Part shown: one piece after another, positions 1 through 64,000 of the stretch
Layout: each line of letters opens with the position of its first letter
Numbering within the stretch: position 1 is the stretch's first letter
Assembly (NCBI GenBank): GCA_016932415.1
Contig: JAFGCX010000036.1
Span: forward strand, 1 to 64,000
Source: Candidatus Krumholzibacteriota bacterium
GTDB lineage: Bacteria > Krumholzibacteriota > Krumholzibacteriia > Krumholzibacteriales > Krumholzibacteriaceae
Direction: 5' to 3'
DNA length: 64,000 bases
Notes under the pieces: model-generated
The model's input: only the letters and a program-made list of their open reading frames with translations
Told to the model about the DNA's origin: nothing
Databases searched by the model: none
Translations under genes and position numbers: made by a program

Positions 1-3000
1 GACGGGGTGGCGACGGGGAGCGTAAGGTCGATAGTGGCCGAGACGAAGACGCTGAAGGCGAAGATAGACGGCAGTTACGTTGTAGATGAAATAGAGATTA
101 TCTTCAAGTCAGGGGAACCGGATTATTTTACTATCGATCATGACGGTAATGCCGTCGCTGGCGTTGGAGATAATGTGACAATAGAGATATTCGATCTCTT
201 CAATAATACGGTAAATGATTTTTCCGGGATAATAAGGGTCTACACAGACAGCCCGGAACCTGCTGACATGATCACGTGGGGTATAGGAAGTGGTGCGGGA
301 AGTATTATCAGTGAAGACAGGGATACACTTTCATATCAGTATTCGGTTGCTGATAACGGTGTCGTGACCCTAGTGATGACAGATAATCGCGCCGAGACAA
401 TCAGATTTACCACCGAATACGGATCTGTAATATCCGAATCCGATGAACAGTTGAATGTGATACATGGCGCGGCTGACGAAATATTCGTCATTAGCGGGGA
501 CAATCAGAGATCTGTAGTCAATAACCCCGTACCGGCGCCTCTTGTGGTTGGAGTCGAAGATCAATGGGGTAACAGGGTCCAGGGGGAGACGGTCACTTTC
601 ATCGTCATATCAGGCCTGGGAGAGATAGACACAGATATTTCTACCGGCGGACTGCAATCTACCTCAGTGACCGGGAGCCTGGGAACAGCAACATGTGACA
701 GGTGGATCCTGGGAACTGCGAGCGGGTATGATTCAGATGAAGCTGCCGCCTCGATCTCATCCGGATCAGTCACGACAGCTTATTTTTCAGCCACAACGGA
801 TCATGATCAACTTTCCTCCGTCGTACTTACCCCTCTGAGCAGCGGTGTGACTGTAAACAGCAGCACGATTGTCACTGCCACTCTCAAGGATCAATATGAT
901 AACCTTGTGACAGATGAGAACATCACTATATATATAAAAGATACTCCCGACGGTGGGCTCAGCGCCGATCTTTCAAACCCGAATGCAACGGACGAGCTTG
1001 GTCCAGTCATACGATCCGGAAAAACAGACAGCACGGGGACGATAACAGTCGTCTACAACGCGCCAGCGGCGGCGGGCAGGTCGGACCTGCTTGACGCAAA
1101 CAATGCTGTAATATCAGCCGAGAATATCGATGACGTAATTTACACGACTGTGGCGAGCGGCGCGACAAAGCTGATAGTAACCGACATCAGCGATCCTACC
1201 GTCGAAGCGGGGGAGAGTTTTTCATTTATTATAAGAGCTGTCGACAGTAATAACAATCTTGACCCTTCGAACAGCAGCCATGTTGTCTTTTCTCCTGAAG
1301 CCGGAGGATCTCTGATCTTCAGTCTTTCGGATTTTGGATCGGAGATCACCGAAGCTGATCTTGTCAACGGTTCAGTCACAATTTTCGGAAGAGGCTCTCA
1401 CAAGGGAACCTGGCAGACTGATATCACAGCTTCGGCCCCTGTCCTGACCGCGACAGATTTTGATATAGCCATCATCGCCAATCACAATGTCGACCACTAT
1501 CTCTTCTCAGCTCCATCAAACGCGGTTGCCGGTAATGATTTTGCCATCCAGTTACAGGCGAAAGATATTTACGGAAACCTTGTTACTTCAGCTTCCTACG
1601 ATATCGATCTGCGCGCAGTCCAACCCATAGATACTACCGCCGATGCGGGTGGATCACTCTCTGTCATCTCAGGTTCGATCATAAATGGACTGTATTACGA
1701 AAACAATATCAGTTACCAGGTCGCCGAGCAGATAAGGATCGAAGTCACCGATGACAGCACATCTGTGGCCGGTGTCACCGACCCGATTACAATCGGGCAC
1801 GCGCCTGCTTATCAGATCGTGGAACTTGGAGGTGACAGTACAGGAGTAGCCGCGGGAGATTCAGTGACGTTGCGCGCAGAAGTGTTTGACCGTTACGGTA
1901 ATAACGTAGTCGGCGAAAGCGTCTCATTCAGCATTCTCGGCGGAAGTGGTTCTCTCGCCGCGACACAGAGATTTACGAGAAGTGATGGGACGACCTCGGT
2001 CCGATACAGGACCGGGACGATAGCGGGAGTCAACACTGTCAGGGCGGCTGTGCTTGATGGAACCCCAGAGGGCCTGGAGACGCAGGTATTCGAGATCACG
2101 ACTGTTCCGGCAAGCGCGATCTCGTATGTCATCCTTGATGTAATCGGGACTTCATTTACGGCAGGTATTCCGTTTGCCTGCGAAGCGGCTGCGTATGATC
2201 AATATGACAACCTCATAATTTCGGATAATTCGACAAGGATCATCCCTGTCGCTGAGTCGCCTTCAATAGACTTTATCCCTGATACTCTGACGCTCAGCGC
2301 TGGAGAAGTAGTCTTTGCGGCAATAGACACGGCTATGGGTAGCAACAGGATAGCATTGGAATCCCTGTCAGGTACCACGCTCGCGCCGTTTGGTTCTTCT
2401 TTCACGGTGACACACGGCGACGCGTATATCATAACAGAGATCTCAGGCGACACTACCGGGGTGATATCGGGAGATACCACGGAAGTCTCGATCAGGGTCG
2501 GAGATACCTGGGGAAACCCTGTAAATGAGGAGATCGTCCATTTTTCGCTCATCAGCGATCTCGGTGGTGTTCCGTCGCTTGATGATGATACCGGATCGGC
2601 TCATGACGGGCTTGTCATAACCAACCCTGACGGAACAGCCCGATGCCGGGTCATCACCGATCAGAATGCCGGTGAGAATATCGTTTCGGCGACGATACTT
2701 GATGGTGAGCCTGCCTCAAGAGAGAAAGTAGAATTCTCCATCGTAACGATTGCCGGGAATATCTCGAGATATGTCTTATCGACCGTTGAAGATTCATATT
2801 TGGCGGGGGAACATTTCAATGTGGAGATCGTAGCTTACGATCTCAACGACAATATCGCTTATGGCGATTTTACGACAGTCGTCCAGCTGGGAAGTAATGC
2901 CACGGCTGTCTGGGATGACAATCCTGTTACTCTATCGAACGGTTCAGTAATAACAGGGGTCACTGAGACTCTGGCCGGGAACCTCCAGCTTACTGCCGAG

Positions 3001-6000
3001 ACGGACGGGGGAGGGGCGCTTAGCAGCAGTGAAGTGATCGAGATACTGCCTGAACTGCCGGCAGGCATAATAGGTATCGCGTCAGTGATACCTGACACAA
3101 TAACGGCCAACGGGAGAAGCAGGTCCTCGATAACTACCTCCCAGATTCGTGATCTGTATGGAAATATTGTAAGTCAGAGGACTAGGATCACTGTAGCTCC
3201 CTCTCTTGGCGCTGTGGCAAGTGACGATATCGATCCGGCAGAGCCGGGAGTGCAGCGTGAAACGACGGTAAACGGGATAATATCGGCATTTGTGGAATCA
3301 TCAGTCCTGCCCGGAAATTCATTGATCGGATTTGAAAGTGTCGAAGGGAACGCTACGGGAAGCGCGACGGTAGTTTTCGCACCTCCTCCCGTGATCACTT
3401 TTGGCGGGTATATCTCTCCAGTCAATATAGTCCCGGGGGAAGATATCTCCTTCAGGATACTTGTAAATAACACCAGCGTCACGGGACTTTATATCGACGC
3501 GGGCAGTTCAGTATCGATACCCGATGGGTCGGGGAATACTTTTTACGCTGAGCTGGGATCGCCGGTATTTATGGAAGGAAGCTCAACCGACACCTTGTTT
3601 TTCGACACTTCCATGCTGCCATCCGGATTTGCCGGAGGAAGGTTTACTCCACGGATCAGTATTGATGGTACTGATATATATGGAGCTCAATATTCCGCTG
3701 ATTTCAATGCCGGCACGAATTCAGTCATAGTATCGAGTATCGAAATATCGCAGATAACAGCTCAGAAGACAGTCTTGAGCAGGGGAGATACGGCTAGTGT
3801 CAATATCTATGTGCGTAATAACGGGGGAGATCTTGTCATCATTGAGGATATCCAGCTGGATTTCAGCAACGGATATTATTCAGTGATCAGTCCGACCAGC
3901 TCTCTGAATGATACCATTCTGGCCGGTCTGGAAAAAAATATTCCTCTAGATGTAAGAGTGCTTCCAAACAGTCCTCTGGGAGCCGACACGATAGATGCCA
4001 GGGTACATGCTTCATCCGGCGGGAACGATTTCTATGATTATTCAGCCGGGGACGGCAGGTTTGTCTGGTTGATACAATCCGCTGCCACTATAGCGTATCA
4101 AGGCGGATCACTGATGCCTTCGAAGGTATCGAGAGGACAGACGCAGCAGTATTCACTGGATCTTGGAAATTCCGGAGAAGCTCCGGTGATACTCGATGCG
4201 GATAATACAATATTCTCCTTTACCGACGGTTTGATCGTATTTTCTTCGCAGCTCACCGATGAATCGGCTTTGCCGGGAGTATCTGTTACAAACCTCGAAT
4301 TTATTCCTGGGACCATACCGCTGGCGATGGCCCCGGGAAGATATCCAGTCACCCTTTCTCTGATCGGAACGGAGAACGGAGCACCATTTGATACGGTATT
4401 CACGCTTTCTGATTCGGTCGACGTGACTGAACCGGCTCAAGTCGGTTACATAGCATCTTCGATCATTCCTATAACAGTCAGCAAAAACAGTTATGTGTCA
4501 TTTGAAGCGGGATTGAGAAATACCGGTGGGTCATCGGTGATAGCTGATCCCTATAATTCATATATAGCTTTTAACGATGGAGTGACGACCTATTACGCTC
4601 TTCTTGACAGGGACAGGGGATTCAATATCGATACCGGGGATAATACTCTTTATTTCAAATCGATTATCGTCTCTGAAGCTATGATCACCGGTTCATACAC
4701 TCCCTTGATCCATGTGGAAGGGACAGAGAACGGGATCCCGTTCTCCGATAATATTATTGTCACCGACCAGGTCTCCGTTCAGGAACCGTCACAACTGTCG
4801 ATTAACAGCATCGTGATTCTTCCGACTGACCGGATCACTGCTGACCAGACTGGTCCCAGGGTCGCCAGGGTGAAGATCATAAATAACGGTGAGGCATCAG
4901 TGAGACTCGATTCGATGTCCCTGAGGCTCTTTGCCGGTAAGGACCCCGTTATTGATGAATATATACTGAATCCCGTCGATTTTTTCCCCGGGATGGAAGT
5001 CCTTGCTGGAGGAGTGACGGACAGTTTCCAGGTCATGATTACAGATAATCCTTCTAATCAGATGACTGTAGGGACGGTAGTCGTTGAAGCTACTCTTTAC
5101 GGTACGGATCTTAACAGTCTGGAAGAACTCGTAGCGACCACCGAGTATGGCGGTAAAGGGATATTCCTTGTCCAGACGCCGGCTGTTCCATTCATCAGCG
5201 GGATCATACCATCGGTCTCGGAAGCGACTATTCTTCAGACAAGGGACTGGACGCTCGATCTGGTCGTTAAAAACAGTGGTCAATCAGATTTTGATCTGGA
5301 CCTTGATCCGGCAAAGACATTTCTGCTCTTTTCAACATCGGGAGATTTTAATGTCGTCTATCCATCCCAGCTCAACGGCGGTGGGACTGTTCTGGAAGGT
5401 GGCGCCGCGGATACATTGAGATACCTGATCGATCAGACCGGTTCTATCCAGGGAGTCTGCCAGATCGATGCCGCTCTCTCCGGGATGGAGATCAACAGCC
5501 TGACTCTCCTTGGCCCGATCTTGAATGGGCCGGCGATCAGCGAAACAGTTGAGATCCAGACCCCCGGCCAGCTAGATATCGAAAGTATAACACCGACGCA
5601 GGATCCAGTCACCGTCGAACAGGAAAACCCGTGGTCCATTGATTGTTCGATCCATAATTCAGGCGGGGCAAGTGTTACGTTGGATCTCGCCGATTTTGAT
5701 TCTACCGGAGTAATAATTCCAGGTTCGACAGGATTCATTTTTGAATATCCCGACCAATTGACTGGAGGAAGATTAAAGCTTGTCGGCGGCGCTACGGGCA
5801 TGCTTCGATATACAGTCGCGAATACCGGAGACATATCCGCAGGAAGAAGGCTTCTTGCCGGAAGCATCGTCGGGACAGAGGATAACAGCGGCCAGAGGAT
5901 ATATGATTACACCGAGTCGACGGGGGATTCGGTCACTTTTCAGAACAGGCCGGTACCGATATACGCGGTTTCCAGCCTCTTTCCCGTGACTGTTAGCAGC

Positions 6001-9000
6001 GGGACAGGGATGACTCTCGAAATGACGGTAAACAGCGAAGATCCTGACCATTCAACGTTGATCCTTGACAGAAGTTCGACCTACGCGTGGATCGGTGACA
6101 CAGATGGAGATACCCTGAGGACATGGCTGTCGAGTATTTCTTCAGATCAGTTGACCGGCGCCGCTTCGACTGTTTTGAGATTCAACGCTGCCACTGTCGA
6201 TACGTCGCTTGCCAGGCAGAGTTATATCGTCGGGCTGCATATTGAAGGAGAGGAAAACGGTAACTATTATTCGACTGTTCTTAATTCCGCGCCTGACATG
6301 CTGACTATTGAGGAGGCGCCTCAACTGAGCATAATCAGCATCGAGTCGCCACAGAGCGTCACAAGGGCTCTTCAACCTTTATGGGAAGTCAGGATGATAC
6401 TCCACAATACCGGTGAAGCTTCAGTGGAGATCGATCCGGCGAATACGGAGATAACTTTCGAAATAGCGGGAAAGGGAGATCGGACAGGAGAATATACGAT
6501 AGTGCCTCCGGCAGCTCTTCAATCGGCTGGAAATCTCATTCTCGCCGGCAATCAGGTTGATACGCTCGTCTTCGATATAGAGGTGACTGGAAACACGACG
6601 GGGACCGCGCTGATAAATGGTCTTGTCACGGCGACCGATATCAACAGCAGCGAGACAATATCTGATGATACTTATACCGGTGGAGGGACTTATATTCTGA
6701 TTCAGGATCCCGCCCTGCCGGTGATCGTGGAAAGCGTCGCAAGTCGGGAGACAGTGACTTCAGGACAAACGACAGAATGGTTTCTGACTGTACACGTACA
6801 GAACCAGGGTGAAGCGGCCTTTACACTTGATCCTGACAGTACTTATATCTACAGCGACTATGCTCTCGATGTTCCGGCAGGACCTGTCGAATTCAGCGAG
6901 GGCGGATCGGTTCTCCCCGGCGGAGGATCGGGTCACCTCGTCTTCGGGATTACTCCCACGCCCGCCATTCCCACCGGTCATGACCTTATCATCGAGGTCA
7001 ATCTTGGGACTGTCGAAAACAACAGGGACGCATACCTCTATTATAATACCGAAGAGATGTCTTCGGGCGGTTCAAGCGTGCGGATACAGTCGCAACCCGA
7101 ACTTCATATAGTCTCGCTGGTCAACCAGTCGCAGCGTGCTCCATGGGTCAATCATGGACAACAGTATTCCATATCTGTTGAGATAACGAATACCGGAGAA
7201 GCGAAAGCTGAAGAAATAAACCTGGTTTTAACCAGCGACGGAAGTTCAGTAGCCGACGATTCTCCAGTAACGATTGGCTCACTCGATGGATTCGATTCGA
7301 CAATCGACACCTTCCACGTGACGGCAGCCCCACTTTCAGATACCGAGATATTTTCCGCGGCTTTCCAGTCAGCGGTAGACGCCAATTCACGGCAGGATGA
7401 CCTGGTGATCTATTCGGCAGCCGAAGATGACCAGGAGACAGTCAATATCCAGCTTCCAGGAGATATCTCGATCATTTCACTCTCTCCTTCACAGGATGAT
7501 GTAAATGCCGGGCAGACTGTGGACTGGTCTGTAAAAGTCATACTGGCCAATATCGGTGAGGGCCCCGTCAAATTGAAGAATCCTTCAGCCACCGACCTTC
7601 AGTTCAGGTTGGACTCTGACCTTCTTGACGATTACCTTGTTATCCCACCGGGGCAATTTGCCTCGGGAGCTGTCGATATGGTCATGGATGGAGGAGAGAC
7701 TGATTCGCTGGTATATATAATCTCATCTACCGGTATAGATACGGGAAGCGTCGAGATAAGTTCGATTGTCGAATATACGGATGAAAATGACCTTGAGATC
7801 CCGGCTGTCACCAGGATTGCGACGGAGATGTTCCATGTCAAGGAACCTTCCGGGCTGAGAATAATATCGATTACAAGCGACGCGCCGAATAACAGCATGT
7901 TTCCCAATACCTCGATAGTGAATATAGATCAATCTTTCCAGATAACGGTAGTCGTGGAAAATACGGGAGGAGATGACCTGAGAGAAGTCGAGGTCTCTCT
8001 GCAGAGCAACGGGCCGGCGGTCACCGGTATTATTCAGGAGGCTTCAGAACTGGCGACGGCCTCGCAGGGGGAATTCATATTCAGTGTCACATCTCCCGCT
8101 GCCGGAGTCGAGATAATCACTGCCGCGATAACAAGGGCCGTATCTGTTAATACAGGCAAAGAGATTCCTCCGATACAGGCGATCGAATCGATAGAGAATA
8201 TCCAGGTCCAGGTAGCCGCCGAGTTGTACATCGATACGTATATTTCCAGCCCAGTCGGAGCTGAGGATGATACCCTGTCGACAGACCAGGTATTCATGGT
8301 GACATCTAGCGTATCCAACCTTGGCGAGGCTGCTATAGACGCTTCGGGTCAGATCACGCTGACTCTTCCACCAGGGTATGTTCTCGTCTACGCCGAGACT
8401 GATTCGATTACAAGGTCTTTTCACGCGGAAGAGGAGATCCACTGGACGCTTCAGGCCCCTTCCGAGGCCTCGCAGGATGTGGCAGTTTTATCCTGCCTGA
8501 TCAGCAGGGTTCCGCGTGATATCAATCTACAGCTTTATGCCGGTATAGACAGGGGAGAAGCAGAACTTGACCTTGTCACCGAGGATGCTGCGAATATTTC
8601 CGGATGCGCGATGCAGATCATTTCTCCCTTGGGGGCGATAGACGCGACTGTCTCGACTCTCCAGGACTTTACCATATCGTCGAGGATGACTCCGTCGCTG
8701 AACACCGGCGATGCCTGGGTGGAACTGTCCGTTCCAGCCGGTTGCGAGATCGATGGCAATAATAGAATAGACCTTGGTGACTGCGATGGCAGCGAAAAGA
8801 ATATACAATGGATTATTTCTACTTCGGAGACCTGGGGAAGCGGATTTGAATTCGGGTTGAGTTCCGGCGGAATAGATCTGAATTCGCAAGAGGAGTTTGA
8901 AGGATGCGCTGGGCAATTGAATATGACGATCGTTGAACGTACCGATATCGGGCTGGAAGCCTTTATATCCGGACCGCCCGAGGCGCTTGAAGGGAATATG

Positions 9001-10131
9001 TCAGTCAATCTTCCTTTTACTGTCGAGGCGAATGTCACCAACAGGGGGACTGCCGATCTGGACACCCTGGGAGCAAGACTGGAGATCGTTCTTCCTTCAG
9101 GCTCGGATTATCGCCTGGACGGAGGCAGCGAAACATTTAAAAAGAGTTTTTATCCGGGACAACCGGTAGAGTGGCACCTCAGGGCTCCTATGAGCGCGAC
9201 TTCGCCAAGAAATATTATTATTAGATTCGACCACCCTGGAAGTGATGAGAACAGTGGAGAGACAGTCGTTCCGTTTATCCCGGAAGTATCGATACCGGTG
9301 ACAACAGAAGCTGGAACCGTTTCGATGCTAAATATCTCGGGCGTTGACACAATACCGCCTTTTGTAGTACCCCAGGGAGCCAGGGATGTCCCTGTCCTGA
9401 ATATCCTCTGCAGAAACAACTCCGCCTACACGATCGGGCTTGATACGTTGTATGTAAGTGTAAAAGACAGAAAGGGAGATTTACGCGATCCCGTATCCGA
9501 CGCAGTTACTTCGATCTCAGTGATCGCGGGAGAGACTCCTTATACACGGATCCCTGATTCAACGAATCCTGTCCCTGTCATCATAGGGCACGATTTTACA
9601 ATAGAACCGGGAAATGAAGATACTCTCCTCGTGAGTCTAGATATCGCTCGGAATGCCCCGGTCGGTCAGCTCAGGATCGATATAGCCAGGAGTGATGACG
9701 TCATATTCTCGATAGGAGAGATCGATCCTATTCCAATTCATGTCGTCTGGGGTGGAGGCTCTGGCAGCGAAGATATAGGGGGACATTTCGAATGCGGACC
9801 TTTGACTGTCATGGATGCTGATTTCTCGGAGTATGTCCACAACTACCCGAATCCTTTCCGTGCCGGATCCGAGACGACCAGGATAACATATTACCTTGTA
9901 AACGATTCCAATGTAAGCATCAAGATATTCGACCTTATGGGTATCCTTGTCTGGAAGAAGGATATATCGGCTGGTGACCCGGGAGGCACCGGTTCAGAGG
10001 GCGGCACGCTGTGGGAAGAAGAATGGGATGGACGGAACGGACGGGGAGAGCTGGTGCGCAACGGTGTGTATATCTGCAAGATCCAGGCTGGATCTGAATC
10101 AGCGATATTCAAGATCGCCGTGGCAAAATAG
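1..10131 (+). CDS. Giant secreted Ig-like/CARDB-like repeat protein with FlgD-type C-terminal sorting domain (5' end outside window)
   Basis: The frame is open from base 1; the first in-window start codon is a GTG at 7, so the true start probably lies upstream. At least 3374 residues. The first ~1120 residues are invasin-like (Big_1) Ig modules, recognisable by recurring phrases such as DQYDN, DRYGN and DTWGN followed by GT-type strands. From ~1130 to ~3080 about 15 CARDB-like modules follow, each opening with a hydrophobic strand and an N-x-G-E/G-A core (for example NSGEAPV, NTGEASV, NNGEASV). The last ~100 residues hold NYPNPF, IKIFDLMG and WDGRNGRGE, typical of FlgD-like Ig/type IX secretion type A sorting domains. 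Inferred role: very long surface adhesin or stalk protein exported across the outer membrane. It ends 9 bases before a PorV-family gene, which suits a secretion link. No catalytic domain was seen. Confidence 0.85.
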   Translation, partial: DGVATGSVRSIVAETKTLKAKIDGSYVVDEIEIIFKSGEPDYFTIDHDGNAVAGVGDNVTIEIFDLFNNTVNDFSGIIRVYTDSPEPADMITWGIGSGAGSIISEDRDTLSYQYSVADNGVVTLVMTDNRAETIRFTTEYGSVISESDEQLNVIHGAADEIFVISGDNQRSVVNNPVPAPLVVGVEDQWGNRVQGETVTFIVISGLGEIDTDISTGGLQSTSVTGSLGTATCDRWILGTASGYDSDEAAASISSGSVTTAYFSATTDHDQLSSVVLTPLSSGVTVNSSTIVTATLKDQYDNLVTDENITIYIKDTPDGGLSADLSNPNATDELGPVIRSGKTDSTGTITVVYNAPAAAGRSDLLDANNAVISAENIDDVIYTTVASGATKLIVTDISDPTVEAGESFSFIIRAVDSNNNLDPSNSSHVVFSPEAGGSLIFSLSDFGSEITEADLVNGSVTIFGRGSHKGTWQTDITASAPVLTATDFDIAIIANHNVDHYLFSAPSNAVAGNDFAIQLQAKDIYGNLVTSASYDIDLRAVQPIDTTADAGGSLSVISGSIINGLYYENNISYQVAEQIRIEVTDDSTSVAGVTDPITIGHAPAYQIVELGGDSTGVAAGDSVTLRAEVFDRYGNNVVGESVSFSILGGSGSLAATQRFTRSDGTTSVRYRTGTIAGVNTVRAAVLDGTPEGLETQVFEITTVPASAISYVILDVIGTSFTAGIPFACEAAAYDQYDNLIISDNSTRIIPVAESPSIDFIPDTLTLSAGEVVFAAIDTAMGSNRIALESLSGTTLAPFGSSFTVTHGDAYIITEISGDTTGVISGDTTEVSIRVGDTWGNPVNEEIVHFSLISDLGGVPSLDDDTGSAHDGLVITNPDGTARCRVITDQNAGENIVSATILDGEPASREKVEFSIVTIAGNISRYVLSTVEDSYLAGEHFNVEIVAYDLNDNIAYGDFTTVVQLGSNATAVWDDNPVTLSNGSVITGVTETLAGNLQLTAETDGGGALSSSEVIEILPELPAGIIGIASVIPDTITANGRSRSSITTSQIRDLYGNIVSQRTRITVAPSLGAVASDDIDPAEPGVQRETTVNGIISAFVESSVLPGNSLIGFESVEGNATGSATVVFAPPPVITFGGYISPVNIVPGEDISFRILVNNTSVTGLYIDAGSSVSIPDGSGNTFYAELGSPVFMEGSSTDTLFFDTSMLPSGFAGGRFTPRISIDGTDIYGAQYSADFNAGTNSVIVSSIEISQITAQKTVLSRGDTASVNIYVRNNGGDLVIIEDIQLDFSNGYYSVISPTSSLNDTILAGLEKNIPLDVRVLPNSPLGADTIDARVHASSGGNDFYDYSAGDGRFVWLIQSAATIAYQGGSLMPSKVSRGQTQQYSLDLGNSGEAPVILDADNTIFSFTDGLIVFSSQLTDESALPGVSVTNLEFIPGTIPLAMAPGRYPVTLSLIGTENGAPFDTVFTLSDSVDVTEPAQVGYIASSIIPITVSKNSYVSFEAGLRNTGGSSVIADPYNSYIAFNDGVTTYYALLDRDRGFNIDTGDNTLYFKSIIVSEAMITGSYTPLIHVEGTENGIPFSDNIIVTDQVSVQEPSQLSINSIVILPTDRITADQTGPRVARVKIINNGEASVRLDSMSLRLFAGKDPVIDEYILNPVDFFPGMEVLAGGVTDSFQVMITDNPSNQMTVGTVVVEATLYGTDLNSLEELVATTEYGGKGIFLVQTPAVPFISGIIPSVSEATILQTRDWTLDLVVKNSGQSDFDLDLDPAKTFLLFSTSGDFNVVYPSQLNGGGTVLEGGAADTLRYLIDQTGSIQGVCQIDAALSGMEINSLTLLGPILNGPAISETVEIQTPGQLDIESITPTQDPVTVEQENPWSIDCSIHNSGGASVTLDLADFDSTGVIIPGSTGFIFEYPDQLTGGRLKLVGGATGMLRYTVANTGDISAGRRLLAGSIVGTEDNSGQRIYDYTESTGDSVTFQNRPVPIYAVSSLFPVTVSSGTGMTLEMTVNSEDPDHSTLILDRSSTYAWIGDTDGDTLRTWLSSISSDQLTGAASTVLRFNAATVDTSLARQSYIVGLHIEGEENGNYYSTVLNSAPDMLTIEEAPQLSIISIESPQSVTRALQPLWEVRMILHNTGEASVEIDPANTEITFEIAGKGDRTGEYTIVPPAALQSAGNLILAGNQVDTLVFDIEVTGNTTGTALINGLVTATDINSSETISDDTYTGGGTYILIQDPALPVIVESVASRETVTSGQTTEWFLTVHVQNQGEAAFTLDPDSTYIYSDYALDVPAGPVEFSEGGSVLPGGGSGHLVFGITPTPAIPTGHDLIIEVNLGTVENNRDAYLYYNTEEMSSGGSSVRIQSQPELHIVSLVNQSQRAPWVNHGQQYSISVEITNTGEAKAEEINLVLTSDGSSVADDSPVTIGSLDGFDSTIDTFHVTAAPLSDTEIFSAAFQSAVDANSRQDDLVIYSAAEDDQETVNIQLPGDISIISLSPSQDDVNAGQTVDWSVKVILANIGEGPVKLKNPSATDLQFRLDSDLLDDYLVIPPGQFASGAVDMVMDGGETDSLVYIISSTGIDTGSVEISSIVEYTDENDLEIPAVTRIATEMFHVKEPSGLRIISITSDAPNNSMFPNTSIVNIDQSFQITVVVENTGGDDLREVEVSLQSNGPAVTGIIQEASELATASQGEFIFSVTSPAAGVEIITAAITRAVSVNTGKEIPPIQAIESIENIQVQVAAELYIDTYISSPVGAEDDTLSTDQVFMVTSSVSNLGEAAIDASGQITLTLPPGYVLVYAETDSITRSFHAEEEIHWTLQAPSEASQDVAVLSCLISRVPRDINLQLYAGIDRGEAELDLVTEDAANISGCAMQIISPLGAIDATVSTLQDFTISSRMTPSLNTGDAWVELSVPAGCEIDGNNRIDLGDCDGSEKNIQWIISTSETWGSGFEFGLSSGGIDLNSQEEFEGCAGQLNMTIVERTDIGLEAFISGPPEALEGNMSVNLPFTVEANVTNRGTADLDTLGARLEIVLPSGSDYRLDGGSETFKKSFYPGQPVEWHLRAPMSATSPRNIIIRFDHPGSDENSGETVVPFIPEVSIPVTTEAGTVSMLNISGVDTIPPFVVPQGARDVPVLNILCRNNSAYTIGLDTLYVSVKDRKGDLRDPVSDAVTSISVIAGETPYTRIPDSTNPVPVIIGHDFTIEPGNEDTLLVSLDIARNAPVGQLRIDIARSDDVIFSIGEIDPIPIHVVWGGGSGSEDIGGHFECGPLTVMDADFSEYVHNYPNPFRAGSETTRITYYLVNDSNVSIKIFDLMGILVWKKDISAGDPGGTGSEGGTLWEEEWDGRNGRGELVRNGVYICKIQAGSESAIFKIAVAK
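3724..9330 (+). repeat. Array of about 15 CARDB-like protein modules inside the giant surface protein
   Basis: Roughly 15 degenerate modules of 110-150 residues repeat in frame. Each starts with a strand of the form (L/I)xIxSI, then a gap, then xVxNxGEA or a close variant, a loop with LDP or LDx, and a GG-D-TL turn such as GGVTDS or GGETDSL. Similarity is at protein level only; the DNA copies have diverged, so the array is old rather than a recent expansion. One unit near 6000-6250 lacks the NxGEA core and reads NSEDPDHS instead. Confidence 0.65.
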
Positions 10132-10140
10132 GATTAGTAG

Positions 10141-12030
10141 ATGAAAAAGAGATTTAAAATATTGCTTCTGTCATTTTTCCTGATCTATCCGTCAGGTCTC
10201 ATGGGCCAGGATGGAGAAGGAGGGACCCGTTCGATATTTACTCTTGGAGCCGGGTCGCGGGCGATCGCGATGGGAGGGGCTTTCGCGGCGATCGGAGACG
10301 ATCCATCAGTGCTTTTCTATAATCCCGCCGCGTTGAAACTGAATCCATATCCAGCAGTTCTGGTCAACCATATACAACTGTTTTCCGGGTTCAGCGACGC
10401 GACATATGATTTCATCGGGCTGGTATATCCGACAATGACGGTCGGATCGTTCGGCGTTGGATTTATGACGGCCGGGACCGGAGGGATCAGGCAGTTCGAC
10501 AGTTACAGTGTCGAATATGACGAGATATCGTACAGGGAGAGCCAGGCAATATTGTCTTACGCGTTCGATCTTCCATGGGAGTACGCGGGAAAGATCACCG
10601 TTGGATCATCCGTAAAAATCCTTAACCAGCGTATCGGCGATTTTTCAGATACCGGGACGGGGATGGATCTGGGCATCCTGTACAGGCATGATTTTTTGCG
10701 CGGGCTGATCATAGGATGCAACCTTCAGGATATTATCGGAGCGGAGACAAAACTTGTCGCTGTCACCGAGAAAGTCGACAGGACTCTCGCTTTTGGAGCC
10801 GGCTATTCCTACCTTTTCAAAAGTGGTTCATCGCTGACCCTCTCGGCACAGGTCGATATACCCGAGCGCGCGGATAAAGACATAAGATTCGGAGCTGAGT
10901 ACGGGTATAAAAAAATAGTCTTTTTCAGGGCAGGGTTTGATTCCGAATCGATAACCGCTGGAGTCGGATTCGGATGGGGACGGTATGAAGGTGACTACGG
11001 GTATTTCTCCCGCGAAGAAGCGGGATCTTCCCATCCGTTCTCGGTGGTCGCCAGGCTCGGGAAATCAGTTGAAGAAAAATACAGGCTTGAGAAGGAGAGG
11101 AAAAGAGCGGAGGAGGAAGCTTATATCAGTGAAGTATTTGCCGCAAGAGTATCAGCTCACATAGATACGGCACGCGCACATATAAGCGATGGGAAGCGGG
11201 AGATGGCTCTCGATGAACTCAAAATTGCCCTGGAATATGATCCTGGAAATAAGGATGCGGAGTCGATGCTTGATGCTCTGAAACAGGAGATACTCGACAT
11301 CCAGTCGGAAAGGACCAGGAACGCCGAAAAATCACTTCTTATAAACCAGCATTTCGGGCTTGGATTGAAATATTACAGTAATAATGAATATATTCTGGCC
11401 AGGGCTGAGTGGCTGACTCTTCTGGAACTTGATCCCGCGAATATTCAGGCCGGAGAATATCTTGAGCGAACGGAGGAAAAGCTTGCCGACCAGGTAAGAC
11501 AACATATTGACAAGGCCCTCTCATACGAAAAAGAAGGCGGGCTTTCCGACGCGCTCAATGAATGGAATATAGTAAGAATGATAGACCCGGAGAATGAAGA
11601 GGCCCTGGCAGGGGCCGAAAGGGTCAACAGGTTGATGGAACAGATAGATATCGATTACAAGGCCAAGAGCCTCAGGTTGGAGACGATCGATCATTTTGAA
11701 AACGCGCTGAAAGCTTTCAGCGAGGGAAGATATGAAGAAGCTGCCGATCTGTTGAGAAGAGTGATAGGACAGCAGCCGGATCATCAGGAAGCAAAGAATC
11801 TTCTTATGAGGATAAACAGGAAGATGACCCCGCTGACAAGTGAACAGAAAGAAATGATCCGACAGTATTATATAGAGGGAATGAAGCATTTTACCCTGGG
11901 AGATTTTTCAGCCTCCATTGAAGCCTGGCAGAAGATACTTGAAATAGATCCGGATAATGAGAGCGTACAAAAGAATATCGAAGAAGCTCAGCAGCGGTTG
12001 AAGAAGCTGGGATCGTCGGAGGAAGATTAA
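10141..12030 (+). CDS. PorV/PorQ-family outer-membrane barrel fused to C-terminal TPR repeats
   Basis: 629 residues. A signal peptide (MKKRFKILLLSFFLIYPSG...) should be cut near residue 23. Residues ~24-320 match the PorV/PorQ (UPF0164) family: LGAGSRAIAMGGAFAAIGDDPSVLFYNPAAL at the start of the barrel is its hallmark, followed by repeated amphipathic strands (GVGFMTAG, GMDLGILY, FGAGYSY). Residues ~340-625 are helical, with TPR signatures such as ALEYDPGNKDAESML, LLELDPANIQAGEYL and ILEIDPDNESVQKNI. In Bacteroidetes PorV is the type IX shuttle that hands substrates to the attachment complex; the family also includes generic outer-membrane barrels. The TPR tail would sit in the periplasm. It starts 9 bases after the giant sorting-domain protein and ends directly at the TTG start of the next gene, so co-transcription is likely. 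Confidence 0.85.
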   Translation: MKKRFKILLLSFFLIYPSGLMGQDGEGGTRSIFTLGAGSRAIAMGGAFAAIGDDPSVLFYNPAALKLNPYPAVLVNHIQLFSGFSDATYDFIGLVYPTMTVGSFGVGFMTAGTGGIRQFDSYSVEYDEISYRESQAILSYAFDLPWEYAGKITVGSSVKILNQRIGDFSDTGTGMDLGILYRHDFLRGLIIGCNLQDIIGAETKLVAVTEKVDRTLAFGAGYSYLFKSGSSLTLSAQVDIPERADKDIRFGAEYGYKKIVFFRAGFDSESITAGVGFGWGRYEGDYGYFSREEAGSSHPFSVVARLGKSVEEKYRLEKERKRAEEEAYISEVFAARVSAHIDTARAHISDGKREMALDELKIALEYDPGNKDAESMLDALKQEILDIQSERTRNAEKSLLINQHFGLGLKYYSNNEYILARAEWLTLLELDPANIQAGEYLERTEEKLADQVRQHIDKALSYEKEGGLSDALNEWNIVRMIDPENEEALAGAERVNRLMEQIDIDYKAKSLRLETIDHFENALKAFSEGRYEEAADLLRRVIGQQPDHQEAKNLLMRINRKMTPLTSEQKEMIRQYYIEGMKHFTLGDFSASIEAWQKILEIDPDNESVQKNIEEAQQRLKKLGSSEED

Positions 12031-15000
12031 TTGAAGGAAGACCGGCTTACTGGTAAGGAGATATTCCGTCTTGATATTCCCGCCGAAGAGAACAATCTCG
12101 GTGAGGTAAGGGATTTCATCGCCGATATCTGCGCCCGCGCCGGTTTCTCGAAGCGAGAGACGAACAATACAAAACTCGCGATGGATGAGGCATGTACCAA
12201 CATAATAAAACACGCCTATAAAGACCGCGCGGGTAATATTAAGATAGAAGTCGAAGCTGAACCAGGCAGCCTTGAAATAACCGTCTTTGATCGGGGCAAG
12301 GCGTTTGAGTGGTCGAAGATAAAGGATCCCGATCTTGAAAGATACGTTGAGATAGGTAAAAAGGGCGGTCTGGGCGTATACCTGATGAACCGTCTCATGG
12401 ACGGACTCGACTATAAATCCTCGGAAAACGGAAACAGCCTTTTTATGACGAAAAGGTCTGCTCACGCGGTTTCTCCCGCAAGTCAACGCCTCTTCCATTC
12501 AGTCAAGCCAAAATGGACTTCGACACTGAGGTTCAAATTCGCTATGAGAGCGACTTTCGGCCTGCTCGGCCTTGTTATCTTCCTTTGGACGATACTCTTT
12601 ATCAACCAGAGCCGCGAGATCGAGGATCAAAGAGCGCAGGCATGGGTGAATATGGGCAGTTTCGCCAAGACACTGGAGTCGAAGAGTGAAAACGCGATGG
12701 TCATAGATGATCTTTTTCATCCGGAATACAGGGAGATCAACGATTTTATCCAGGACAGAATAATCAGTATTCCATCGGTACAGTACGTCAGAATCGTTAA
12801 TAATGACGGCATAGTAGTCGCGTCGAGCAGCCTCGAGGAATTTCAGGAGAAATTCGATCTGACGCCTGATATGGAAGGATTGCCCGTGGAAGGCCGATGG
12901 ATGAGGAGCGAGAGTGCAGGATCTGAAGACGTGGAAGAGTTTTATTATCCGGTGACTATTCATGAGACGGAGAATGACAAAATAGTCAAGCTTGGGTTCG
13001 TTATCATGGGAGTGTCCAGAGCAATCATCAACAGCGAGATATATGATCCAAGACCACGTACCACCATGGTGCTTTTCGGGATATTCGCCATCGGCCTCGC
13101 GCTGATATACCTGTTGATATCAGTTCTCGTAAAACCGATACAGGCGCTTACCGACGGGGTCAGAGCGATCGGTGAGGGCGCGATGAATGAAGGCATCCAC
13201 ATCGACGGACCGGATGAAATAGGAGCGATAGCAGAGGCGTTTAACGAGATAACGGCAAAATTCAGAGAGGCGCAGGAAAGTGTCGTCGAACAGGAACGTA
13301 TGCAGAAGGAAATGCAGGTCGCCCAGGAGATCCAGCATTCTCTCCTTCCAGGCAAGGTTCCCGAGATCAAGGGTTACGATATCGCTAGCCTCTACAGGGC
13401 GGCTAAGGAGGTAGGGGGCGATTATTATGATTTCGTAAAAGTGGGTGAAGATTCACTCGGAGTAGTCGTTGCCGATGTCTCCGGAAAAGGTGTCCCGGGA
13501 TCTCTTGTCATGACGATGATCAGGACAGCCCTGAGAATGGAAGCACGTGGAAATTACTCGGCTGCCGAAGTTATGTCGAGGATGAATGCTTTCGTGACTG
13601 AAGATATGAAAAAGGGTATGTTTGTCACGATTTTTTACGTGATCCTTGATTCCAAGAACAGGATAATAAGTTATGCCAGTGCCGGGCATAACCCGATGAT
13701 CCTCTTCAGGGCCGAGACCGATGAGACTTTCTTTCTGAATCCACGCGGGTTTCCGGTGGGGATCAGTCTTCCTGATGATACTCTTTTCAGGCGGTCGATC
13801 GATGTCGAGAAGATCAAGCTCAAGAAAGACGATATGCTTGTCATCTACACCGACGGAGTCACCGAAGCGATGAACGAGAACAGGGAACAGTATGGAGAGG
13901 ACAGGCTGATCAGGCTCATAAAATCGAATGGCAGGTCGTCACCGGATGATTTCATAGAGCGCCTTAACGAGGATATCAGAGTATTTACCGGAGAATATCC
14001 ACAGAACGATGATATTACCGTCGTCGCGGTCAAGGAAAAGATGATGGCAGATGACGTGCTGATGGGTATCCGGAAACAACTTCTTGATCTGGTAGATATC
14101 GAGGGTTTGACGGTAGCCGAAGCGTGTTCGAGAATGAAAGTCTCACCTTCGACTTATTACAGATACAGGAAACGCCTTGCTGAACTGGGAGAGCGCGGCC
14201 TGCAGAACAAGACTTTGCGAAAAGAACATGAGATAAATCGCGTCAGCATCGAACAGCGCAAGGAGATGCTGGATATAGTCAGAAATAATCCGAATTTTGG
14301 AGCGAAAAGGATAGCCGATGAATTCAACATCGGAAAGCCCCAAAAAATCTGGTTGAACTCGTCGCTTGTTTATGACGAGTTGAAAAGAATGCGGCTCAAT
14401 ACTTATGAAAAACGGCTCGAATACCTGAGGCGAAACAGAGTGATATCAGAAGAAGAGTACCAGGAAAGACTTGCTTCTCCGGCAGCAAGAGCCGGGCAGG
14501 CCAGGAAATCTTATGATGAAGCTGCTGTCGTCGAGACATTCGAACCTGTGGAACCCGGCGGGGACGCAGAACCGGCCACTTTCGAAGAAGTATCCCCGCT
14601 AGGCGATGAAGAAACAACCGTCAGCATGATGGCAGGGACGCCGAAAGACAGATCCGGCAAGGATCTTTCAGTCAGTGAAAGCGGTAATAAGGACCGGGTC
14701 GATGTTGAAAGGATACTGACCGATAATATACCGGAAAGCGAAGAGGACGCGGTTGTCAGTATAAGCGCCGAAGCGGCGGGAGATGATATTGCTGTAATCA
14801 GAGTGACGGGGCATCTGGATTCTTCTTCTGCCACTGATCTTGAGAATATCCTGGAGAGCATCTATGAGGAGGGCGTAACCAAGATAATCGTCAACCTTGA
14901 GAAAGTCTCATATATCAGCAGTGGGGGATGGGGGATATTTACTGGAAGAGTGAAAACACTGAGAGAAGGAAAGGGTGATGTAGTGCTGACAAGCATGTCA

Positions 15001-16395
15001 CCCGAGGTCTTCGATATATACGAACTTCTCGGATTTCAGGATATAATAATGCATTTCCAGACTGTCGGAGAAGCTGTCGGTTTTATCTCCCTTCCTTTCG
15101 AAAAAAGGCAGAAGGATCTTGAGGAGATCACGAACAGGCGTAAAGAAGAAATGACCCTTGAGGAGAGAGTAACCGTATCCTCCGGCGGCGGGTCATCGGA
15201 ACTTGAAAGCTCACCATGGACACCACTCGCTATAGAGGCCGGTACTGTAGGGCAGAATGGCGAAATAACTGTTCTAAACCTTGCAGGAGTCATAGATACG
15301 GTCAGTTGCATGAGGCTCAGAGATGTGCTTGAGGAACTTCTCAAAAAAGGTCCAGCGAAGTTCGTAATCGATATGTCGAAGGTGGAATACGTGAGCAGTG
15401 CCGGATGGGGTGTGTTCGCGTCGAGGATAGATGAGATGAGAAGCAGGGGCGGAGATATCAAGATCTTCGGTATGGACCCTGAAGTCGACAGTATTTTCCA
15501 CCTTCTGGGGTTTGACGTGATCATAAGATCGTTCAGCATCTTCTCCGAGGCGATAGATGATTTTAGCGAGGATGAGAAAAGCAGTTCCATCGAGTCAGCG
15601 GCCTCTTCAGCCGGCAATGCGCATGAACAGCCAGCTGAAAATGGAACCGGAAAAGACAGGTCAGTCCTCCTGGCCGATCTTACGTTGAATGTTTCGCGCC
15701 TGGTGGCTGATGAAGCCAGATCCGTGATCCTGACGATCAATGGAGCGGTCGACGCGGCCACGACCGAGCTGTTTGAGCGTTATCTCGAGGAATCGTTGCT
15801 TGACGATCCCCTTTACATGGTCATCGATATGTCAGGTCTGATATATATGAGCAGCGCCGGATGGGGTACGATCATAAAATATATGCAGAAACTTGGATCA
15901 GGATCCGGTAAACTCGTCCTCTCCGGGATGAGCAGTACGATTTTCAAGATATTCCAGGATCTCGGATTCGAACCTCTGATCCCCTATTACATGACTTCCG
16001 AACAGGCTCTTGAATCATTAAGCGCTCCATCTGTACTGGAACATCAGAAAAATTTGCTAACCAATGGTGCAGGGGAGTCAGATAAGGGAGATCCGCTCCA
16101 GCGGGAATCAATCAAGGATGCCGGTTCCGAGAATGAGACCGAAGGATCATCTGAAGGCTACAGCAGACAGGACGCGGTGGAACAGGCCGTTCCAAGAGTC
16201 GGACGAACACAACTTGAACCGATCCTTCCGAAAATTGAAGATGATCTTCCGGAGATAGAACCGGTCCTGGACCTGGGACGGGTGGAGGGGGAAAAAGAGA
16301 CGGATGACAAAAAGATAAGGGATCTTGGATGGTCGGTTTATGGAGAAAGACTAAAGAAACATAACAGAAAAAAGAGCAAAAAGGCTGATAAATGA
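12031..16395 (+). CDS. Single-chain partner-switch protein: RsbW-like kinase, sensor, HAMP, SpoIIE phosphatase, HTH and three STAS domains
   Basis: 1454 residues from a TTG that abuts the previous stop, with GGAGGAAGA just upstream. Domains in order: HATPase_c anti-sigma-kinase-like, ~10-142 (N-box E53/N57, D87-R-G, GGLGVYL at 112-118); TM helix ~170-192; extracytoplasmic sensor ~193-345; TM helix ~346-367; HAMP and coiled coil ~368-435; SpoIIE/RsbU PP2C phosphatase ~440-668 with metal-binding Asp residues in GGDYYD (D464), ADVSGKG (D482), YTDGV (D608) and NDDITV (D660/D661); transposase-type HTH ~680-795; STAS domains ~905-1020, ~1070-1175 and ~1215-1330; acidic then Lys-rich tail. Each STAS has an SSxGWG motif whose second Ser (S964, S1123, S1275) aligns with the phospho-Ser of SpoIIAA. 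Known roles: HATPase phosphorylates STAS, PP2C reverses it. Inferred: a membrane-sensed switch working largely in cis. The final ATGA overlaps parA. Confidence 0.9.
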   Translation: MKEDRLTGKEIFRLDIPAEENNLGEVRDFIADICARAGFSKRETNNTKLAMDEACTNIIKHAYKDRAGNIKIEVEAEPGSLEITVFDRGKAFEWSKIKDPDLERYVEIGKKGGLGVYLMNRLMDGLDYKSSENGNSLFMTKRSAHAVSPASQRLFHSVKPKWTSTLRFKFAMRATFGLLGLVIFLWTILFINQSREIEDQRAQAWVNMGSFAKTLESKSENAMVIDDLFHPEYREINDFIQDRIISIPSVQYVRIVNNDGIVVASSSLEEFQEKFDLTPDMEGLPVEGRWMRSESAGSEDVEEFYYPVTIHETENDKIVKLGFVIMGVSRAIINSEIYDPRPRTTMVLFGIFAIGLALIYLLISVLVKPIQALTDGVRAIGEGAMNEGIHIDGPDEIGAIAEAFNEITAKFREAQESVVEQERMQKEMQVAQEIQHSLLPGKVPEIKGYDIASLYRAAKEVGGDYYDFVKVGEDSLGVVVADVSGKGVPGSLVMTMIRTALRMEARGNYSAAEVMSRMNAFVTEDMKKGMFVTIFYVILDSKNRIISYASAGHNPMILFRAETDETFFLNPRGFPVGISLPDDTLFRRSIDVEKIKLKKDDMLVIYTDGVTEAMNENREQYGEDRLIRLIKSNGRSSPDDFIERLNEDIRVFTGEYPQNDDITVVAVKEKMMADDVLMGIRKQLLDLVDIEGLTVAEACSRMKVSPSTYYRYRKRLAELGERGLQNKTLRKEHEINRVSIEQRKEMLDIVRNNPNFGAKRIADEFNIGKPQKIWLNSSLVYDELKRMRLNTYEKRLEYLRRNRVISEEEYQERLASPAARAGQARKSYDEAAVVETFEPVEPGGDAEPATFEEVSPLGDEETTVSMMAGTPKDRSGKDLSVSESGNKDRVDVERILTDNIPESEEDAVVSISAEAAGDDIAVIRVTGHLDSSSATDLENILESIYEEGVTKIIVNLEKVSYISSGGWGIFTGRVKTLREGKGDVVLTSMSPEVFDIYELLGFQDIIMHFQTVGEAVGFISLPFEKRQKDLEEITNRRKEEMTLEERVTVSSGGGSSELESSPWTPLAIEAGTVGQNGEITVLNLAGVIDTVSCMRLRDVLEELLKKGPAKFVIDMSKVEYVSSAGWGVFASRIDEMRSRGGDIKIFGMDPEVDSIFHLLGFDVIIRSFSIFSEAIDDFSEDEKSSSIESAASSAGNAHEQPAENGTGKDRSVLLADLTLNVSRLVADEARSVILTINGAVDAATTELFERYLEESLLDDPLYMVIDMSGLIYMSSAGWGTIIKYMQKLGSGSGKLVLSGMSSTIFKIFQDLGFEPLIPYYMTSEQALESLSAPSVLEHQKNLLTNGAGESDKGDPLQRESIKDAGSENETEGSSEGYSRQDAVEQAVPRVGRTQLEPILPKIEDDLPEIEPVLDLGRVEGEKETDDKKIRDLGWSVYGERLKKHNRKKSKKADK

Positions 16396-17144
16396 TGAAA
16401 AAGTTCGCGATCATGACAATGAAAGGCGGCACAGGAAAGACGACTACAGCTGTCAGCGTAGCGCACGGATTATCCCTGACCGGGCGAAGAGTGCTCCTTG
16501 TCGATTGCGATCCACAGAGGAATTCAACGGTAACCTTTGGTGTCGAAAGCGATCGGGGGCTTGATACCCTGCTGACGACTGGAGATGTCGAGATCCTTCA
16601 AGTAAGGGAAAAATTCTTTCTTATCGATTCGGGAGGGCGAAAACTTTTCGAGGTCGAATTGAAGCTGGGGTTGCAGCAGGGCCGCGAGGACAGGATGCGT
16701 GACGCGTTGAAAAATCTGAAAGGTTGCGATTACGTGTTTTGCGACTGCCCTCCGTCTATGAACCTGATAAACATCAATGTGGTGAGGTATTGCGACGAGA
16801 TAATTGTTCCGGTCGCGATGGACTATCTGTCGAAGATAGGAGCGCAACAGACTATGAAAGTGATCGACGAGATCAAATGGATGACTGGAAGTACTTCAAT
16901 AGGCTATCATATACTTCCGACTTTTTTTGATTCGAGGACAAAGATATCGGGAGAGGTCCTGGATCAGATAAGGGAAGAATTCAAAGGACATCTCTTCAAT
17001 ACGGTCATCAGGGTCAATACAGCTCTACGCGAGGCTCCTGGAAATAACAAGACGATATATGAACATGCTCCTCTGTCGAGAGGCGCGTTTGATTATTATA
17101 AACTGACAGAAGAGATACTTACCATGTATGAAAACGGGAATTGA
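16392..17144 (+). CDS. ParA/MinD-family P-loop ATPase (orphan, no ParB nearby)
   Basis: 250 residues. The deviant Walker A motif KGGTGKTTT lies at 11-19 with the signature lysine (K11), VDCDPQRNST is the A-prime region and DCPPSMNLI the Walker B region. Length and motifs fit the short Soj/ParA group, which forms ATP-dependent dimers that bind DNA or membrane and position cargo. The start overlaps the stop of the partner-switch gene as ATGA; a second in-frame ATG follows immediately. No parB and no parS-like palindrome were seen nearby, so chromosome partition is unlikely to be its job. By context it may position the STAS/phosphatase protein or a surface apparatus; that is inference. Confidence 0.85.
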   Translation: MMKKFAIMTMKGGTGKTTTAVSVAHGLSLTGRRVLLVDCDPQRNSTVTFGVESDRGLDTLLTTGDVEILQVREKFFLIDSGGRKLFEVELKLGLQQGREDRMRDALKNLKGCDYVFCDCPPSMNLININVVRYCDEIIVPVAMDYLSKIGAQQTMKVIDEIKWMTGSTSIGYHILPTFFDSRTKISGEVLDQIREEFKGHLFNTVIRVNTALREAPGNNKTIYEHAPLSRGAFDYYKLTEEILTMYENGN

Positions 17145-17191
17145 CTTTGATAAGCCCGGTAGATTAAGTTTAAAGATGTGGACTGGATTGG

Positions 17192-18331
17192 ATGAAAAGT
17201 CGGGGGTTTGTGGTGCAGAGTCTTGAGTTGAGAGAAGAACTCAGTTTTGGGGGAAGTAAATACTTTCTTCAGACCAGCTATCTTTACCAGCAGAATCAGA
17301 TATTAAGTTCTTTTTTCCGTGATGGATCTGTATTTGACACTATAGAACACAACTTCGATGAGCAACCGGATGACGAAGCACTGAAAGAACTTACAAAGAA
17401 TCTTCATAATCATAACAAGAGAAGGTTTCAATTTATCTTTACCGCGAGGGACAAGATCAAGAATTCTCATGATCCCGCCGCTCATATGAGAATGGCGAGA
17501 GCCCTGTTGATGAGAAATCTGAATAATGAAGCTATAGCCGAAGCCAAGATGGCTCTCAAGAATGGAGCGAAAGATTCAGGGCCGTACATCGTTCTGGCAT
17601 CTTCCTGGTACGGTATCGGTGACAGCAAAAAGGCATTTGAAGCGGTCAAAAAGGGTATTGATCTGAGCCCTGACTATCCTGATCTTCATAACCTTTTGGG
17701 ATTGATATATTTAAAAGAAAATAAATGCAGGCTCGCGATCGAATGTTTCAAGAGAGCGATAGGCTTGAATATCTACTACGGCGAACCATATTTGAATATG
17801 GTAAAAGCTTACCTGCTCAATGGGATCATCAAGGAAGATTTTGAACTGGCCCGCGATGTCAAGGAGAAGTTCGATTTCAATATAAACAGGGCGATTCAGC
17901 TTAATTCCTATCTCAATACGAGCAGGATCGATGATATTCGTAAGCTATTCAAAGAAGAGGAGTTTGAAGAAGCACTCGATCTTCTGGAAAAGCTGTCCGA
18001 AGGAACATCCGGGTCATATGCCGAATCAGTGATGCTCGATCTGTACCTTGTCCTTCTTCAGAGTGGAGAGGATGTATGCGAAGAAGATATAGACCATTAT
18101 CAGGGAAAAATAGAGGAACTGATAGATAAAAACCCGACGTTTGCCGATGCTTATAATTCCCTCGGAATCCTGTACGCGGCAAAGTGCAAATTGCTTATGG
18201 ATAAGGCATACGATTCTTTCAGCAAAGCACTTGAAATAAATACGGATTACAGGAAAGCCCGTAAGAATCTTAGACTTACTGAAAACGACAAGCATGGGAT
18301 ATTTATTCTTTTGAGAGCTTTGTTGGACTGA
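17192..18331 (+). CDS. TPR-repeat cytoplasmic protein of the STAS/ParA locus
   Basis: 379 residues from the ATG; a GTG at 17213 preceded by GGGGG is a credible alternative start. There is no signal peptide or TM helix. The N-terminal ~90 residues form a small domain (LSFGGSKYFLQTSY, SSFFRDGSVFDT) that I cannot name. From ~95 on, TPR helices follow, with hallmark segments such as ISLGIDLSPDYPDLHNLLGLIY-like repeats (AVKKGIDLSPDYPDL, FKRAIGLNIYYGEPY, FSKALEINTDYRKA). TPR arrays bind protein partners. It sits between parA and two STAS genes on the same strand with gaps under 50 bases, so it probably acts as adaptor for the same complex. No enzymatic motif was found. Confidence 0.75.
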   Translation: MKSRGFVVQSLELREELSFGGSKYFLQTSYLYQQNQILSSFFRDGSVFDTIEHNFDEQPDDEALKELTKNLHNHNKRRFQFIFTARDKIKNSHDPAAHMRMARALLMRNLNNEAIAEAKMALKNGAKDSGPYIVLASSWYGIGDSKKAFEAVKKGIDLSPDYPDLHNLLGLIYLKENKCRLAIECFKRAIGLNIYYGEPYLNMVKAYLLNGIIKEDFELARDVKEKFDFNINRAIQLNSYLNTSRIDDIRKLFKEEEFEEALDLLEKLSEGTSGSYAESVMLDLYLVLLQSGEDVCEEDIDHYQGKIEELIDKNPTFADAYNSLGILYAAKCKLLMDKAYDSFSKALEINTDYRKARKNLRLTENDKHGIFILLRALLD

Positions 18332-18377
18332 ACCTTGCATAGTTGTAATCGGGCAGTAATAAAAGGAAGATGCTACC

Positions 18378-18746
18378 ATGGACAAACTTCAACTCGATGA
18401 ACTACGTGTGGAAGATGTAGTCGTACTTAAACTCAGCGGATTGGTCGATTCAGGGACTTCGCAGTTGCTGGAAGACAGATTCAACAATCTCATTTCCAAT
18501 GGTAATGTGAAGATCGTCGTCGATCTATCTGATGTAGACTATATAAGTTCGGCAGGGTGGGGAATATTCGTCGGCGAGATCAAAGGCGTAAGGAGAGACA
18601 GTGGAGATATCAGGCTGGCAGGGATGCGACCTGATGTCCGGGAAGTATTTGATCTGCTTGAATTCAATGCTTTACTGACACCATATGGAAACAGGGAAGA
18701 GGCCCTGGTGTCATTCAATATTCAGGAAAACAAGGAATTGACTTGA
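18378..18746 (+). CDS. Stand-alone STAS-domain protein (anti-sigma-factor antagonist family)
   Basis: 122 residues, one STAS domain over nearly the whole length. The core reads VVDLSDVDYISSAGWGIF; S58 aligns with phospho-Ser58 of Bacillus SpoIIAA. It keeps the GxVD turn (GLVDSGTS) and the C-terminal GDIRLAGMRPDVREVFDLLEF helix. The SSAGWG motif is nearly identical to the three STAS domains fused to the phosphatase upstream, which suggests that the kinase and phosphatase domains of that protein act on it in trans. AAGGAAG precedes the ATG. Known family role: the unphosphorylated form binds and sequesters an RsbW-type kinase. No sigma factor gene lies in the window. Confidence 0.88.
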   Translation: MDKLQLDELRVEDVVVLKLSGLVDSGTSQLLEDRFNNLISNGNVKIVVDLSDVDYISSAGWGIFVGEIKGVRRDSGDIRLAGMRPDVREVFDLLEFNALLTPYGNREEALVSFNIQENKELT

Positions 18747-18774
18747 TAATCAAAATGCAGGGAGCGAAAATAAT

Positions 18775-19155
18775 ATGAACGACATCAGTATCTCATTTTC
18801 GAGATCCGAGATCAATCCTGACATCTCGATCATTTCTGCCAGGGGTTACGTAGACACGACTACTTCAGCCGAATTGGAAGAAAGCCTGAAACGTCTTTTG
18901 CGCAAAGGGCGATATGATATAGTAATCGACCTGAAGGAAGTCAACTATATCAGTTCAGCTGGATGGGGTATCTTCATCAGCGAGATCAAGGAGATCCGTG
19001 AAAACGGTGGTGATCTGAAACTGGCGGCGATGACTGGTGATGTCTATGAAGTGTTTGAACTTCTGGAATTCCAGACGATTCTGGAAAGCTACGATTCAGT
19101 CGAAGAAGCAGTTCTGAGTTATGGAAACTCCGGGATCATGTCTACTGATAACTGA
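18775..19155 (+). CDS. Second stand-alone STAS-domain protein, paralogue of its neighbour
   Basis: 126 residues, a single STAS domain with VIDLKEVNYISSAGWGIF (predicted phospho-acceptor S61) and GDLKLAAMTGDVYEVFELLEF. It is clearly a tandem duplicate of the preceding gene, 28 bases downstream, with GGGAGCG before its ATG. Two free STAS proteins plus three fused STAS domains could give several binding partners competing for one kinase. It is the last gene of the block; a 243-base gap with a new promoter follows. Confidence 0.88.
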   Translation: MNDISISFSRSEINPDISIISARGYVDTTTSAELEESLKRLLRKGRYDIVIDLKEVNYISSAGWGIFISEIKEIRENGGDLKLAAMTGDVYEVFELLEFQTILESYDSVEEAVLSYGNSGIMSTDN

Positions 19156-19343
19156 CAGGCCCTTTTTATTGTGATCCTCTGCCTGACTCTCACGGACCGA
19201 TGAATTGGATTGATTCCGGGCAGGTAGGGAGTGAAAACCCGCCATTTGACAAAATTGAGAAACCCCGGGACCCGGGCCCGCGTTTCGATTTCCTTACGTG
19301 GCCAGCCAGCCTGATATGACACTATTCTGTTATCTATCGATCC

Positions 19344-19372
19344 TTGTACTGATCGATTTTCTGAAGTAGAAT
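19344..19372 (+). promoter_or_regulatory. Sigma70-like promoter for the VWA gene
   Basis: TTGTAC, 17-base spacer, TAGAAT, about 27 bases before the ATG at 19399, with GGGAGGAAAG as ribosome binding site between. The rest of the 19156-19398 gap shows nothing else I can name. Confidence 0.55.
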
Positions 19373-19398
19373 CGACCGATCGGTCCAGGGAGGAAAGA

Positions 19399-21567
19399 AT
19401 GTTCGGTTCGAGGTATCGATTGATCATTGATCTTGGAGTCGCTGAACTCGCTCTGATCCTAGTGCTGAGCGTCCTGACGATATGGCTGTACCGGGAGACC
19501 TTGCCCCCGACAGGAAGGGCGAAACGGACTGCACTCATCCTGCTCAGGATTGCCGTTTTTATTCTCATGGTATTTTTTCTCGCAGATCCGGCGCTTGTCA
19601 TTAAAGTAAATGAGGAGAGGGACCCGGTTATTCCCCTGCTGATCGATATTTCATCCAGTATGGGAATAGTGGACGATGGCGGAAGCAGGAGGATGGATTC
19701 AGCGATCAGGGATATTTCCCGCATAAAAGAAAGTCTTGGTAAGGCGAAGATCGATATTATCCCTTTCTCGACCGATATCTACGGAGCGGTAGCTGATATC
19801 GACAGTATTCCCCCAGCGGTAATGGAAGGCACCGATATTCTGTACGCGCTCGGCAGGGTCACTGACCGGTATGTATCGGAGAATCTTTCAGCGGTGATCA
19901 TCCTGAGTGACGGCAGGAGTACAAGGGGTGTGAGGTCGCCAAGCGGGAGGATACCGGTAAAAGTCTATACAGTAGGTTATGGTGATACAATAGAAGGAGC
20001 CGATGCCGGTATAGAAAGGATCGATATCGACAGAAACCTCTATATCGGCACTGCCGTAGAGGCTGAAGTTACTGTCAGGGTCGATGGAATCAGGGATAAG
20101 ACCCTGAGTATCGGACTTCTTGCCGGAGACAGGACAATCGATAGTGTGGAGATAAATTCGCCTGACAGAGACGGTAGATTCAAAACAACTCTCCGGTTCA
20201 CGCCTGAAAGGGAAGGAGAGGAAGAACTTTCAGTGAAGATCGATCAGGTCGAAGGAGAGGTCATCACGGAAAATAATATCGAAACGGTACGAGTCACTGT
20301 CTTTAAGGACAGGATCGGGATCCTCCTTATAGATCAATTCCCCGACTGGAACATGACTTTTCTTAAAAGGCTTTTCGATCGGTCGCAAAGATATTCTATA
20401 GATATCGTTACGGCCAGTGGTGGGATGGAATATCGATTATTGAACAGTGATGAAGAATGGAGTCTTTCCCAGGCTCTGGAGGATCCGGGAAAGTACGAGA
20501 TGATCATAGTAGGTGATGACAGGATACTGTTCGATTCAGGACCGAACACAGAAATTCTCTGGAAGTACGTTGAGAACGGAGGCGCCGTACTGTTTACAGG
20601 ATCAGAAGATTCTCCGATCGCGGGAAAAAGGGGGCAGAAATGGCTCGATGAACTGCTCCCCGTGATTCAGCGCGAGCAGGTAATGATCAAATTTAATGAT
20701 TATTACGTTACCGCGGCGCCATTACCGCATAATCTACCGATTGCAATATCGATGGCGACATCGGGTCTTGCTGAGAGACTTCCTCCCCTTCTGGCTGCTT
20801 TTTCCGGTTTTGAGGCCAAGGCAGGTGCCGAAGTGCCTCTTCTGCTCGATGATGGCAGCGAAAATATTCCGATGATCGCAATGCACCGTTTCGGTGATGG
20901 TGTCGCGGCGGTAATCCTGGGATTTCCAATATGGAGATGGAAACTTTCAGGGGAGGAAGGTTCAAGGGCGTATGATTCCTTTTTTATCGGAGTGACCGAT
21001 TACCTGGTCGAGGGGATCGACCTGCCAGTGATCTCTCTGGATTCTGAAAGAGGCGTCTATCTTTCGGGGGAAAGAGTTGAAATGACAGTTCTGGCCAGGA
21101 AAGGGACGTTGCCGGAAGGTATAAAAGGTGAGATATATAATGTCGACTCTGAAAGAGAATCAATGGTAAGGACGTTCAATTTTATCCAGGCTGATCGTTC
21201 TGAAAAGATATATAGAGCACTGCTTGACCCGCTTTCTCCGGGAAAATACAGGATAGTCGCTTCAGGCCAGGGTCAATCAGGAGAAAAACTGTCAGCAGCC
21301 GCCAGTATTGCCGTCAGGCAACGATCGGTCGAGTTTCTCAGGAGATCGGGGGACTATCTTTTTCTTAGCCAGATAGCCGCTGGATCAGGAGGAAGATCTG
21401 TTGACCGGGGGGAGATCGATCAGCTTGGCTTGCTGATCGACACGAAAAAAGAAGCTGTATCGCGGGAAAACACGACATCCCTGCGGAGCTTATACCACTT
21501 CTTTCTGATTATCGTGACGCTCTTAGCTGTCGAATGGAGCCTTAGGAAGTTCTGGGGGCTGGTCTGA
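19399..21567 (+). CDS. Membrane-anchored VWA-domain protein with glutamine-amidotransferase-like domain
   Basis: 722 residues. Two N-terminal TM helices (~14-31 and ~45-62) precede a von Willebrand A domain at ~76-240 with an intact MIDAS start, D83-I-S85-S-S87, and a later SDGRSTRG segment. Residues ~240-305 look like a beta-sandwich (CARDB-like). Residues ~310-520 carry an amidotransferase-like Rossmann fold (ILLIDQFPDWN, YEMIIVGDD, ENGGAVLFTG) without an obvious catalytic Cys-His-Glu triad. A C-terminal TM helix lies at ~698-716. Such VWA/GATase-like proteins are widespread in FCB and Planctomycetes genomes, usually beside MoxR/BatA genes; those are absent here. Likely extracytoplasmic metal-dependent protein binding; substrate unknown. 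Confidence 0.75.
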   Translation: MFGSRYRLIIDLGVAELALILVLSVLTIWLYRETLPPTGRAKRTALILLRIAVFILMVFFLADPALVIKVNEERDPVIPLLIDISSSMGIVDDGGSRRMDSAIRDISRIKESLGKAKIDIIPFSTDIYGAVADIDSIPPAVMEGTDILYALGRVTDRYVSENLSAVIILSDGRSTRGVRSPSGRIPVKVYTVGYGDTIEGADAGIERIDIDRNLYIGTAVEAEVTVRVDGIRDKTLSIGLLAGDRTIDSVEINSPDRDGRFKTTLRFTPEREGEEELSVKIDQVEGEVITENNIETVRVTVFKDRIGILLIDQFPDWNMTFLKRLFDRSQRYSIDIVTASGGMEYRLLNSDEEWSLSQALEDPGKYEMIIVGDDRILFDSGPNTEILWKYVENGGAVLFTGSEDSPIAGKRGQKWLDELLPVIQREQVMIKFNDYYVTAAPLPHNLPIAISMATSGLAERLPPLLAAFSGFEAKAGAEVPLLLDDGSENIPMIAMHRFGDGVAAVILGFPIWRWKLSGEEGSRAYDSFFIGVTDYLVEGIDLPVISLDSERGVYLSGERVEMTVLARKGTLPEGIKGEIYNVDSERESMVRTFNFIQADRSEKIYRALLDPLSPGKYRIVASGQGQSGEKLSAAASIAVRQRSVEFLRRSGDYLFLSQIAAGSGGRSVDRGEIDQLGLLIDTKKEAVSRENTTSLRSLYHFFLIIVTLLAVEWSLRKFWGLV

Positions 21568-21619
21568 CGGACATTTGAAAGTTTTCGGGACGATGGACAC
21601 CGGCATTTCTGTTTTTTTC

Positions 21620-21648
21620 TTGAATCGATATTCAATCTGATATATTCT
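21620..21648 (+). promoter_or_regulatory. Possible promoter of the lamin-tail operon
   Basis: TTGAAT with TATTCT 17 bases on (or TATATT at 15 bases), just before the gene starting at 21680. It lies right after a T-run (21612-21618) that lacks a clear hairpin. Confidence 0.35.
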
Positions 21649-21679
21649 TATCGGCGGTGTGAGGAGGACGACGAAGAGG

Positions 21680-23362
21680 ATGAGAATAATACCGCTGTTG
21701 ATAATGTCAATCCTGTATCTTCCCTTGGAAATTTTATTCGCAGGTCTCAATAACCAGGTTGTAATCAATGAACTTTACTATGACCATCCGGGATCCGACG
21801 AGGGATGGGAATTTATTGAGCTTTTCAATAACAGCAGCACTCCGGTCGATCTGTCAGGGTATTTTCTTGAAGCGATCGACGGCAGAACCGGTGATGCGAC
21901 TCTGTTGTGGGAAGCTTCGGAGATGCTCTATGTCGAGCCGGAGGGAATAGTCCTGATCGCGGGAGGGTCAAGATCGGTTCCGGACGTTATGCTTCTCCGG
22001 GGCAGTATTGAAAACGGTCCCGATGGAATCAGATTGTGTATCCCTGGCATCGTTATCGACCGCCTGGGTTACGGCGAGCATGAATCGATCGATATCTATG
22101 AAACATTACCGGCCTGCGACGTGAGAGAAGGGATCTCTCTGGCGAGAAAGCCGGATGGATGCGACACTGATAACAACCTTGATGATTTTGTACAGGCTAT
22201 TCCTACTCCCGGAAGAAAGAACTTTTTCGATCATGACCTGGAAATAACGTTAAAAAAATCATGTATAATATTGTGTAAAAATAAGATAAATAAAATTGAA
22301 ATTGAGGTGAATAATTCCGGGCTGAACAGGTTTGTCGGTCCGATATCAGTTCAGGTATTCGACGGGCCCTCATTGATATCAGAGATCAAAAGAGCCGATA
22401 TCGACATATTTCCGGGAGATGGTCGACTTTTCGAGCCGGCTCTTTTCGCGCGGCCAATCCCCTCTGACCCCGCTCGCGTCATCCTGACGAGTGAGATCGA
22501 CGAGAATCATCATAACGATACCTCTCTTGTCTCGATGATCGAGTCACCTTCCGATGTCGTTATCAACGAGATCATGTACAGGCCTTACGCGGGAAGGGCG
22601 GAATGGATTGAATTGTACAACAGGACGTACTCGACGATCGATATTTCAGGCTGGACTCTCCGCGACGCGGCGGGAAGGGTCGTTTCGACGGGAGTATCTT
22701 CGATCGGGGGGAGAAGTTATATTATTATACCTTCCGACCGGGAATCGTTCATAGACCAATACCAGTGGATAGATCCGGAATTAGTCGCGGATGGCCCCCT
22801 CCCGGTCCTTAACGATAATGATCAGGGGGAAGCCGCCGAAATGATCGAACTGAGAGACGGGGAGGGAGGATTGATCGAAAAAATATCGTATCGCGCTCTT
22901 TTGGGGGATGAGCGAGGGCGATCGATCGAAAGGATCACGCCCGATATCTGCAGTATGGCTGATGGGGGCATATGGCACAGATCGGCGATGCCTTCAGGAG
23001 GATCACCGGCCTGTGCCAATTCATCTTATGTTGAGAGCGATATCCTGACCGGCAAAATCGATATCGATCCAAATCCTTTCGATCTGATGAAAAACAGCCA
23101 TACAGTAATAAGTGGTCTTTGCCGGAAGTGTGAAAACGGAATAAATGTAATGGTTTACGATCTGAGAGGAATTCTCGTAAGGAGGATCTTTTCAGAGAGG
23201 GGCGGTGCTAAAAGATTTTCCTGCAGATGGGACGGCCGGTCCCTGGAGGGTCGGAGTCTCAGTCCCGGTATATATATATGCGTAGTGGAGTATACAGGGT
23301 CGGGAGGTAGTGTGTGCAGAAGGGAAAAGGCCTGTGTAATACTTTCGCGGTCCGGTCGCTGA
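21680..23362 (+). CDS. Secreted lamin-tail-domain protein with C-terminal FlgD-like sorting domain
   Basis: 560 residues from ATG 21680; an in-frame GTG at 21659 would add seven basic residues and has no ribosome site. Signal peptide ~1-22. Two lamin-tail domains are clear: ~28-175 (VVINELYYDHPG, GWEFIELFNNSSTPVDLSGYFL) and ~290-430 (VVINEIMYRPYAGRAEWIELYN, DISGWTLRDAAG). A CARDB-like domain sits between them. The C-terminal ~95 residues hold IDPNPFDLMK, VMVYDLRGILV and WDGRSLEGRSLSPGIY, a type IX-style sorting domain. The family is usually surface-exposed or attached to secreted nucleases; no nuclease domain is present here. Its end overlaps the next gene by about 49 bases, suggesting translational coupling. 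Confidence 0.85.
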   Translation: MRIIPLLIMSILYLPLEILFAGLNNQVVINELYYDHPGSDEGWEFIELFNNSSTPVDLSGYFLEAIDGRTGDATLLWEASEMLYVEPEGIVLIAGGSRSVPDVMLLRGSIENGPDGIRLCIPGIVIDRLGYGEHESIDIYETLPACDVREGISLARKPDGCDTDNNLDDFVQAIPTPGRKNFFDHDLEITLKKSCIILCKNKINKIEIEVNNSGLNRFVGPISVQVFDGPSLISEIKRADIDIFPGDGRLFEPALFARPIPSDPARVILTSEIDENHHNDTSLVSMIESPSDVVINEIMYRPYAGRAEWIELYNRTYSTIDISGWTLRDAAGRVVSTGVSSIGGRSYIIIPSDRESFIDQYQWIDPELVADGPLPVLNDNDQGEAAEMIELRDGEGGLIEKISYRALLGDERGRSIERITPDICSMADGGIWHRSAMPSGGSPACANSSYVESDILTGKIDIDPNPFDLMKNSHTVISGLCRKCENGINVMVYDLRGILVRRIFSERGGAKRFSCRWDGRSLEGRSLSPGIYICVVEYTGSGGSVCRREKACVILSRSGR

Positions 23363-24126
23363 CCGCCATGATCCTGCTGTCGGGATCATTTTTCAGTTCA
23401 GATCTGTATTGTCATGATCACCTTCACTCTTGGAACGCAGCGGCCGGGGGAGTGACCCTGATAAGACCATACAGGATGGATCTGCCCCATCTCTCTCCGT
23501 CCGGCTCGATGGGATTGCTGGTATCAGCTTGCCAGCCATACTCGATAGCAGGCCTCTCGTCGTCAAGATTCGATTTTTTCTACTCGACAGGAGCGATCCA
23601 TATCGATTCAGGGATGGGGAGTCTCAGGCATGCTCTCTATCATGAGCAGCTGTTTAACGCCAGGATATCTTTGGATTCTTCGGATTTTTATGCCGGACTC
23701 GGGATCGACGCGGGTCTTTTATTGAAGAGATTTTCAGATTCGGGATCAATAGTCAGAAGAGATCTTAAAGTATCCCTCTCTTTTGTAATAAGTGAAATCG
23801 GCCACATCGTATTGAGAGTGCCTTTCAGAAGTGACTGTGCCGGTGAATTCCATCATCCTCCCGTCAGCGTGATGATGATCTTGCGACCCCTGCTGCTCTT
23901 TTTCGACCTCGATTACGCGAAGACTGCTGATCGGGATCACAGGGCCGGGCTTATCATGAGGGTGGAGGATAAACTCGACATTCTTTCCGGTTACAGGCTC
24001 GCGACCGGAGAAGTCTCCGGTGGAATCCTCTACAGTCATGGAAAAATGATATTGTCCTTTTCCTGCAGCAGCCATCCGGTCCTCGGAGAGACCTTTTACG
24101 CAGGGGTGGCAAGGATGTGGCGCTGA
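23314..24126 (+). CDS. Uncharacterised envelope protein, probable outer-membrane barrel
   Basis: 270 residues from a GTG at 23314; an ATG at 23368 would leave a shorter start just inside the hydrophobic segment, so the true start is uncertain. The hydrophobic stretch AMILLSGSFFSS resembles a signal peptide. The mature part alternates short beta strands with turns (FDFFYSTGAIHID, YAGLGIDAGLLL, LVIRVPF-like, GGILYSHGKMILSFSC), with a WNAAAGG and LSPSG start reminiscent of small PorV-like barrels. No family is recognised with confidence. It is embedded between the lamin-tail gene (49-base overlap) and the next gene (TGATG overlap), so these are made together. Confidence 0.6.
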   Translation: MQKGKGLCNTFAVRSLTAMILLSGSFFSSDLYCHDHLHSWNAAAGGVTLIRPYRMDLPHLSPSGSMGLLVSACQPYSIAGLSSSRFDFFYSTGAIHIDSGMGSLRHALYHEQLFNARISLDSSDFYAGLGIDAGLLLKRFSDSGSIVRRDLKVSLSFVISEIGHIVLRVPFRSDCAGEFHHPPVSVMMILRPLLLFFDLDYAKTADRDHRAGLIMRVEDKLDILSGYRLATGEVSGGILYSHGKMILSFSCSSHPVLGETFYAGVARMWR

Positions 24127-25601
24127 TGAGATGGATAATACCGTTGATTCTGATTGTCTCGGGTTGTCATCGCGCCCCTTGCTTATATGTCAATCCTGAT
24201 CGACCGGCATTTGAAGGGGAGGATCATGAAGCCTCTCCCGAGGAATTCGAACTGAAAGAAGCGTCGAAAAGATTCCGCCCGATGATAATGATAACTGAAA
24301 AAAAAGAAACGAAATCATCCCCTGAGACGATCGACATGAGGGCATCCCTGGCGATGATGCGTTCGAGGATCACGGGGAGGGTGGAAAAGAAAGGAAAGAT
24401 CGTCCGCCCGGTAGTATTTTTCGAGAGCAGGCCTTTTGCGGGGACGACGAGGGTCTATGGGGGGGATTTTATGCCTGATCTTGGTCTCGGCGCTCTATTG
24501 GCCGGATACAGGTTTTCATATCCCTTTTCCAGTGGATATCCCCTGAGAAGGGAGAAATTGATATCGAAGCATGTCTCTTTCTACAGTCCAGGCATAAGAG
24601 GTGCGGCGTTGGGGGCCCGGGATGGAGGTTCAAGGATCTTCCTCTTCGCTGGCAGGTATGGAAAGTGGGATGAATCCGGATTCAGGTCTGAGCGTCAGGT
24701 CGTCACGGGAGGGCGCCTGGAAAGACTCTCTGGTCGGTATAGATCGGGGCTGACCTTCTCTCAGGATAGAGGAGCATTGACCATCGGAATCGATAATTCG
24801 ATCGAGAGGGCCGGCTATGTAGCGGCATTGGAATTATTACAGGCTGCAGGGGCAAAGCGAGGCCTTGTATGGGGATGGCGAAGAGATCGTGGTAGCTGCA
24901 GGGCGGGAATCCTTATCTTCAGGCTGCCGTCCGGCCTGGGAAACAGGTTCGGAGATATTCCAGGAGGTCCCGGAGAAAAATACTCTGAAAGGACTGGATA
25001 TTCCATAACAGGATCATTATCGGTGAAAAGATCACAGATCCTCAGGGGTTCGTTCGAGAAGAGGAATGATGATGACGGGATTTCGAGCGAATCGATCTGC
25101 CGGATGAGAGTCGAGTACGCTTCCCGGTTCGCCGGTGTCAGATGTAAATTATCATATTCCAGGAGTACTGGAAGGAAGTCGAAGTTCCTTCCCCTTCCGC
25201 CAGAAAGGGAGGATCAAATCACGGCGAAAGACAAAATCGGTCTTCTTTTTTCATCGAGTCCAGCTGGCGTGATAAAACCAAGGATCCAGGCGGTCTGTCT
25301 GCGCGAGGATGATAATCTTGGGTTCCTATTCTCTCCTTCGGTCAGTTTTGGAGTGGGCCGATCGCTGTTTCGCACGACATTATTCTGTTCTCTGCACAGG
25401 TCGGTCAGGGGAAGATCGGTCTTTTACAATTATGAACCTTCGCTTCCGGGCAGCTATTCCTGGAAATATCTCGCTGGCAATGGATCAAGATTCGGATTTC
25501 ATGGTATCGTGGGATTGGGTCCGATCAAGCTTAATATCAAACTGGCCGGAGAGGATTCCGGCAGATGGGAGTCAGAAATCCAGATGAAATACGATTTATG
25601 A
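24126..25601 (+). CDS. Predicted lipoprotein with C-terminal outer-membrane beta-barrel
   Basis: 491 residues from the ATG that overlaps the previous stop as TGATG. A lipobox (LILIVSGC, Cys ~14) follows a short hydrophobic signal. Residues ~20-90 are polar and charged. From ~95 the protein is strand-rich with Arg/Tyr/Gly alternation (VYGGDFMPDLGLGALLAGYRFSY, FYSPGIRGAAL, GSRIFLFAGRYGKW) and ends in an amphipathic strand EIQMKYDL. The GDF..LGLG...GYR pattern recalls the barrel part of the ComEA-like helix-hairpin-helix barrel proteins common in Bacteroidetes, but the HhH repeats are missing; this likeness is from memory and weak. Base composition matches its neighbours. Confidence 0.6.
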   Translation: MRWIIPLILIVSGCHRAPCLYVNPDRPAFEGEDHEASPEEFELKEASKRFRPMIMITEKKETKSSPETIDMRASLAMMRSRITGRVEKKGKIVRPVVFFESRPFAGTTRVYGGDFMPDLGLGALLAGYRFSYPFSSGYPLRREKLISKHVSFYSPGIRGAALGARDGGSRIFLFAGRYGKWDESGFRSERQVVTGGRLERLSGRYRSGLTFSQDRGALTIGIDNSIERAGYVAALELLQAAGAKRGLVWGWRRDRGSCRAGILIFRLPSGLGNRFGDIPGGPGEKYSERTGYSITGSLSVKRSQILRGSFEKRNDDDGISSESICRMRVEYASRFAGVRCKLSYSRSTGRKSKFLPLPPEREDQITAKDKIGLLFSSSPAGVIKPRIQAVCLREDDNLGFLFSPSVSFGVGRSLFRTTLFCSLHRSVRGRSVFYNYEPSLPGSYSWKYLAGNGSRFGFHGIVGLGPIKLNIKLAGEDSGRWESEIQMKYDL

Positions 25602-27184
25602 CGATGCAGGACGAAATTGGAATCAATCCTGCAGGATACCGGCTTATGAGTACACAACGCACACTGACGTATGATGAGAAAAGCACGGGCCCGAAAGCAA
25701 TAGCATTTCCTCCCGAACTGCAGTTTTATCCGCATCTTGAAGAACTGGGCCATATTTCCAGCCTGGGAACGAAGAAGGATTCCCTTAAGAATTTCGCCGG
25801 GATAGAGAATGTATACGAGCGATTGAGAGACCTGATCAGTTTTATTTCTCTTTCAGAAAAACCATTCCTGGAGATATTAAGGATAGCTGCCATGGCACTC
25901 CTGGGAGATGAAGGAGGGTTAAGGCTCCTTTATACCCTCTTTATGGCTATTCCCGCAAAGGAGCGTTTCATCGAGGAGCTTGTCGATTTTCCAAGCACAT
26001 GCCGTGTGATGCAGAGGATAAGGAAAAAAGAGGATTCAGGCATTGAACTTCTCGAAAACGAAAAATGGTTTAAACAGAAGATCTCGATGTTGTCGATCTC
26101 CCACCCTTTGCCGGGCGTGAATTCCTCGTCTGTGGAAAGTCCGTGGCTGTCCTGGAGTGAGGGAGTCCATAGGGCAATATCAGATCCGGACGATAAATGG
26201 GATGAGGCGGTACTCGAACGGGCGATAAACGAACTCGAAGCGGAGGATCTCAGGATCCGGTCGATGATAGCTTCCATCGATCCTGATCTAAAAAGCAGGC
26301 TTTCTATTTCGCTCGGAGCAAGAAGCGAAGAGATCAGGTGGAAAAAACAGATATTGAGGGAGACTGTCGGTGAGACTGGGTCATCGACTCTGTTCCTTCA
26401 GAGAAAACTCGCGGAAAGCTGGCCAGAAGTACTCGAAGAGCTGAGGAAAAGCAAGGCCGGGTCGCTGCTGGCAAGGATGTTTGAGATCCAGAAGGAAAAG
26501 ACGCACACGTATCCTCAGCTTAAAAACGGTGCCGCGGTCATCAGGGGGTTGTTGATGCATCCCGCGTTGCAGAGGACTACAAGAACGCCTGACATACTCA
26601 GTTGTCTCCAGATATATATCGAATCAGCAGCTGATGGAAAGCTCGAAATCGTCCTCCCGCTCGGAAAGAAAATAATTGGTATAACGGATATCGAAGGTTT
26701 CAGCATAAGAGATAGAGTCCTTTCGGTGGATCTTTCACGTTTGTTCTCGGGTCATTTTGCCGACGAGAACGATCTCCCCGTCGATGTCGACTGGATGGAG
26801 ATGAATCTGGGTAAATCACTGAGCTACAAATCCCTTGTCATGTCCTACCTCGACAACGACAGTTTTTTGATCCAGCTTCTTAATAATCCAAAAGCGACGA
26901 GCAAACCGGGGATAGTCTCCCTTGTCGCTCAAAGAAGCAGATCGCTGAGAGTCCTTGCCCTGGTGGCAAACAGGCGCGATCTGTATACGGGATTCACGAA
27001 CAAGGCAGTTCCGATGAACCTTATAATGAACCCGGCCAAGATCCCACTGACGACGTTGCGCAAATTCATACATATAAGGTATGTCGACAAGATGACTCTG
27101 ATAAAGCTCGGCCAGCGGGGGGGAGGACAGGTCAGGGAAGAGGTCCGCCGCGAGATCGACCGTTATCTCAGAAGTACTGCCTGA
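25598..27184 (+). CDS. Uncharacterised cytoplasmic protein, 528 residues
   Basis: The start is taken as ATG 25598, which overlaps the previous stop as ATGA; a longer frame from 25565 would intrude into that gene, and ATG 25604 is also possible. No signal peptide, TM helix or recognisable enzymatic motif. The sequence is mixed alpha/beta and mostly helical: an N-terminal region with NPAGYRLMSTQRTLTY, a central helical stretch around 150-300, and a conserved-looking C-terminal segment (KAVPMNLIMNPAKIPLTTLRKFI and RGGGQVREEVRREIDRYL). It has HEAT-like leucine spacing in places. It closes the operon that begins with the lamin-tail gene. I do not recognise the family. Confidence 0.65.
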   Translation: MTMQDEIGINPAGYRLMSTQRTLTYDEKSTGPKAIAFPPELQFYPHLEELGHISSLGTKKDSLKNFAGIENVYERLRDLISFISLSEKPFLEILRIAAMALLGDEGGLRLLYTLFMAIPAKERFIEELVDFPSTCRVMQRIRKKEDSGIELLENEKWFKQKISMLSISHPLPGVNSSSVESPWLSWSEGVHRAISDPDDKWDEAVLERAINELEAEDLRIRSMIASIDPDLKSRLSISLGARSEEIRWKKQILRETVGETGSSTLFLQRKLAESWPEVLEELRKSKAGSLLARMFEIQKEKTHTYPQLKNGAAVIRGLLMHPALQRTTRTPDILSCLQIYIESAADGKLEIVLPLGKKIIGITDIEGFSIRDRVLSVDLSRLFSGHFADENDLPVDVDWMEMNLGKSLSYKSLVMSYLDNDSFLIQLLNNPKATSKPGIVSLVAQRSRSLRVLALVANRRDLYTGFTNKAVPMNLIMNPAKIPLTTLRKFIHIRYVDKMTLIKLGQRGGGQVREEVRREIDRYLRSTA

Positions 27185-27292
27185 TCCGATCCGGTACGAA
27201 GTCTCTGGATAGTCCATCCGGCTGCTATGCCATCCGATCGCGCTCTCATGATACGTCCCTGGCCAGGTTCACGTTTCTCCACATCAGAACAG

Positions 27293-27321
27293 TTGACAAA
27301 TCAACTATCAACGCATAATAT
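27293..27321 (+). promoter_or_regulatory. Sigma70-like promoter for the aminotransferase gene
   Basis: A perfect TTGACA, 17 bases, then TAATAT (CATAAT at 15-base spacing overlaps it), about 50 bases before the ATG at 27372. It separates this gene from the upstream operon. Confidence 0.6.
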
Positions 27322-27371
27322 GTTTTTATACGATCGCACTGTTCTTTCAGGATTTAGATGTAGGAGGCCCG

Positions 27372-28523
27372 ATGCTAGCAGACAGGATGAAAAGGCTTGG
27401 GACCGAAACGGCTTTCGAGGTCCTTGCCAGAGCGAAAAAAATGGAATCCGAGGGGAGAGAGATCATTCATCTTGAGATCGGGGAACCGGATTTTGACACG
27501 CCGCGAAATATTATCGACGCAGCTATCGGCGCTTTGAATAACGGTTTCACGCATTATGGACCATCTGCCGGGATGCCCGATGTCCGTAAGACATTCGCTG
27601 AATTTCTCACGAAAGACAGAGGAATCGAGATTCTTCCCGAAAATATCGTAGTCACACCGGGAGCGAAACCGATATTGTTCTTTTCCATCCTTGCTCTCGT
27701 TAATAAGGGTGATGAGGTAGTCTACCCCAATCCAGGATTTCCCATCTACGAGTCGGTCATTAATTTTGTGGGAGCCAAACCTGTTCCTGTTCCTTTAAGG
27801 GAAGAGAAGGATTTTTCATTCGATCTGGAAGAGATGAAAGGTCTGGTCAACGACAGAACGAAATTGATAATAATCAATACTCCCCAGAACCCGACAGGTG
27901 GCGTATTGAAGCCGGAAGACATGAAAGGGATCGCTGAACTGGCGGAAAAACATGACGCGTGGATCCTGAGCGATGAAGTCTACAGCAAGATGGTATACGA
28001 TGGAAGGCATGTCAGCATCTACGACTATCCCGAAGTCAAAAACAGGACTATCCTTCTTGAAGGACATTCGAAGACTTACGCGATGACGGGATGGAGGCTA
28101 GGTTACGCGTCGATGCCCGTAGAACTCGCAGACCAGATCTCCAAGCTCCAGACCAACAGCAATTCATGCACATCGAGTTTCACGCAGGTCGCAGGTATGG
28201 AAGCTCTGACCGGCCCGCAGGATGAATCGTTGAAGATGATGGCTGAGTTCAAGGCCAGAAGAGATATGTTCGTCGACGGTCTGAATCAGCTGCCAGGATT
28301 CAAATGCCTGAAACCTAAAGGGGCATTTTATGTATTCCCCAATATAACGGGCACCGGGAAGAAATCGAAGGAACTGGAAGTATATCTTCTGGAGAAAGCC
28401 GGAGTAGCCGGCCTGAGCGGAACCAGTTTTGGGAAATATGGAGAAGGATATCTAAGGTTCTCTTATGCCAACTCCAGGGCAAACCTCAAGAGGGCTCTTG
28501 AACTGATAAGAGGAGTCCTGTAA
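27372..28523 (+). CDS. Pyridoxal-phosphate aminotransferase, class I/II (AspC-like)
   Basis: 383 residues, normal for fold-type I subgroup I-gamma aminotransferases. Start ATG with GGAGG five bases upstream. PLP-binding motifs: the Schiff-base lysine in GHSKTYAMTGWRLGY (K234), NTPQNPTGG (N173), SDEVYSKMVYDG (D201, Y204), and a C-terminal R in YLRFSYANS that binds the substrate carboxylate. Transfers an amino group between an amino acid and a 2-oxoacid; the exact substrate (Asp, aromatic or other) cannot be read from these motifs. It has its own promoter and is followed by a strong terminator before the carbamate kinase gene. Confidence 0.93.
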   Translation: MLADRMKRLGTETAFEVLARAKKMESEGREIIHLEIGEPDFDTPRNIIDAAIGALNNGFTHYGPSAGMPDVRKTFAEFLTKDRGIEILPENIVVTPGAKPILFFSILALVNKGDEVVYPNPGFPIYESVINFVGAKPVPVPLREEKDFSFDLEEMKGLVNDRTKLIIINTPQNPTGGVLKPEDMKGIAELAEKHDAWILSDEVYSKMVYDGRHVSIYDYPEVKNRTILLEGHSKTYAMTGWRLGYASMPVELADQISKLQTNSNSCTSSFTQVAGMEALTGPQDESLKMMAEFKARRDMFVDGLNQLPGFKCLKPKGAFYVFPNITGTGKKSKELEVYLLEKAGVAGLSGTSFGKYGEGYLRFSYANSRANLKRALELIRGVL

Positions 28524-28545
28524 GAATAATCATTACTGTTAAAAA

Positions 28546-28588
28546 CCCCTGGTGGAACTCAGGTTCCATCAGGGGGTACTGTTTTTTT
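28546..28588 (+). terminator. Intrinsic terminator (possible attenuator) ahead of carbamate kinase
   Basis: A 13-bp stem (28546-28558 with 28563-28575, one G-T pair), loop TCAG, then seven T at 28582-28588. The T-run touches the GGAGG of the next gene, so its start codon lies under 12 bases from the end of the terminator. That leaves no room for a promoter between them. Confidence 0.8.
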
Positions 28589-28595
28589 GGAGGTT

Positions 28596-29558
28596 ATGTT
28601 GAGTACGGGGATTGATGTTATAGCTTTCGGCGGAAACGCGATAATTCCGGCTGAGGGAAAAGGAACTATCGAGGAACAAAGGGAAGTGACCCGGAAGACT
28701 ATGGGACAGGTCGCCGATCTTGTGGCATCGGGAAGAAAAGTAATTATCACGCATGGAAACGGGCCAATTGTCGGAAATATCCTCGAGAGGAATGAATCGG
28801 TCAAAGACAGGATCCCTCCGATGCCTCTTGATATCTGCGGGGCTGATTCTCAGGGTGGAATAGGATATATGATCCAACAGATACTGAAAAACCAACTCAG
28901 GAGCAGAGGAGTCGAAAAACAGGTCGTCGCTTTAGTCTCGCAGGTGATCGTTTCAGAAGAAGATGACGCTTTTGAAAAACCGACTAAACCGATTGGTCCG
29001 TATTATTCCAGGGAAGACGCGCAGATAAAGATCACGGATAAAAACTGGATCATGAAAGAAGATGAGGGAGGCCGGGGTTTCAGAAGAGTGGTTCCCAGCC
29101 CGACTCCACTGGAAATAGTCGAGGCGAGTGTGATAGTCAGGCTTCTCGAACTTGGAACGATCGTCATAGCGGTCGGAGGCGGAGGCATCCCGGTCATCAT
29201 GAAAGATGGTAACCTGGAAGGCGTAGAAGCAGTGATAGACAAGGACCGGGCAGCGTCGACCCTCGCCAGTGAGATCGGAGCGGAAAGACTTGTGCTTTTG
29301 ACCAATGTGGAAGAAGTGTATGTAAAGTGGGGGCAAAGCGATCAGGCGCCGCTGTCGAATATCAGTCTTTCCGACATAAAAGAACTTTATGAAGCGTATG
29401 AGTTTCCAGCCGGAAGTATGGGACCTAAAATAAGGTCGGCGATTGATTTTATCGGCTCCGGAGGTAAGGAAGCTATTATATCTCATGCCGGCAGGTTGCT
29501 TGATGCCTGTTCCGGAAAAGCCGGGACTCATATATTTCCAGATGATCCGAATGAGTAA
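28596..29558 (+). CDS. arcC: Carbamate kinase
   Basis: About 320 residues, typical for the family. Start is unsettled: GGAGG at 28589-28593 favours TTG 28599 (five-base spacing) or ATG 28596 (two-base spacing); both leave the start just before the first strand DVIAFGGNAI. Amino-acid kinase fold motifs are all present: AFGGNAI, ITHGNGPIVG, LDICGADSQGGIGYM, PIGPYYS, GGRGFRRVVPSPTP, AVGGGGIPV, DKDRAAS and FPAGSMGPKI. The enzyme interconverts carbamoyl phosphate plus ADP with carbamate plus ATP. No arginine deiminase or ornithine transcarbamylase gene is nearby, so the usual arginine route is not supported by context. Confidence 0.93.
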   Translation: MLSTGIDVIAFGGNAIIPAEGKGTIEEQREVTRKTMGQVADLVASGRKVIITHGNGPIVGNILERNESVKDRIPPMPLDICGADSQGGIGYMIQQILKNQLRSRGVEKQVVALVSQVIVSEEDDAFEKPTKPIGPYYSREDAQIKITDKNWIMKEDEGGRGFRRVVPSPTPLEIVEASVIVRLLELGTIVIAVGGGGIPVIMKDGNLEGVEAVIDKDRAASTLASEIGAERLVLLTNVEEVYVKWGQSDQAPLSNISLSDIKELYEAYEFPAGSMGPKIRSAIDFIGSGGKEAIISHAGRLLDACSGKAGTHIFPDDPNE

Positions 29559-29568
29559 TGGAGGAAGA

Positions 29569-29997
29569 ATGTCTGTTGTACGACAGGGTGATACAATAAG
29601 AGTTCATTACACCGGCAGACTGACTGATGGAACTGTTTTCGATTCTTCGGAAGGCAGGCAGCCTCTTGAATTTACCGTTGGAGAAAACCAGGTCATCCCG
29701 GGGTTTGACGCGGGAGTCGTTGAGATGAGTCCTGGAGATTCAAAAGAGGTATCGATCGCGGCTGACCAGGCCTACGGCCCGAGCAGGCCTGACCTGATGC
29801 TTGAGATCGACAGGGGGCAGATTCCTTCGGAGATAGAGTTAAAGAAAGGGTTACAGTTGGAGATGAGCCAGCAGGATGGTGAAAGATTGATCGTCACTGT
29901 GACCCGGTTCACCGATAAATCGGTTACGCTCGATGCTAACCACCCTCTTGCCGGAAAAGACCTTGTTTTTGAGATCGAGCTTGTTGAGATCGTCTGA
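29569..29997 (+). CDS. SlyD-like FKBP-type peptidyl-prolyl cis-trans isomerase
   Basis: 142 residues from ATG 29569, preceded by GGAGG; a longer open frame reaching into the kinase gene is not used. The FKBP core is split by an insert-in-flap domain as in SlyD: VRVHYTGRLTDGTVFDSS at the start, then GFDAGVVEMSPGDSKEV and AYGPSRP, insert ~70-120, and ELVEIV at the end. Acts as a cytoplasmic folding helper and chaperone. It lacks the His-rich metal-binding tail of E. coli SlyD, so a nickel-delivery role is not indicated by sequence, though a nickel-dependent LarA homologue follows directly. Confidence 0.92.
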   Translation: MSVVRQGDTIRVHYTGRLTDGTVFDSSEGRQPLEFTVGENQVIPGFDAGVVEMSPGDSKEVSIAADQAYGPSRPDLMLEIDRGQIPSEIELKKGLQLEMSQQDGERLIVTVTRFTDKSVTLDANHPLAGKDLVFEIELVEIV

Positions 29998-30021
29998 TCA
30001 GGGACATTTCTGGAGGGCAGG

Positions 30022-31287
30022 TTGATATATCCCCTTTCTTATGACGATTCAGTATTTGATCTGAAGCTTCATAGCGGTATCAGAGTGGAAGGCTCCGTCT
30101 TTCCTCCGGGATTGCCCGACCGGAGGAGCGCTCTTGAAAAGGTCCTGGCTTCTCCAGCAGGTTCTCCGGCCCTGAGCGATATCCTTCCCGCATCGGGGAA
30201 GATCAGTATTCTGATATCGGATATGACGAGGGGTGGGGCGTCGGGCCTGGTTCTGATCGATCTTTTAAGATATCTTGAAAACCTGCAAGCCGGCCCTGAA
30301 AGAGTCGAAATATTCCTCGCCATGGGAATGCACAGGGGGCACAGCAGGGAGGAACTTGAGAATGTGCTGGGGGCAGAGGTAGCAGATCGCTACAGTGTCA
30401 ATGAACATGACGCGAGCGACAGTGATTCTCTCGTCGATGTCGGTACTACGCCTGCCGGGACGAAATGTTTTTTTAACAGACAAGTAGCAGATTCCTCACT
30501 GGTCATAGGGATAGGTACGATATCTTTTCATTATTTCGCCGGTTTCGGAGGCGCCAGGAAACTGATCCTGCCGGGGATAGCCGGAGAGGAAACAATAATT
30601 TCCAATCACCGGCTTTCCCTTCTTGAAGATCCTGGCGAAGGTCTCGTGGTCGATTGCAGGCCCGGTGAACTGGATAATAATCCCGTGCACAGGGATATGG
30701 TTGACGGCGCGAGACTTCTTGGCGTGCCGGTATTCATCATAAATACAGTATTTGATCATAGTGGCAGGATCCTCTACCTCAACGCCGGGGATATGGTAAA
30801 GTCCCACGTCGAAGCGACCTCATGGTACATGGAAAGATTTTCCATCAAATTAGACAAGCAGTATCTTGCCGTGATCGCGTCGGCCGGAGGCAGGCCCCGC
30901 GATATCAACCTGCTACAGAGCCACAAGGCTATCAGGTACGCTTCTCTGGCCGTGGAAAGTGGAGGATTGCTTCTGGCTGCCGCCGCATGTCCTGAGGGTA
31001 TAGGATCGGATTCGTACAAGGAGGCATTTTCCGGTGGCAGGGACCGCGTTCCCGACATTGTAAGCAGAAAGTACCGGTTGAATTCCCAGACGGCTATGTC
31101 GACTTATGATCTGACCGGAAGAATATCAATCTATTTAAAGTCGATGATAGATGAGGGGGAGATCTTAAAATTCGGGTTCTGTCCGTGGAATGGCGGTTAC
31201 GAAAAATATCTGCTTGAAGGTATCGATACTTCGGATATCCTCATTATAGAGAATTCAGCGTCATTTCTTCCCGTCATATCAGGATAA
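30022..31287 (+). CDS. larA: LarA-family nickel-pincer racemase (lactate racemase homologue)
   Basis: 421 residues from a TTG with GGAGG five bases upstream. Every residue known to matter in Lactobacillus LarA is present with a constant offset of 4-5: D67 and R70 (DMTR), H104 (MGMHRGHS), H170, K180 (GGARKLILPG, the lysine that carries the nickel-pincer nucleotide), H196 and the QSHK pair for substrate binding. This supports an active 2-hydroxyacid racemase or epimerase; the LarA superfamily acts on several hydroxyacids, so lactate is only the default. LarB, LarC and LarE, needed to make the cofactor, are not in the window. Confidence 0.9.
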   Translation: MIYPLSYDDSVFDLKLHSGIRVEGSVFPPGLPDRRSALEKVLASPAGSPALSDILPASGKISILISDMTRGGASGLVLIDLLRYLENLQAGPERVEIFLAMGMHRGHSREELENVLGAEVADRYSVNEHDASDSDSLVDVGTTPAGTKCFFNRQVADSSLVIGIGTISFHYFAGFGGARKLILPGIAGEETIISNHRLSLLEDPGEGLVVDCRPGELDNNPVHRDMVDGARLLGVPVFIINTVFDHSGRILYLNAGDMVKSHVEATSWYMERFSIKLDKQYLAVIASAGGRPRDINLLQSHKAIRYASLAVESGGLLLAAAACPEGIGSDSYKEAFSGGRDRVPDIVSRKYRLNSQTAMSTYDLTGRISIYLKSMIDEGEILKFGFCPWNGGYEKYLLEGIDTSDILIIENSASFLPVISG

Positions 31288-31301
31288 GACTGGACTTTGT
31301 C

Positions 31302-34300
31302 TCATTTCGATTCCCTGAGGATCCGTCGGCTCCAGTCACGCATGTCATCAAGGAGAATATAGATAGTAGGTAGTATTATGAGAGTGACGGCTGTGGAAAA
31401 TGTCAGGCCGCCGACGATCGCCCTTGCCATCGGAAAGTACGGAGGGCCATCTCCGCCTATCTGAGTCGAGACCACACAGAGTGGAACCAGGCTCAGTACA
31501 GTCGTGCCAGCTGTCATTAATATCGGGCGAAGGCGATCACGACCGGCCTGTAGTATGGCGTCGTTTCTTTCTATACCCATGCCCCTGAGTTGATTGACGT
31601 GGTCTATAAGGACGATCCCGTTGTTTACCACCACGCCTATAAGGATCAGGATACCGATCATTCCCATGAGGGACATCTGCGTGCCGGTAAAAAGATAGAA
31701 CCAGTAGACGCCGACGATGGAAAAAAGAATCTGGGACCATATCGCCGCCGGGAATATAAGTGATTCAAAAAGGGCTGCCATGAGAAAATATATCAGTGCC
31801 AGGGCGAGCAGCAGATTTATCAGCATCGTATTCATCGCTTCAGCCTCATAATCGAAGGTCTGGCCATAATTCCATTTGTATCCAGAAGGAAATTCGAAGT
31901 TGGAAAGCACCTTTTCGATTTTTTCCCTGGCTTCGCCTACAGTCATATCTTTCAGATTCGCCGTGACACCGATTGAAGTAGTTCGATTCTCCCTGCGAAT
32001 GTTTCTCGGTCCATTCCTGACGCTGAAGTCGGCGAGAGTAGCAAGAGAGATCGAATTACCATTCCTGTTGATAAGTGGCACGTTTTTGAGGTTGTCGAGC
32101 GTCTGTTTATCGGTGTCCTGAAGCTCAAGCAGCATCTGGACCTCTCCGTAGTCATTCCGGAAATGTCTCAGGTTCATCCCTCTCATAGCGACCGAGACGA
32201 GGCTTGCTATCTCGTTTGTCGAAAAGCCGTATTGCCTGGCGCGATCGCGGTTGATCGTGACATGCACTTCTTTATCGCCGATCTCCGCTTCGGATCGCAC
32301 ATCGGTGAATCCTTCTATCATCGAAAGAGTCCACGCGACTTCCTGGGAGAGCCTGACCAGGTATTCACTCGATTTTCCGACAAGCTGGATCCTTATCGAT
32401 TCGGCTTTTCCTGTCGCGTTCTGCCATTCAAAAGAGGGGTTGGCAATTGCCAGTTTTGGAAGTCCCTCGCGGATCTCCTCCTGTATCTCTTCTATCGATT
32501 TTTTTGCGCCCTTTCCTTTTTTCAGGATGATAGTCGAGGTCGCGTAATCCCCCTGGTAGTAGGAATAGATCGACTCTATTTCGAATTTGTCCTTGTTGGC
32601 AAAAAGAAAATCCTCATAGATATCGACTGCGGATTCCACCTTTTCAAGGGTGAAGCTGCCGTTTATATGATAATGAAGTCGGAAACGCCTGTTTTCAGGT
32701 TCGTCGAACATTTCAGTTTTAACGAATTTCATCGGGATGGCGATACTTAAAAGTATCAGAAGTATCATACTCACCGTTGCGCGTTTATGCCTGATCGTCC
32801 ATCCCAGCACTATGAGGTATTTTTCGATCAGCTTGTCGATCACGGTTTTTCCAGTCAATTTTGCCGGAGGCCTGACCTTCGAAGCTAGAAGAGGTACTAT
32901 CGTCTGCGCGAGAACGAGAGAGACGAGCAACGCTATGCATATAGTCAATCCAATATGCTTGAGATAAATAGAGACGTCATTGTCAGGATTGACGATGTTC
33001 GGTAGAAAGACGATCCCGGTCGTCAAGGTTCCGGCTGTTATGGCTAGTGACACCTCATTGACCCCGGTCTGAATCGCGTTTTTTCCCAAAGGATCGATCA
33101 ACTGGTGCCTGTGGATACTTTCAGTTACCACGACGGCGTTATCTACAAGCATTCCGATCGCCAGCATGAGTCCCATCATCGTAAGGATGTTCAGAGTTAT
33201 ACCGCTGAAAAACATGAAGGCCAGAGTGATGAGAAGGGATAGAGGAACGGCAAGAGCCACGATGATCGTCGTCGCGAATCGTCGCAGAAAGAAGAAAAGG
33301 ACGGCTACAGCGAGCAACCCGCCTATAAAGCCTGACTTAAGGACTTCATTCAGCGAACTGACGACACCCTCGGCGGCATTGTCCATATAGTATATCGATA
33401 TTCCTTCCATCTCCGGGATCTCGCTGATCAGGTCTATCTCCCTGATAACGTTCTCAGCCACATCGACAAGATTCGCGCCCGATTCCTTGAAGACATCCAG
33501 TCCTATCGCGTACTTACGGTTAAGGTGGCGGCCATATATCAAGACGGGATTGTCGTATTTGATCTCGGCGATATCGCTCAGGCGTATATTATTACTTCCG
33601 ACTATTATTTCTCCGATCTCATCAACGCTCTGGAATTCGCCGATAGGCCTTACAACGAAACGCCGGTTTGTATCAGTGATCTTGCCCGCAGTCAAAAGGA
33701 AATTGCTTTTCCTCAGCGTCGTAGTCAGTTGATTTATATCGATATGGTGTTCGATCAGACGGTCCGCGATAAGTTGTATCCTGATCTCTTTCTTTTCGAC
33801 TCCATACAGATCTACCTTTGATACGCCCTCGATCCGCTCTATCCTTCGCTTGATATTACGGTCGAGCATATCATAGGCGTTTGAAAGATCGCGGTCGCTG
33901 GACAATCTCAATGTCAGGATCTCCATGTCCGAGGTAGAGAATTTCCTTATATAGAATCGTTCAAGATCCTGCGGAAAGAGGTGTCTGATCCCATCAAGTT
34001 TTTCCTTCGCCTCAAGGGCCTTTATGTCCGTGTCGACTCCCCAGTCAAAATTCAACCTTACCCAAGAGCCGCTTTCCCACGAGTTGGATTCCATCCTCTT
34101 TATTCCGCTGATTGTGGCGAGTACTTCTTCGGCAGGCCTGGTGATCTGCCTCTCGGTCTCTTCCGGTGTCGATCCGGGATAGGGGATATCGACAAAAATA
34201 AAAGGAGCGTCGAGATCAGGAAAAAACTCCTTTGGCAATAATTGGGAAGAGATTATGCCTATGACGACGAAACACACAAATATCATCATCATGGTCACGG

Positions 34301-34331
34301 GTCGTTTCAGCGATAATTCCGTAAGGTTCAT
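31302..34331 (-). CDS. RND efflux permease, second of a tandem pair
   Basis: 1009 residues, 12-TM RND (HAE1-type) transporter. Family signatures: N-terminal FFPDLDAPFIFVDIPYPGSTPEETE, porter-domain repeats, TM4 region GLMLAIGMLVDNAVVVTESI and GMIGILILIGVVVNNGIVLIDHVNQLR. TM4 keeps one acidic residue (VDN) where AcrB has two (DD). It would pump substrates out of periplasm or inner leaflet using the proton gradient, with the adaptor encoded upstream. It is transcribed after its paralogue with a 58-base gap and ends 14 bases from the convergent larA. Substrate cannot be predicted. Confidence 0.92.
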   Translation of the reverse strand: MNLTELSLKRPVTMMMIFVCFVVIGIISSQLLPKEFFPDLDAPFIFVDIPYPGSTPEETERQITRPAEEVLATISGIKRMESNSWESGSWVRLNFDWGVDTDIKALEAKEKLDGIRHLFPQDLERFYIRKFSTSDMEILTLRLSSDRDLSNAYDMLDRNIKRRIERIEGVSKVDLYGVEKKEIRIQLIADRLIEHHIDINQLTTTLRKSNFLLTAGKITDTNRRFVVRPIGEFQSVDEIGEIIVGSNNIRLSDIAEIKYDNPVLIYGRHLNRKYAIGLDVFKESGANLVDVAENVIREIDLISEIPEMEGISIYYMDNAAEGVVSSLNEVLKSGFIGGLLAVAVLFFFLRRFATTIIVALAVPLSLLITLAFMFFSGITLNILTMMGLMLAIGMLVDNAVVVTESIHRHQLIDPLGKNAIQTGVNEVSLAITAGTLTTGIVFLPNIVNPDNDVSIYLKHIGLTICIALLVSLVLAQTIVPLLASKVRPPAKLTGKTVIDKLIEKYLIVLGWTIRHKRATVSMILLILLSIAIPMKFVKTEMFDEPENRRFRLHYHINGSFTLEKVESAVDIYEDFLFANKDKFEIESIYSYYQGDYATSTIILKKGKGAKKSIEEIQEEIREGLPKLAIANPSFEWQNATGKAESIRIQLVGKSSEYLVRLSQEVAWTLSMIEGFTDVRSEAEIGDKEVHVTINRDRARQYGFSTNEIASLVSVAMRGMNLRHFRNDYGEVQMLLELQDTDKQTLDNLKNVPLINRNGNSISLATLADFSVRNGPRNIRRENRTTSIGVTANLKDMTVGEAREKIEKVLSNFEFPSGYKWNYGQTFDYEAEAMNTMLINLLLALALIYFLMAALFESLIFPAAIWSQILFSIVGVYWFYLFTGTQMSLMGMIGILILIGVVVNNGIVLIDHVNQLRGMGIERNDAILQAGRDRLRPILMTAGTTVLSLVPLCVVSTQIGGDGPPYFPMARAIVGGLTFSTAVTLIILPTIYILLDDMRDWSRRILRESK

Positions 34332-34389
34332 CTTAACATCCCGACAGGTGATTCAAGGCCAAAGTAAAAGATACCGGCGCGAAAAGGGC

Positions 34390-37300
34390 TCATTCCTTTC
34401 TGTCGACGATAGAGTATACTACCGGGATCACTATCAGGGTGAGCATGGTCGACACAGTCAATCCGCCTATAACTGTGATCGCCATCGGCGCCCTGACTTC
34501 GGCTCCCTTGCCAATGCCGATCGCGAGGGGGAGAAGTCCCAGTGTAGTCGTAAGCATAGTCATAAGGATCGGCCGAAGCCTTGTCTTTCCACCTTCGACG
34601 ATCGCTTCCATCTTTTTCATGCCGCCGGAGCGGAGCTGGTTGATAAGGTCTATCAGTACTATCGCGTTGTTGACGACGATGCCCGCCAAAAGGATCAACC
34701 CGATCAGGACGACTACGCTTATAGTCGAATTCGTGATCCATAATCCCAGAATAGCTCCAATCAGAGCCAGCGGGATAGTAAAGAGAATGATGAAGGGATG
34801 AAGAAAAGATTCGAATTGAGAAGCCATAACAAGATATACGAGGAAAATCGCCAGCAAAAGAGCGAACTGCAGGGAGCGGAAGGAAGTGTTCATCTCCTCG
34901 TTCTGGCCCGATATCCTTGAACTGAATCTCGCCGGCATCGGTATTCTATCCAGAATCGAATTTATCTCGATCGCAGCGTTTCCAAGATCCCCGTAATTAA
35001 GGTTTGCAGTTATCAGGGCGACCCGTTCCTGGTCTATTCTGCGGATCTCGCTCGCGCCCGTGTCGATTATTATTTCGGCGACTGATTCGAGAGTGACCGG
35101 TTTCGGACTTTCAGGATTGATAATGAGATGCCTGATCTTGTCTATCGAGTCCCTGTCATGCTCTTTCGACCGAACGAGCACGTCGATCTTCCTGTCACGC
35201 CATGAATATTTTGTCGCCACTTCTCCGCGGATCTTGCTGACGACCCTGTCAGCAAGCTGGTAAACGGGGAATCCAAGGGATGCCGCCCTGTCGCGGTCGA
35301 ATTTGATCTGGATCTCGGGGTGCCCCGTTCTCATCGTCGACTTGACATCGGCGAAACGATCGGAAGCCTCAAGTTTTTCCGCGATCTCGTCGCTGATCTT
35401 CTTGAGATACTTCAGATCGAAGCCCGACACTTCTATTTCAACTGGAGTCTTGAAAGTGAATAAAGTAGGTCTGAAGAACTTGTACTGGAGATCGGGGATC
35501 TTTACCATGCTTCCCCTGATAGTCTCCATCATTTTATCTTCATCATATCTTCCTGATCCGGGATCGAGAACAATATTCATCTCACCCCAGTGTTCGCCGC
35601 CCTGTTCGGGATTTGCGTCCATTCTGTTGCCAGATCCGGCAACGGAGAAAGTCGTGCTGACAGATTCCAGCTCATTTACCGATTTTTGGACATTATTTAT
35701 CAGGGCCGCGGTCGTTTCAAGGGGAGTGCCGGGAGGAAGCCTGAATTCAACGCCGAATTCTCCTTGCGAGAGTTGAGGAATCAGCTCTATTCCAAGTTGC
35801 GGTACGAGCATCAGCGAAAGAGCGAATAGCAGGAGAGAGGTGAATATGACTCTTCCCCTGTGCGCGAGTGACCATTTGAGAAGCCTCAAATACGATTCGT
35901 CGACATAATTGTAGACTTTCAGGAACAGTTTCACCAGCGGGCTGATCATCAGATAGACAAGATGTGATATTTTTCCGATTATCGTGCGAATCATTTTTAC
36001 TAAAAAGACCGGGATTGTGGTGATCATAATGATCCTGGTCTTTCGGAAAAACCTTCCAATCCGCGTGCGTGGTTCTTTGAGAGGAGTATGATCGACCAAT
36101 GCGGTCTTTCTGCTCTGTGTGGACGCGAGCATCGGAATAAGTGTCAGCGCGACGACAAGAGATGCGAGAAGCGCAAATGTCACAGTCAGCGCCTGGTCTC
36201 TGAACAGTTGGCCGGCTATCCCCTTGACGAAAACGAGAGGCAAGAATACCGCGACAGTAGTCAGAGTCGAGGCAATGACAGCATTGGCGACCCCGTTTGC
36301 TCCATCACGCGCCGCCTCGACAACACCTTTACCTTTTTCCTTCTGCCTGGCGATGTTCTCAAGTACCACGATCGAGTTGTCGACGAGCATACCTATTCCA
36401 AGAGCTATGCCGCCGAGGGACATTATATTAAGTGAGAGATCAGCTCCGTACATCATGTTGAATGTCGCGATTACCGAGACCGGAATCGACAGGGAGATTA
36501 TCACGGTAGACCAGAAACTCTGAAGGAAGAAATAGAGGACCAGTACCGCGAGGAGTCCCCCGATGACCGCTGCTTGTATGACTTCGTTTACGGCGTCTGT
36601 AATGAACGTGGACTGGTCATAGACCCTGGTAAGTTGATATTCATTGGGAAGGATCCGGTTGACTCTGGCAAGCTTCCTGTCGATCTCCCTGGCGACCGTC
36701 ACAGTGTTCGCGTCGCCTTCCTTATAAAGGGCGATCTCCACAGCCTCGATGCTGTTAAGACGCGTAATAGCTTCTCTTTCCTTGTAACTGTGCCTTACAG
36801 TAGCTACATCTCTCAGGTAGATCGGTTTGTTATCTTTTGTTGAAATAATGATATCGCTTATCTCGTCGATCGATTTGAACTGATTGACGGTCCGTACGAG
36901 GTATTGCCTTGTACCCTCTTCCAGTCTTCCTCCGGAGAGGTTCACGTTTTCAGCTCCTATCTGCCTTGCCAGCGCGTCAATGGGCAGGTCGAGCTGAGCG
37001 AGACGACCCTGATCGACTAGGATCTGGATCTCGTCTTCAAGTCCGCCGCTGACTTTTACGGCAGCTACGCCAAGGGTGGCTTCAAGCTCCTTTTTGATCT
37101 CCTCTTCCGCGAAACGCCGGAGGAATTTAAGTTCTTCCTCGTTCCGGATACCGTCGGAAGCAACTTCCGATAGACCGGCGTTCAGTGAATCCGCGTAGTC
37201 TTTTTTCCTGCAGAAGCCGAATCTCATGATCGGATCGAGAGATGGATCGAACCTGAGTATTGATGGACGCTGGACCTCGAGAGGCAATTCAAGAGCGTCG

Positions 37301-37635
37301 AGTTTTTCCCGGACATCGAGTCCAGCGTAATCCATCCTGGTGCCCCATTCGAATTCCAGGATCACGTCGGATTGCCCTGATCGCGAGATCGAGCTGACGC
37401 GCGTGACGTTCTTGACTACACCAAGGACCTCTTCGATAGGCTTGGAGATAAGATTTTCTATCTCGGCTGGAGCCGCGCCGGTGTAATTCGTTCTGATCGT
37501 CAAAGTAGGGTATGTCAGTTCGGGCAGAAGGTTTATCTTTAATCTGAAAAAGGAGACAAAACCGAAAAGGATGACCGCTATTGTGAACATCGCGATCGTC
37601 ACACGTCTTTTAATAGAGATATCTATGATTTTCAT
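34390..37635 (-). CDS. RND efflux permease, first of a tandem pair
   Basis: 1081 residues, slightly long for the family, with an extra cytoplasmic stretch around 500-570 (repeated Arg/Lys and Thr). Signatures: INLLPELTYPTLTIRTNYTGAAPAEIENLISKPIEEVLG at the start, GGIALGIGMLVDNSIVVLENI in TM4, and GLILLAGIVVNNAIVLIDLINQLR in the C-terminal half. Like its neighbour it has a single Asp in TM4. Tandem RND permeases behind one adaptor resemble MdtBC, where the two form a mixed trimer; that is an analogy, not shown here. It starts 10 bases after the adaptor gene. Confidence 0.92.
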   Translation of the reverse strand: MKIIDISIKRRVTIAMFTIAVILFGFVSFFRLKINLLPELTYPTLTIRTNYTGAAPAEIENLISKPIEEVLGVVKNVTRVSSISRSGQSDVILEFEWGTRMDYAGLDVREKLDALELPLEVQRPSILRFDPSLDPIMRFGFCRKKDYADSLNAGLSEVASDGIRNEEELKFLRRFAEEEIKKELEATLGVAAVKVSGGLEDEIQILVDQGRLAQLDLPIDALARQIGAENVNLSGGRLEEGTRQYLVRTVNQFKSIDEISDIIISTKDNKPIYLRDVATVRHSYKEREAITRLNSIEAVEIALYKEGDANTVTVAREIDRKLARVNRILPNEYQLTRVYDQSTFITDAVNEVIQAAVIGGLLAVLVLYFFLQSFWSTVIISLSIPVSVIATFNMMYGADLSLNIMSLGGIALGIGMLVDNSIVVLENIARQKEKGKGVVEAARDGANGVANAVIASTLTTVAVFLPLVFVKGIAGQLFRDQALTVTFALLASLVVALTLIPMLASTQSRKTALVDHTPLKEPRTRIGRFFRKTRIIMITTIPVFLVKMIRTIIGKISHLVYLMISPLVKLFLKVYNYVDESYLRLLKWSLAHRGRVIFTSLLLFALSLMLVPQLGIELIPQLSQGEFGVEFRLPPGTPLETTAALINNVQKSVNELESVSTTFSVAGSGNRMDANPEQGGEHWGEMNIVLDPGSGRYDEDKMMETIRGSMVKIPDLQYKFFRPTLFTFKTPVEIEVSGFDLKYLKKISDEIAEKLEASDRFADVKSTMRTGHPEIQIKFDRDRAASLGFPVYQLADRVVSKIRGEVATKYSWRDRKIDVLVRSKEHDRDSIDKIRHLIINPESPKPVTLESVAEIIIDTGASEIRRIDQERVALITANLNYGDLGNAAIEINSILDRIPMPARFSSRISGQNEEMNTSFRSLQFALLLAIFLVYLVMASQFESFLHPFIILFTIPLALIGAILGLWITNSTISVVVLIGLILLAGIVVNNAIVLIDLINQLRSGGMKKMEAIVEGGKTRLRPILMTMLTTTLGLLPLAIGIGKGAEVRAPMAITVIGGLTVSTMLTLIVIPVVYSIVDRKE

Positions 37636-37645
37636 ATTTATTCCA

Positions 37646-38698
37646 TCAGTTTTTGACTATTTCGACCCTTGAACTGTCTTTGAGACTGCTTTTACCCGTT
37701 GTGACAATAATATCGTTTTCGAGAAGCCCTCCGATCACTTCAACATGAGTAGTATTTATGTATCCTATAGAGATATTCTGCCTGTAGGCGACGCTGTCCC
37801 GTACGACATATACAGCCGATTCGCGGTCTTCGGAAATAATCGCATCCTTGCAGATCTTCAGAGCGTTTGAATGAATGTCATAGATGATCTTTATTCTCGC
37901 AAACATACCGGGTCTGAGTTTTTTTTCGGGGTCTTTGGTCTCAACGGTGATCTTTACCGTACCGGTAGCCGGATCGACGATAGGACTTATTCTTTTTATA
38001 TTTCCCTTTACGGGCCTGTTACCGATGGCGTCGACGTTCAGTTCTGTCTGGAGCCCGACTCTGAGCTTCCCAAGCTGTCTTTCCGGGATATGCAGTATCG
38101 CGATAAGCGGGTCCAGACCCGAGACCTTGAATGTAGCCTGGTTAGGCAATATCATATTCCCGACCTTGATCCTTCTTTCTGACACTACTCCGCTGATCGG
38201 TGTTCTTATCGATGTATATTCAAGGTTCAGCTGAGCCATCTCATAGATCGCCTGCTGTTGATCGTATTCGAATTTGGATTGCTGGAAGATCTCGGTACTG
38301 ACCAGTTGCTGTCGATGAAGATCCATGTTTCTTCTATAGTTACTTTCAATTTTTTCCAGGTTGGCTTTTGCCTGCACAAGCTGTACGGAGAGTATCTCGT
38401 CGTCGAGTTTAGCCAGGATATCGCCGGCTTTTACGTACTGTCCTTCCTCGACCATCAGTTTTTCAACAGTTCCGCTGACCTTCGCGACGACTTCCGTCTC
38501 CTCCTCGGCCTCTATGGTGGCAGTGCCGGTGAAGTATGCCGCGATCTCGCCCCTGGTCACCGAGTCCACCTCGACCGGGACGACGACCTTTTCATCTTTC
38601 TTCTCCGTCTCTGAGTGTGAATTATTCGAACACCCGGCCAGACCCGCCAGCATGACGGGAAAAACAAGCGCCATGGAAATAAATCTGTTCACTTTCAT
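37646..38698 (-). CDS. RND membrane-fusion (adaptor) lipoprotein
   Basis: 350 residues. A signal peptide ends in the lipobox LAGLAGC (Cys ~23), so it is anchored to the inner membrane. The order is typical of HlyD/AcrA-like adaptors: biotinyl-lipoyl half motif (VVAKVSGTVEKLMVEEGQYVKAGDILAKLD), a short alpha-helical hairpin ~95-145, the second lipoyl half (YTSIRTPISGVVSERRIKVGN), then beta-barrel and membrane-proximal domains ending in LKDSSRVEIVKN. It bridges the RND permeases to an outer-membrane channel; no TolC-like gene is in the window. First gene of a three-gene operon; the 258-base gap to the divergent purD holds no promoter I can define. Confidence 0.93.
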   Translation of the reverse strand: MKVNRFISMALVFPVMLAGLAGCSNNSHSETEKKDEKVVVPVEVDSVTRGEIAAYFTGTATIEAEEETEVVAKVSGTVEKLMVEEGQYVKAGDILAKLDDEILSVQLVQAKANLEKIESNYRRNMDLHRQQLVSTEIFQQSKFEYDQQQAIYEMAQLNLEYTSIRTPISGVVSERRIKVGNMILPNQATFKVSGLDPLIAILHIPERQLGKLRVGLQTELNVDAIGNRPVKGNIKRISPIVDPATGTVKITVETKDPEKKLRPGMFARIKIIYDIHSNALKICKDAIISEDRESAVYVVRDSVAYRQNISIGYINTTHVEVIGGLLENDIIVTTGKSSLKDSSRVEIVKN

Positions 38699-38956
38699 TT
38701 TAATCTCTCCCTGGTATTATTTGCACCATTCAACAATGTATACGGTGATAGAGACACAATTGTTACACTAAAAGATATCATGGTTTCAGTCTTCAGAGAT
38801 AATTTTCTCCATAGCTTCCAGGGAAGGGCGGAGGGATGAAAAATATTGATGCAGCAGGCCTGATTCTATGATAGGTATTGTATTGTATTATTCGACCCGG
38901 TACGATTCGTGGGTTCAGGCCGGCATGACAGTCACAGATAAGGAGAGATTGGCAAT

Positions 38957-40225
38957 ATGAAGGTTCTTGTCGTTGGTAGCGGAGGAAGAGAACACACTAT
39001 CGTATGGAAGATCGATCAATCGGAAAAGGTCGACAGGATCTACGCGGCTCCCGGGAACGCCGGTATCGCCGAACTTGCCGAATGTGTGCCGATCGATGCT
39101 GATAACAAGAAAGCACTGGCTGATTTTGCCATTAAAAATGAGATCGATCTTACTATCGTGGGACCGGAGGCGCCTCTCGTATCAGGGATCGTCGATCTTT
39201 TTAACGAAAAGGGACTCAGGATATTCGGATTTGACAGCAGGGGCGCGTTACTCGAGGGAAGCAAGGTGTGGGCGAAGGAGTTTATGAGGAAGTACAAGAT
39301 ACCGACCGGTAGTTTCATGGCCTTTGACGATCACAACGCGGCGCAGGATGCTGTCGAGATCGGTTCGCCTCCATTCGTGATCAAGGCCGACGGACTTGCC
39401 GCAGGCAAGGGAGTCCTGATCTGCGAAAGCCTTGAGAAAGCGAGAGGGGCGATAAGCAGCATGATGAAAGAATCGGCTTTCGGCAAGGCGGGAAACAGGA
39501 TAATCATAGAGGAATATCTTGAGGGGCCCGAGATATCCATACTTGCAGTTTTCGACGGCAGGGATTACCGTCTTTTTGTCCCATCCCAGGATCACAAGAG
39601 GGTCTTCGACAACGATGAAGGTCCAAACACGGGGGGGATGGGAGCTTATGCCCCCGTGCCGTTTCTTGATCATGAACTGTCCGAAAAGATCAGGATCGAG
39701 ATCATAGAAAGGACATTCAACGGTATCCAGCAGGAGAACATCACCGGAGCGGGGCTTGTGTATTTCGGTATAATCCTTACGGAAGAGGGGCCAAAGGTAC
39801 TTGAATACAACTGCCGGTTCGGGGACCCCGAGACGCAGGTCATAATCCCCCTTTTCAATGGCGATCTGTTCGAAGTCCTTTATGAAGCGGTCGAACAGAA
39901 CCTCGACAGCGTTGATTTCGAGAACAGCAGCGATTCATGCGCCTGCGTCGTTGTCGCTTCGGGCGGATACCCGGGACCATATGAAAAAGGATATGAGATC
40001 ACCGGTATCGAGGGGGCTGATGACGCGGGGTGCCTTGTCTTTCACGCCGGGACTGCTATTGAAGACGGCAAGCTGGTCACTGCCGGGGGAAGAGTCCTGG
40101 GAGTGACCGCGGTTGCGAGAACGCTCGAAGAAGCATTAAACAAAACTTATAACGGTGTGAATATAATACAGTTCGACGGGTGTTATTCAAGATCTGATAT
40201 TGGAAAGAAAGGGTTGAGGAAATAG
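38957..40225 (+). CDS. purD: Phosphoribosylamine--glycine ligase (GAR synthetase)
   Basis: 422 residues, standard length. AAGGAGAGA precedes the ATG. ATP-grasp domains with VLVVGSGGREHTIVWK at the N-terminus, GSKVWAKEFMRKYKIPTG, ADGLAAGKGVLIC, DHKRVFDNDEGPNTGGMGAYAP and LEYNCRFGDPETQV. It joins 5-phosphoribosylamine and glycine with ATP, the second step of purine synthesis. It is followed by purE after 84 bases, forming a small purine group. Confidence 0.97.
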   Translation: MKVLVVGSGGREHTIVWKIDQSEKVDRIYAAPGNAGIAELAECVPIDADNKKALADFAIKNEIDLTIVGPEAPLVSGIVDLFNEKGLRIFGFDSRGALLEGSKVWAKEFMRKYKIPTGSFMAFDDHNAAQDAVEIGSPPFVIKADGLAAGKGVLICESLEKARGAISSMMKESAFGKAGNRIIIEEYLEGPEISILAVFDGRDYRLFVPSQDHKRVFDNDEGPNTGGMGAYAPVPFLDHELSEKIRIEIIERTFNGIQQENITGAGLVYFGIILTEEGPKVLEYNCRFGDPETQVIIPLFNGDLFEVLYEAVEQNLDSVDFENSSDSCACVVVASGGYPGPYEKGYEITGIEGADDAGCLVFHAGTAIEDGKLVTAGGRVLGVTAVARTLEEALNKTYNGVNIIQFDGCYSRSDIGKKGLRK

Positions 40226-40309
40226 TTGCCGTAGATCAGGACTGATATGGTCGAGAGATTATCCGTCCGGGAACAAATCACGGCAGAGATAATGTGAAAG
40301 GAGCAAGGT

Positions 40310-40777
40310 TTGGGTAAAGAGATCGAAGTCGCCGTCATTATGGGTAGCGAATCTGACAGGGAGATTATGGAGCTGACGATGGCACAGCTGGACAAACTCG
40401 GCATTTCAGCGGAACTGAAGGTCTCATCCGCTCACAGGATGCCTGAAGCTACCAGGGAATTTATATCTGAGGCAGAAAAGAGGGGAGCCAGAGTGTTCAT
40501 AGCGGGAGCTGGAATGTCGGCAGCGCTGCCCGGATTCGTCGCTTCAGCCACTCTCCGGCCGGTAATAGGTGTACCTATTCCCAGCGGTCTTCCCGACGGG
40601 ATCGACGCGTTGCTCTCGATTGTCCAGATGCCTCCCGGAATACCGGTCGCTACAGTCGCTATCGGCAGGGCGGGGGCAAAAAACGCCGCTATCCTTGCCG
40701 CAGAGATCCTTGCGGTCGGAGATGAGAAGTATAAAGACGGATTGAATAGACTGCGTGATTCATGGAAGAGAAAGTGA
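40310..40777 (+). CDS. purE: N5-carboxyaminoimidazole ribonucleotide mutase (PurE)
   Basis: 155 residues from a TTG with AAAGGAG upstream. PurE signatures: MGSESDREIM, SSAHRMPE, AGAGMSAALPGFVA and IPSGLPDGIDALLSIVQMPPGIPVATVAIG. Class I PurE moves the carboxyl group from N5 to C4 and needs PurK, which is not in the window; class II uses CO2 directly, and I did not separate the two here. Its 3' end overlaps the next gene by 16 bases. Confidence 0.96.
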   Translation: MGKEIEVAVIMGSESDREIMELTMAQLDKLGISAELKVSSAHRMPEATREFISEAEKRGARVFIAGAGMSAALPGFVASATLRPVIGVPIPSGLPDGIDALLSIVQMPPGIPVATVAIGRAGAKNAAILAAEILAVGDEKYKDGLNRLRDSWKRK

Positions 40778-41373
40778 CCGGCAGTTTCAGTCCCGGCTTG
40801 ATTGGCGAAGCGGTACGTGTCATGCGATCCGGCGGGATCGCCGTCCTGCCCACGGACACACTTTACGGCTTGCATTGTCTTGCGTCAGATATCGCTGCTA
40901 TAGAAAAAATAATAGATTTAAAAGGGAGAAAGGGTGAAACAGGGTTCATTCTTCTCGCTTCCGATATATCGATGGTGGACGAGGTCGTTTCCGAGTGGCC
41001 TGATGATTACAGGGGCAGGCTTGACGAAATATGGCCGGCGCCTCTAACCGCCGTCTTGCCGGCAGGCAGCAAAGTCATTCCTCTTTTATCTCCAAAAGGC
41101 AAAGTCGCGGTCAGGGTTCCCTCTCTCGGTCCGTTGCGGCAACTGATAAGAATTCTTGGCGAGACGATAGTATCGACCAGCGTAAACAGAAGCGGGAGGC
41201 CTCCTCTCAGAAGGATCGCCGATATAAGGAAGGAATTCAGAGGACTTGATATATATATTTCAATGAGAGGAAGAAGATCCGATCTTCCATCGACGATCGT
41301 CGATTGTTCAAAAGTTCCTTCCGTTGTTGTAAGGAAGGGCAGATGCCGCGCGTGGAATTTCGGAGAAAAATGA
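40762..41373 (+). CDS. tsaC: Threonylcarbamoyl-AMP synthase (YrdC/Sua5 family)
   Basis: 203 residues, matching the short TsaC/YrdC form that lacks the Sua5 C-terminal domain. Motifs: GGIAVLPTDTLYGLHC (nucleotide and threonine pocket), KGRKGETGFILL, ISTVNRSGRPPLRRI-like segment read as STSVNRSGRPPL. The enzyme makes threonylcarbamoyl-AMP from Thr, bicarbonate and ATP for the t6A37 modification of tRNAs decoding ANN. Overlap with purE suggests translational coupling. Its 3' neighbour begins 81 bases on. Confidence 0.9.
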   Translation: MEEKVTGSFSPGLIGEAVRVMRSGGIAVLPTDTLYGLHCLASDIAAIEKIIDLKGRKGETGFILLASDISMVDEVVSEWPDDYRGRLDEIWPAPLTAVLPAGSKVIPLLSPKGKVAVRVPSLGPLRQLIRILGETIVSTSVNRSGRPPLRRIADIRKEFRGLDIYISMRGRRSDLPSTIVDCSKVPSVVVRKGRCRAWNFGEK

Positions 41374-41454
41374 TCGTGGAACGATAAAAGGAGACTGGCA
41401 AAGGCCGGAAGAAGCGACGATATTGAAGCGGATTGTCATATGAAAGGAGAAGTC

Positions 41455-42198
41455 TTGGCGCTGAAAGAGGAGTTCATCAGTTCCGGTCAGTGGCTCTTCA
41501 GATGGAGGAGTTACCTTCCGCTTCTGCTTATTATTCTTATCATATTCTGCATGACTTCGAAGGATTTCAGCAGGAATCGGTTTTTCATCTCGCTGACGTG
41601 GGAACTCGCGGTATTTGCCATTTCTCTTCTCGGACTCGCCGTACGTGTTTACGCGGTAGGGCATACACCATCGGGGACATCCGGAAGGAACAGGGCTTCA
41701 CAGGTCGCGGAGGTACTTAACAGGACGGGAGCATATTCACTGGTCAGGCATCCTCTTTATCTCGGAAATTTTTTAATATGGTCAGGGGCCGCCCTTTTTA
41801 TACATATCTGGTGGGTAGTTGTAATCACGGCTCTCTTTTTTTGGTTATATTATGAAAGGATCATGTTTGCCGAGGAGGAGTTTCTTAGAAAGAAGTTCGG
41901 CAGCGAATATGAAGAGTGGGCTGCCAGGACTCCGGCTTTCGTCCCACGATTTAAAAACTGGAAAAGACCCGAGCTCTCATTCTGCCTTTCCAAAGTCATT
42001 AAAAAAGAGTATCTGGGATTCTACGGAATAATAACGGTCTTTACAATCCTTGAATCTAGTTCGAGATTCATGATTGAAGGCAAAGTAGCTCCAGCACCTT
42101 TCTGGAGAGCGATTTTTTTATTCGGAACAGTCTTGTTCATTACGATCCGGATCTTAAATAAAAAAACCGATATTTTTCATGTCAAAGGCCGTTCCTGA
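41455..42198 (+). CDS. Isoprenylcysteine carboxyl methyltransferase-like (PEMT/ICMT) membrane protein
   Basis: 247 residues from TTG 41455, which has AAAGGAG at 41443-41449; the in-frame ATG 41440 has no ribosome site and would place that site inside the gene. Five or so TM segments: ~25-43, ~50-70, ~100-125, ~190-210, ~225-240. The ICMT/PEMT signature is clear: YSLVRHPLYLGNFLIWSG (SAM-binding) and YYERIMFAEEEFLRKKFGSEYEEWAARTPAFVP. Bacterial members methylate lipids or other small membrane substrates; the true substrate is unknown. The C-terminal ~60 residues after KVIKKEY extend past the usual family end. Confidence 0.82.
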   Translation: MALKEEFISSGQWLFRWRSYLPLLLIILIIFCMTSKDFSRNRFFISLTWELAVFAISLLGLAVRVYAVGHTPSGTSGRNRASQVAEVLNRTGAYSLVRHPLYLGNFLIWSGAALFIHIWWVVVITALFFWLYYERIMFAEEEFLRKKFGSEYEEWAARTPAFVPRFKNWKRPELSFCLSKVIKKEYLGFYGIITVFTILESSSRFMIEGKVAPAPFWRAIFLFGTVLFITIRILNKKTDIFHVKGRS

Positions 42199-42293
42199 CT
42201 GTAGATGCCTGACCACGGAAACGGGGGGATGGACCTTCAACGTAAATGATTTCGGCCGGTCAAGATCCTGATACAGGAAAGGGAGAAACGAAA

Positions 42294-43451
42294 ATGAAAA
42301 AAAGGCAATGGACGAATCTTCTGCTCCTCGTTTTTATCGTAACGTTCTGTGTGGTGAGTTGCTCGCGGCCCGTCCCGGCAGATCCGGCAGAAGATGAATC
42401 TCTTCCCCTGAATATTATCATCTTTATCGGCGACGGCATGGGGGTCTCCCATATTACAGCGGCGAAGACAATCCGGGGCACTCTTCATATGGAAAGGCTG
42501 CGTCATTGCGCCCTGGTGACGACACATCCCGATAGTGGTTTCGTCACCGATTCGGCAGCAAGCGGAACAGCCCTGTCGACCGGTGAAAAAACTCTCAACG
42601 GGATGGTCTCTGTCTCGCCGGACGGCAGGAAGTATAAGACTCTCTTCGAATATGCTTCGGGAATGAAGAAATCAACGGGTCTTGTAGTCACTTCATCGGT
42701 GACTCATGCCACTCCGGCGGTCTTCGTATCTCACGTAAAGGACAGGGGGGATAATTGTTCGATCGCAGAACAGATAGCCGATTCTGATATCGATATTCTT
42801 TTTGGAGGAGGAGCAGCCTGGTTCATGCCGGAATCAGTAGAGGGCAGCATGAGGAGAGACGAGAAGGATCTTATCGCGAGACTTCGAGAGAGGCTTGATA
42901 TCGCGCTTACGCCGGAAGAGTTCAGAAAGCTTGGTGATACCCGGGGCGCCGCGGCTTTATTGACAATGGGACATTCGGGAACCGTTTCGCAAAGGGAAAT
43001 ATCACTGACGCAGATGACGGAAAAAGCGATCAGGATCCTTTCGCGGGACCCGGACGGTTTTATTCTGATGGTCGAAGGTTCGCAGATAGACTGGGAAGGA
43101 CATGACAATAACCTCGGCGGGATAATATCGGAAACGATCGATTTTGATGACGCTGTCGGAGCGGGTGTCGATTTCGCGGCAGATAATGGAAGGACCTTGG
43201 TTGTTGTTACCGCCGATCATGAGACGGGCGGTTTAGCGCTGAATGACGGTTCGATCGATGAAAAGAAGATAACCGAAGCTTCTTTTTCTACGGACGATCA
43301 TACAGGAACGATGGTCGCGCTTTTCGCGACAGGACCTGGATCGGAGCTGTTCGGCGGTATAATCGACAATACATCTATCGGGAAGATCCTGATAGGATTG
43401 ACAAGGAAAGGTGAGTGTGGGGAAACTCGCGCAAGGAATAAAAAAGGCTGA
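42294..43451 (+). CDS. Alkaline phosphatase, lipoprotein form
   Basis: 385 residues from ATG 42294 (GGGAGA upstream); an upstream in-frame start at 42246 lies before the ribosome site and is not used. Signal peptide with lipobox FCVVSC (C23). Alkaline-phosphatase fold: IIFIGDGMGVSHI (metal Asp), VTDSAASGTALS with nucleophile S87, MVEGSQIDWEGHDNN, VTADHETGG and DDHTG for the zinc and magnesium ligands. It hydrolyses phosphate monoesters outside the cytoplasm. The final ~20 residues are basic and likely disordered. Confidence 0.93.
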   Translation: MKKRQWTNLLLLVFIVTFCVVSCSRPVPADPAEDESLPLNIIIFIGDGMGVSHITAAKTIRGTLHMERLRHCALVTTHPDSGFVTDSAASGTALSTGEKTLNGMVSVSPDGRKYKTLFEYASGMKKSTGLVVTSSVTHATPAVFVSHVKDRGDNCSIAEQIADSDIDILFGGGAAWFMPESVEGSMRRDEKDLIARLRERLDIALTPEEFRKLGDTRGAAALLTMGHSGTVSQREISLTQMTEKAIRILSRDPDGFILMVEGSQIDWEGHDNNLGGIISETIDFDDAVGAGVDFAADNGRTLVVVTADHETGGLALNDGSIDEKKITEASFSTDDHTGTMVALFATGPGSELFGGIIDNTSIGKILIGLTRKGECGETRARNKKG

Positions 43452-43544
43452 TCTGACCCGAATTGTCAATTTCCAGGCTGCGGGAACTCCCCTCAGGTGA
43501 AAGAGGGCAGATCGACGGGGGAAGGGTATTATAAAGTTATCTTG

Positions 43545-43573
43545 TTGATTAACATCAAATTAACCTGTATAAT
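43545..43573 (+). promoter_or_regulatory. Strong sigma70-like promoter for the cysteine protease
   Basis: TTGATT, 17 bases, TATAAT. Predicted transcription start near 43580 gives a leader of about 27 bases with AAGGAGGT before ATG 43607. This also argues against using the upstream TTG at 43580. Confidence 0.75.
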
Positions 43574-43606
43574 TAAAGCGTGTTCTTGCGCCTCAAGGAG
43601 GTAAGG

Positions 43607-46135
43607 ATGAGACGGATTTTTAATCTGATGTTTCTTGCGGCGGTGGTCGTATCTTTTTCTTTGATCTATCCCAGTGATTCGATCACGGCGGGTGAGGATG
43701 ATCTGAAGATAAGAGCCCTGCAGGAAAAGATCGATGCCATGGGGTATGACTGGATCGCAAAAAGGACTCCTCTTACCGATCTTACCGAAGAAGAATTTCT
43801 TTCATTATGCGGGACGACGGTTCCTCCCGACGTAGAGAAGCGTTTCGATCGATTATCGTCTTCTCTGCCAGGCAGATTGAGAGGAACGATGGCTCCTCCC
43901 TCCTGGGACTGGCGCGATGCCGGTATGGTATCGTCAGTAAAAAATCAGGCATCATGCGGAAGTTGCTGGGATTTCGCCGCTATCGGAGTGCTTGAAGCGA
44001 TTTTGCTGCAGAATGAAGCTTATGAATATGATCTTTCCGAGCAGCAGGTCCTCTCATGCGTGACTGGAGGTACCGGGTGCGACGGTGGATGGTATTCATG
44101 GGCGTGGAGTTATATAAGGGAGAACGGAGCAGTTGATGAGACGTGCATGCCTTACCAGGCAAGCGATACGGTCACATGCGTCGACTATCTCTGCTCAAAG
44201 ATAGCTACCTGCGGGGAATGGATCGATATACCTGATGATGTCGACGCGATCAAACAGGCGGTCATGATCTCCCCTGTCGCCACTACATTTACCGTCTATA
44301 ACGATTTCAAGAGTTATGGAGGAGGGTGCTACGAGCATGCCGATGAGGGGCCGATCAACCACGCCGTAGTAATAATAGGCTGGGATGACGCGATGTGCAG
44401 TGGTGAGGGAGCCTGGTTGATCAAGAACAGCTGGGGACCGGATTGGGGCCTTGATGGATTTTTCTGGATAAAATACGGATCATGCCGGGTCGGATATGCT
44501 ACGCAGCTTCTATACTACAACCCCGGTGATCAGATATCATATGACAGTTCAGCGATCGATGATTCCTCGGGAGACGGAGACGGGCGATGCGATCCGGGCG
44601 AATCGATCGATATCTCCGTAAACCTTCTTTCAGATATCATCTCCCCGGTCAGGACGGGGATCACGGCGACTCTTTCGACAGATGATGATATGATAGAGGT
44701 CATCCAGGGGAGCAGTTCATATCCGGATATGGATCCGGGAGATCTGTCTTTCGGCTCTCCTCCTTTTGAATTTTCTGTCAGTCAGTTCGCCGCTCCCGGA
44801 AGTGTCATCGAGTTTGTCCTTGATATAACCGCCGATGGAGGGGCGTATACCCGCAGCGATACTTTCGAATTGAGGATAGGAGATTGCCCGATCCTTTTAG
44901 TCGATGACGATGACGGAGCGACATATGATGATTATCTGGAGAACTCCCTTTCAAATAACGGATATGTGTATGATATCTGGTCTGAAAACGAAGAGGGATT
45001 TCCAGGATATATCGATCTCGCAGGGTATTCCGCGGTGGTCTGGATGACGGGAACAGGCGGTGATATCGAAGCGGAGAACAGGACGACGCTCTCGACTTAT
45101 CTCAGCATGGGAGGAAGGCTCCTGATAACCGGCCAGGATATCGGATGGCAGCTGAATTATGAAGGGTACGTGAACGAGATACAGTTCTATAACACCTATC
45201 TTCATTCTGATTATATCTGGGATGATTCCGGATACAGGTCGCTGACGGGACTTCCGGGCGACCCGGTGGGTGGGGGGCTTTCTTTTGATATCGGAGGGGG
45301 CGATGGGACCGGAAACCAGGATTATCCGAGTGAGATCAATCCAAGGTCCGGCGCCACGGCGGTCTTTGAATATTCGCCGGGAGTGGAAGGAGCGATCAGA
45401 TTTGACGGGAGCCACAGGATCGTTTATCTGGCCTTTGGCCTGGAAGCGGTAAATACGAGCGCGATGCGAGACTCTATAATGCACCGGAGCCTCGAATGGC
45501 TGGTCGATGAATGGCCGGACATGGAAAGGCCTGATGTCACTCTGACCTCGCCTGTGGGGGAAGTTGAGCTTGAGGGTGGAGAGATGTTCGAGATAACCTG
45601 GTCGGCTTCAGATAACACGGGAGTCACGTCGATAGATATCCTGCGGTCATACGACAGCGGCGAGACATATGATGAGATCGTGGCTGAAGGAGAGAGTAAC
45701 GATGGATCGTTCGAATGGACTGTGCCCGACAGTGCTTCTTCTGAATCAAGGTTGAGGGTCATAGCGAGGGATGCTGCCGGACTTGCCGGTCACGATGATT
45801 CAGATGAGGATTTCAGCACTACCGTAGTGACCGGTTCGCAGGATATCCCTGATATCGACCGGTATGCTCTTGCCCAGAACATTCCGAACCCTTTCAATCC
45901 CGGAACGACGATACAATTCGATATCCCGATCAGGACAAAGGTGAGAATATCAGTGTACAATGCGAACGGTCAGCTTGTAAGGACCATTGCCGACAGGATC
46001 TTCGATAAAGGCAGACAGATCCTCACCTGGGATGGAAAGGACAGGAACGGGCACAATCTTTCGTCAGGAGTCTATTTCTACCGCATGGACGCTCAACAGT
46101 TTGTAAAGACGAGAAAGATGGTGCTTCTCAGATAG
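43607..46135 (+). CDS. Secreted papain-family (C1A) cysteine protease with C-terminal sorting domain
   Basis: 842 residues from ATG 43607. Signal peptide ~1-28, short propeptide to ~95, then a complete papain domain: Q114/C120 in QASCGSCW, H252 in NHAVVIIGW and N274 in IKNSWGPDWG. Next come a CARDB-like sandwich ~300-415, a GATase-like domain ~420-645 (ILLVDDDDGATY, YSAVVWMTGTGG, GGRLLITGQDIG) as found in secreted M6-type peptidases of this group, an Ig-like domain ~650-740, and a type A sorting domain (ALAQNIPNPFNPGT, ISVYNANGQLVRT, WDGKDRNGHNLSSGVYFYR). Exported and probably surface-attached; catalytic residues intact, so active after propeptide removal. Followed by a GC-rich hairpin. Confidence 0.92.
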   Translation: MRRIFNLMFLAAVVVSFSLIYPSDSITAGEDDLKIRALQEKIDAMGYDWIAKRTPLTDLTEEEFLSLCGTTVPPDVEKRFDRLSSSLPGRLRGTMAPPSWDWRDAGMVSSVKNQASCGSCWDFAAIGVLEAILLQNEAYEYDLSEQQVLSCVTGGTGCDGGWYSWAWSYIRENGAVDETCMPYQASDTVTCVDYLCSKIATCGEWIDIPDDVDAIKQAVMISPVATTFTVYNDFKSYGGGCYEHADEGPINHAVVIIGWDDAMCSGEGAWLIKNSWGPDWGLDGFFWIKYGSCRVGYATQLLYYNPGDQISYDSSAIDDSSGDGDGRCDPGESIDISVNLLSDIISPVRTGITATLSTDDDMIEVIQGSSSYPDMDPGDLSFGSPPFEFSVSQFAAPGSVIEFVLDITADGGAYTRSDTFELRIGDCPILLVDDDDGATYDDYLENSLSNNGYVYDIWSENEEGFPGYIDLAGYSAVVWMTGTGGDIEAENRTTLSTYLSMGGRLLITGQDIGWQLNYEGYVNEIQFYNTYLHSDYIWDDSGYRSLTGLPGDPVGGGLSFDIGGGDGTGNQDYPSEINPRSGATAVFEYSPGVEGAIRFDGSHRIVYLAFGLEAVNTSAMRDSIMHRSLEWLVDEWPDMERPDVTLTSPVGEVELEGGEMFEITWSASDNTGVTSIDILRSYDSGETYDEIVAEGESNDGSFEWTVPDSASSESRLRVIARDAAGLAGHDDSDEDFSTTVVTGSQDIPDIDRYALAQNIPNPFNPGTTIQFDIPIRTKVRISVYNANGQLVRTIADRIFDKGRQILTWDGKDRNGHNLSSGVYFYRMDAQQFVKTRKMVLLR

Positions 46136-46172
46136 ATACCGGGGCGTCTGAATAAGATCAACGATTCTCCAT

Positions 46173-46200
46173 TCACCCGGCCGGCTCAGCGGCCGGGTGA
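46173..46200 (+). terminator. GC-rich hairpin after the protease gene
   Basis: An 11-bp perfect stem (46173-46183 with 46190-46200) and six-base loop, 38 bases past the stop. A T-rich stretch follows only ~25 bases later, so it may be a weak terminator or an mRNA-end stabiliser. Confidence 0.5.
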
Positions 46201-46362
46201 TCGGCCGGTTTATAGGGCTCCGGTTTATTTTTGCGCTGCTCTGCTGTTTTTCGTGAATTATCACTGACAATGAATGAAAATCACTGTATTGTCGGAACTA
46301 ATCGATTCCGATCGGCGTATTCAGTTTAATACCGATCTGGCAGTTATAGAACAGAGGATTTA

Positions 46363-47904
46363 ATGAGAATAAATGTGCTGTTACTGACAGTGAGCCTGCT
46401 GGTCTCCGGAGCCGGTCTGGCATTTGCTGAAAATAAACCGGATAAACTTACCCCGGATGAATTGACAGATATTCTCGATTTCAGTCCAAGGACAGTCTAT
46501 TACGGAGGCTGCATGATAGTCGAGGGTCAGACCGTCGACGGTCCTGTTGTAGTGATCGCCGGATCTCTCGATATACAGGATGGAGGGATCCTGCGGGGGG
46601 ACGCGTGGATCATCAACGGCAGATTGATCCTCACGGGAAAAGCGATTATCGAGGGAAAAGTAAGGCTAGTAAACAGCGATGAATACAGTTCGCATGAAGC
46701 TGTAATAACGGGAGAGATAAGTTCGTACAGATCGGAATCAAAGCTCGATGACCTGCTTTTCGAAGAAGAAGGGATAGTAAGATTCATAAAATATACCGAT
46801 CCGAAAGCAGTGCGGACGAAGCTCGCCTTTGCCGGTGAATCATCCGGTAGAGTGGGATATCTTTCATTCGGAATCGGGATCAAAAGGGAAAATGACCTGC
46901 ACAGGGATCCATATGTCAAAGGGAAAGCGTGGGTCAGCATTTCCCCTTTCAAACGATCGACGAATCTTATCGCTTTCGACGGGGAGTATTGGATACCGGT
47001 TGCCGGGAGAAGATTCGATATTGTTCTGCATGCTTTCAGCAGGCCCTGGTCAAATGACAACTGGATGCTTTCCGACAGGGAGAACAGTTTTATCATGCTG
47101 ATGACGGGCGACGATTTCTTTGATTACCGGGGAAGTGATGGGGGAGAGGTGGGATTGAGATTCAAATATTCAGAGGATCTGACCGTGAAAGCCCTTGTCT
47201 CATATCAGAATGAAAGTTCTCTCGCGGCAAATCCGCAGCAGTCCGTCCTCTATCCGACAAACAAGTACAGGGTAAATCCTGAAATTGACGAAGGGAAGAG
47301 ACTTGCCGTTTCGGGGACAGTCGAATTCGACAACAGGGGAGAAGAAGTCTGGAGGGAGAATTCCTGGCTGGCGAGAATTTGGTTTGAAAAGGGGATCGCG
47401 GACGGTCCGGGCGATTTTTCATACTCGGCATTCGAAATAGATGTCAGACGATATAATTACCTGCCGTTCGACACGAGACTCGATTTGAGAGGGAGGTTCT
47501 TTTCATCCTTTACGAAACTGCCTCGACAGCTTTACAGGTCGTTGAACGGATATGGCGGCGTACGCGGGCTGTCAGATCGTCCATTTGAGACTGACAGAGG
47601 AGACAGGATGTCTCTCTTCTCTGTCGAAGCCAGGAGACCCCTTCCGGAGGTTCCAGTCTTTAAAATGATCTATTCCAGGTGGGATCTTCTTCTGTTCTCG
47701 GATATAGGTCTGCTTGCAAACTCAGTCAATGCCGAAGCCCCTTTCCAGTTCCTCGACATACCGTTCGCAAAATGGAAAAAGACCGCTGGTATAGGTTTCT
47801 CAGGCGAATCATTCCTTCCATACATAGGATTTTATATCGCCCAGGATCTGGATGCTGACAAGCTCGATCCAAGATATATCATCAGATTCAACAGGTCGTT
47901 CTGA
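46363..47904 (+). CDS. Bactofilin-like beta-solenoid fused to an Omp85-type surface-antigen barrel
   Basis: 513 residues. Signal peptide ~1-22. Residues ~45-110 form a short beta-solenoid with polymer-forming-cytoskeletal (bactofilin-like) hexapeptide rungs: DGPVVVIAGSLDIQDGGILRGDAWIINGRLILTG. From ~150 the chain is a beta-barrel (alternating strands such as GYLSFGIGIKRE, EVGLRFKYSEDLTVKALVSY) ending in a terminal aromatic residue (FNRSF). The motif GGVRGLSDRPF matches the VRGF/Y loop of Omp85/BamA-TamA surface antigens. POTRA domains are absent. Inferred: outer-membrane translocator or assembly porin. It runs into an ABC exporter gene two bases later. Confidence 0.78.
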   Translation: MRINVLLLTVSLLVSGAGLAFAENKPDKLTPDELTDILDFSPRTVYYGGCMIVEGQTVDGPVVVIAGSLDIQDGGILRGDAWIINGRLILTGKAIIEGKVRLVNSDEYSSHEAVITGEISSYRSESKLDDLLFEEEGIVRFIKYTDPKAVRTKLAFAGESSGRVGYLSFGIGIKRENDLHRDPYVKGKAWVSISPFKRSTNLIAFDGEYWIPVAGRRFDIVLHAFSRPWSNDNWMLSDRENSFIMLMTGDDFFDYRGSDGGEVGLRFKYSEDLTVKALVSYQNESSLAANPQQSVLYPTNKYRVNPEIDEGKRLAVSGTVEFDNRGEEVWRENSWLARIWFEKGIADGPGDFSYSAFEIDVRRYNYLPFDTRLDLRGRFFSSFTKLPRQLYRSLNGYGGVRGLSDRPFETDRGDRMSLFSVEARRPLPEVPVFKMIYSRWDLLLFSDIGLLANSVNAEAPFQFLDIPFAKWKKTAGIGFSGESFLPYIGFYIAQDLDADKLDPRYIIRFNRSF

Positions 47905-47906
47905 AT

Positions 47907-48839
47907 ATGAACAATAATGATGTGCCAATACTTTCGATAAGACAGCTTCGCAAGAATTTCGGAGATGTTCAGGCGCTTGGGGGAATCGATCTGACCCTTG
48001 ATGGAGCGGGCGTTTACGGTTTTCTAGGGCCCAATGGCGCGGGAAAGACCACGACTTTCAAACTGATCAGCGGACTTCTCTCTCCGACTTCAGGATCTAT
48101 AAGGTTGTGCGGTATCGATCTTCATGATGGCGCGAGCCGAGCGATGAAGCATCTTGGAGTACTCCTTGATTCGCCGGCATATTATCCATATCTGACCGGG
48201 GAAGAGAATCTCGAAGTCTTCGCCAGATGGTCGGGAAAACGAGACGACAGGAAGATCAGGGATCTGCTCTGCATGGTCGGACTTGATAATGCTGCAAAAA
48301 GAAAGGTAGGCGGTTATTCGTGGGGTATGAAAAGAAGACTCGGTATAGCCGCTGCTCTTATGGATGATCCCGGGCTGCTCCTGCTTGACGAACCGACCAA
48401 TGGCCTTGACCCGTCAGGAATAGCCGATATAAGAAAGTTGATACCAAGGCTTGCCTATGATAATAAGTGCGCGGTCTTTCTTTCTTCACACAGGATGGAA
48501 GAGGTCGATCAGATCTGCGAAAAGATCACGATCATCAACAAGGGAGAAATAATAGCCGCAGGATCGGTCGGGGAACTATCCAGGGCTGAGCCTTATCTTG
48601 AAGTCACCGTCAATAATGCGGCGGAGGCTAAAGAGATCCTTCTGCGATCGCCAGGGATAAAAGGAGTCGAGCACCTCGGGGCAGGCAGGGTAAGGATAGA
48701 CACGGGTGGTATCTCCCCGCCCGAGATTAACAGGGTCCTGATCGGTGGCGGTATGGAAGTCAGGCAGATATTGGAGAAAAGGGAGTCGCTTGAAGAGATA
48801 TTCTTCCGTTTGACAGGGATGACAGGTAATGATGAGTGA
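47907..48839 (+). CDS. ABC transporter ATP-binding protein (ABC-2 exporter type)
   Basis: 310 residues. Walker A GPNGAGKTT at ~39-47, signature GGYSWGMKRRLGIA (the common YSxGMK variant), Walker B LLLLDEPTNGLDP and H-loop SSHRMEEV. The C-terminal ~80 residues form the regulatory domain seen in CcmA/NatA-type exporters (ending RESLEEIFFRLTG). It drives the membrane protein encoded by the next gene, which overlaps its stop by 11 bases. Cargo is unknown; in context an envelope component. Confidence 0.93.
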   Translation: MNNNDVPILSIRQLRKNFGDVQALGGIDLTLDGAGVYGFLGPNGAGKTTTFKLISGLLSPTSGSIRLCGIDLHDGASRAMKHLGVLLDSPAYYPYLTGEENLEVFARWSGKRDDRKIRDLLCMVGLDNAAKRKVGGYSWGMKRRLGIAAALMDDPGLLLLDEPTNGLDPSGIADIRKLIPRLAYDNKCAVFLSSHRMEEVDQICEKITIINKGEIIAAGSVGELSRAEPYLEVTVNNAAEAKEILLRSPGIKGVEHLGAGRVRIDTGGISPPEINRVLIGGGMEVRQILEKRESLEEIFFRLTGMTGNDE

Positions 48840-49638
48840 GACAGGAAATATAATTTCGGCGGAAAAATACAAATTGTCCAGGCGCAGATCGACGCTGTTG
48901 CTGCCGGCAGGCATAATCATTCTTTCAGCAATAATATTCTTTTCCGTGGATTTTGCCACGCAGAGGGACTGGATAGGGATAACCAGCGGGTTTTATCTTG
49001 CCTCGTCGTCGATAGGGTGGATGATCAATATTATCGCCCTGTTGACGATCATAATAACGTCGTTTCAGATCTCAGGCGAGTTCGCCATGGGAACCGTCAA
49101 AGCGGCCTGGGTCAGGCCGGCAAGTCGAAGTTCGTGGTATGCCGGAAAACTTGTCACCGTATCGGCGGCTTCATCCCTACTGTTTCTGATAGCGCTTGCC
49201 ACCATAACGCTGCTGGCGTACTTTAAATACGGTTTCTCAAGCCTCATGGAAAAAGATTATCTTGTGCATTCAGTCTCCTCTCTGGCCGCGCGTTACGTCA
49301 TGGCCTCATTACTGACGATCCTGTCCCTTATCTCTCTTGTTGTTGTGACAGCATTCGTCGCTTCTCTCTTTCTAAGACCAGGCAGCGCGATCGCCGTGAC
49401 GGTAATGCTTGCTTTCTTTATGAGTATTATCTCGATCTATCAACAGGCAGGGCCTTTTCTTCTGAGCAACTCTCTCACGGCTCCTTTCGAACAGATGAAG
49501 GTTATGTCGAAAGGATTGCCGGTCCCATATCGGTGGAATACTTTTATCTGGCAGAACATAACATGCGCCATGGCGTATCTCGTGCTGTTCGCGGCATCGG
49601 GACAGTACGTAATAAATAAAAAAGAGATCACTTTTTAA
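48829..49638 (+). CDS. ABC-2 type transporter permease
   Basis: 269 residues with six predicted TM segments: ~20-37, ~50-76, ~105-127, ~150-178, ~184-203 and ~244-262. The stretch QISGEFAMGTVKAAWVRPASRSSWYAGKL is the conserved cytoplasmic coupling region of ABC-2/NatB-like permeases. Starts inside the ATPase gene (11-base overlap), so the pair is translated together. Confidence 0.88.
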   Translation: MMSETGNIISAEKYKLSRRRSTLLLPAGIIILSAIIFFSVDFATQRDWIGITSGFYLASSSIGWMINIIALLTIIITSFQISGEFAMGTVKAAWVRPASRSSWYAGKLVTVSAASSLLFLIALATITLLAYFKYGFSSLMEKDYLVHSVSSLAARYVMASLLTILSLISLVVVTAFVASLFLRPGSAIAVTVMLAFFMSIISIYQQAGPFLLSNSLTAPFEQMKVMSKGLPVPYRWNTFIWQNITCAMAYLVLFAASGQYVINKKEITF

Positions 49639-49666
49639 ACACGTATAAGGGGAGTAACTGAAAGAC

Positions 49667-51235
49667 ATGTCAATCATAAGATCAACCGTCATGAAAGATC
49701 CCAATGTGGTTTTTATTCCGGTTCTGTTGTTCATCTTTATCCTGTCGTGGTCAGACTGTCCAGCCAGCGCTCAGGAGAGCGAAGCGTTCAGCATCTCGAC
49801 GTTGAGTGTCGCAGACAAGCTGCTTGACCTGGAAGCGATCGATCTGGACCATGATGGATTGAAGGATATCCTTATCGTTCATAGAAAAGGATTGCAGCCG
49901 GAAGAGACACGATGGATATCGATATTCTGGCAGCGCGAGGGTGGTGATTTTTCCACGGCAGCGGATCAGTCCTGGGAGATCGATACACTCGCGGTGATAA
50001 TGGATATCGGAGATGTCCAGGGAGATCTCAGTAAGGAGATCTGTTTTCTTACAAGGGAAGGTGTATTTTTTTACGCGATGGAGGAGAGGATATTCAGCAC
50101 CGATCCTCAAAAACTGTTCGATTCGGAAGGATTGACTCTGTTCCCTTCAAAAAGAAACATTCCCCTTATTGATTTTATCAGGGACTGGAATGACGACGGG
50201 ATAGAGGAGATAGGAATCTTTCAGTTTGGCGGATTATCGATATTCACTCCCGATTCATTGCACAGGTACGAACGAAAAAACGAATTGTCGGTGGAACTGA
50301 CGACCTATATGACAGCTGGAAGGATCGTCGATGACGAACAACTGATTCCCGGCCTGATAGCGAGTTTTAGTTTTCCGGTAACGAGGATAATCGATTATAA
50401 CTCGGATGGGACTAAAGATCTCATAGCGATTAAAGGAGACCGGATAATCACCTATCTTCAGGACGGGGCCGGATCTTTTTCGCGAGATCCATTTGCCGAT
50501 GTCATGTTCGATGTAAGGACCCAGAAAGAAAAGATCGAGGATACCGCGTTCGCGGAAACAGTGATCCAGGATCTGAACAATGACGGTTATGCCGACGCCA
50601 TCGTTACAAAGCAGTCCTCAAGGGGATTATCCAATTTTCGTTGCGCCATAAACATATTTTACGGCGGCGCGAATGGGTTTTCGGAAAAGCCGGACCAGGT
50701 GATCATATCGGAAGGGACCGCGTCCGAAAGGACTATTGTCCGCGATGTCAACGGAGATGGACAGCTTGATATGATCCTTCCTTCGATTAAAATCAGTATA
50801 GCCTCAATAGTCAGGTTTCTCCTGACAAAATCCGTACCTATAAATTTCAATATCTTTCTTCTTCATGAAGACGGCCGGTATTCGGACCGGCCCGATTTTT
50901 CAAAAGAAGTAAAATTCAAGATAGATTTTTCGGGAGAAACCGATGTCCAGGCGGTAAGCCTCAGGGGGGATTTCAACGGTGACAGGAAAATAGATTTTGT
51001 ATTCGGTACGGGAGAAGATGAGTTGTCGATATTCCTCGGTGTTTCAGGGGACAAGGATAGGATCTTCTCGGGAAAACCGGTTTTGAAACTGGACGTACCG
51101 GCATTCGGCGAACTGCTTTGCCTGGATCTTGACGAGAATGGATATTCCGATATGGTGATCTATTATCCTCAGAGTAAAAAGAAACAAGGTCTGATAAAAG
51201 TCCTCGTCAACAACGGGAAAATAGCTATGGAATAG
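49667..51235 (+). CDS. Secreted FG-GAP/VCBS-repeat protein
   Basis: 522 residues; signal peptide ~1-36 (hydrophobic FIPVLLFIFILSW, cut near PASAQ). Several FG-GAP/VCBS repeats, marked by calcium-binding D-x-D-x-D-G loops: LDHDGLKDILIV, DWNDDGIEEIGIF, DYNSDGTKDLIAI, DLNNDGYADAIVT, DVNGDGQLDMIL, DFNGDRKIDFVF and DLDENGYSDMVIY. These build an integrin-alpha-like beta-propeller. No sorting domain at its end. Probably periplasmic or surface ligand-binding. GGGGAG lies 12 bases before the ATG, a long spacing; ATG 49691 is an alternative. It follows the ABC pair by 28 bases, so it may share their transcript. Confidence 0.85.
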   Translation: MSIIRSTVMKDPNVVFIPVLLFIFILSWSDCPASAQESEAFSISTLSVADKLLDLEAIDLDHDGLKDILIVHRKGLQPEETRWISIFWQREGGDFSTAADQSWEIDTLAVIMDIGDVQGDLSKEICFLTREGVFFYAMEERIFSTDPQKLFDSEGLTLFPSKRNIPLIDFIRDWNDDGIEEIGIFQFGGLSIFTPDSLHRYERKNELSVELTTYMTAGRIVDDEQLIPGLIASFSFPVTRIIDYNSDGTKDLIAIKGDRIITYLQDGAGSFSRDPFADVMFDVRTQKEKIEDTAFAETVIQDLNNDGYADAIVTKQSSRGLSNFRCAINIFYGGANGFSEKPDQVIISEGTASERTIVRDVNGDGQLDMILPSIKISIASIVRFLLTKSVPINFNIFLLHEDGRYSDRPDFSKEVKFKIDFSGETDVQAVSLRGDFNGDRKIDFVFGTGEDELSIFLGVSGDKDRIFSGKPVLKLDVPAFGELLCLDLDENGYSDMVIYYPQSKKKQGLIKVLVNNGKIAME

Positions 51236-51290
51236 TCACCCGCGAGGAGTCGCGGAAGTATGGGCTCGATCAGGGTCATTTTACCCGTCT

Positions 51291-52601
51291 TTATCTGTCC
51301 TGGATGAATCCTCTGATCAGCTCCGAGCATCTGGAGGAAGCCCCGGTATTATTCCTGATATAAGTCTCCGCCCTCTTCCCGGCTTCTTCCATACGATCAG
51401 GTTCCCGGAGCATGCTGGCGATCCGGCTGGAAAGATCGTCAGTATCGGTTACGATGAAAGCTGCTCCGAGTTCTATCAGACGGCCCGCTTCCCAGGCATT
51501 TCCGATCCTCGGCCCAAAGAAGACAGGTAATCCCCAGACAGCCGGTTCCAGAATATTGTGGACGCCTGTCGTCCAACTTCCCCCCACGTAGGCTATGACT
51601 CCGGCGCCATAGAGTTCAGCGAGGAATCCCAGTCCATCGACGATTATCGCTCTGGCCAGAGGTTCAGCATCCGGAATCGATCCCGATAATCGCTGATGAC
51701 TGACAGCTTGCCTTTCCAGCGTCTCTTCTACTTCTTTCAACCTTGTCTCATCAGTCTCGTGGGGAGCTATGATAAGCCTGATATCGTCAAATTCATCTAA
51801 AAGTCTACTGAAAGCAGAAATGACGAGTTCCTCATCCTTCGGCCAGGTGCTTCCCGCTATGATGTATCTGCTTCTCGGCACAGTCAGAAATTCCGGAAGG
51901 GATACTTTTGAGTTTTCTATCCTCGATACTACCTGATCGAATCTTATGTCGCCTGTAGTTACGATCTTTACGTCAGACCCCAGGCGTGCCTTCAAAAGTA
52001 CCGCGTCGGTGGATGATACCGAGGTGATCGCCTTCATCATCGAAAAAAGCCCGCGGTAAAGCATGCCCCTGATTCCAGACAGGTTTTTTTCGCGTGAGGC
52101 AAAATCCACCGAAAGGAGGAGTTGTGGTATTTTCCTTCGTGATGATTCAGCGACCAGATTTGGCCATAGATCATATTTGACATAGATGACAAGATCGGGA
52201 CGGAGCAGGTCGAGACAGAACATGGCGTTACCCAAAGTATCGAACGGGAGGTAATCGGTGAATATTATAGACCTGTTCTTTGCCGCCCGGTCAGATTTGT
52301 TATAATACTCATATCCCGATGGAGAATAAAAAGTCAGGGCGACCTGGCAGGCCGGTTCGGGCCCTGATTCAAGAATATCGAGGATCGGCCTTATTTGAAG
52401 GAACTCTCCGACAGATGAGACGTGGATCCAGATCAAGGGCCTTTTCCTGTCAACTTTGGCCGATTTTTCAAGCCAGCGTTTTTTGATACCCTTTCTTGCC
52501 TCTATCGTTCTGGCGGTTTTATTGTTGAACAGAGCGACAGGCCTGGACAGCGCCAGGGCAAGGGGGAGAAAGGCATTATAGATGGCCAGGATCGTCTTCA
52601 C
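51291..52601 (-). CDS. waaA: 3-deoxy-D-manno-octulosonic acid (Kdo) transferase
   Basis: 436 residues from GTG 52601; the longer upstream frame would lie inside the preceding gene. An N-terminal membrane anchor (TILAIYNAFLPLALALS) is followed by a GT30 domain: IWIHVSSVGEFLQIRP with the catalytic Glu, TFYSPSGYEYY, YVKYDLWPN, AGSTWPKDEELVI and VGGSWTTGVHNILEPAVWGLPVFFGP. It moves Kdo from CMP-Kdo onto lipid A precursor at the inner membrane, marking an LPS-type outer membrane. GTG and the previous TGA overlap as GTGA. Confidence 0.92.
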   Translation of the reverse strand: MKTILAIYNAFLPLALALSRPVALFNNKTARTIEARKGIKKRWLEKSAKVDRKRPLIWIHVSSVGEFLQIRPILDILESGPEPACQVALTFYSPSGYEYYNKSDRAAKNRSIIFTDYLPFDTLGNAMFCLDLLRPDLVIYVKYDLWPNLVAESSRRKIPQLLLSVDFASREKNLSGIRGMLYRGLFSMMKAITSVSSTDAVLLKARLGSDVKIVTTGDIRFDQVVSRIENSKVSLPEFLTVPRSRYIIAGSTWPKDEELVISAFSRLLDEFDDIRLIIAPHETDETRLKEVEETLERQAVSHQRLSGSIPDAEPLARAIIVDGLGFLAELYGAGVIAYVGGSWTTGVHNILEPAVWGLPVFFGPRIGNAWEAGRLIELGAAFIVTDTDDLSSRIASMLREPDRMEEAGKRAETYIRNNTGASSRCSELIRGFIQDR

Positions 52602-53671
52602 GAGCCTATTTCCTTTTCTTTTCCGCCGACCCGGGATCCTTCGATCACGTCGATCGCCGCGACAAAGACTTCTTCCACCTGGATCTTTCGCAGGCATTCG
52701 ATCGTCCCGAATTTACATATCACAGAACCATTTCTCGAACAGGGCCTGCAATCAAGATCTGTCTCGAGTGCCCTGCTTTTTTCCATTCGGGGGTAGAATC
52801 CGAATTCCTTTACCGTAGGGCCGAAAAGTGCCACCACGGGAGTACCCACGCTTTCCGCCAGATGGAGAGGCGCGGAATCATTTGTTACCAGAAGAGCGCA
52901 TCGCTTCAGCAGTGCCGCTGTCTCAAGGACACTGAGCCGTCCGGAGGAATCAAGGACTTTGCCTATGGATCGCGCGATCCTGCCGCACAGTGGCGATTCC
53001 GACCCGTCTCCGATAAGTATGATTCCATACCCTTTCCCATCGAGTCTTGAGGCGAGTTCGGAAAAATACTCGACGGGCCACCTTTTCGTATCCCATCTTG
53101 CGCCTGGAGCTATCGCAACGGGAATCGTCCCTGATACTGTTGAAGCTTCAATCAAATCATCAGATATCCTGATCGCCTCGTCCGGAAGAGAAAGAAAGTG
53201 TTCCTTCCCCGAAAGATCGATCCCGAGTTCCTTTGCAAGGTCGAGATATTGATCCTTTATATGAATTGACGATGAGTAAAGATTCTGTTTGCCTTTGATG
53301 AGGAGGACCTTTTTCGCGTGGTGTTTTTTTATTCTTACCTTTTTCCCTGCCAGCAGGAAAAACGAGAGAATGATGCTTCGTATCACGTTATGGGCATCTA
53401 CGATGATATCGTATTTTTCATTCCTTAACCGTCTGAAAAGGGAATAGAGGTTTCCCAGTCCAGGTCCTTCAAGGAGATGGATATCGGTTATCGCCGGTGA
53501 CGGGGCAAAAAGGATGGAATATTCCCTCTTCGTGACGAGATCTATCCTCGCGCGTGGATACCCTCTTTTGATCTCTTTAAGCATAGGGTCAAGAAGGATC
53601 AGGTCGCCAAGCGAGCTGAACCTGATCACAAGGATCTTGGGGGCATCTCGATCTTTTAATTCCTCTGTCAT
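52598..53671 (-). CDS. Glycosyltransferase family 9 (heptosyltransferase-like)
   Basis: 357 residues. GT-B fold with KILVIRFSSLGDLILLDPML at the N-terminus and ALLVTNDSAPLHLAESVGTPVVALFGPT, the GT9 nucleotide-sugar site. CRPCSRNGSVICKFGTIECL near the end is the usual Cys-rich tail of the family. Transfers heptose to the LPS inner core in classic members. It precedes waaA with a GTGA overlap, which supports an LPS-core role. The ribosome site is not strong. Confidence 0.9.
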   Translation of the reverse strand: MTEELKDRDAPKILVIRFSSLGDLILLDPMLKEIKRGYPRARIDLVTKREYSILFAPSPAITDIHLLEGPGLGNLYSLFRRLRNEKYDIIVDAHNVIRSIILSFFLLAGKKVRIKKHHAKKVLLIKGKQNLYSSSIHIKDQYLDLAKELGIDLSGKEHFLSLPDEAIRISDDLIEASTVSGTIPVAIAPGARWDTKRWPVEYFSELASRLDGKGYGIILIGDGSESPLCGRIARSIGKVLDSSGRLSVLETAALLKRCALLVTNDSAPLHLAESVGTPVVALFGPTVKEFGFYPRMEKSRALETDLDCRPCSRNGSVICKFGTIECLRKIQVEEVFVAAIDVIEGSRVGGKEKEIGS

Positions 53672-54017
53672 CCTGGGACTCTCCGGGTGTGTTTTTCACC
53701 GATACGCCTTCGAATATAACTTATTGGTCTTCCTGGGTCTAGATGTTACTGACCCTAAGCGATCAACAAGTCGTCAGATATATCGAATTGTTCTATTTCT
53801 TATTAATTCTGTTCAATTAGAGTAATTTTCCCCTAATAAGAAGAACTTTAAGAGATAAGTGCTGAAATGGAACGATATTTTAATATATATTTTTCATAAA
53901 GTTTGTATTTTCAGTTTTAATTCATTATATTAAGTCGAATTTCGATGCACATCAAAGAATTGCCATAGTAACTTACTTGTTTGCATATGGTTGATTAAAA
54001 AAACAGGGATGGTCTGG
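53672..54017. other. AT-rich intergenic region between LPS genes and XRE-cupin genes
   Basis: 346 bases, markedly more AT-rich than its flanks, particularly 53790-53990. It separates divergent units. It holds one credible forward promoter (listed separately) and an imperfect inverted pair around GAATTG (near 53780) and CAATTA (near 53814) that could be an operator. No open frame with coding character and no RNA gene was found. Confidence 0.5.
53903..53931 (+). promoter_or_regulatory. Sigma70-like promoter of the XRE-cupin pair
   Basis: TTGTAT, 17 bases, TATATT, giving a leader of roughly 80 bases to ATG 54018, long enough for autoregulation by the encoded regulators. Confidence 0.5.
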
Positions 54018-54578
54018 ATGGAACGCAAGAATGAAATAGGTTCGCGTATAAAGAATTTCAGACTGGCAAAAGGTCTGACGCTTAAGGATATAGAATTAAA
54101 AGCCGAGGTCTCCGCAACTCACGTATCAGAGATCGAACGCGGCATGACATCTCCTACTGTGGGTGCCCTTTCCAAGATCGCGAAGGCGATGGGGACTGAT
54201 GTGGCCTATTTTGTGGAGAAAAAAAACCTTCGAAAGGTATCAGTCGTCAATAAAAGTAAAAGAAAAAAAATGCAGTTTATCGACTGGGGCGCGACCTATC
54301 ACTCCCTGACACAGGACCTTCCCAATCCGGTGATCTCTTTCCTTGAAGTCGAACTGGACCCCGGGATAGCCAGGCCAGAGGAGACAAGTACTCATGATGG
54401 CGAAGAATTCGCTCTGGTGACGAAAGGCGTGATGGAGATCATTATCGGTGATGAGAGGTTTATTCTTAAAGAGGGAGACAGTATTCACTATAAGGCGAAT
54501 AAACCTCACGCGATGAGAAATATCGGTGACGCGAAGTGTCGAGCTATATGGGTGACGATGCCCCCTTACAGCCTGTAA
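54018..54578 (+). CDS. XRE-family regulator with C-terminal cupin domain (copy 1)
   Basis: 186 residues from ATG 54018. This start gives nearly the same length as the paralogue downstream; TTG 53991 and ATG 54009 are possible but less suited. Helix-turn-helix ~8-62 (IGSRIKNFRLAKGLTLKDIELKAEVSATHVSEIERGMTSPTVG), then a cupin ~100-180 (EFALVTKGVMEIIIGDERFILKEGDSIHYKANKPHAMRN). The cupin keeps one His before the GEE and the PHA His, so the metal or ligand set differs from copy 2. This architecture (SutR/PuuR-like) usually senses a small metabolite. Target genes are unknown. Confidence 0.9.
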   Translation: MERKNEIGSRIKNFRLAKGLTLKDIELKAEVSATHVSEIERGMTSPTVGALSKIAKAMGTDVAYFVEKKNLRKVSVVNKSKRKKMQFIDWGATYHSLTQDLPNPVISFLEVELDPGIARPEETSTHDGEEFALVTKGVMEIIIGDERFILKEGDSIHYKANKPHAMRNIGDAKCRAIWVTMPPYSL

Positions 54579-54611
54579 ATATATCCGGTGACGTTCAAAG
54601 GAGTTGAATAG

Positions 54612-55175
54612 ATGATCACGAAGGAAGAAATAGGACGCAGGATCAAGAAGATCAGGGAACAGATGCATATGACTTTGAAGAATGTCGAGGCAAAAGCCAA
54701 TATCTCGGCTACACATATTTCAGAAATCGAAAGAGGAAAGACATCTCCGACTATCGGGGCCCTTTTGCGGATCGCCAATGCCCTGGGGAAGGATCCGGCC
54801 TATTTTATCGAAGATGAGGAACTCGAAGACGTATCCTTTGTTTCTCTTGAGGACAGGCAGAAAATGACTCTTGGCAGGGCCGAGGGTGTTGTTGAGATGC
54901 TGACCAATTCCATCCCAAGCGGGAAGATCAATGCCCAGCTGATCACCCTTGCGCCGTCGGAAAAGACGGAGTTCAGTCTCCATGAGCATAATTGCGATGA
55001 ATCGTCGCTTGTACTTAAAGGAAACGTCATATTCATGATAGATAATGAAAGATACGAATTAAAAGAAGGCGACAGCATATACTATATCGCGAGCCAGCCG
55101 CATGGGTATATTAATGCATCGACAGAGGAAGAAGCGAAAATGATATGGTTCGCGTCCGAGCGCGGCGTGGACTAG
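54612..55175 (+). CDS. XRE-family regulator with C-terminal cupin domain (copy 2)
   Basis: 187 residues, AAGGAG before the ATG. Helix-turn-helix ~4-60 (IGRRIKKIREQMHMTLKNVEAKANISATHISEIERGKTSPTIG) almost matches copy 1, indicating tandem duplication. The cupin ~100-180 has HEHNCDESSLVLKG, an HxH..E metal motif that copy 1 lacks, and PHGY. Overall ~40-50% like copy 1 by eye, with recognition helices nearly identical, so both may bind the same operator, possibly as heterodimers. It ends with a strong terminator. Confidence 0.9.
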   Translation: MITKEEIGRRIKKIREQMHMTLKNVEAKANISATHISEIERGKTSPTIGALLRIANALGKDPAYFIEDEELEDVSFVSLEDRQKMTLGRAEGVVEMLTNSIPSGKINAQLITLAPSEKTEFSLHEHNCDESSLVLKGNVIFMIDNERYELKEGDSIYYIASQPHGYINASTEEEAKMIWFASERGVD

Positions 55176-55199
55176 ACAATCATTATAGTTGATCAATCG

Positions 55200-55234
55200 A
55201 AAGGCCGGACCACCAGGTGATCCGGCCTTTTTTT
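55200..55234 (+). terminator. Intrinsic terminator after the XRE-cupin pair
   Basis: A 10-bp perfect stem (55200-55209 with 55221-55230), 11-base loop and T-run to 55234. Confidence 0.9.
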
Positions 55235-55247
55235 AGAATGATTTTTA

Positions 55248-55277
55248 TTGACACTTTAAATTTTTAAAATCTATAGT
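55248..55277 (+). promoter_or_regulatory. Strong promoter for the DUF1844 gene
   Basis: TTGACA, 18 bases, TATAGT. The predicted transcription start (~55284) lies after the ATG at 55281, so that ATG cannot be used and the gene should start at TTG 55302. Confidence 0.65.
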
Positions 55278-55301
55278 CAGATGACGAAAGGGGGGATCGA
55301 A

Positions 55302-55715
55302 TTGAGTGATACTGAAAATATGACCGATAATGATGGAAATTCGGTTGACGAATTCCTGTTTCATCAACTTCTGGCGATGTTCCAGGCACTCGCCCTGCAA
55401 CAGCTTGGCAAGCTTATGAATCCGATAAGTGGAAAAGTGGAAAGGGATTTGCAACAGGCAAAAATAACAATAGACATGATAGGCATGATCCAGAAGAAAA
55501 CGGAAGGTAATCTTAAAGACAGTGAAAAGAAGATGATAGAAAATATTCTTCTCGATCTGAGGATGAATTATGTAGATGAAAGTAACCGTCCGGACGAAGG
55601 ATCCGAATTAGATATGGAGGAAGGTAAGACCAAAGAAACAAAAGAAGATACGGCATCAAATAAAGAACATGAAGATGCTGCTGGAGAAGCGGCCGATAAT
55701 CAACAGGATGAGTAG
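55302..55715 (+). CDS. DUF1844 family protein
   Basis: 137 residues from TTG 55302, chosen because AAGGGGGG (55288-55294) is well spaced and the promoter places the transcript start past ATG 55281. The domain at ~20-95 matches DUF1844: DEFLFHQLLAMFQALALQQLGK, LQQAKITIDMIGMIQKKTEGNL, EKKMIENILLDLRMNYV. The C-terminal ~40 residues are acidic and low complexity. Function unknown; the family is common in Deltaproteobacteria, Acidobacteria and FCB genomes. It lies upstream of an OmpA gene by 48 bases and may be co-transcribed. Confidence 0.85.
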   Translation: MSDTENMTDNDGNSVDEFLFHQLLAMFQALALQQLGKLMNPISGKVERDLQQAKITIDMIGMIQKKTEGNLKDSEKKMIENILLDLRMNYVDESNRPDEGSELDMEEGKTKETKEDTASNKEHEDAAGEAADNQQDE

Positions 55716-55763
55716 CCTGATATTCTCGAAAGGTCCGTTCGTAAATCGTTCAGGAGGTCGATA

Positions 55764-57641
55764 ATGAGGACAGTTTTGCGTTTGTTTCTGATTCTGGCAA
55801 TTGTAACATTTTTTGCCGGAGTGGTAAATGCTCAGGCATCGTGGGATGGAACAGCCGGGCTTCTTAAGGTGCATGAAGCCGGTACGGTTGGAAAGGGTAA
55901 GCTCGTCTTCAGCTTCGGTTCGTCATACTACAGAAGGTATGGAGTGACCCTGATGCCGACTCCGGGGAGCTATTATTACAGCGCCACTGGAACAGATCCC
56001 GAAGTCAATTATAATTTCTTCGTGTCAAAAGCAGTTCTGACTCTGGGGCTTAGCGACTATGTCGAACTGGCCGCGTCACTTGATGTGCGAAACTGGATCA
56101 TGGTCGTCCCGGATGAATTTTCAAATTCATCGTTCGAGACGCTCTACCGAGGAGGGCTTGGAGACACAAAGCTTCTTGGGAAACTTTGCATGCCGATGCC
56201 GACCGATAGATTCAGGATGGGTCTGCTCGCCGCGGTGAATTTCCCGACAGGAAACAAGGAAAGGAATTTTACGACCGATGAGATAGATTTCGGGATAAAA
56301 GGCCTTTTTACTCTGGATCTGACCGATATTGAGAGCTTTGTCCCAACCAAACTGCACATCAACCTCGGCTATCAGTTCAACAGGAATGAAGCGAACGGGT
56401 ATGGAATATTAAATACCGATAATCCCAATATCAGTGGATTCTACCCTCCGGCATATCCAGCCGTCCCCGAGGGAGCTTCCGATAATTTCAACGATCTCTT
56501 CCAGTTCGGGACCGGTGTCGAGTTCATTCTGAAAGACACGAGATTATTCGTTGAATTCTCGTGGGATGAATTCCTCAAGGCGGACTATGAAGATGGGTAT
56601 GGCGCAATATACACTAACAAGAATATCTATACGATCACTCCGGGAATATCATACGTCACTCCCAAGGGTGCCGGTATCCTGGCGGGAATAGATATCAATC
56701 TCAATTCAGAGGACAACTGGCCGATATCCGATCCACCTGACTGGATGGCCTATCTCGGTTTCTCAGTCGGCGGGTTCGTTCTTGCGCAGGATAGCGACAA
56801 GGACGGAATAGAGGATAAAGTCGACAAATGTGCCGATCAGCCTGAGGATTTCGACGGTTTCGAGGATGATGACGGATGTCCCGACCTTGATAACGATGCC
56901 GATGGTATCCAGGACCAGGTCGATCAATGTCCCGATCTGGCTGAGGATTTCGATGGATTCGAAGATGAGGATGGATGTCCCGATCTCGATAACGACGGTG
57001 ACGGGATCCCTGACATAGAAGACAGGTGTCCAAGCGAACCGGAAGATTTCGATGGTTTTGAGGACAGCGATGGATGTCCCGATATCATACAGGATTCAGA
57101 TAATGATGGTGTAGCCGATGATCAGGACAAGTGTCCGTTAAAACCTGAGGACCTTGATGGATTCCAGGACGAGGATGGATGTCCCGATCTTGATAACGAT
57201 CTCGACGGGATACTCGACGTAAACGATCAGTGTCCGATGGAGACGGAAACATTTAATGGCTATATGGATGAGGATGGATGTCCGGATGAACGTCCTATTG
57301 AGGCAAAATTCATTCTACGAGGAGTAAATTTTGAAAGCGGTTCTGCTTCACTGACCCCCGATTCGTACGCGGTTCTTGACCAGGTCGTCAAATCTCTGAT
57401 GGCATATCCGGAGGTCAAGGTCGAGGTCCGGGGATATACGGACAGCGTCGGAAGCTGGGAGACAAATCTACGGCTCTCGGAGAAACGGGCGGAATCGGTT
57501 AAGCATTATCTTATTAATTCAGGCATAATGGCAGACAGGGTGCTGGCGAAGGGTTACGGCGAAGCTGATCCTGTCTCGTCGAACAAGACCGCCGCGGGAA
57601 GGGCTGAAAACAGAAGGATCGAGTTCCACAGGTTGAATTAG
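55764..57641 (+). CDS. OmpA-family protein: barrel, thrombospondin-3 repeats, peptidoglycan-binding domain
   Basis: 625 residues, GGAGG before the ATG. Signal peptide ~1-23 (cut after VNAQA). Residues ~24-340 are an outer-membrane barrel, ending GFSVGGFVLAQ. Residues ~343-508 hold five thrombospondin type 3 units with calcium-binding D-x-D-x-D-G loops and paired Cys. The C-terminal OmpA domain ~512-622 contains VEVRGYTDSVGSWETNLRLSEKRAESVKHYL, including the Asp and Arg that hold diaminopimelate. It tethers the outer membrane to peptidoglycan through a rigid, calcium-stiffened spacer. Ends at a bidirectional terminator. Confidence 0.94.
   Translation: MRTVLRLFLILAIVTFFAGVVNAQASWDGTAGLLKVHEAGTVGKGKLVFSFGSSYYRRYGVTLMPTPGSYYYSATGTDPEVNYNFFVSKAVLTLGLSDYVELAASLDVRNWIMVVPDEFSNSSFETLYRGGLGDTKLLGKLCMPMPTDRFRMGLLAAVNFPTGNKERNFTTDEIDFGIKGLFTLDLTDIESFVPTKLHINLGYQFNRNEANGYGILNTDNPNISGFYPPAYPAVPEGASDNFNDLFQFGTGVEFILKDTRLFVEFSWDEFLKADYEDGYGAIYTNKNIYTITPGISYVTPKGAGILAGIDINLNSEDNWPISDPPDWMAYLGFSVGGFVLAQDSDKDGIEDKVDKCADQPEDFDGFEDDDGCPDLDNDADGIQDQVDQCPDLAEDFDGFEDEDGCPDLDNDGDGIPDIEDRCPSEPEDFDGFEDSDGCPDIIQDSDNDGVADDQDKCPLKPEDLDGFQDEDGCPDLDNDLDGILDVNDQCPMETETFNGYMDEDGCPDERPIEAKFILRGVNFESGSASLTPDSYAVLDQVVKSLMAYPEVKVEVRGYTDSVGSWETNLRLSEKRAESVKHYLINSGIMADRVLAKGYGEADPVSSNKTAAGRAENRRIEFHRLN
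56790..57291 (+). repeat. Five thrombospondin type 3 repeats
   Basis: Five in-frame units of ~34-36 codons, each D-x-D-x-D-G...D-x-C-P.....F/LDGF.D.DGCPD. DNA identity between units is high around GATGGATGTCCCGAT, so slippage or recombination between copies is possible. Confidence 0.85.
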
Positions 57642-57683
57642 GATCCTGGCCTGGACACGGGCGGGAAACTGCCGATCAAGGGG

Positions 57684-57721
57684 AACTGCCGCGGAGCTGA
57701 TAAGGTCCGCGGCAGTTCTAT
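57684..57721. terminator. Bidirectional terminator between ompA and mazG
   Basis: A 12-bp perfect stem (57684-57695 with 57706-57717) with a 10-base loop and short T/A tracts on both sides. The convergent genes end at 57641 and 57718. Confidence 0.75.
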
Positions 57722-58503
57722 TTTGACTTTTGCCAGATCGCTTCCAGTTCTTCCAGTGTCATTGATTCGAATGAAAGCCCATTTTCCTTCGCTCTCTTTT
57801 CCATAGCAGTGAATCTTCTGATGAATTTCTCTGAAGATCCGGCAATAGCGCTTTCCGAATCGATGTTGAGTTTTCGCGCGAGATTGACAGTGGTGAAGAA
57901 AATATCCCCGATCTCATCCTTTATCATCTTCTTATCACCGGATTCTATCGCCAGTTGAAGTTCTTCGATCTCCTCATGAAGCTTTTCTATGACACCGCCG
58001 TGATCCGGCCAGTCGAATCCGATACCAGCGGCCTTCTTCTGTATTGAGAAAGCTTTTCTTACCGGAGGAAGATCCGGTGGTATATCAGATAGAAGGGGAA
58101 AATCTCCTTTATTATTTTTCTCGTTTCTTTTTATTCTTTCCCACTCAGCGATACTTTCTCCACAATCGGAGGCGCTGCTTGATCCGAATACGTGTGGATG
58201 CCTGGAAATGATCTTTTTATGGACCCTGGAGATAACTTCATCGAGTGGTATCTCTCTTTTCTCAAGGATCAGTTCATGGATGAATATCATCAGAAATATC
58301 ACATCTCCGAATTCTTCTTCGAGAAGATCAGGATCACCTGATTTTTCAGCGTGAAGCAATTCATAAGCTTCATCGATAAGATACGAGATGATATCATCGA
58401 GAGATTGTTCCCTGTCCCACGGACATCCTCCGTCGCCTCTCAGTTTGCGGAGGGTGGAACGAAGCGCTTCGATCTCTCTGGCAGTACGGGATTCATTGTT
58501 CAT
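57718..58503 (-). CDS. mazG: Nucleoside triphosphate pyrophosphohydrolase (MazG)
   Basis: 261 residues from ATG 58503; an upstream ATG at 58539 adds a hydrophobic stretch that MazG proteins lack and would lie across the uvrA promoter. Two MazG domains: ~10-110 (CPWDREQS, LIDEAYELLHAEKSGD, EEEFGDVIFLMIF) and ~150-250 (LHEEIEELQLAIESGD, KDEIGDIFFTTVNLARKL). The E-x-x-E...E-x-x-D sets bind magnesium in both. It hydrolyses (d)NTPs to monophosphates, a house-cleaning and stress role. Confidence 0.94.
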   Translation of the reverse strand: MNNESRTAREIEALRSTLRKLRGDGGCPWDREQSLDDIISYLIDEAYELLHAEKSGDPDLLEEEFGDVIFLMIFIHELILEKREIPLDEVISRVHKKIISRHPHVFGSSSASDCGESIAEWERIKRNEKNNKGDFPLLSDIPPDLPPVRKAFSIQKKAAGIGFDWPDHGGVIEKLHEEIEELQLAIESGDKKMIKDEIGDIFFTTVNLARKLNIDSESAIAGSSEKFIRRFTAMEKRAKENGLSFESMTLEELEAIWQKSK

Positions 58504-58523
58504 GTGAGCGAATATATACGATA

Positions 58524-58552
58524 TTGAAAAAATTGGCAATTGATGTTACAAT
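58524..58552 (+). promoter_or_regulatory. Promoter of uvrA
   Basis: TTGAAA, 17 bases, TACAAT; predicted leader ~29 bases. I see no clear LexA box of either the CTGT-N8-ACAG or GAAC-N4-GTTC type. Confidence 0.6.
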
Positions 58553-58587
58553 CCAAGTTTGTATTTATCAGAGGGTAAAAGCCGATC

Positions 58588-61368
58588 ATGAAGAAGATCA
58601 TTATAACTGGAGCCCGGCAGCATAATCTGAACAATATCGATCTTGAACTTCCGCACAGGAAGATCATCGCGATAACGGGCGTTTCAGGTTCCGGGAAATC
58701 CTCTCTTGCATTCGATACGATATATGCGGAGGGACAGAGGCGATATATCGAATCTCTGTCAACCTATGCGCGCCAGTTCATCGAGAAACTCGACAGGCCT
58801 GATCTGGACTCGATCTCCGGAATTAGCCCCACAATCGCTATCCGCCAGAGAAACACAGTAACCAGTTCGAGGTCGACTGTCGGTACCGCGACAGAGATAT
58901 ATGATTACCTCAGGCTTCTTTTCGCGAGGATCGGCAGGACCGTCTGCCCGGAATGCGGTTTAGAGGTCAGGAGATGGTCGCCATCTGAAGCTGCCGGAGA
59001 GATCGTGAGTGCTTTTCATGGAAAAAGGATATTTCTCCTTGTTCCCGGTGAAATGATCGACGCATCAAAGTGGAAATCGAGGATCGCCTATCTTTCTTCA
59101 AGAGGATTTACAAGGTTGTATCTTGGTGGCGAACTTTTCAGGATAGAAGAGATCGATCCGCTGCATTGCGACGGAAGGAAGGCCGATCTTCTTCTCGACA
59201 GGCTTGTTGCTTCAGAGACTAACAGGACAAGGATATCGGAGGCTATAGAGACGGCATACCGCGAGAATGATGGTGTAATAGAGGTGGCCGAAGCGGAAGG
59301 GGATGGGACCAGAAGATTCAGTTCCGCTCCATCCTGCTCTGAATGCGGAAAGAATTTCGAACAGTTGACCCCGATCCTGTTTTCATTCAACAGCCCTTAT
59401 GGAGCATGTCCAGAATGCAAAGGGTTCGGGGATAAGATGGATTTTTCTGAAGAACTTATAATCCCCGACGATAAAAAATCACTCAGGGAAAGAGCTGTCG
59501 ACCCATGGAGCCGGGAGAGATTCGATCACTTTCATAACAAGATGATGGGATTTTGTCTCGATAACGATATTCCTACAGATATTCCCTGGAGGGACCTTTC
59601 AGATGAATCGAGATCCATGATCATCGATGGAGGGAAAGCTTTTTCAGGAGTCATCCCTTTTCTGGAAAGAATGAAGGAGAAAAATTACAAAAAAGGTCAC
59701 AGGTTCTTTACCAGAAGATATATGGGATTAAGCAGGTGCCGTTCATGCCATGGTAGCAGGCTCAGAAAAGAAGCGGGTTTTGTCCGGTTCAGCGGGCGGA
59801 AAATAAGTGATCTGGCGGCATTGATCCCTTCGAAGATCCTGTCAGTGTTGAACGGGCATGAATTTACGCCGCTGGAAAAGGAAGTGTCGAAAGATATTGT
59901 CTACGAACTGAATTCAAGGCTCGGGTTTATGATAGACGTGGGGCTTGGATACCTTTCTCTGGACAGGTTGACGAAGACACTGTCGGGTGGCGAAGCGCAG
60001 AGGATAAATCTTGCAAATTCACTGGGAGCCAACCTGGTCGACACGCTATATGTCCTCGATGAACCGTCAGTCGGGATGCATGCTGCCGATAATGAGAAAT
60101 TGATCAATGTGATGGTAAAATTGAGAGATCTTGGAAACACCGTCCTGGTTGTTGAACATGATCCGGATATCATAATGGCCTCGGACCATCTTGTGGACCT
60201 GGGTCCCGGACCTGGTAGGGAAGGAGGCAGGGTCCTTTTCAACGGTCCGATATCAGAAGCAGCGAAAACTCCTCATGGAGAATCGAAGACCCTGGAGTAT
60301 CTGTTCAACATCGATGACGTCGAACGGCCGGTGAAAAAAGCGGGTGACAGGAGAAAAAGCAGGGGAGAGATCGGGCTGAGCGGAATATCTATGCACAATC
60401 TTAAGGATCTGCAAGTCAATATTCCCCTTGGCAACCTTGTCGCTGTTACAGGTGTTTCAGGCTCCGGAAAAAGCACGCTTATAGTCGATGTGCTGTACAG
60501 GCTTCTCTCCGCCAGATCGGGCAGGCCTCATTCCAATTCTCGCCAGAGACTCGAACTTTCCGGAAAGATAGACAGAGTACTTCTTGTAGACCAGTCACCG
60601 ATAGGGTCCTCTCCAAGATCTAATCCGGTGACTTATATCAAAGGGTTCTCCCATATCAGGGAACTGTTCGCGACGCAGAGAAAATCGATTTTACGAGGTT
60701 ATCAGCCGGGAAGATTCAGTTTCAACAAGACGGGTGGACGATGTTCAAAATGCCAGGGTATGGGATATAGAAGAGTAGAGATGCATTTCATGGCAGACGT
60801 TTTTGTCCCGTGTGAGGTGTGTGAGGGACGCAGGTATAACAGGGATACCCTCGAAGTGGAGTACAAAGGTAAGAATATCAGTGATGTCCTTGATATGACG
60901 GTCGATGAAGCTATCATGTTCTTTGATGAGCTTCCCCATCTCGGAGAGAAGCTCTGGGTCCTCTCAAAAACCGGATTGGGGTACCTTAAACTGGGCCAGC
61001 CTTCAAACACTCTTTCCGGGGGAGAGGCGCAGAGGATAAAGATCGCCAGGGAACTGACCGAATCAAAAGGATTGAACAATCTGTACATAATGGATGAACC
61101 GACGACAGGGCTCCATGTCAGTGATATAGCCAGGTTACTTCGAATCCTTGACGAACTTGTCGACGCGGGGCATTCTGTCATAGTAATAGAACATAACATG
61201 GATCTTATATTATGGTCCGACCATATTATCGACATGGGTCCCGGAGGGGGAGAAGAAGGAGGAAATATCGTAGCCACTGGAACTGTCGATCTTGTCGTAA
61301 AATCAAAGGGTTCTTTGACTGGCAGGTACCTCGGCGAGTACCTGTCGAAATTCAGACGGGAGGATTAG
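58588..61368 (+). CDS. uvrA: Excinuclease ABC subunit A
   Basis: 926 residues, standard for UvrA. Two ABC modules: Walker A GVSGSGKSSLAFDT near 31-44 and GVSGSGKSTLIVDV in the second half; signatures LSGGEAQRINLA and LSGGEAQRIKIA; Walker B VLDEPSVGMHA and IMDEPTTGLHV. Zinc-finger pairs: CPECG, CSECG...CPECKG, and CSKCQG...CEVCEG. It recognises damaged DNA and loads UvrB for nucleotide excision repair. The stop TAG is followed directly by the galE start. Confidence 0.98.
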   Translation: MKKIIITGARQHNLNNIDLELPHRKIIAITGVSGSGKSSLAFDTIYAEGQRRYIESLSTYARQFIEKLDRPDLDSISGISPTIAIRQRNTVTSSRSTVGTATEIYDYLRLLFARIGRTVCPECGLEVRRWSPSEAAGEIVSAFHGKRIFLLVPGEMIDASKWKSRIAYLSSRGFTRLYLGGELFRIEEIDPLHCDGRKADLLLDRLVASETNRTRISEAIETAYRENDGVIEVAEAEGDGTRRFSSAPSCSECGKNFEQLTPILFSFNSPYGACPECKGFGDKMDFSEELIIPDDKKSLRERAVDPWSRERFDHFHNKMMGFCLDNDIPTDIPWRDLSDESRSMIIDGGKAFSGVIPFLERMKEKNYKKGHRFFTRRYMGLSRCRSCHGSRLRKEAGFVRFSGRKISDLAALIPSKILSVLNGHEFTPLEKEVSKDIVYELNSRLGFMIDVGLGYLSLDRLTKTLSGGEAQRINLANSLGANLVDTLYVLDEPSVGMHAADNEKLINVMVKLRDLGNTVLVVEHDPDIIMASDHLVDLGPGPGREGGRVLFNGPISEAAKTPHGESKTLEYLFNIDDVERPVKKAGDRRKSRGEIGLSGISMHNLKDLQVNIPLGNLVAVTGVSGSGKSTLIVDVLYRLLSARSGRPHSNSRQRLELSGKIDRVLLVDQSPIGSSPRSNPVTYIKGFSHIRELFATQRKSILRGYQPGRFSFNKTGGRCSKCQGMGYRRVEMHFMADVFVPCEVCEGRRYNRDTLEVEYKGKNISDVLDMTVDEAIMFFDELPHLGEKLWVLSKTGLGYLKLGQPSNTLSGGEAQRIKIARELTESKGLNNLYIMDEPTTGLHVSDIARLLRILDELVDAGHSVIVIEHNMDLILWSDHIIDMGPGGGEEGGNIVATGTVDLVVKSKGSLTGRYLGEYLSKFRRED

Positions 61369-62355
61369 ATGAAGATCCTGGTAACCGGAGGAGCTGGATA
61401 TATCGGAAGTATCGTGTCTGAATATCTGATCGAGGAGGGGCATGAGGTCATAGTCATCGATAACCTTTCGACCGGCCATGCCGAAGCTGTCGATAAACGA
61501 ATCATGTTTCACAGGATCGATCTGCTTGATACGGAAGCAGTCCATTCGGTCCTCAAGGAGGGGGTCGAAGCTGTCTGTCATTTCGCGGCCTTTTCCCAGG
61601 TCGGAGAATCAGTGGTCGATCCGCTGAAATACTGGAATAATAATATGTGCGGAGCGGTATCCCTTCTATCGGCAATGAAGGATGCTGGTACAAGACACTT
61701 TCTTTTTTCGTCGACCGCCGCGGTCTACGGTGAACCTGAAGTCTCCAGGATAACGGAAGAATCCCGTCTTCTCCCGGTAAATACTTATGGAAACACAAAA
61801 CTTGCGATTGAAAAGCTGCTTGATGACTGTCGCCTCGGGTGGGGACTCGATTCCCTGTCACTCAGATATTTCAATGCTGCAGGAGCTTCAGAGCTGCATG
61901 GAGAAGACCACGATCCGGAAACGCATCTGATACCTCTTGTCCTCGATGCAGCGTACGGTCGGCGTGGCGAACTGACAGTTTTTGGTAATGACTACCCCAC
62001 TCCGGACGGGACATGCGTCAGGGATTACATTCACGTGAAGGATCTCGCTTCAGCTCATATTCTCGGGCTCGGTAAGCTGGTAGAAGGATATTCCGGAGTC
62101 CTTAATCTGGGTAACGGAAGAGGGTTTTCTGTCCTCGAAGTGATAAACGCTGCTTCAAGGGTCACGGGAAAAGATGTGCCTTTCAAGATGGGAGGGAGAA
62201 GACCGGGCGATCCGGCGATCCTTGTCGCCTCATCGGAAAAAGCGGAAGAAATACTCGGGTGGAAAAAAAGATATCCGGAAATCGATAAGATCATTGAAGA
62301 CGCTGATATTTGGAGAAAAAAATATCCCGCCGGATACGGCAGCAATCGGACCTGA
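61369..62355 (+). CDS. galE: UDP-glucose 4-epimerase
   Basis: 328 residues. Rossmann motif TGGAGYIGS at 6-14, then VIDNLSTGH, SSTAAVYG and YGNTK (Tyr-x-x-x-Lys active site), RYFNAAGA, DGTCVRDYIHVKDLA and NLGNGRGFSVLEV. It interconverts UDP-glucose and UDP-galactose for envelope glycans. It abuts uvrA with no gap, so they probably share a transcript; the link looks positional rather than functional. Confidence 0.95.
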   Translation: MKILVTGGAGYIGSIVSEYLIEEGHEVIVIDNLSTGHAEAVDKRIMFHRIDLLDTEAVHSVLKEGVEAVCHFAAFSQVGESVVDPLKYWNNNMCGAVSLLSAMKDAGTRHFLFSSTAAVYGEPEVSRITEESRLLPVNTYGNTKLAIEKLLDDCRLGWGLDSLSLRYFNAAGASELHGEDHDPETHLIPLVLDAAYGRRGELTVFGNDYPTPDGTCVRDYIHVKDLASAHILGLGKLVEGYSGVLNLGNGRGFSVLEVINAASRVTGKDVPFKMGGRRPGDPAILVASSEKAEEILGWKKRYPEIDKIIEDADIWRKKYPAGYGSNRT

Positions 62356-62451
62356 CCCTGAAAAAAATTCTCTGAATGCCGGAAATAATCTCTTAATGGT
62401 TAGAATTCTGTCAACCTGACTGGCAGGCGATCGCCGCGTGACAGTGTAAAT

Positions 62452-62481
62452 TTCCTCGGATCTTGTCGAGGAAGCCATTTT
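62452..62481 (+). terminator. Possible weak terminator after galE
   Basis: A 7-bp perfect stem (62452-62458 with 62467-62473), eight-base loop and four T at 62478-62481. Confidence 0.35.
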
Positions 62482-62592
62482 GTAACAATTATCATATTAT
62501 CAAATAATAAGATAGACGGTAAAAAGGATTATTTCGCCAGGCCTGTTGTTCCACTTCGACCTATTTATACCTCTATGGCATGTTAGTTGCCT

Positions 62593-62608
62593 TATTCACA
62601 AGTGAATA
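62593..62608. promoter_or_regulatory. Perfect 16-base palindrome, possible operator
   Basis: TATTCAC-AA-GTGAATA, 37 bases before the histidine kinase ATG, in the expected promoter or leader position. It has the size of a dimeric regulator site. The rest of 62356-62645 is AT-rich in 62480-62530 and otherwise unremarkable. Confidence 0.4.
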
Positions 62609-62645
62609 GGTACGCTGACAGTGGGTTTTATCTGCAGGTAAGGTC

Positions 62646-64000
62646 ATGGTCTTTTCAGATAATACGAGTCATCCAGGCGAAGAGATGAAAATAAAGCTAC
62701 TTCAGGGCGTCGATGACGGCGATGTCATGAAGAAGATACTGTTAGAGATGATGGACAGAACAGGTGCTGAATTCTGCGCTTATTACAGCGGTGGGAAAGA
62801 TCCATACCTGCATATCCTTCTTGCCAGCAGAGAATTGTCCGCAAGGATCCCTGAAATCAAGGCAAAACTGATCAAGAGTCATCAGATGTTCTCCAACGGT
62901 TTGACGGACAACGGAGAATGCCTCGAAAAGATATATCTTAAAAGTAATGACAATAATATCGCTTATCTGGTGGGAGAATCGAAGATAAAGAGTTATTTCC
63001 TTGTTCCCGTGATGTCAGACCTACATGTCGCCGGTACTCTTTTCTTAGGCAGCATAAGAGATGACGCTTTCGTAAGGGAAGATATCGAGTACTTCAGGGA
63101 TATGGCTGACAGGGAGGATTCCCGAAGGCCTGTCGTCTACAGACTTGGAGGACAGCTTGGCATCCTCGACAAACTTGTCCGCGAACTGACTATCCCTTGC
63201 GCGTTGATATCCCACAATGGATTTATTCTCAGTTCAAACAGCGAATTCGCGTCATTGTTCGATCTTGGCGACGAACCGGCTGAATCGATCAGATCGCTGG
63301 ATGACAAGACTCTATTTCATTTCAGCGGTATCTGGAATGAGTTCGAACTTATAGGCGCCGATATCAAGAGCAGGGAACTGTGCGCCACGGAATCAAGCGA
63401 CAGATGCCTATCAGTCGATATGATCCATTTGCGCGAACTGTCAAAGGATGTCGGAGGGCTTCTGCTGGTCCGGGATATATCAGGGCATAAGAGAGAAGAA
63501 CTCGAAAGAGAGGAAATACTGGCAGTCACTGCTCATGAATTGAGAACGCCGATGGCGGCTCTGAGAAACTCCTTGAAGATAATCGCTGACAGCCAGTCAG
63601 GCAGATATCCCGGCCGTGACAGGGAAGAGAAGGAAATCAAAACTGAAGACCGGTTCATCCAGACAGCGATCCGTACTATCGACCGGCTTAATCTGCTGGT
63701 AAACGGGCTTGTAGATTCATCATCGATCAGGTTGAATGATCACCCGGTCGAAGCAGTCCTGACCGATACGAAGAGTTTTCTCGAAGAAGCAAGCAGGATA
63801 TTCTTATCCTCAATGGAAAAGAAGGGTATCAGTTTCTCGATAGATGTAGAGGAGAAGGTGAAAACTTTGGTCTTCGACCCGATGATGATCGAACAGGTCA
63901 TTCAGAATCTCCTTTCGAATTCACTTAAATACGTTCCCTCGGGCGGATCTGTCAGCATCAGGGTCAGGTCGGTAGAAAAGGATAACGAACGTTTCGATTG
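62646..64000 (+). CDS. Cytoplasmic sensor histidine kinase (3' end outside window)
   Basis: I translated this frame directly: 451 codons without a stop from ATG 62646 to the window edge, with AGGTAAGG upstream. Residues ~15-150 look like a GAF-type sensor (AEFCAYYSGGKDPYLHIL, SYFLVPVMSDLHVAGTLFLG), ~165-270 like a PAS-type fold (IPCALISHNGFILSSNSEFASLF), followed by HisKA with AVTAHELRTPMAAL (phospho-acceptor His ~301) and the start of HATPase_c with the N-box EQVIQNLLSNSLKYVP. There is no TM helix, so the signal is internal. The later G1/G2 boxes fall outside the window; a response regulator may follow. Confidence 0.9.
   Translation, partial: MVFSDNTSHPGEEMKIKLLQGVDDGDVMKKILLEMMDRTGAEFCAYYSGGKDPYLHILLASRELSARIPEIKAKLIKSHQMFSNGLTDNGECLEKIYLKSNDNNIAYLVGESKIKSYFLVPVMSDLHVAGTLFLGSIRDDAFVREDIEYFRDMADREDSRRPVVYRLGGQLGILDKLVRELTIPCALISHNGFILSSNSEFASLFDLGDEPAESIRSLDDKTLFHFSGIWNEFELIGADIKSRELCATESSDRCLSVDMIHLRELSKDVGGLLLVRDISGHKREELEREEILAVTAHELRTPMAALRNSLKIIADSQSGRYPGRDREEKEIKTEDRFIQTAIRTIDRLNLLVNGLVDSSSIRLNDHPVEAVLTDTKSFLEEASRIFLSSMEKKGISFSIDVEEKVKTLVFDPMMIEQVIQNLLSNSLKYVPSGGSVSIRVRSVEKDNERFD

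Follow-up and report, generated by a model that had tools for sequence, protein, structure and literature searches.

Gene content and domain order

The window analyzed was a stretch of 64,000 nucleotides at the start of contig JAFGCX010000036.1, from a Candidatus Krumholzibacteriota bacterium. Around a single large gene, which we call the switch gene, it holds the following features, all on the forward strand.

7–10131 (+): giant surface protein with Ig-like repeats (Big_1, CARDB), at least 3374 aa, at the contig start
10141–12030 (+): PorV/PorQ-family outer-membrane barrel with C-terminal TPRs (NF033709, 92.6 bits, cut-off 90; TPR)
12031–16395 (+): switch gene, 1454 aa, TTG start
12076–12453 (+): RsbW/SpoIIAB-type kinase domain, residues 16–141
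12556–12603 (+): first TM helix, about residues 176–191, placed by eye within model helix 166–224
12652–13047 (+): single Cache sensor, predicted extracytoplasmic, about residues 208–339
13060–13128 (+): second TM helix, about residues 344–366, from sequence and a model helix
13114–13251 (+): HAMP domain, residues 362–407 (Pfam)
13447–14034 (+): SpoIIE/RsbU PP2C phosphatase, residues 473–668 (Pfam, 1.9e-49)
14071–14421 (+): bipartite helix-turn-helix (HTH) of IS481-transposase type, residues 681–797
14782–15075 (+): STAS 1, acceptor S964 (14920–14922)
15253–15537 (+): STAS 2, acceptor S1123 (15397–15399)
15724–16008 (+): STAS 3, acceptor S1275 (15853–15855)
16392–17144 (+): ParA/BcsQ-type ATPase overlapping the switch gene (Pfam AAA_31, 6.2e-33)
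17192–18331 (+): TPR protein conserved in the operon (profile and neighbourhood comparison)
18378–18746 (+): free STAS protein a, acceptor motif YISSAGWG (Pfam, 8.8e-19)
18775–19155 (+): free STAS protein b, acceptor motif YISSAGWG (Pfam, 2e-20)
19399–21567 (+): operon-conserved membrane protein that matched no family; carries a DxSxS motif and looks VWA-like by eye

The switch gene is a frame without internal stops, with the coordinates and length that a sequence-only reading of this DNA had given. Its TTG start abuts the stop of the preceding gene and lies 8 nt downstream of GGAGG (12018–12022); this motif and the agreeing starts of orthologues ruled out a wrong start codon. Profile matches and models gave the order kinase, TM, sCache, TM, HAMP, SpoIIE, HTH and three STAS domains. 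The Pfam matches to HATPase_c_2, HAMP, SpoIIE and STAS (three times) were all above curated cut-offs, including the kinase (1.3e-28) and STAS (2.5e-56) matches. Thus, Pfam and the models confirmed its claim of an RsbW-like kinase, a sensor, a SpoIIE phosphatase and three STAS domains in one membrane protein. The HTH, the two free STAS genes, the upstream PorV/PorQ gene and a STAS-less form in several phyla are further features that it did not include.

About 20 further MAGs share this architecture, and in one case (L040) the chromosome is a single contig; this ruled out chance, misassembly or an artefactual gene fusion. The gene seemed to be split in two places in genome G036, where both pieces end in runs of N; we attributed this split to a scaffolding gap. 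Genome G042, with 600 N, yielded neither the kinase nor its neighbours.

Conservation of the kinase, phosphatase and STAS domains

Residue conservation was counted over up to 41 deduplicated relatives. The kinase domain has the HATPase_c_2 fold with the N box (E53/N57), G1 box (D87/G89) and G2 box (G112/G113/G115) of the RsbW/SpoIIAB type, and its best PDB match was RsbW (6m36, 3.8e-17). All seven residues were kept in 41/41 relatives. The phosphatase has the SpoIIE/RsbU PPM fold and metal-binding aspartates D464 and D482 (40/40 relatives) and D608, D660 and D661 (37/37). Its best PDB match was Rv1364c (3ke6, 3.5e-16), and the SiaA model also matched the switch protein (1.2e-21). The HATPase boxes and metal aspartates were therefore intact, as had been proposed, and positions 53, 57, 608, 964, 1123 and 1275 each hold the residue named in that proposal.

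The fused STAS domains matched the SpoIIAA model, and both they and the two free STAS proteins combine the STAS fold with an acceptor serine, as in RsbV/SpoIIAA. In a PDB alignment S964 fell on SpoIIAA Ser58, which we take to be the phospho-site. S964, S1123 and S1275 were kept in 19/19, 19/19 and 18/19 relatives with STAS domains, respectively, counts that leave out one non-STAS row of the alignment (L052). STAS 3 was the fastest evolving of the three. In the STAS tree, STAS 2 and STAS 3 each fell on one side of a supported branch, and STAS 1 clustered without a resolved branch; free STAS b grouped with the free STAS found beside the STAS-less form in Eisenbacteria. On this tree, the fused domains are inherited as distinct units. 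A limited literature search for triple, tandem or multiple STAS domains found no paper, and the architecture may still have been described.

Sensor, linker and helix-turn-helix domain

The AF2 model of the Cache domain (pLDDT 82) was closest among PDB sensors to WalK and CitA (TMt about 0.7), with a sub-threshold sCache_3_2 match of 23.1 bits. A conserved helical linker with nearly invariant residues joins HAMP and phosphatase; control through a coiled-coil linker, HAMP included, has been published for such phosphatases (PMC12143880).

The HTH matched the IS481 transposase N-terminal model NF033577 (52.6 bits, 4.7e-14) over profile positions 2–114 of 284, that is, over its N-terminal bipartite HTH. 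The match ends at residue 797, and no DDE integrase core was present among the Pfam matches. HTH_29, HTH_23 and HTH_28 exceeded their Pfam cut-offs, with HTH_29/HTH_23 spanning residues 680–743. The AF2 model (pLDDT 88.5) had Pax5, Pax6, CAST transposition proteins (TnsB), Hsmar1 and Tc3 as its top Foldseek matches. Because no Foldseek match fell below E 0.001, we assigned the domain mainly from its profile matches. The HTH has diverged in Goldbacteria-type and Spirochaetia relatives, and in four Eisenbacteria/Latescibacterota loci only its second half recurs, carried on a free STAS protein.

Relatives and operon context

The multi-phylum form of the protein is kinase-sensor-phosphatase-HTH without STAS, and any adjacent STAS is a separate gene. 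Eisenbacteria and FCPU426 relatives pair this form with a single free STAS gene; no STAS was found in the examined flanks of Goldbacteria-type, Spirochaetia and Calditrichota relatives. With no STAS in those flanks and a diverged HTH in Goldbacteria-type and Spirochaetia relatives, STAS linkage is not family-wide, and the same holds for the predicted DNA binding. Given this distribution, the triple-STAS tail is an addition of the Krumholzibacteriota clade, and the STAS-less relatives with a free STAS point to an enzyme that first worked in trans. The claim of a whole partner switch in one polypeptide was thus overstated. The chain does unite the kinase and the phosphatase with three STAS domains that have acceptor serines, but relatives in other phyla lack the fused STAS. 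Downstream there are also two free STAS genes whose acceptor motifs are intact, so a single polypeptide does not contain the entire switch. The intramolecular phospho-relay with an output graded by 0–3 phosphates, which the sequence-only reading suggested, is a hypothesis.

The ParA gene adjoined only the triple-STAS form, always directly after it. A C-terminal motif, DLGWxxYGxRL, was considered as a ParA-binding tail and dropped, as it occurs only in the switch protein and one relative.

A PorV/TPR gene lay directly upstream of the receptor gene in every phylum sampled: Krumholzibacteriota, Eisenbacteria, Latescibacterota, FCPU426, Calditrichota, Goldbacteria, Spirochaetia and Methylomirabilis-labelled contigs. 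The giant protein carries a T9SS type A C-terminal sorting domain (TIGR04183, 26.6 bits, cut-off 23), and the source genome encodes SprA. Together with the upstream PorV/PorQ gene, these place the operon in a type IX secretion context. A second locus in the source genome repeats the sorting-tail gene, the PorV/TPR gene, a HAMP/PP2C protein and a kinase-STAS fusion. No SigB/F/G sigma (TIGR02980) exceeded the cut-off in this genome, which is 95% complete; three longer sigma-70-type matches were present, and no sigma gene was among the operon genes examined.

Comparison with known systems

The sequence-only reading knew of no described protein with this order. Rv1364c of M. tuberculosis, however, is a single chain that comprises PAS, PP2C, kinase and STAS (PMC9138534; PMC12143880) and regulates SigF (PMC9138534); an older Rv1364c paper, among the references of PMC9138534, bears the title 'Loss of kinase activity'. 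Both proteins join a sensor, a PP2C phosphatase, an RsbW-type kinase and STAS. Rv1364c differs in its cytoplasmic PAS, its order (PAS-PP2C-kinase-STAS against kinase-Cache-HAMP-PP2C-HTH-STASx3), its one STAS, and its lack of an HTH and a transmembrane Cache. SypE of Vibrio fischeri also has an N-terminal serine kinase, a regulatory domain and a C-terminal PP2C (PMC3610818, PMC8256260), but its regulator is a soluble REC rather than a membrane Cache-HAMP, it has no HTH, and its STAS partner, SypA, is a separate protein acted on solely in trans (PMC8256260). A single chain with all three activities is therefore not new, and neither is the kinase-phosphatase fusion.

The Bacillus switches RsbU/RsbW/RsbV and SpoIIE/SpoIIAB/SpoIIAA share the three domain families, active-site residues and acceptor residues, but there the components are separate proteins, the sigma target is known, and both an HTH and a T9SS-type context are absent. 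SiaA of Pseudomonas aeruginosa is likewise a membrane HAMP-PP2C sensor phosphatase, acting in a partner-switch-like pathway (PMC7647112); in SiaA/SiaB/SiaC the kinase is on a separate protein, and there is neither fused STAS nor HTH. PorV-type T9SS shuttles (PMC12618676, PMC8564354) resemble the upstream gene, whose product belongs to the PorV/PorQ family and has a sorting-domain cargo beside it, but the barrel here has TPRs and a link to a partner-switch receptor.

Interpretation

We consider it somewhat probable that the switch protein is a membrane-bound partner-switch receptor, in which Cache input passes through HAMP to set phosphatase against kinase on STAS, with an HTH contact. This explanation builds on the domains present, the conserved residues at active and acceptor sites, the operon and the phylogeny, and it predicts a topology, phosphorylation reactions, a signal, a DNA contact and an output. 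The Cache domain would read a periplasmic input, probably from or about the PorV-type barrel/TPR neighbour and the type IX cargo; we infer a PorV–Cache contact from gene order only. The signal would travel via HAMP and the helical linker and switch the phosphatase on or off; the kinase would counter the phosphatase by phosphorylating the conserved STAS serines. The fused STAS domains would be tethered substrates or docking sites and the free STAS proteins a diffusible part of the output, and the HTH beside the STAS tail may contact DNA or a partner, perhaps under control of STAS phosphorylation. We favour this receptor because the kinase and phosphatase residues are invariant, the acceptors conserved and the STAS units distinct, and because a STAS-less form and free STAS exist. 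The PorV/TPR gene upstream in many phyla, the sorting domain with SprA, the second similar locus, the HTH family and fold, the WalK-like Cache fold and the published linker control (PMC12143880) argue the same way. Against it stand the relatives whose examined flanks lack STAS and those with a diverged HTH.

Possible, if on the unlikely side, is a SypE-like membrane kinase/phosphatase acting in trans: its true substrates would be the free STAS proteins, and its fused STAS would form a stressosome-like docking or local-concentration scaffold, not outputs. The single free STAS beside STAS-less Eisenbacteria and FCPU426 relatives, the grouping of free STAS b and the SypE precedent (PMC8256260) are consistent with this, but a pure scaffold would not need three conserved acceptor serines. 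We doubt more strongly that the protein is a membrane-tethered transcription factor, with the HTH binding a promoter and kinase, phosphatase and STAS merely regulating that binding in cis. Membrane-tethered DNA binding is itself a prediction, the HTH has diverged in Goldbacteria-type relatives, and its lone second half on free STAS at four loci also fits protein-protein contact, against which stand the Pfam and IS481 matches, the paired-type fold and the lack of a SigB/F/G-type sigma over the family cut-off. A classical switch, whose kinase sequesters an alternative sigma factor until STAS is dephosphorylated, is very improbable given the sigma searches above, although the kinase is RsbW/SpoIIAB-like and Rv1364c regulates SigF (PMC9138534).

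A bolder form of the receptor reading, which we hold only tentatively and think unlikely, is a complete switch with DNA output in one membrane protein: a periplasmic sensor of PorV-type export would set STAS phosphorylation and thereby govern how a domesticated IS481-type domain contacts DNA, with the ParA ATPase positioning the complex. If true, this would be a partner switch controlling type IX export with a built-in DNA-binding output. To our knowledge, neither has been described.

As judged from sequence, the switch protein is a real, conserved and new version of the partner switch, with a link to type IX-type surface export; coupling surface assembly with gene control is a possible role for it. 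The conserved pair of PorV/TPR barrel and receptor ties partner switching to such export in several uncultured phyla, and offers a concrete, testable role for switches without a SigB-type target. The transposase-type DNA-binding domain is a possible built-in output of a partner switch, and the three separately maintained STAS acceptors lend themselves to testing whether signalling is graded or docked.

Composition of the switch protein

The open reading frame that the sequence-only reading had placed at 12031-16395 (+) is real. Its TTG start abuts the upstream gene's stop codon and is preceded by GGAGG at a distance of 8 nt; close relatives begin at the same position with TTG, GTG or ATG. HATPase_c_2, HAMP, SpoIIE and three STAS domains all scored above the Pfam cut-offs, bearing out the claimed kinase, phosphatase and STAS tail; the best PDB sequence matches were RsbW for the kinase domain, Rv1364c for the phosphatase domain and SpoIIAA for STAS 1. 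The sensor region scored under the Pfam cut-off. Residues 150-425 were modeled by AlphaFold2 (pLDDT 82) as a single Cache domain flanked by two long helices, and the nearest structures were the WalK and CitA sensors.

The Pfam-supported domains of the earlier list stood, but a helix-turn-helix (HTH) at residues 680-743, where HTH_29, HTH_23 and HTH_28 exceed Pfam cut-offs, had been overlooked. Residues 681-797 matched N-terminal positions 2-114 of an IS481 transposase model (4.7e-14), the IS481 catalytic core being absent from the match. The model of this region (pLDDT 88.5) was all helical with two helical units, and its top Foldseek matches were the DNA-binding domains of Pax5, Pax6, CAST/TnsB, Hsmar1 and Tc3, at E values of only 0.07-0.5. 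The region is diverged and shorter in Goldbacteria-type relatives. Its second half also forms the C-terminus of a free STAS protein in four loci on contigs labeled Eisenbacteria or Latescibacterota (L045, L047, L048, L063; E about 1e-8 to 1e-9).

Conservation and distribution

Among 41 deduplicated relatives, the N, G1 and G2 residues of the kinase were conserved in 41/41, and the phosphatase Asp residues were invariant wherever sequence was present. The three acceptor serines proposed earlier (S964, S1123, S1275) were conserved in 19/19, 19/19 and 18/19. Because catalytic and acceptor residues are conserved, the sequences argue for predicted active enzymes and used acceptors.

In a STAS tree, STAS 2 and STAS 3 each formed one side of a supported branch, STAS 1 clustered without resolution, and free STAS b grouped with Eisenbacteria free STAS (87/90, not starred); deep forks are weak because the tree was built on 99 columns. 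The simplest reading is that the triple tail would have been gained once and then long kept as separate units.

A pattern-based scan, in which all sources were MAGs and taxon labels are as deposited, found relatives in Krumholzibacteriota and in contigs labeled Eisenbacteria, Latescibacterota, FCPU426, Calditrichota, Goldbacteria, Spirochaetia and Methylomirabilis. Across 58 genomes, families f1, f2, f7 and f8 of the class Krumholzibacteriia had the fused, STAS-bearing form, one f6 genome carried a STAS-less form, and f3, f4 and f5 gave phosphatase-region matches only, among the matches listed. Beyond the Krumholzibacteriota clade, relatives stop after the HTH. A single free STAS gene adjoins the STAS-less relative in Eisenbacteria and FCPU426; no STAS gene was found in the available flanks of Goldbacteria-type, Spirochaetia and Calditrichota loci. 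The Calditrichota relative has an acidic, TPR-like tail in place of STAS:

L052 6088-10089: Calditrichota relative without fused STAS; an extended acidic linker, with a TPR-like region at the C-terminus

A single-chain switch is known already: one polypeptide, Rv1364c, carries a sensor, a phosphatase, a kinase and a STAS domain (PMC9138534). In SypE, kinase and phosphatase surround a receiver domain (PMC3610818). New features of the present protein are its domain order, input through a membrane Cache domain, an HTH of the IS481 type, the maintenance of three STAS domains, and a PorV/TPR partner conserved alongside it. Searches of the open-licence literature returned no account of this family.

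Neighboring genes and related loci

Two genes lie upstream of the switch gene: one encodes a TPR-containing barrel of the PorV/PorQ family (92.6 bits, cut-off 90), the other a giant protein that carries a T9SS type A sorting domain. The genome also encodes SprA (471 bits, cut-off 200). Wherever a locus has sequence upstream of the switch gene, the barrel gene was its immediate neighbor on that side, the exception being scaffolds interrupted by N runs. The operon, with its two free STAS genes, holds 5 of the 11 STAS matches in the genome. Two further genes follow:

19399-21567: conserved membrane protein of the operon; carries DxSxS, a VWA-like motif; no family match
21659-23362: first gene past the operon; its product has two lamin-tail (LTD) domains and a C-terminal region that weakly resembles FlgD-Ig

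A ParA-type ATPase gene (16392-17144) occurred only beside the triple-STAS form. Scored by phmmer with the window's ParA as query, it came next after the switch gene in all of about 20 distinct triple-STAS loci whose sequence extends downstream, and in 0 of about 17 STAS-less loci. This ATPase may position the switch complex.

Two other loci of the same genome encode switch components:

L098 (G000:C17:43000-52000): second PorV/TPR-linked switch; end of a sorting-tail gene, PorV/TPR protein (710 aa), HAMP-PP2C protein (519 aa), kinase-STAS fusion (363 aa)
L099 (G000:C14:1-9000): separate genes in a row; PP2C protein (756 aa), RsbW-type kinase (146 aa), STAS (117 aa)

L098, which includes the end of a gene that matches the sorting-tail protein, repeats the context of the window's switch with the parts split differently among genes.

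Proposed mechanism

Most likely, the phosphatase would be controlled through the Cache-HAMP-linker, as published for related phosphatases (PMC12143880), with the kinase standing constantly against it and both acting on fused and free STAS domains. The output may take the form of the free STAS proteins, of HTH-mediated contact with DNA, or of a target that the kinase holds. A sigma factor is less likely as that target because no SigB/F/G sigma scored above the family cut-off in this genome; three other sigma-70 matches are present. PorV is a T9SS shuttle (PMC8564354, PMC12618676), and from the gene order we infer that the switch is linked to surface export.
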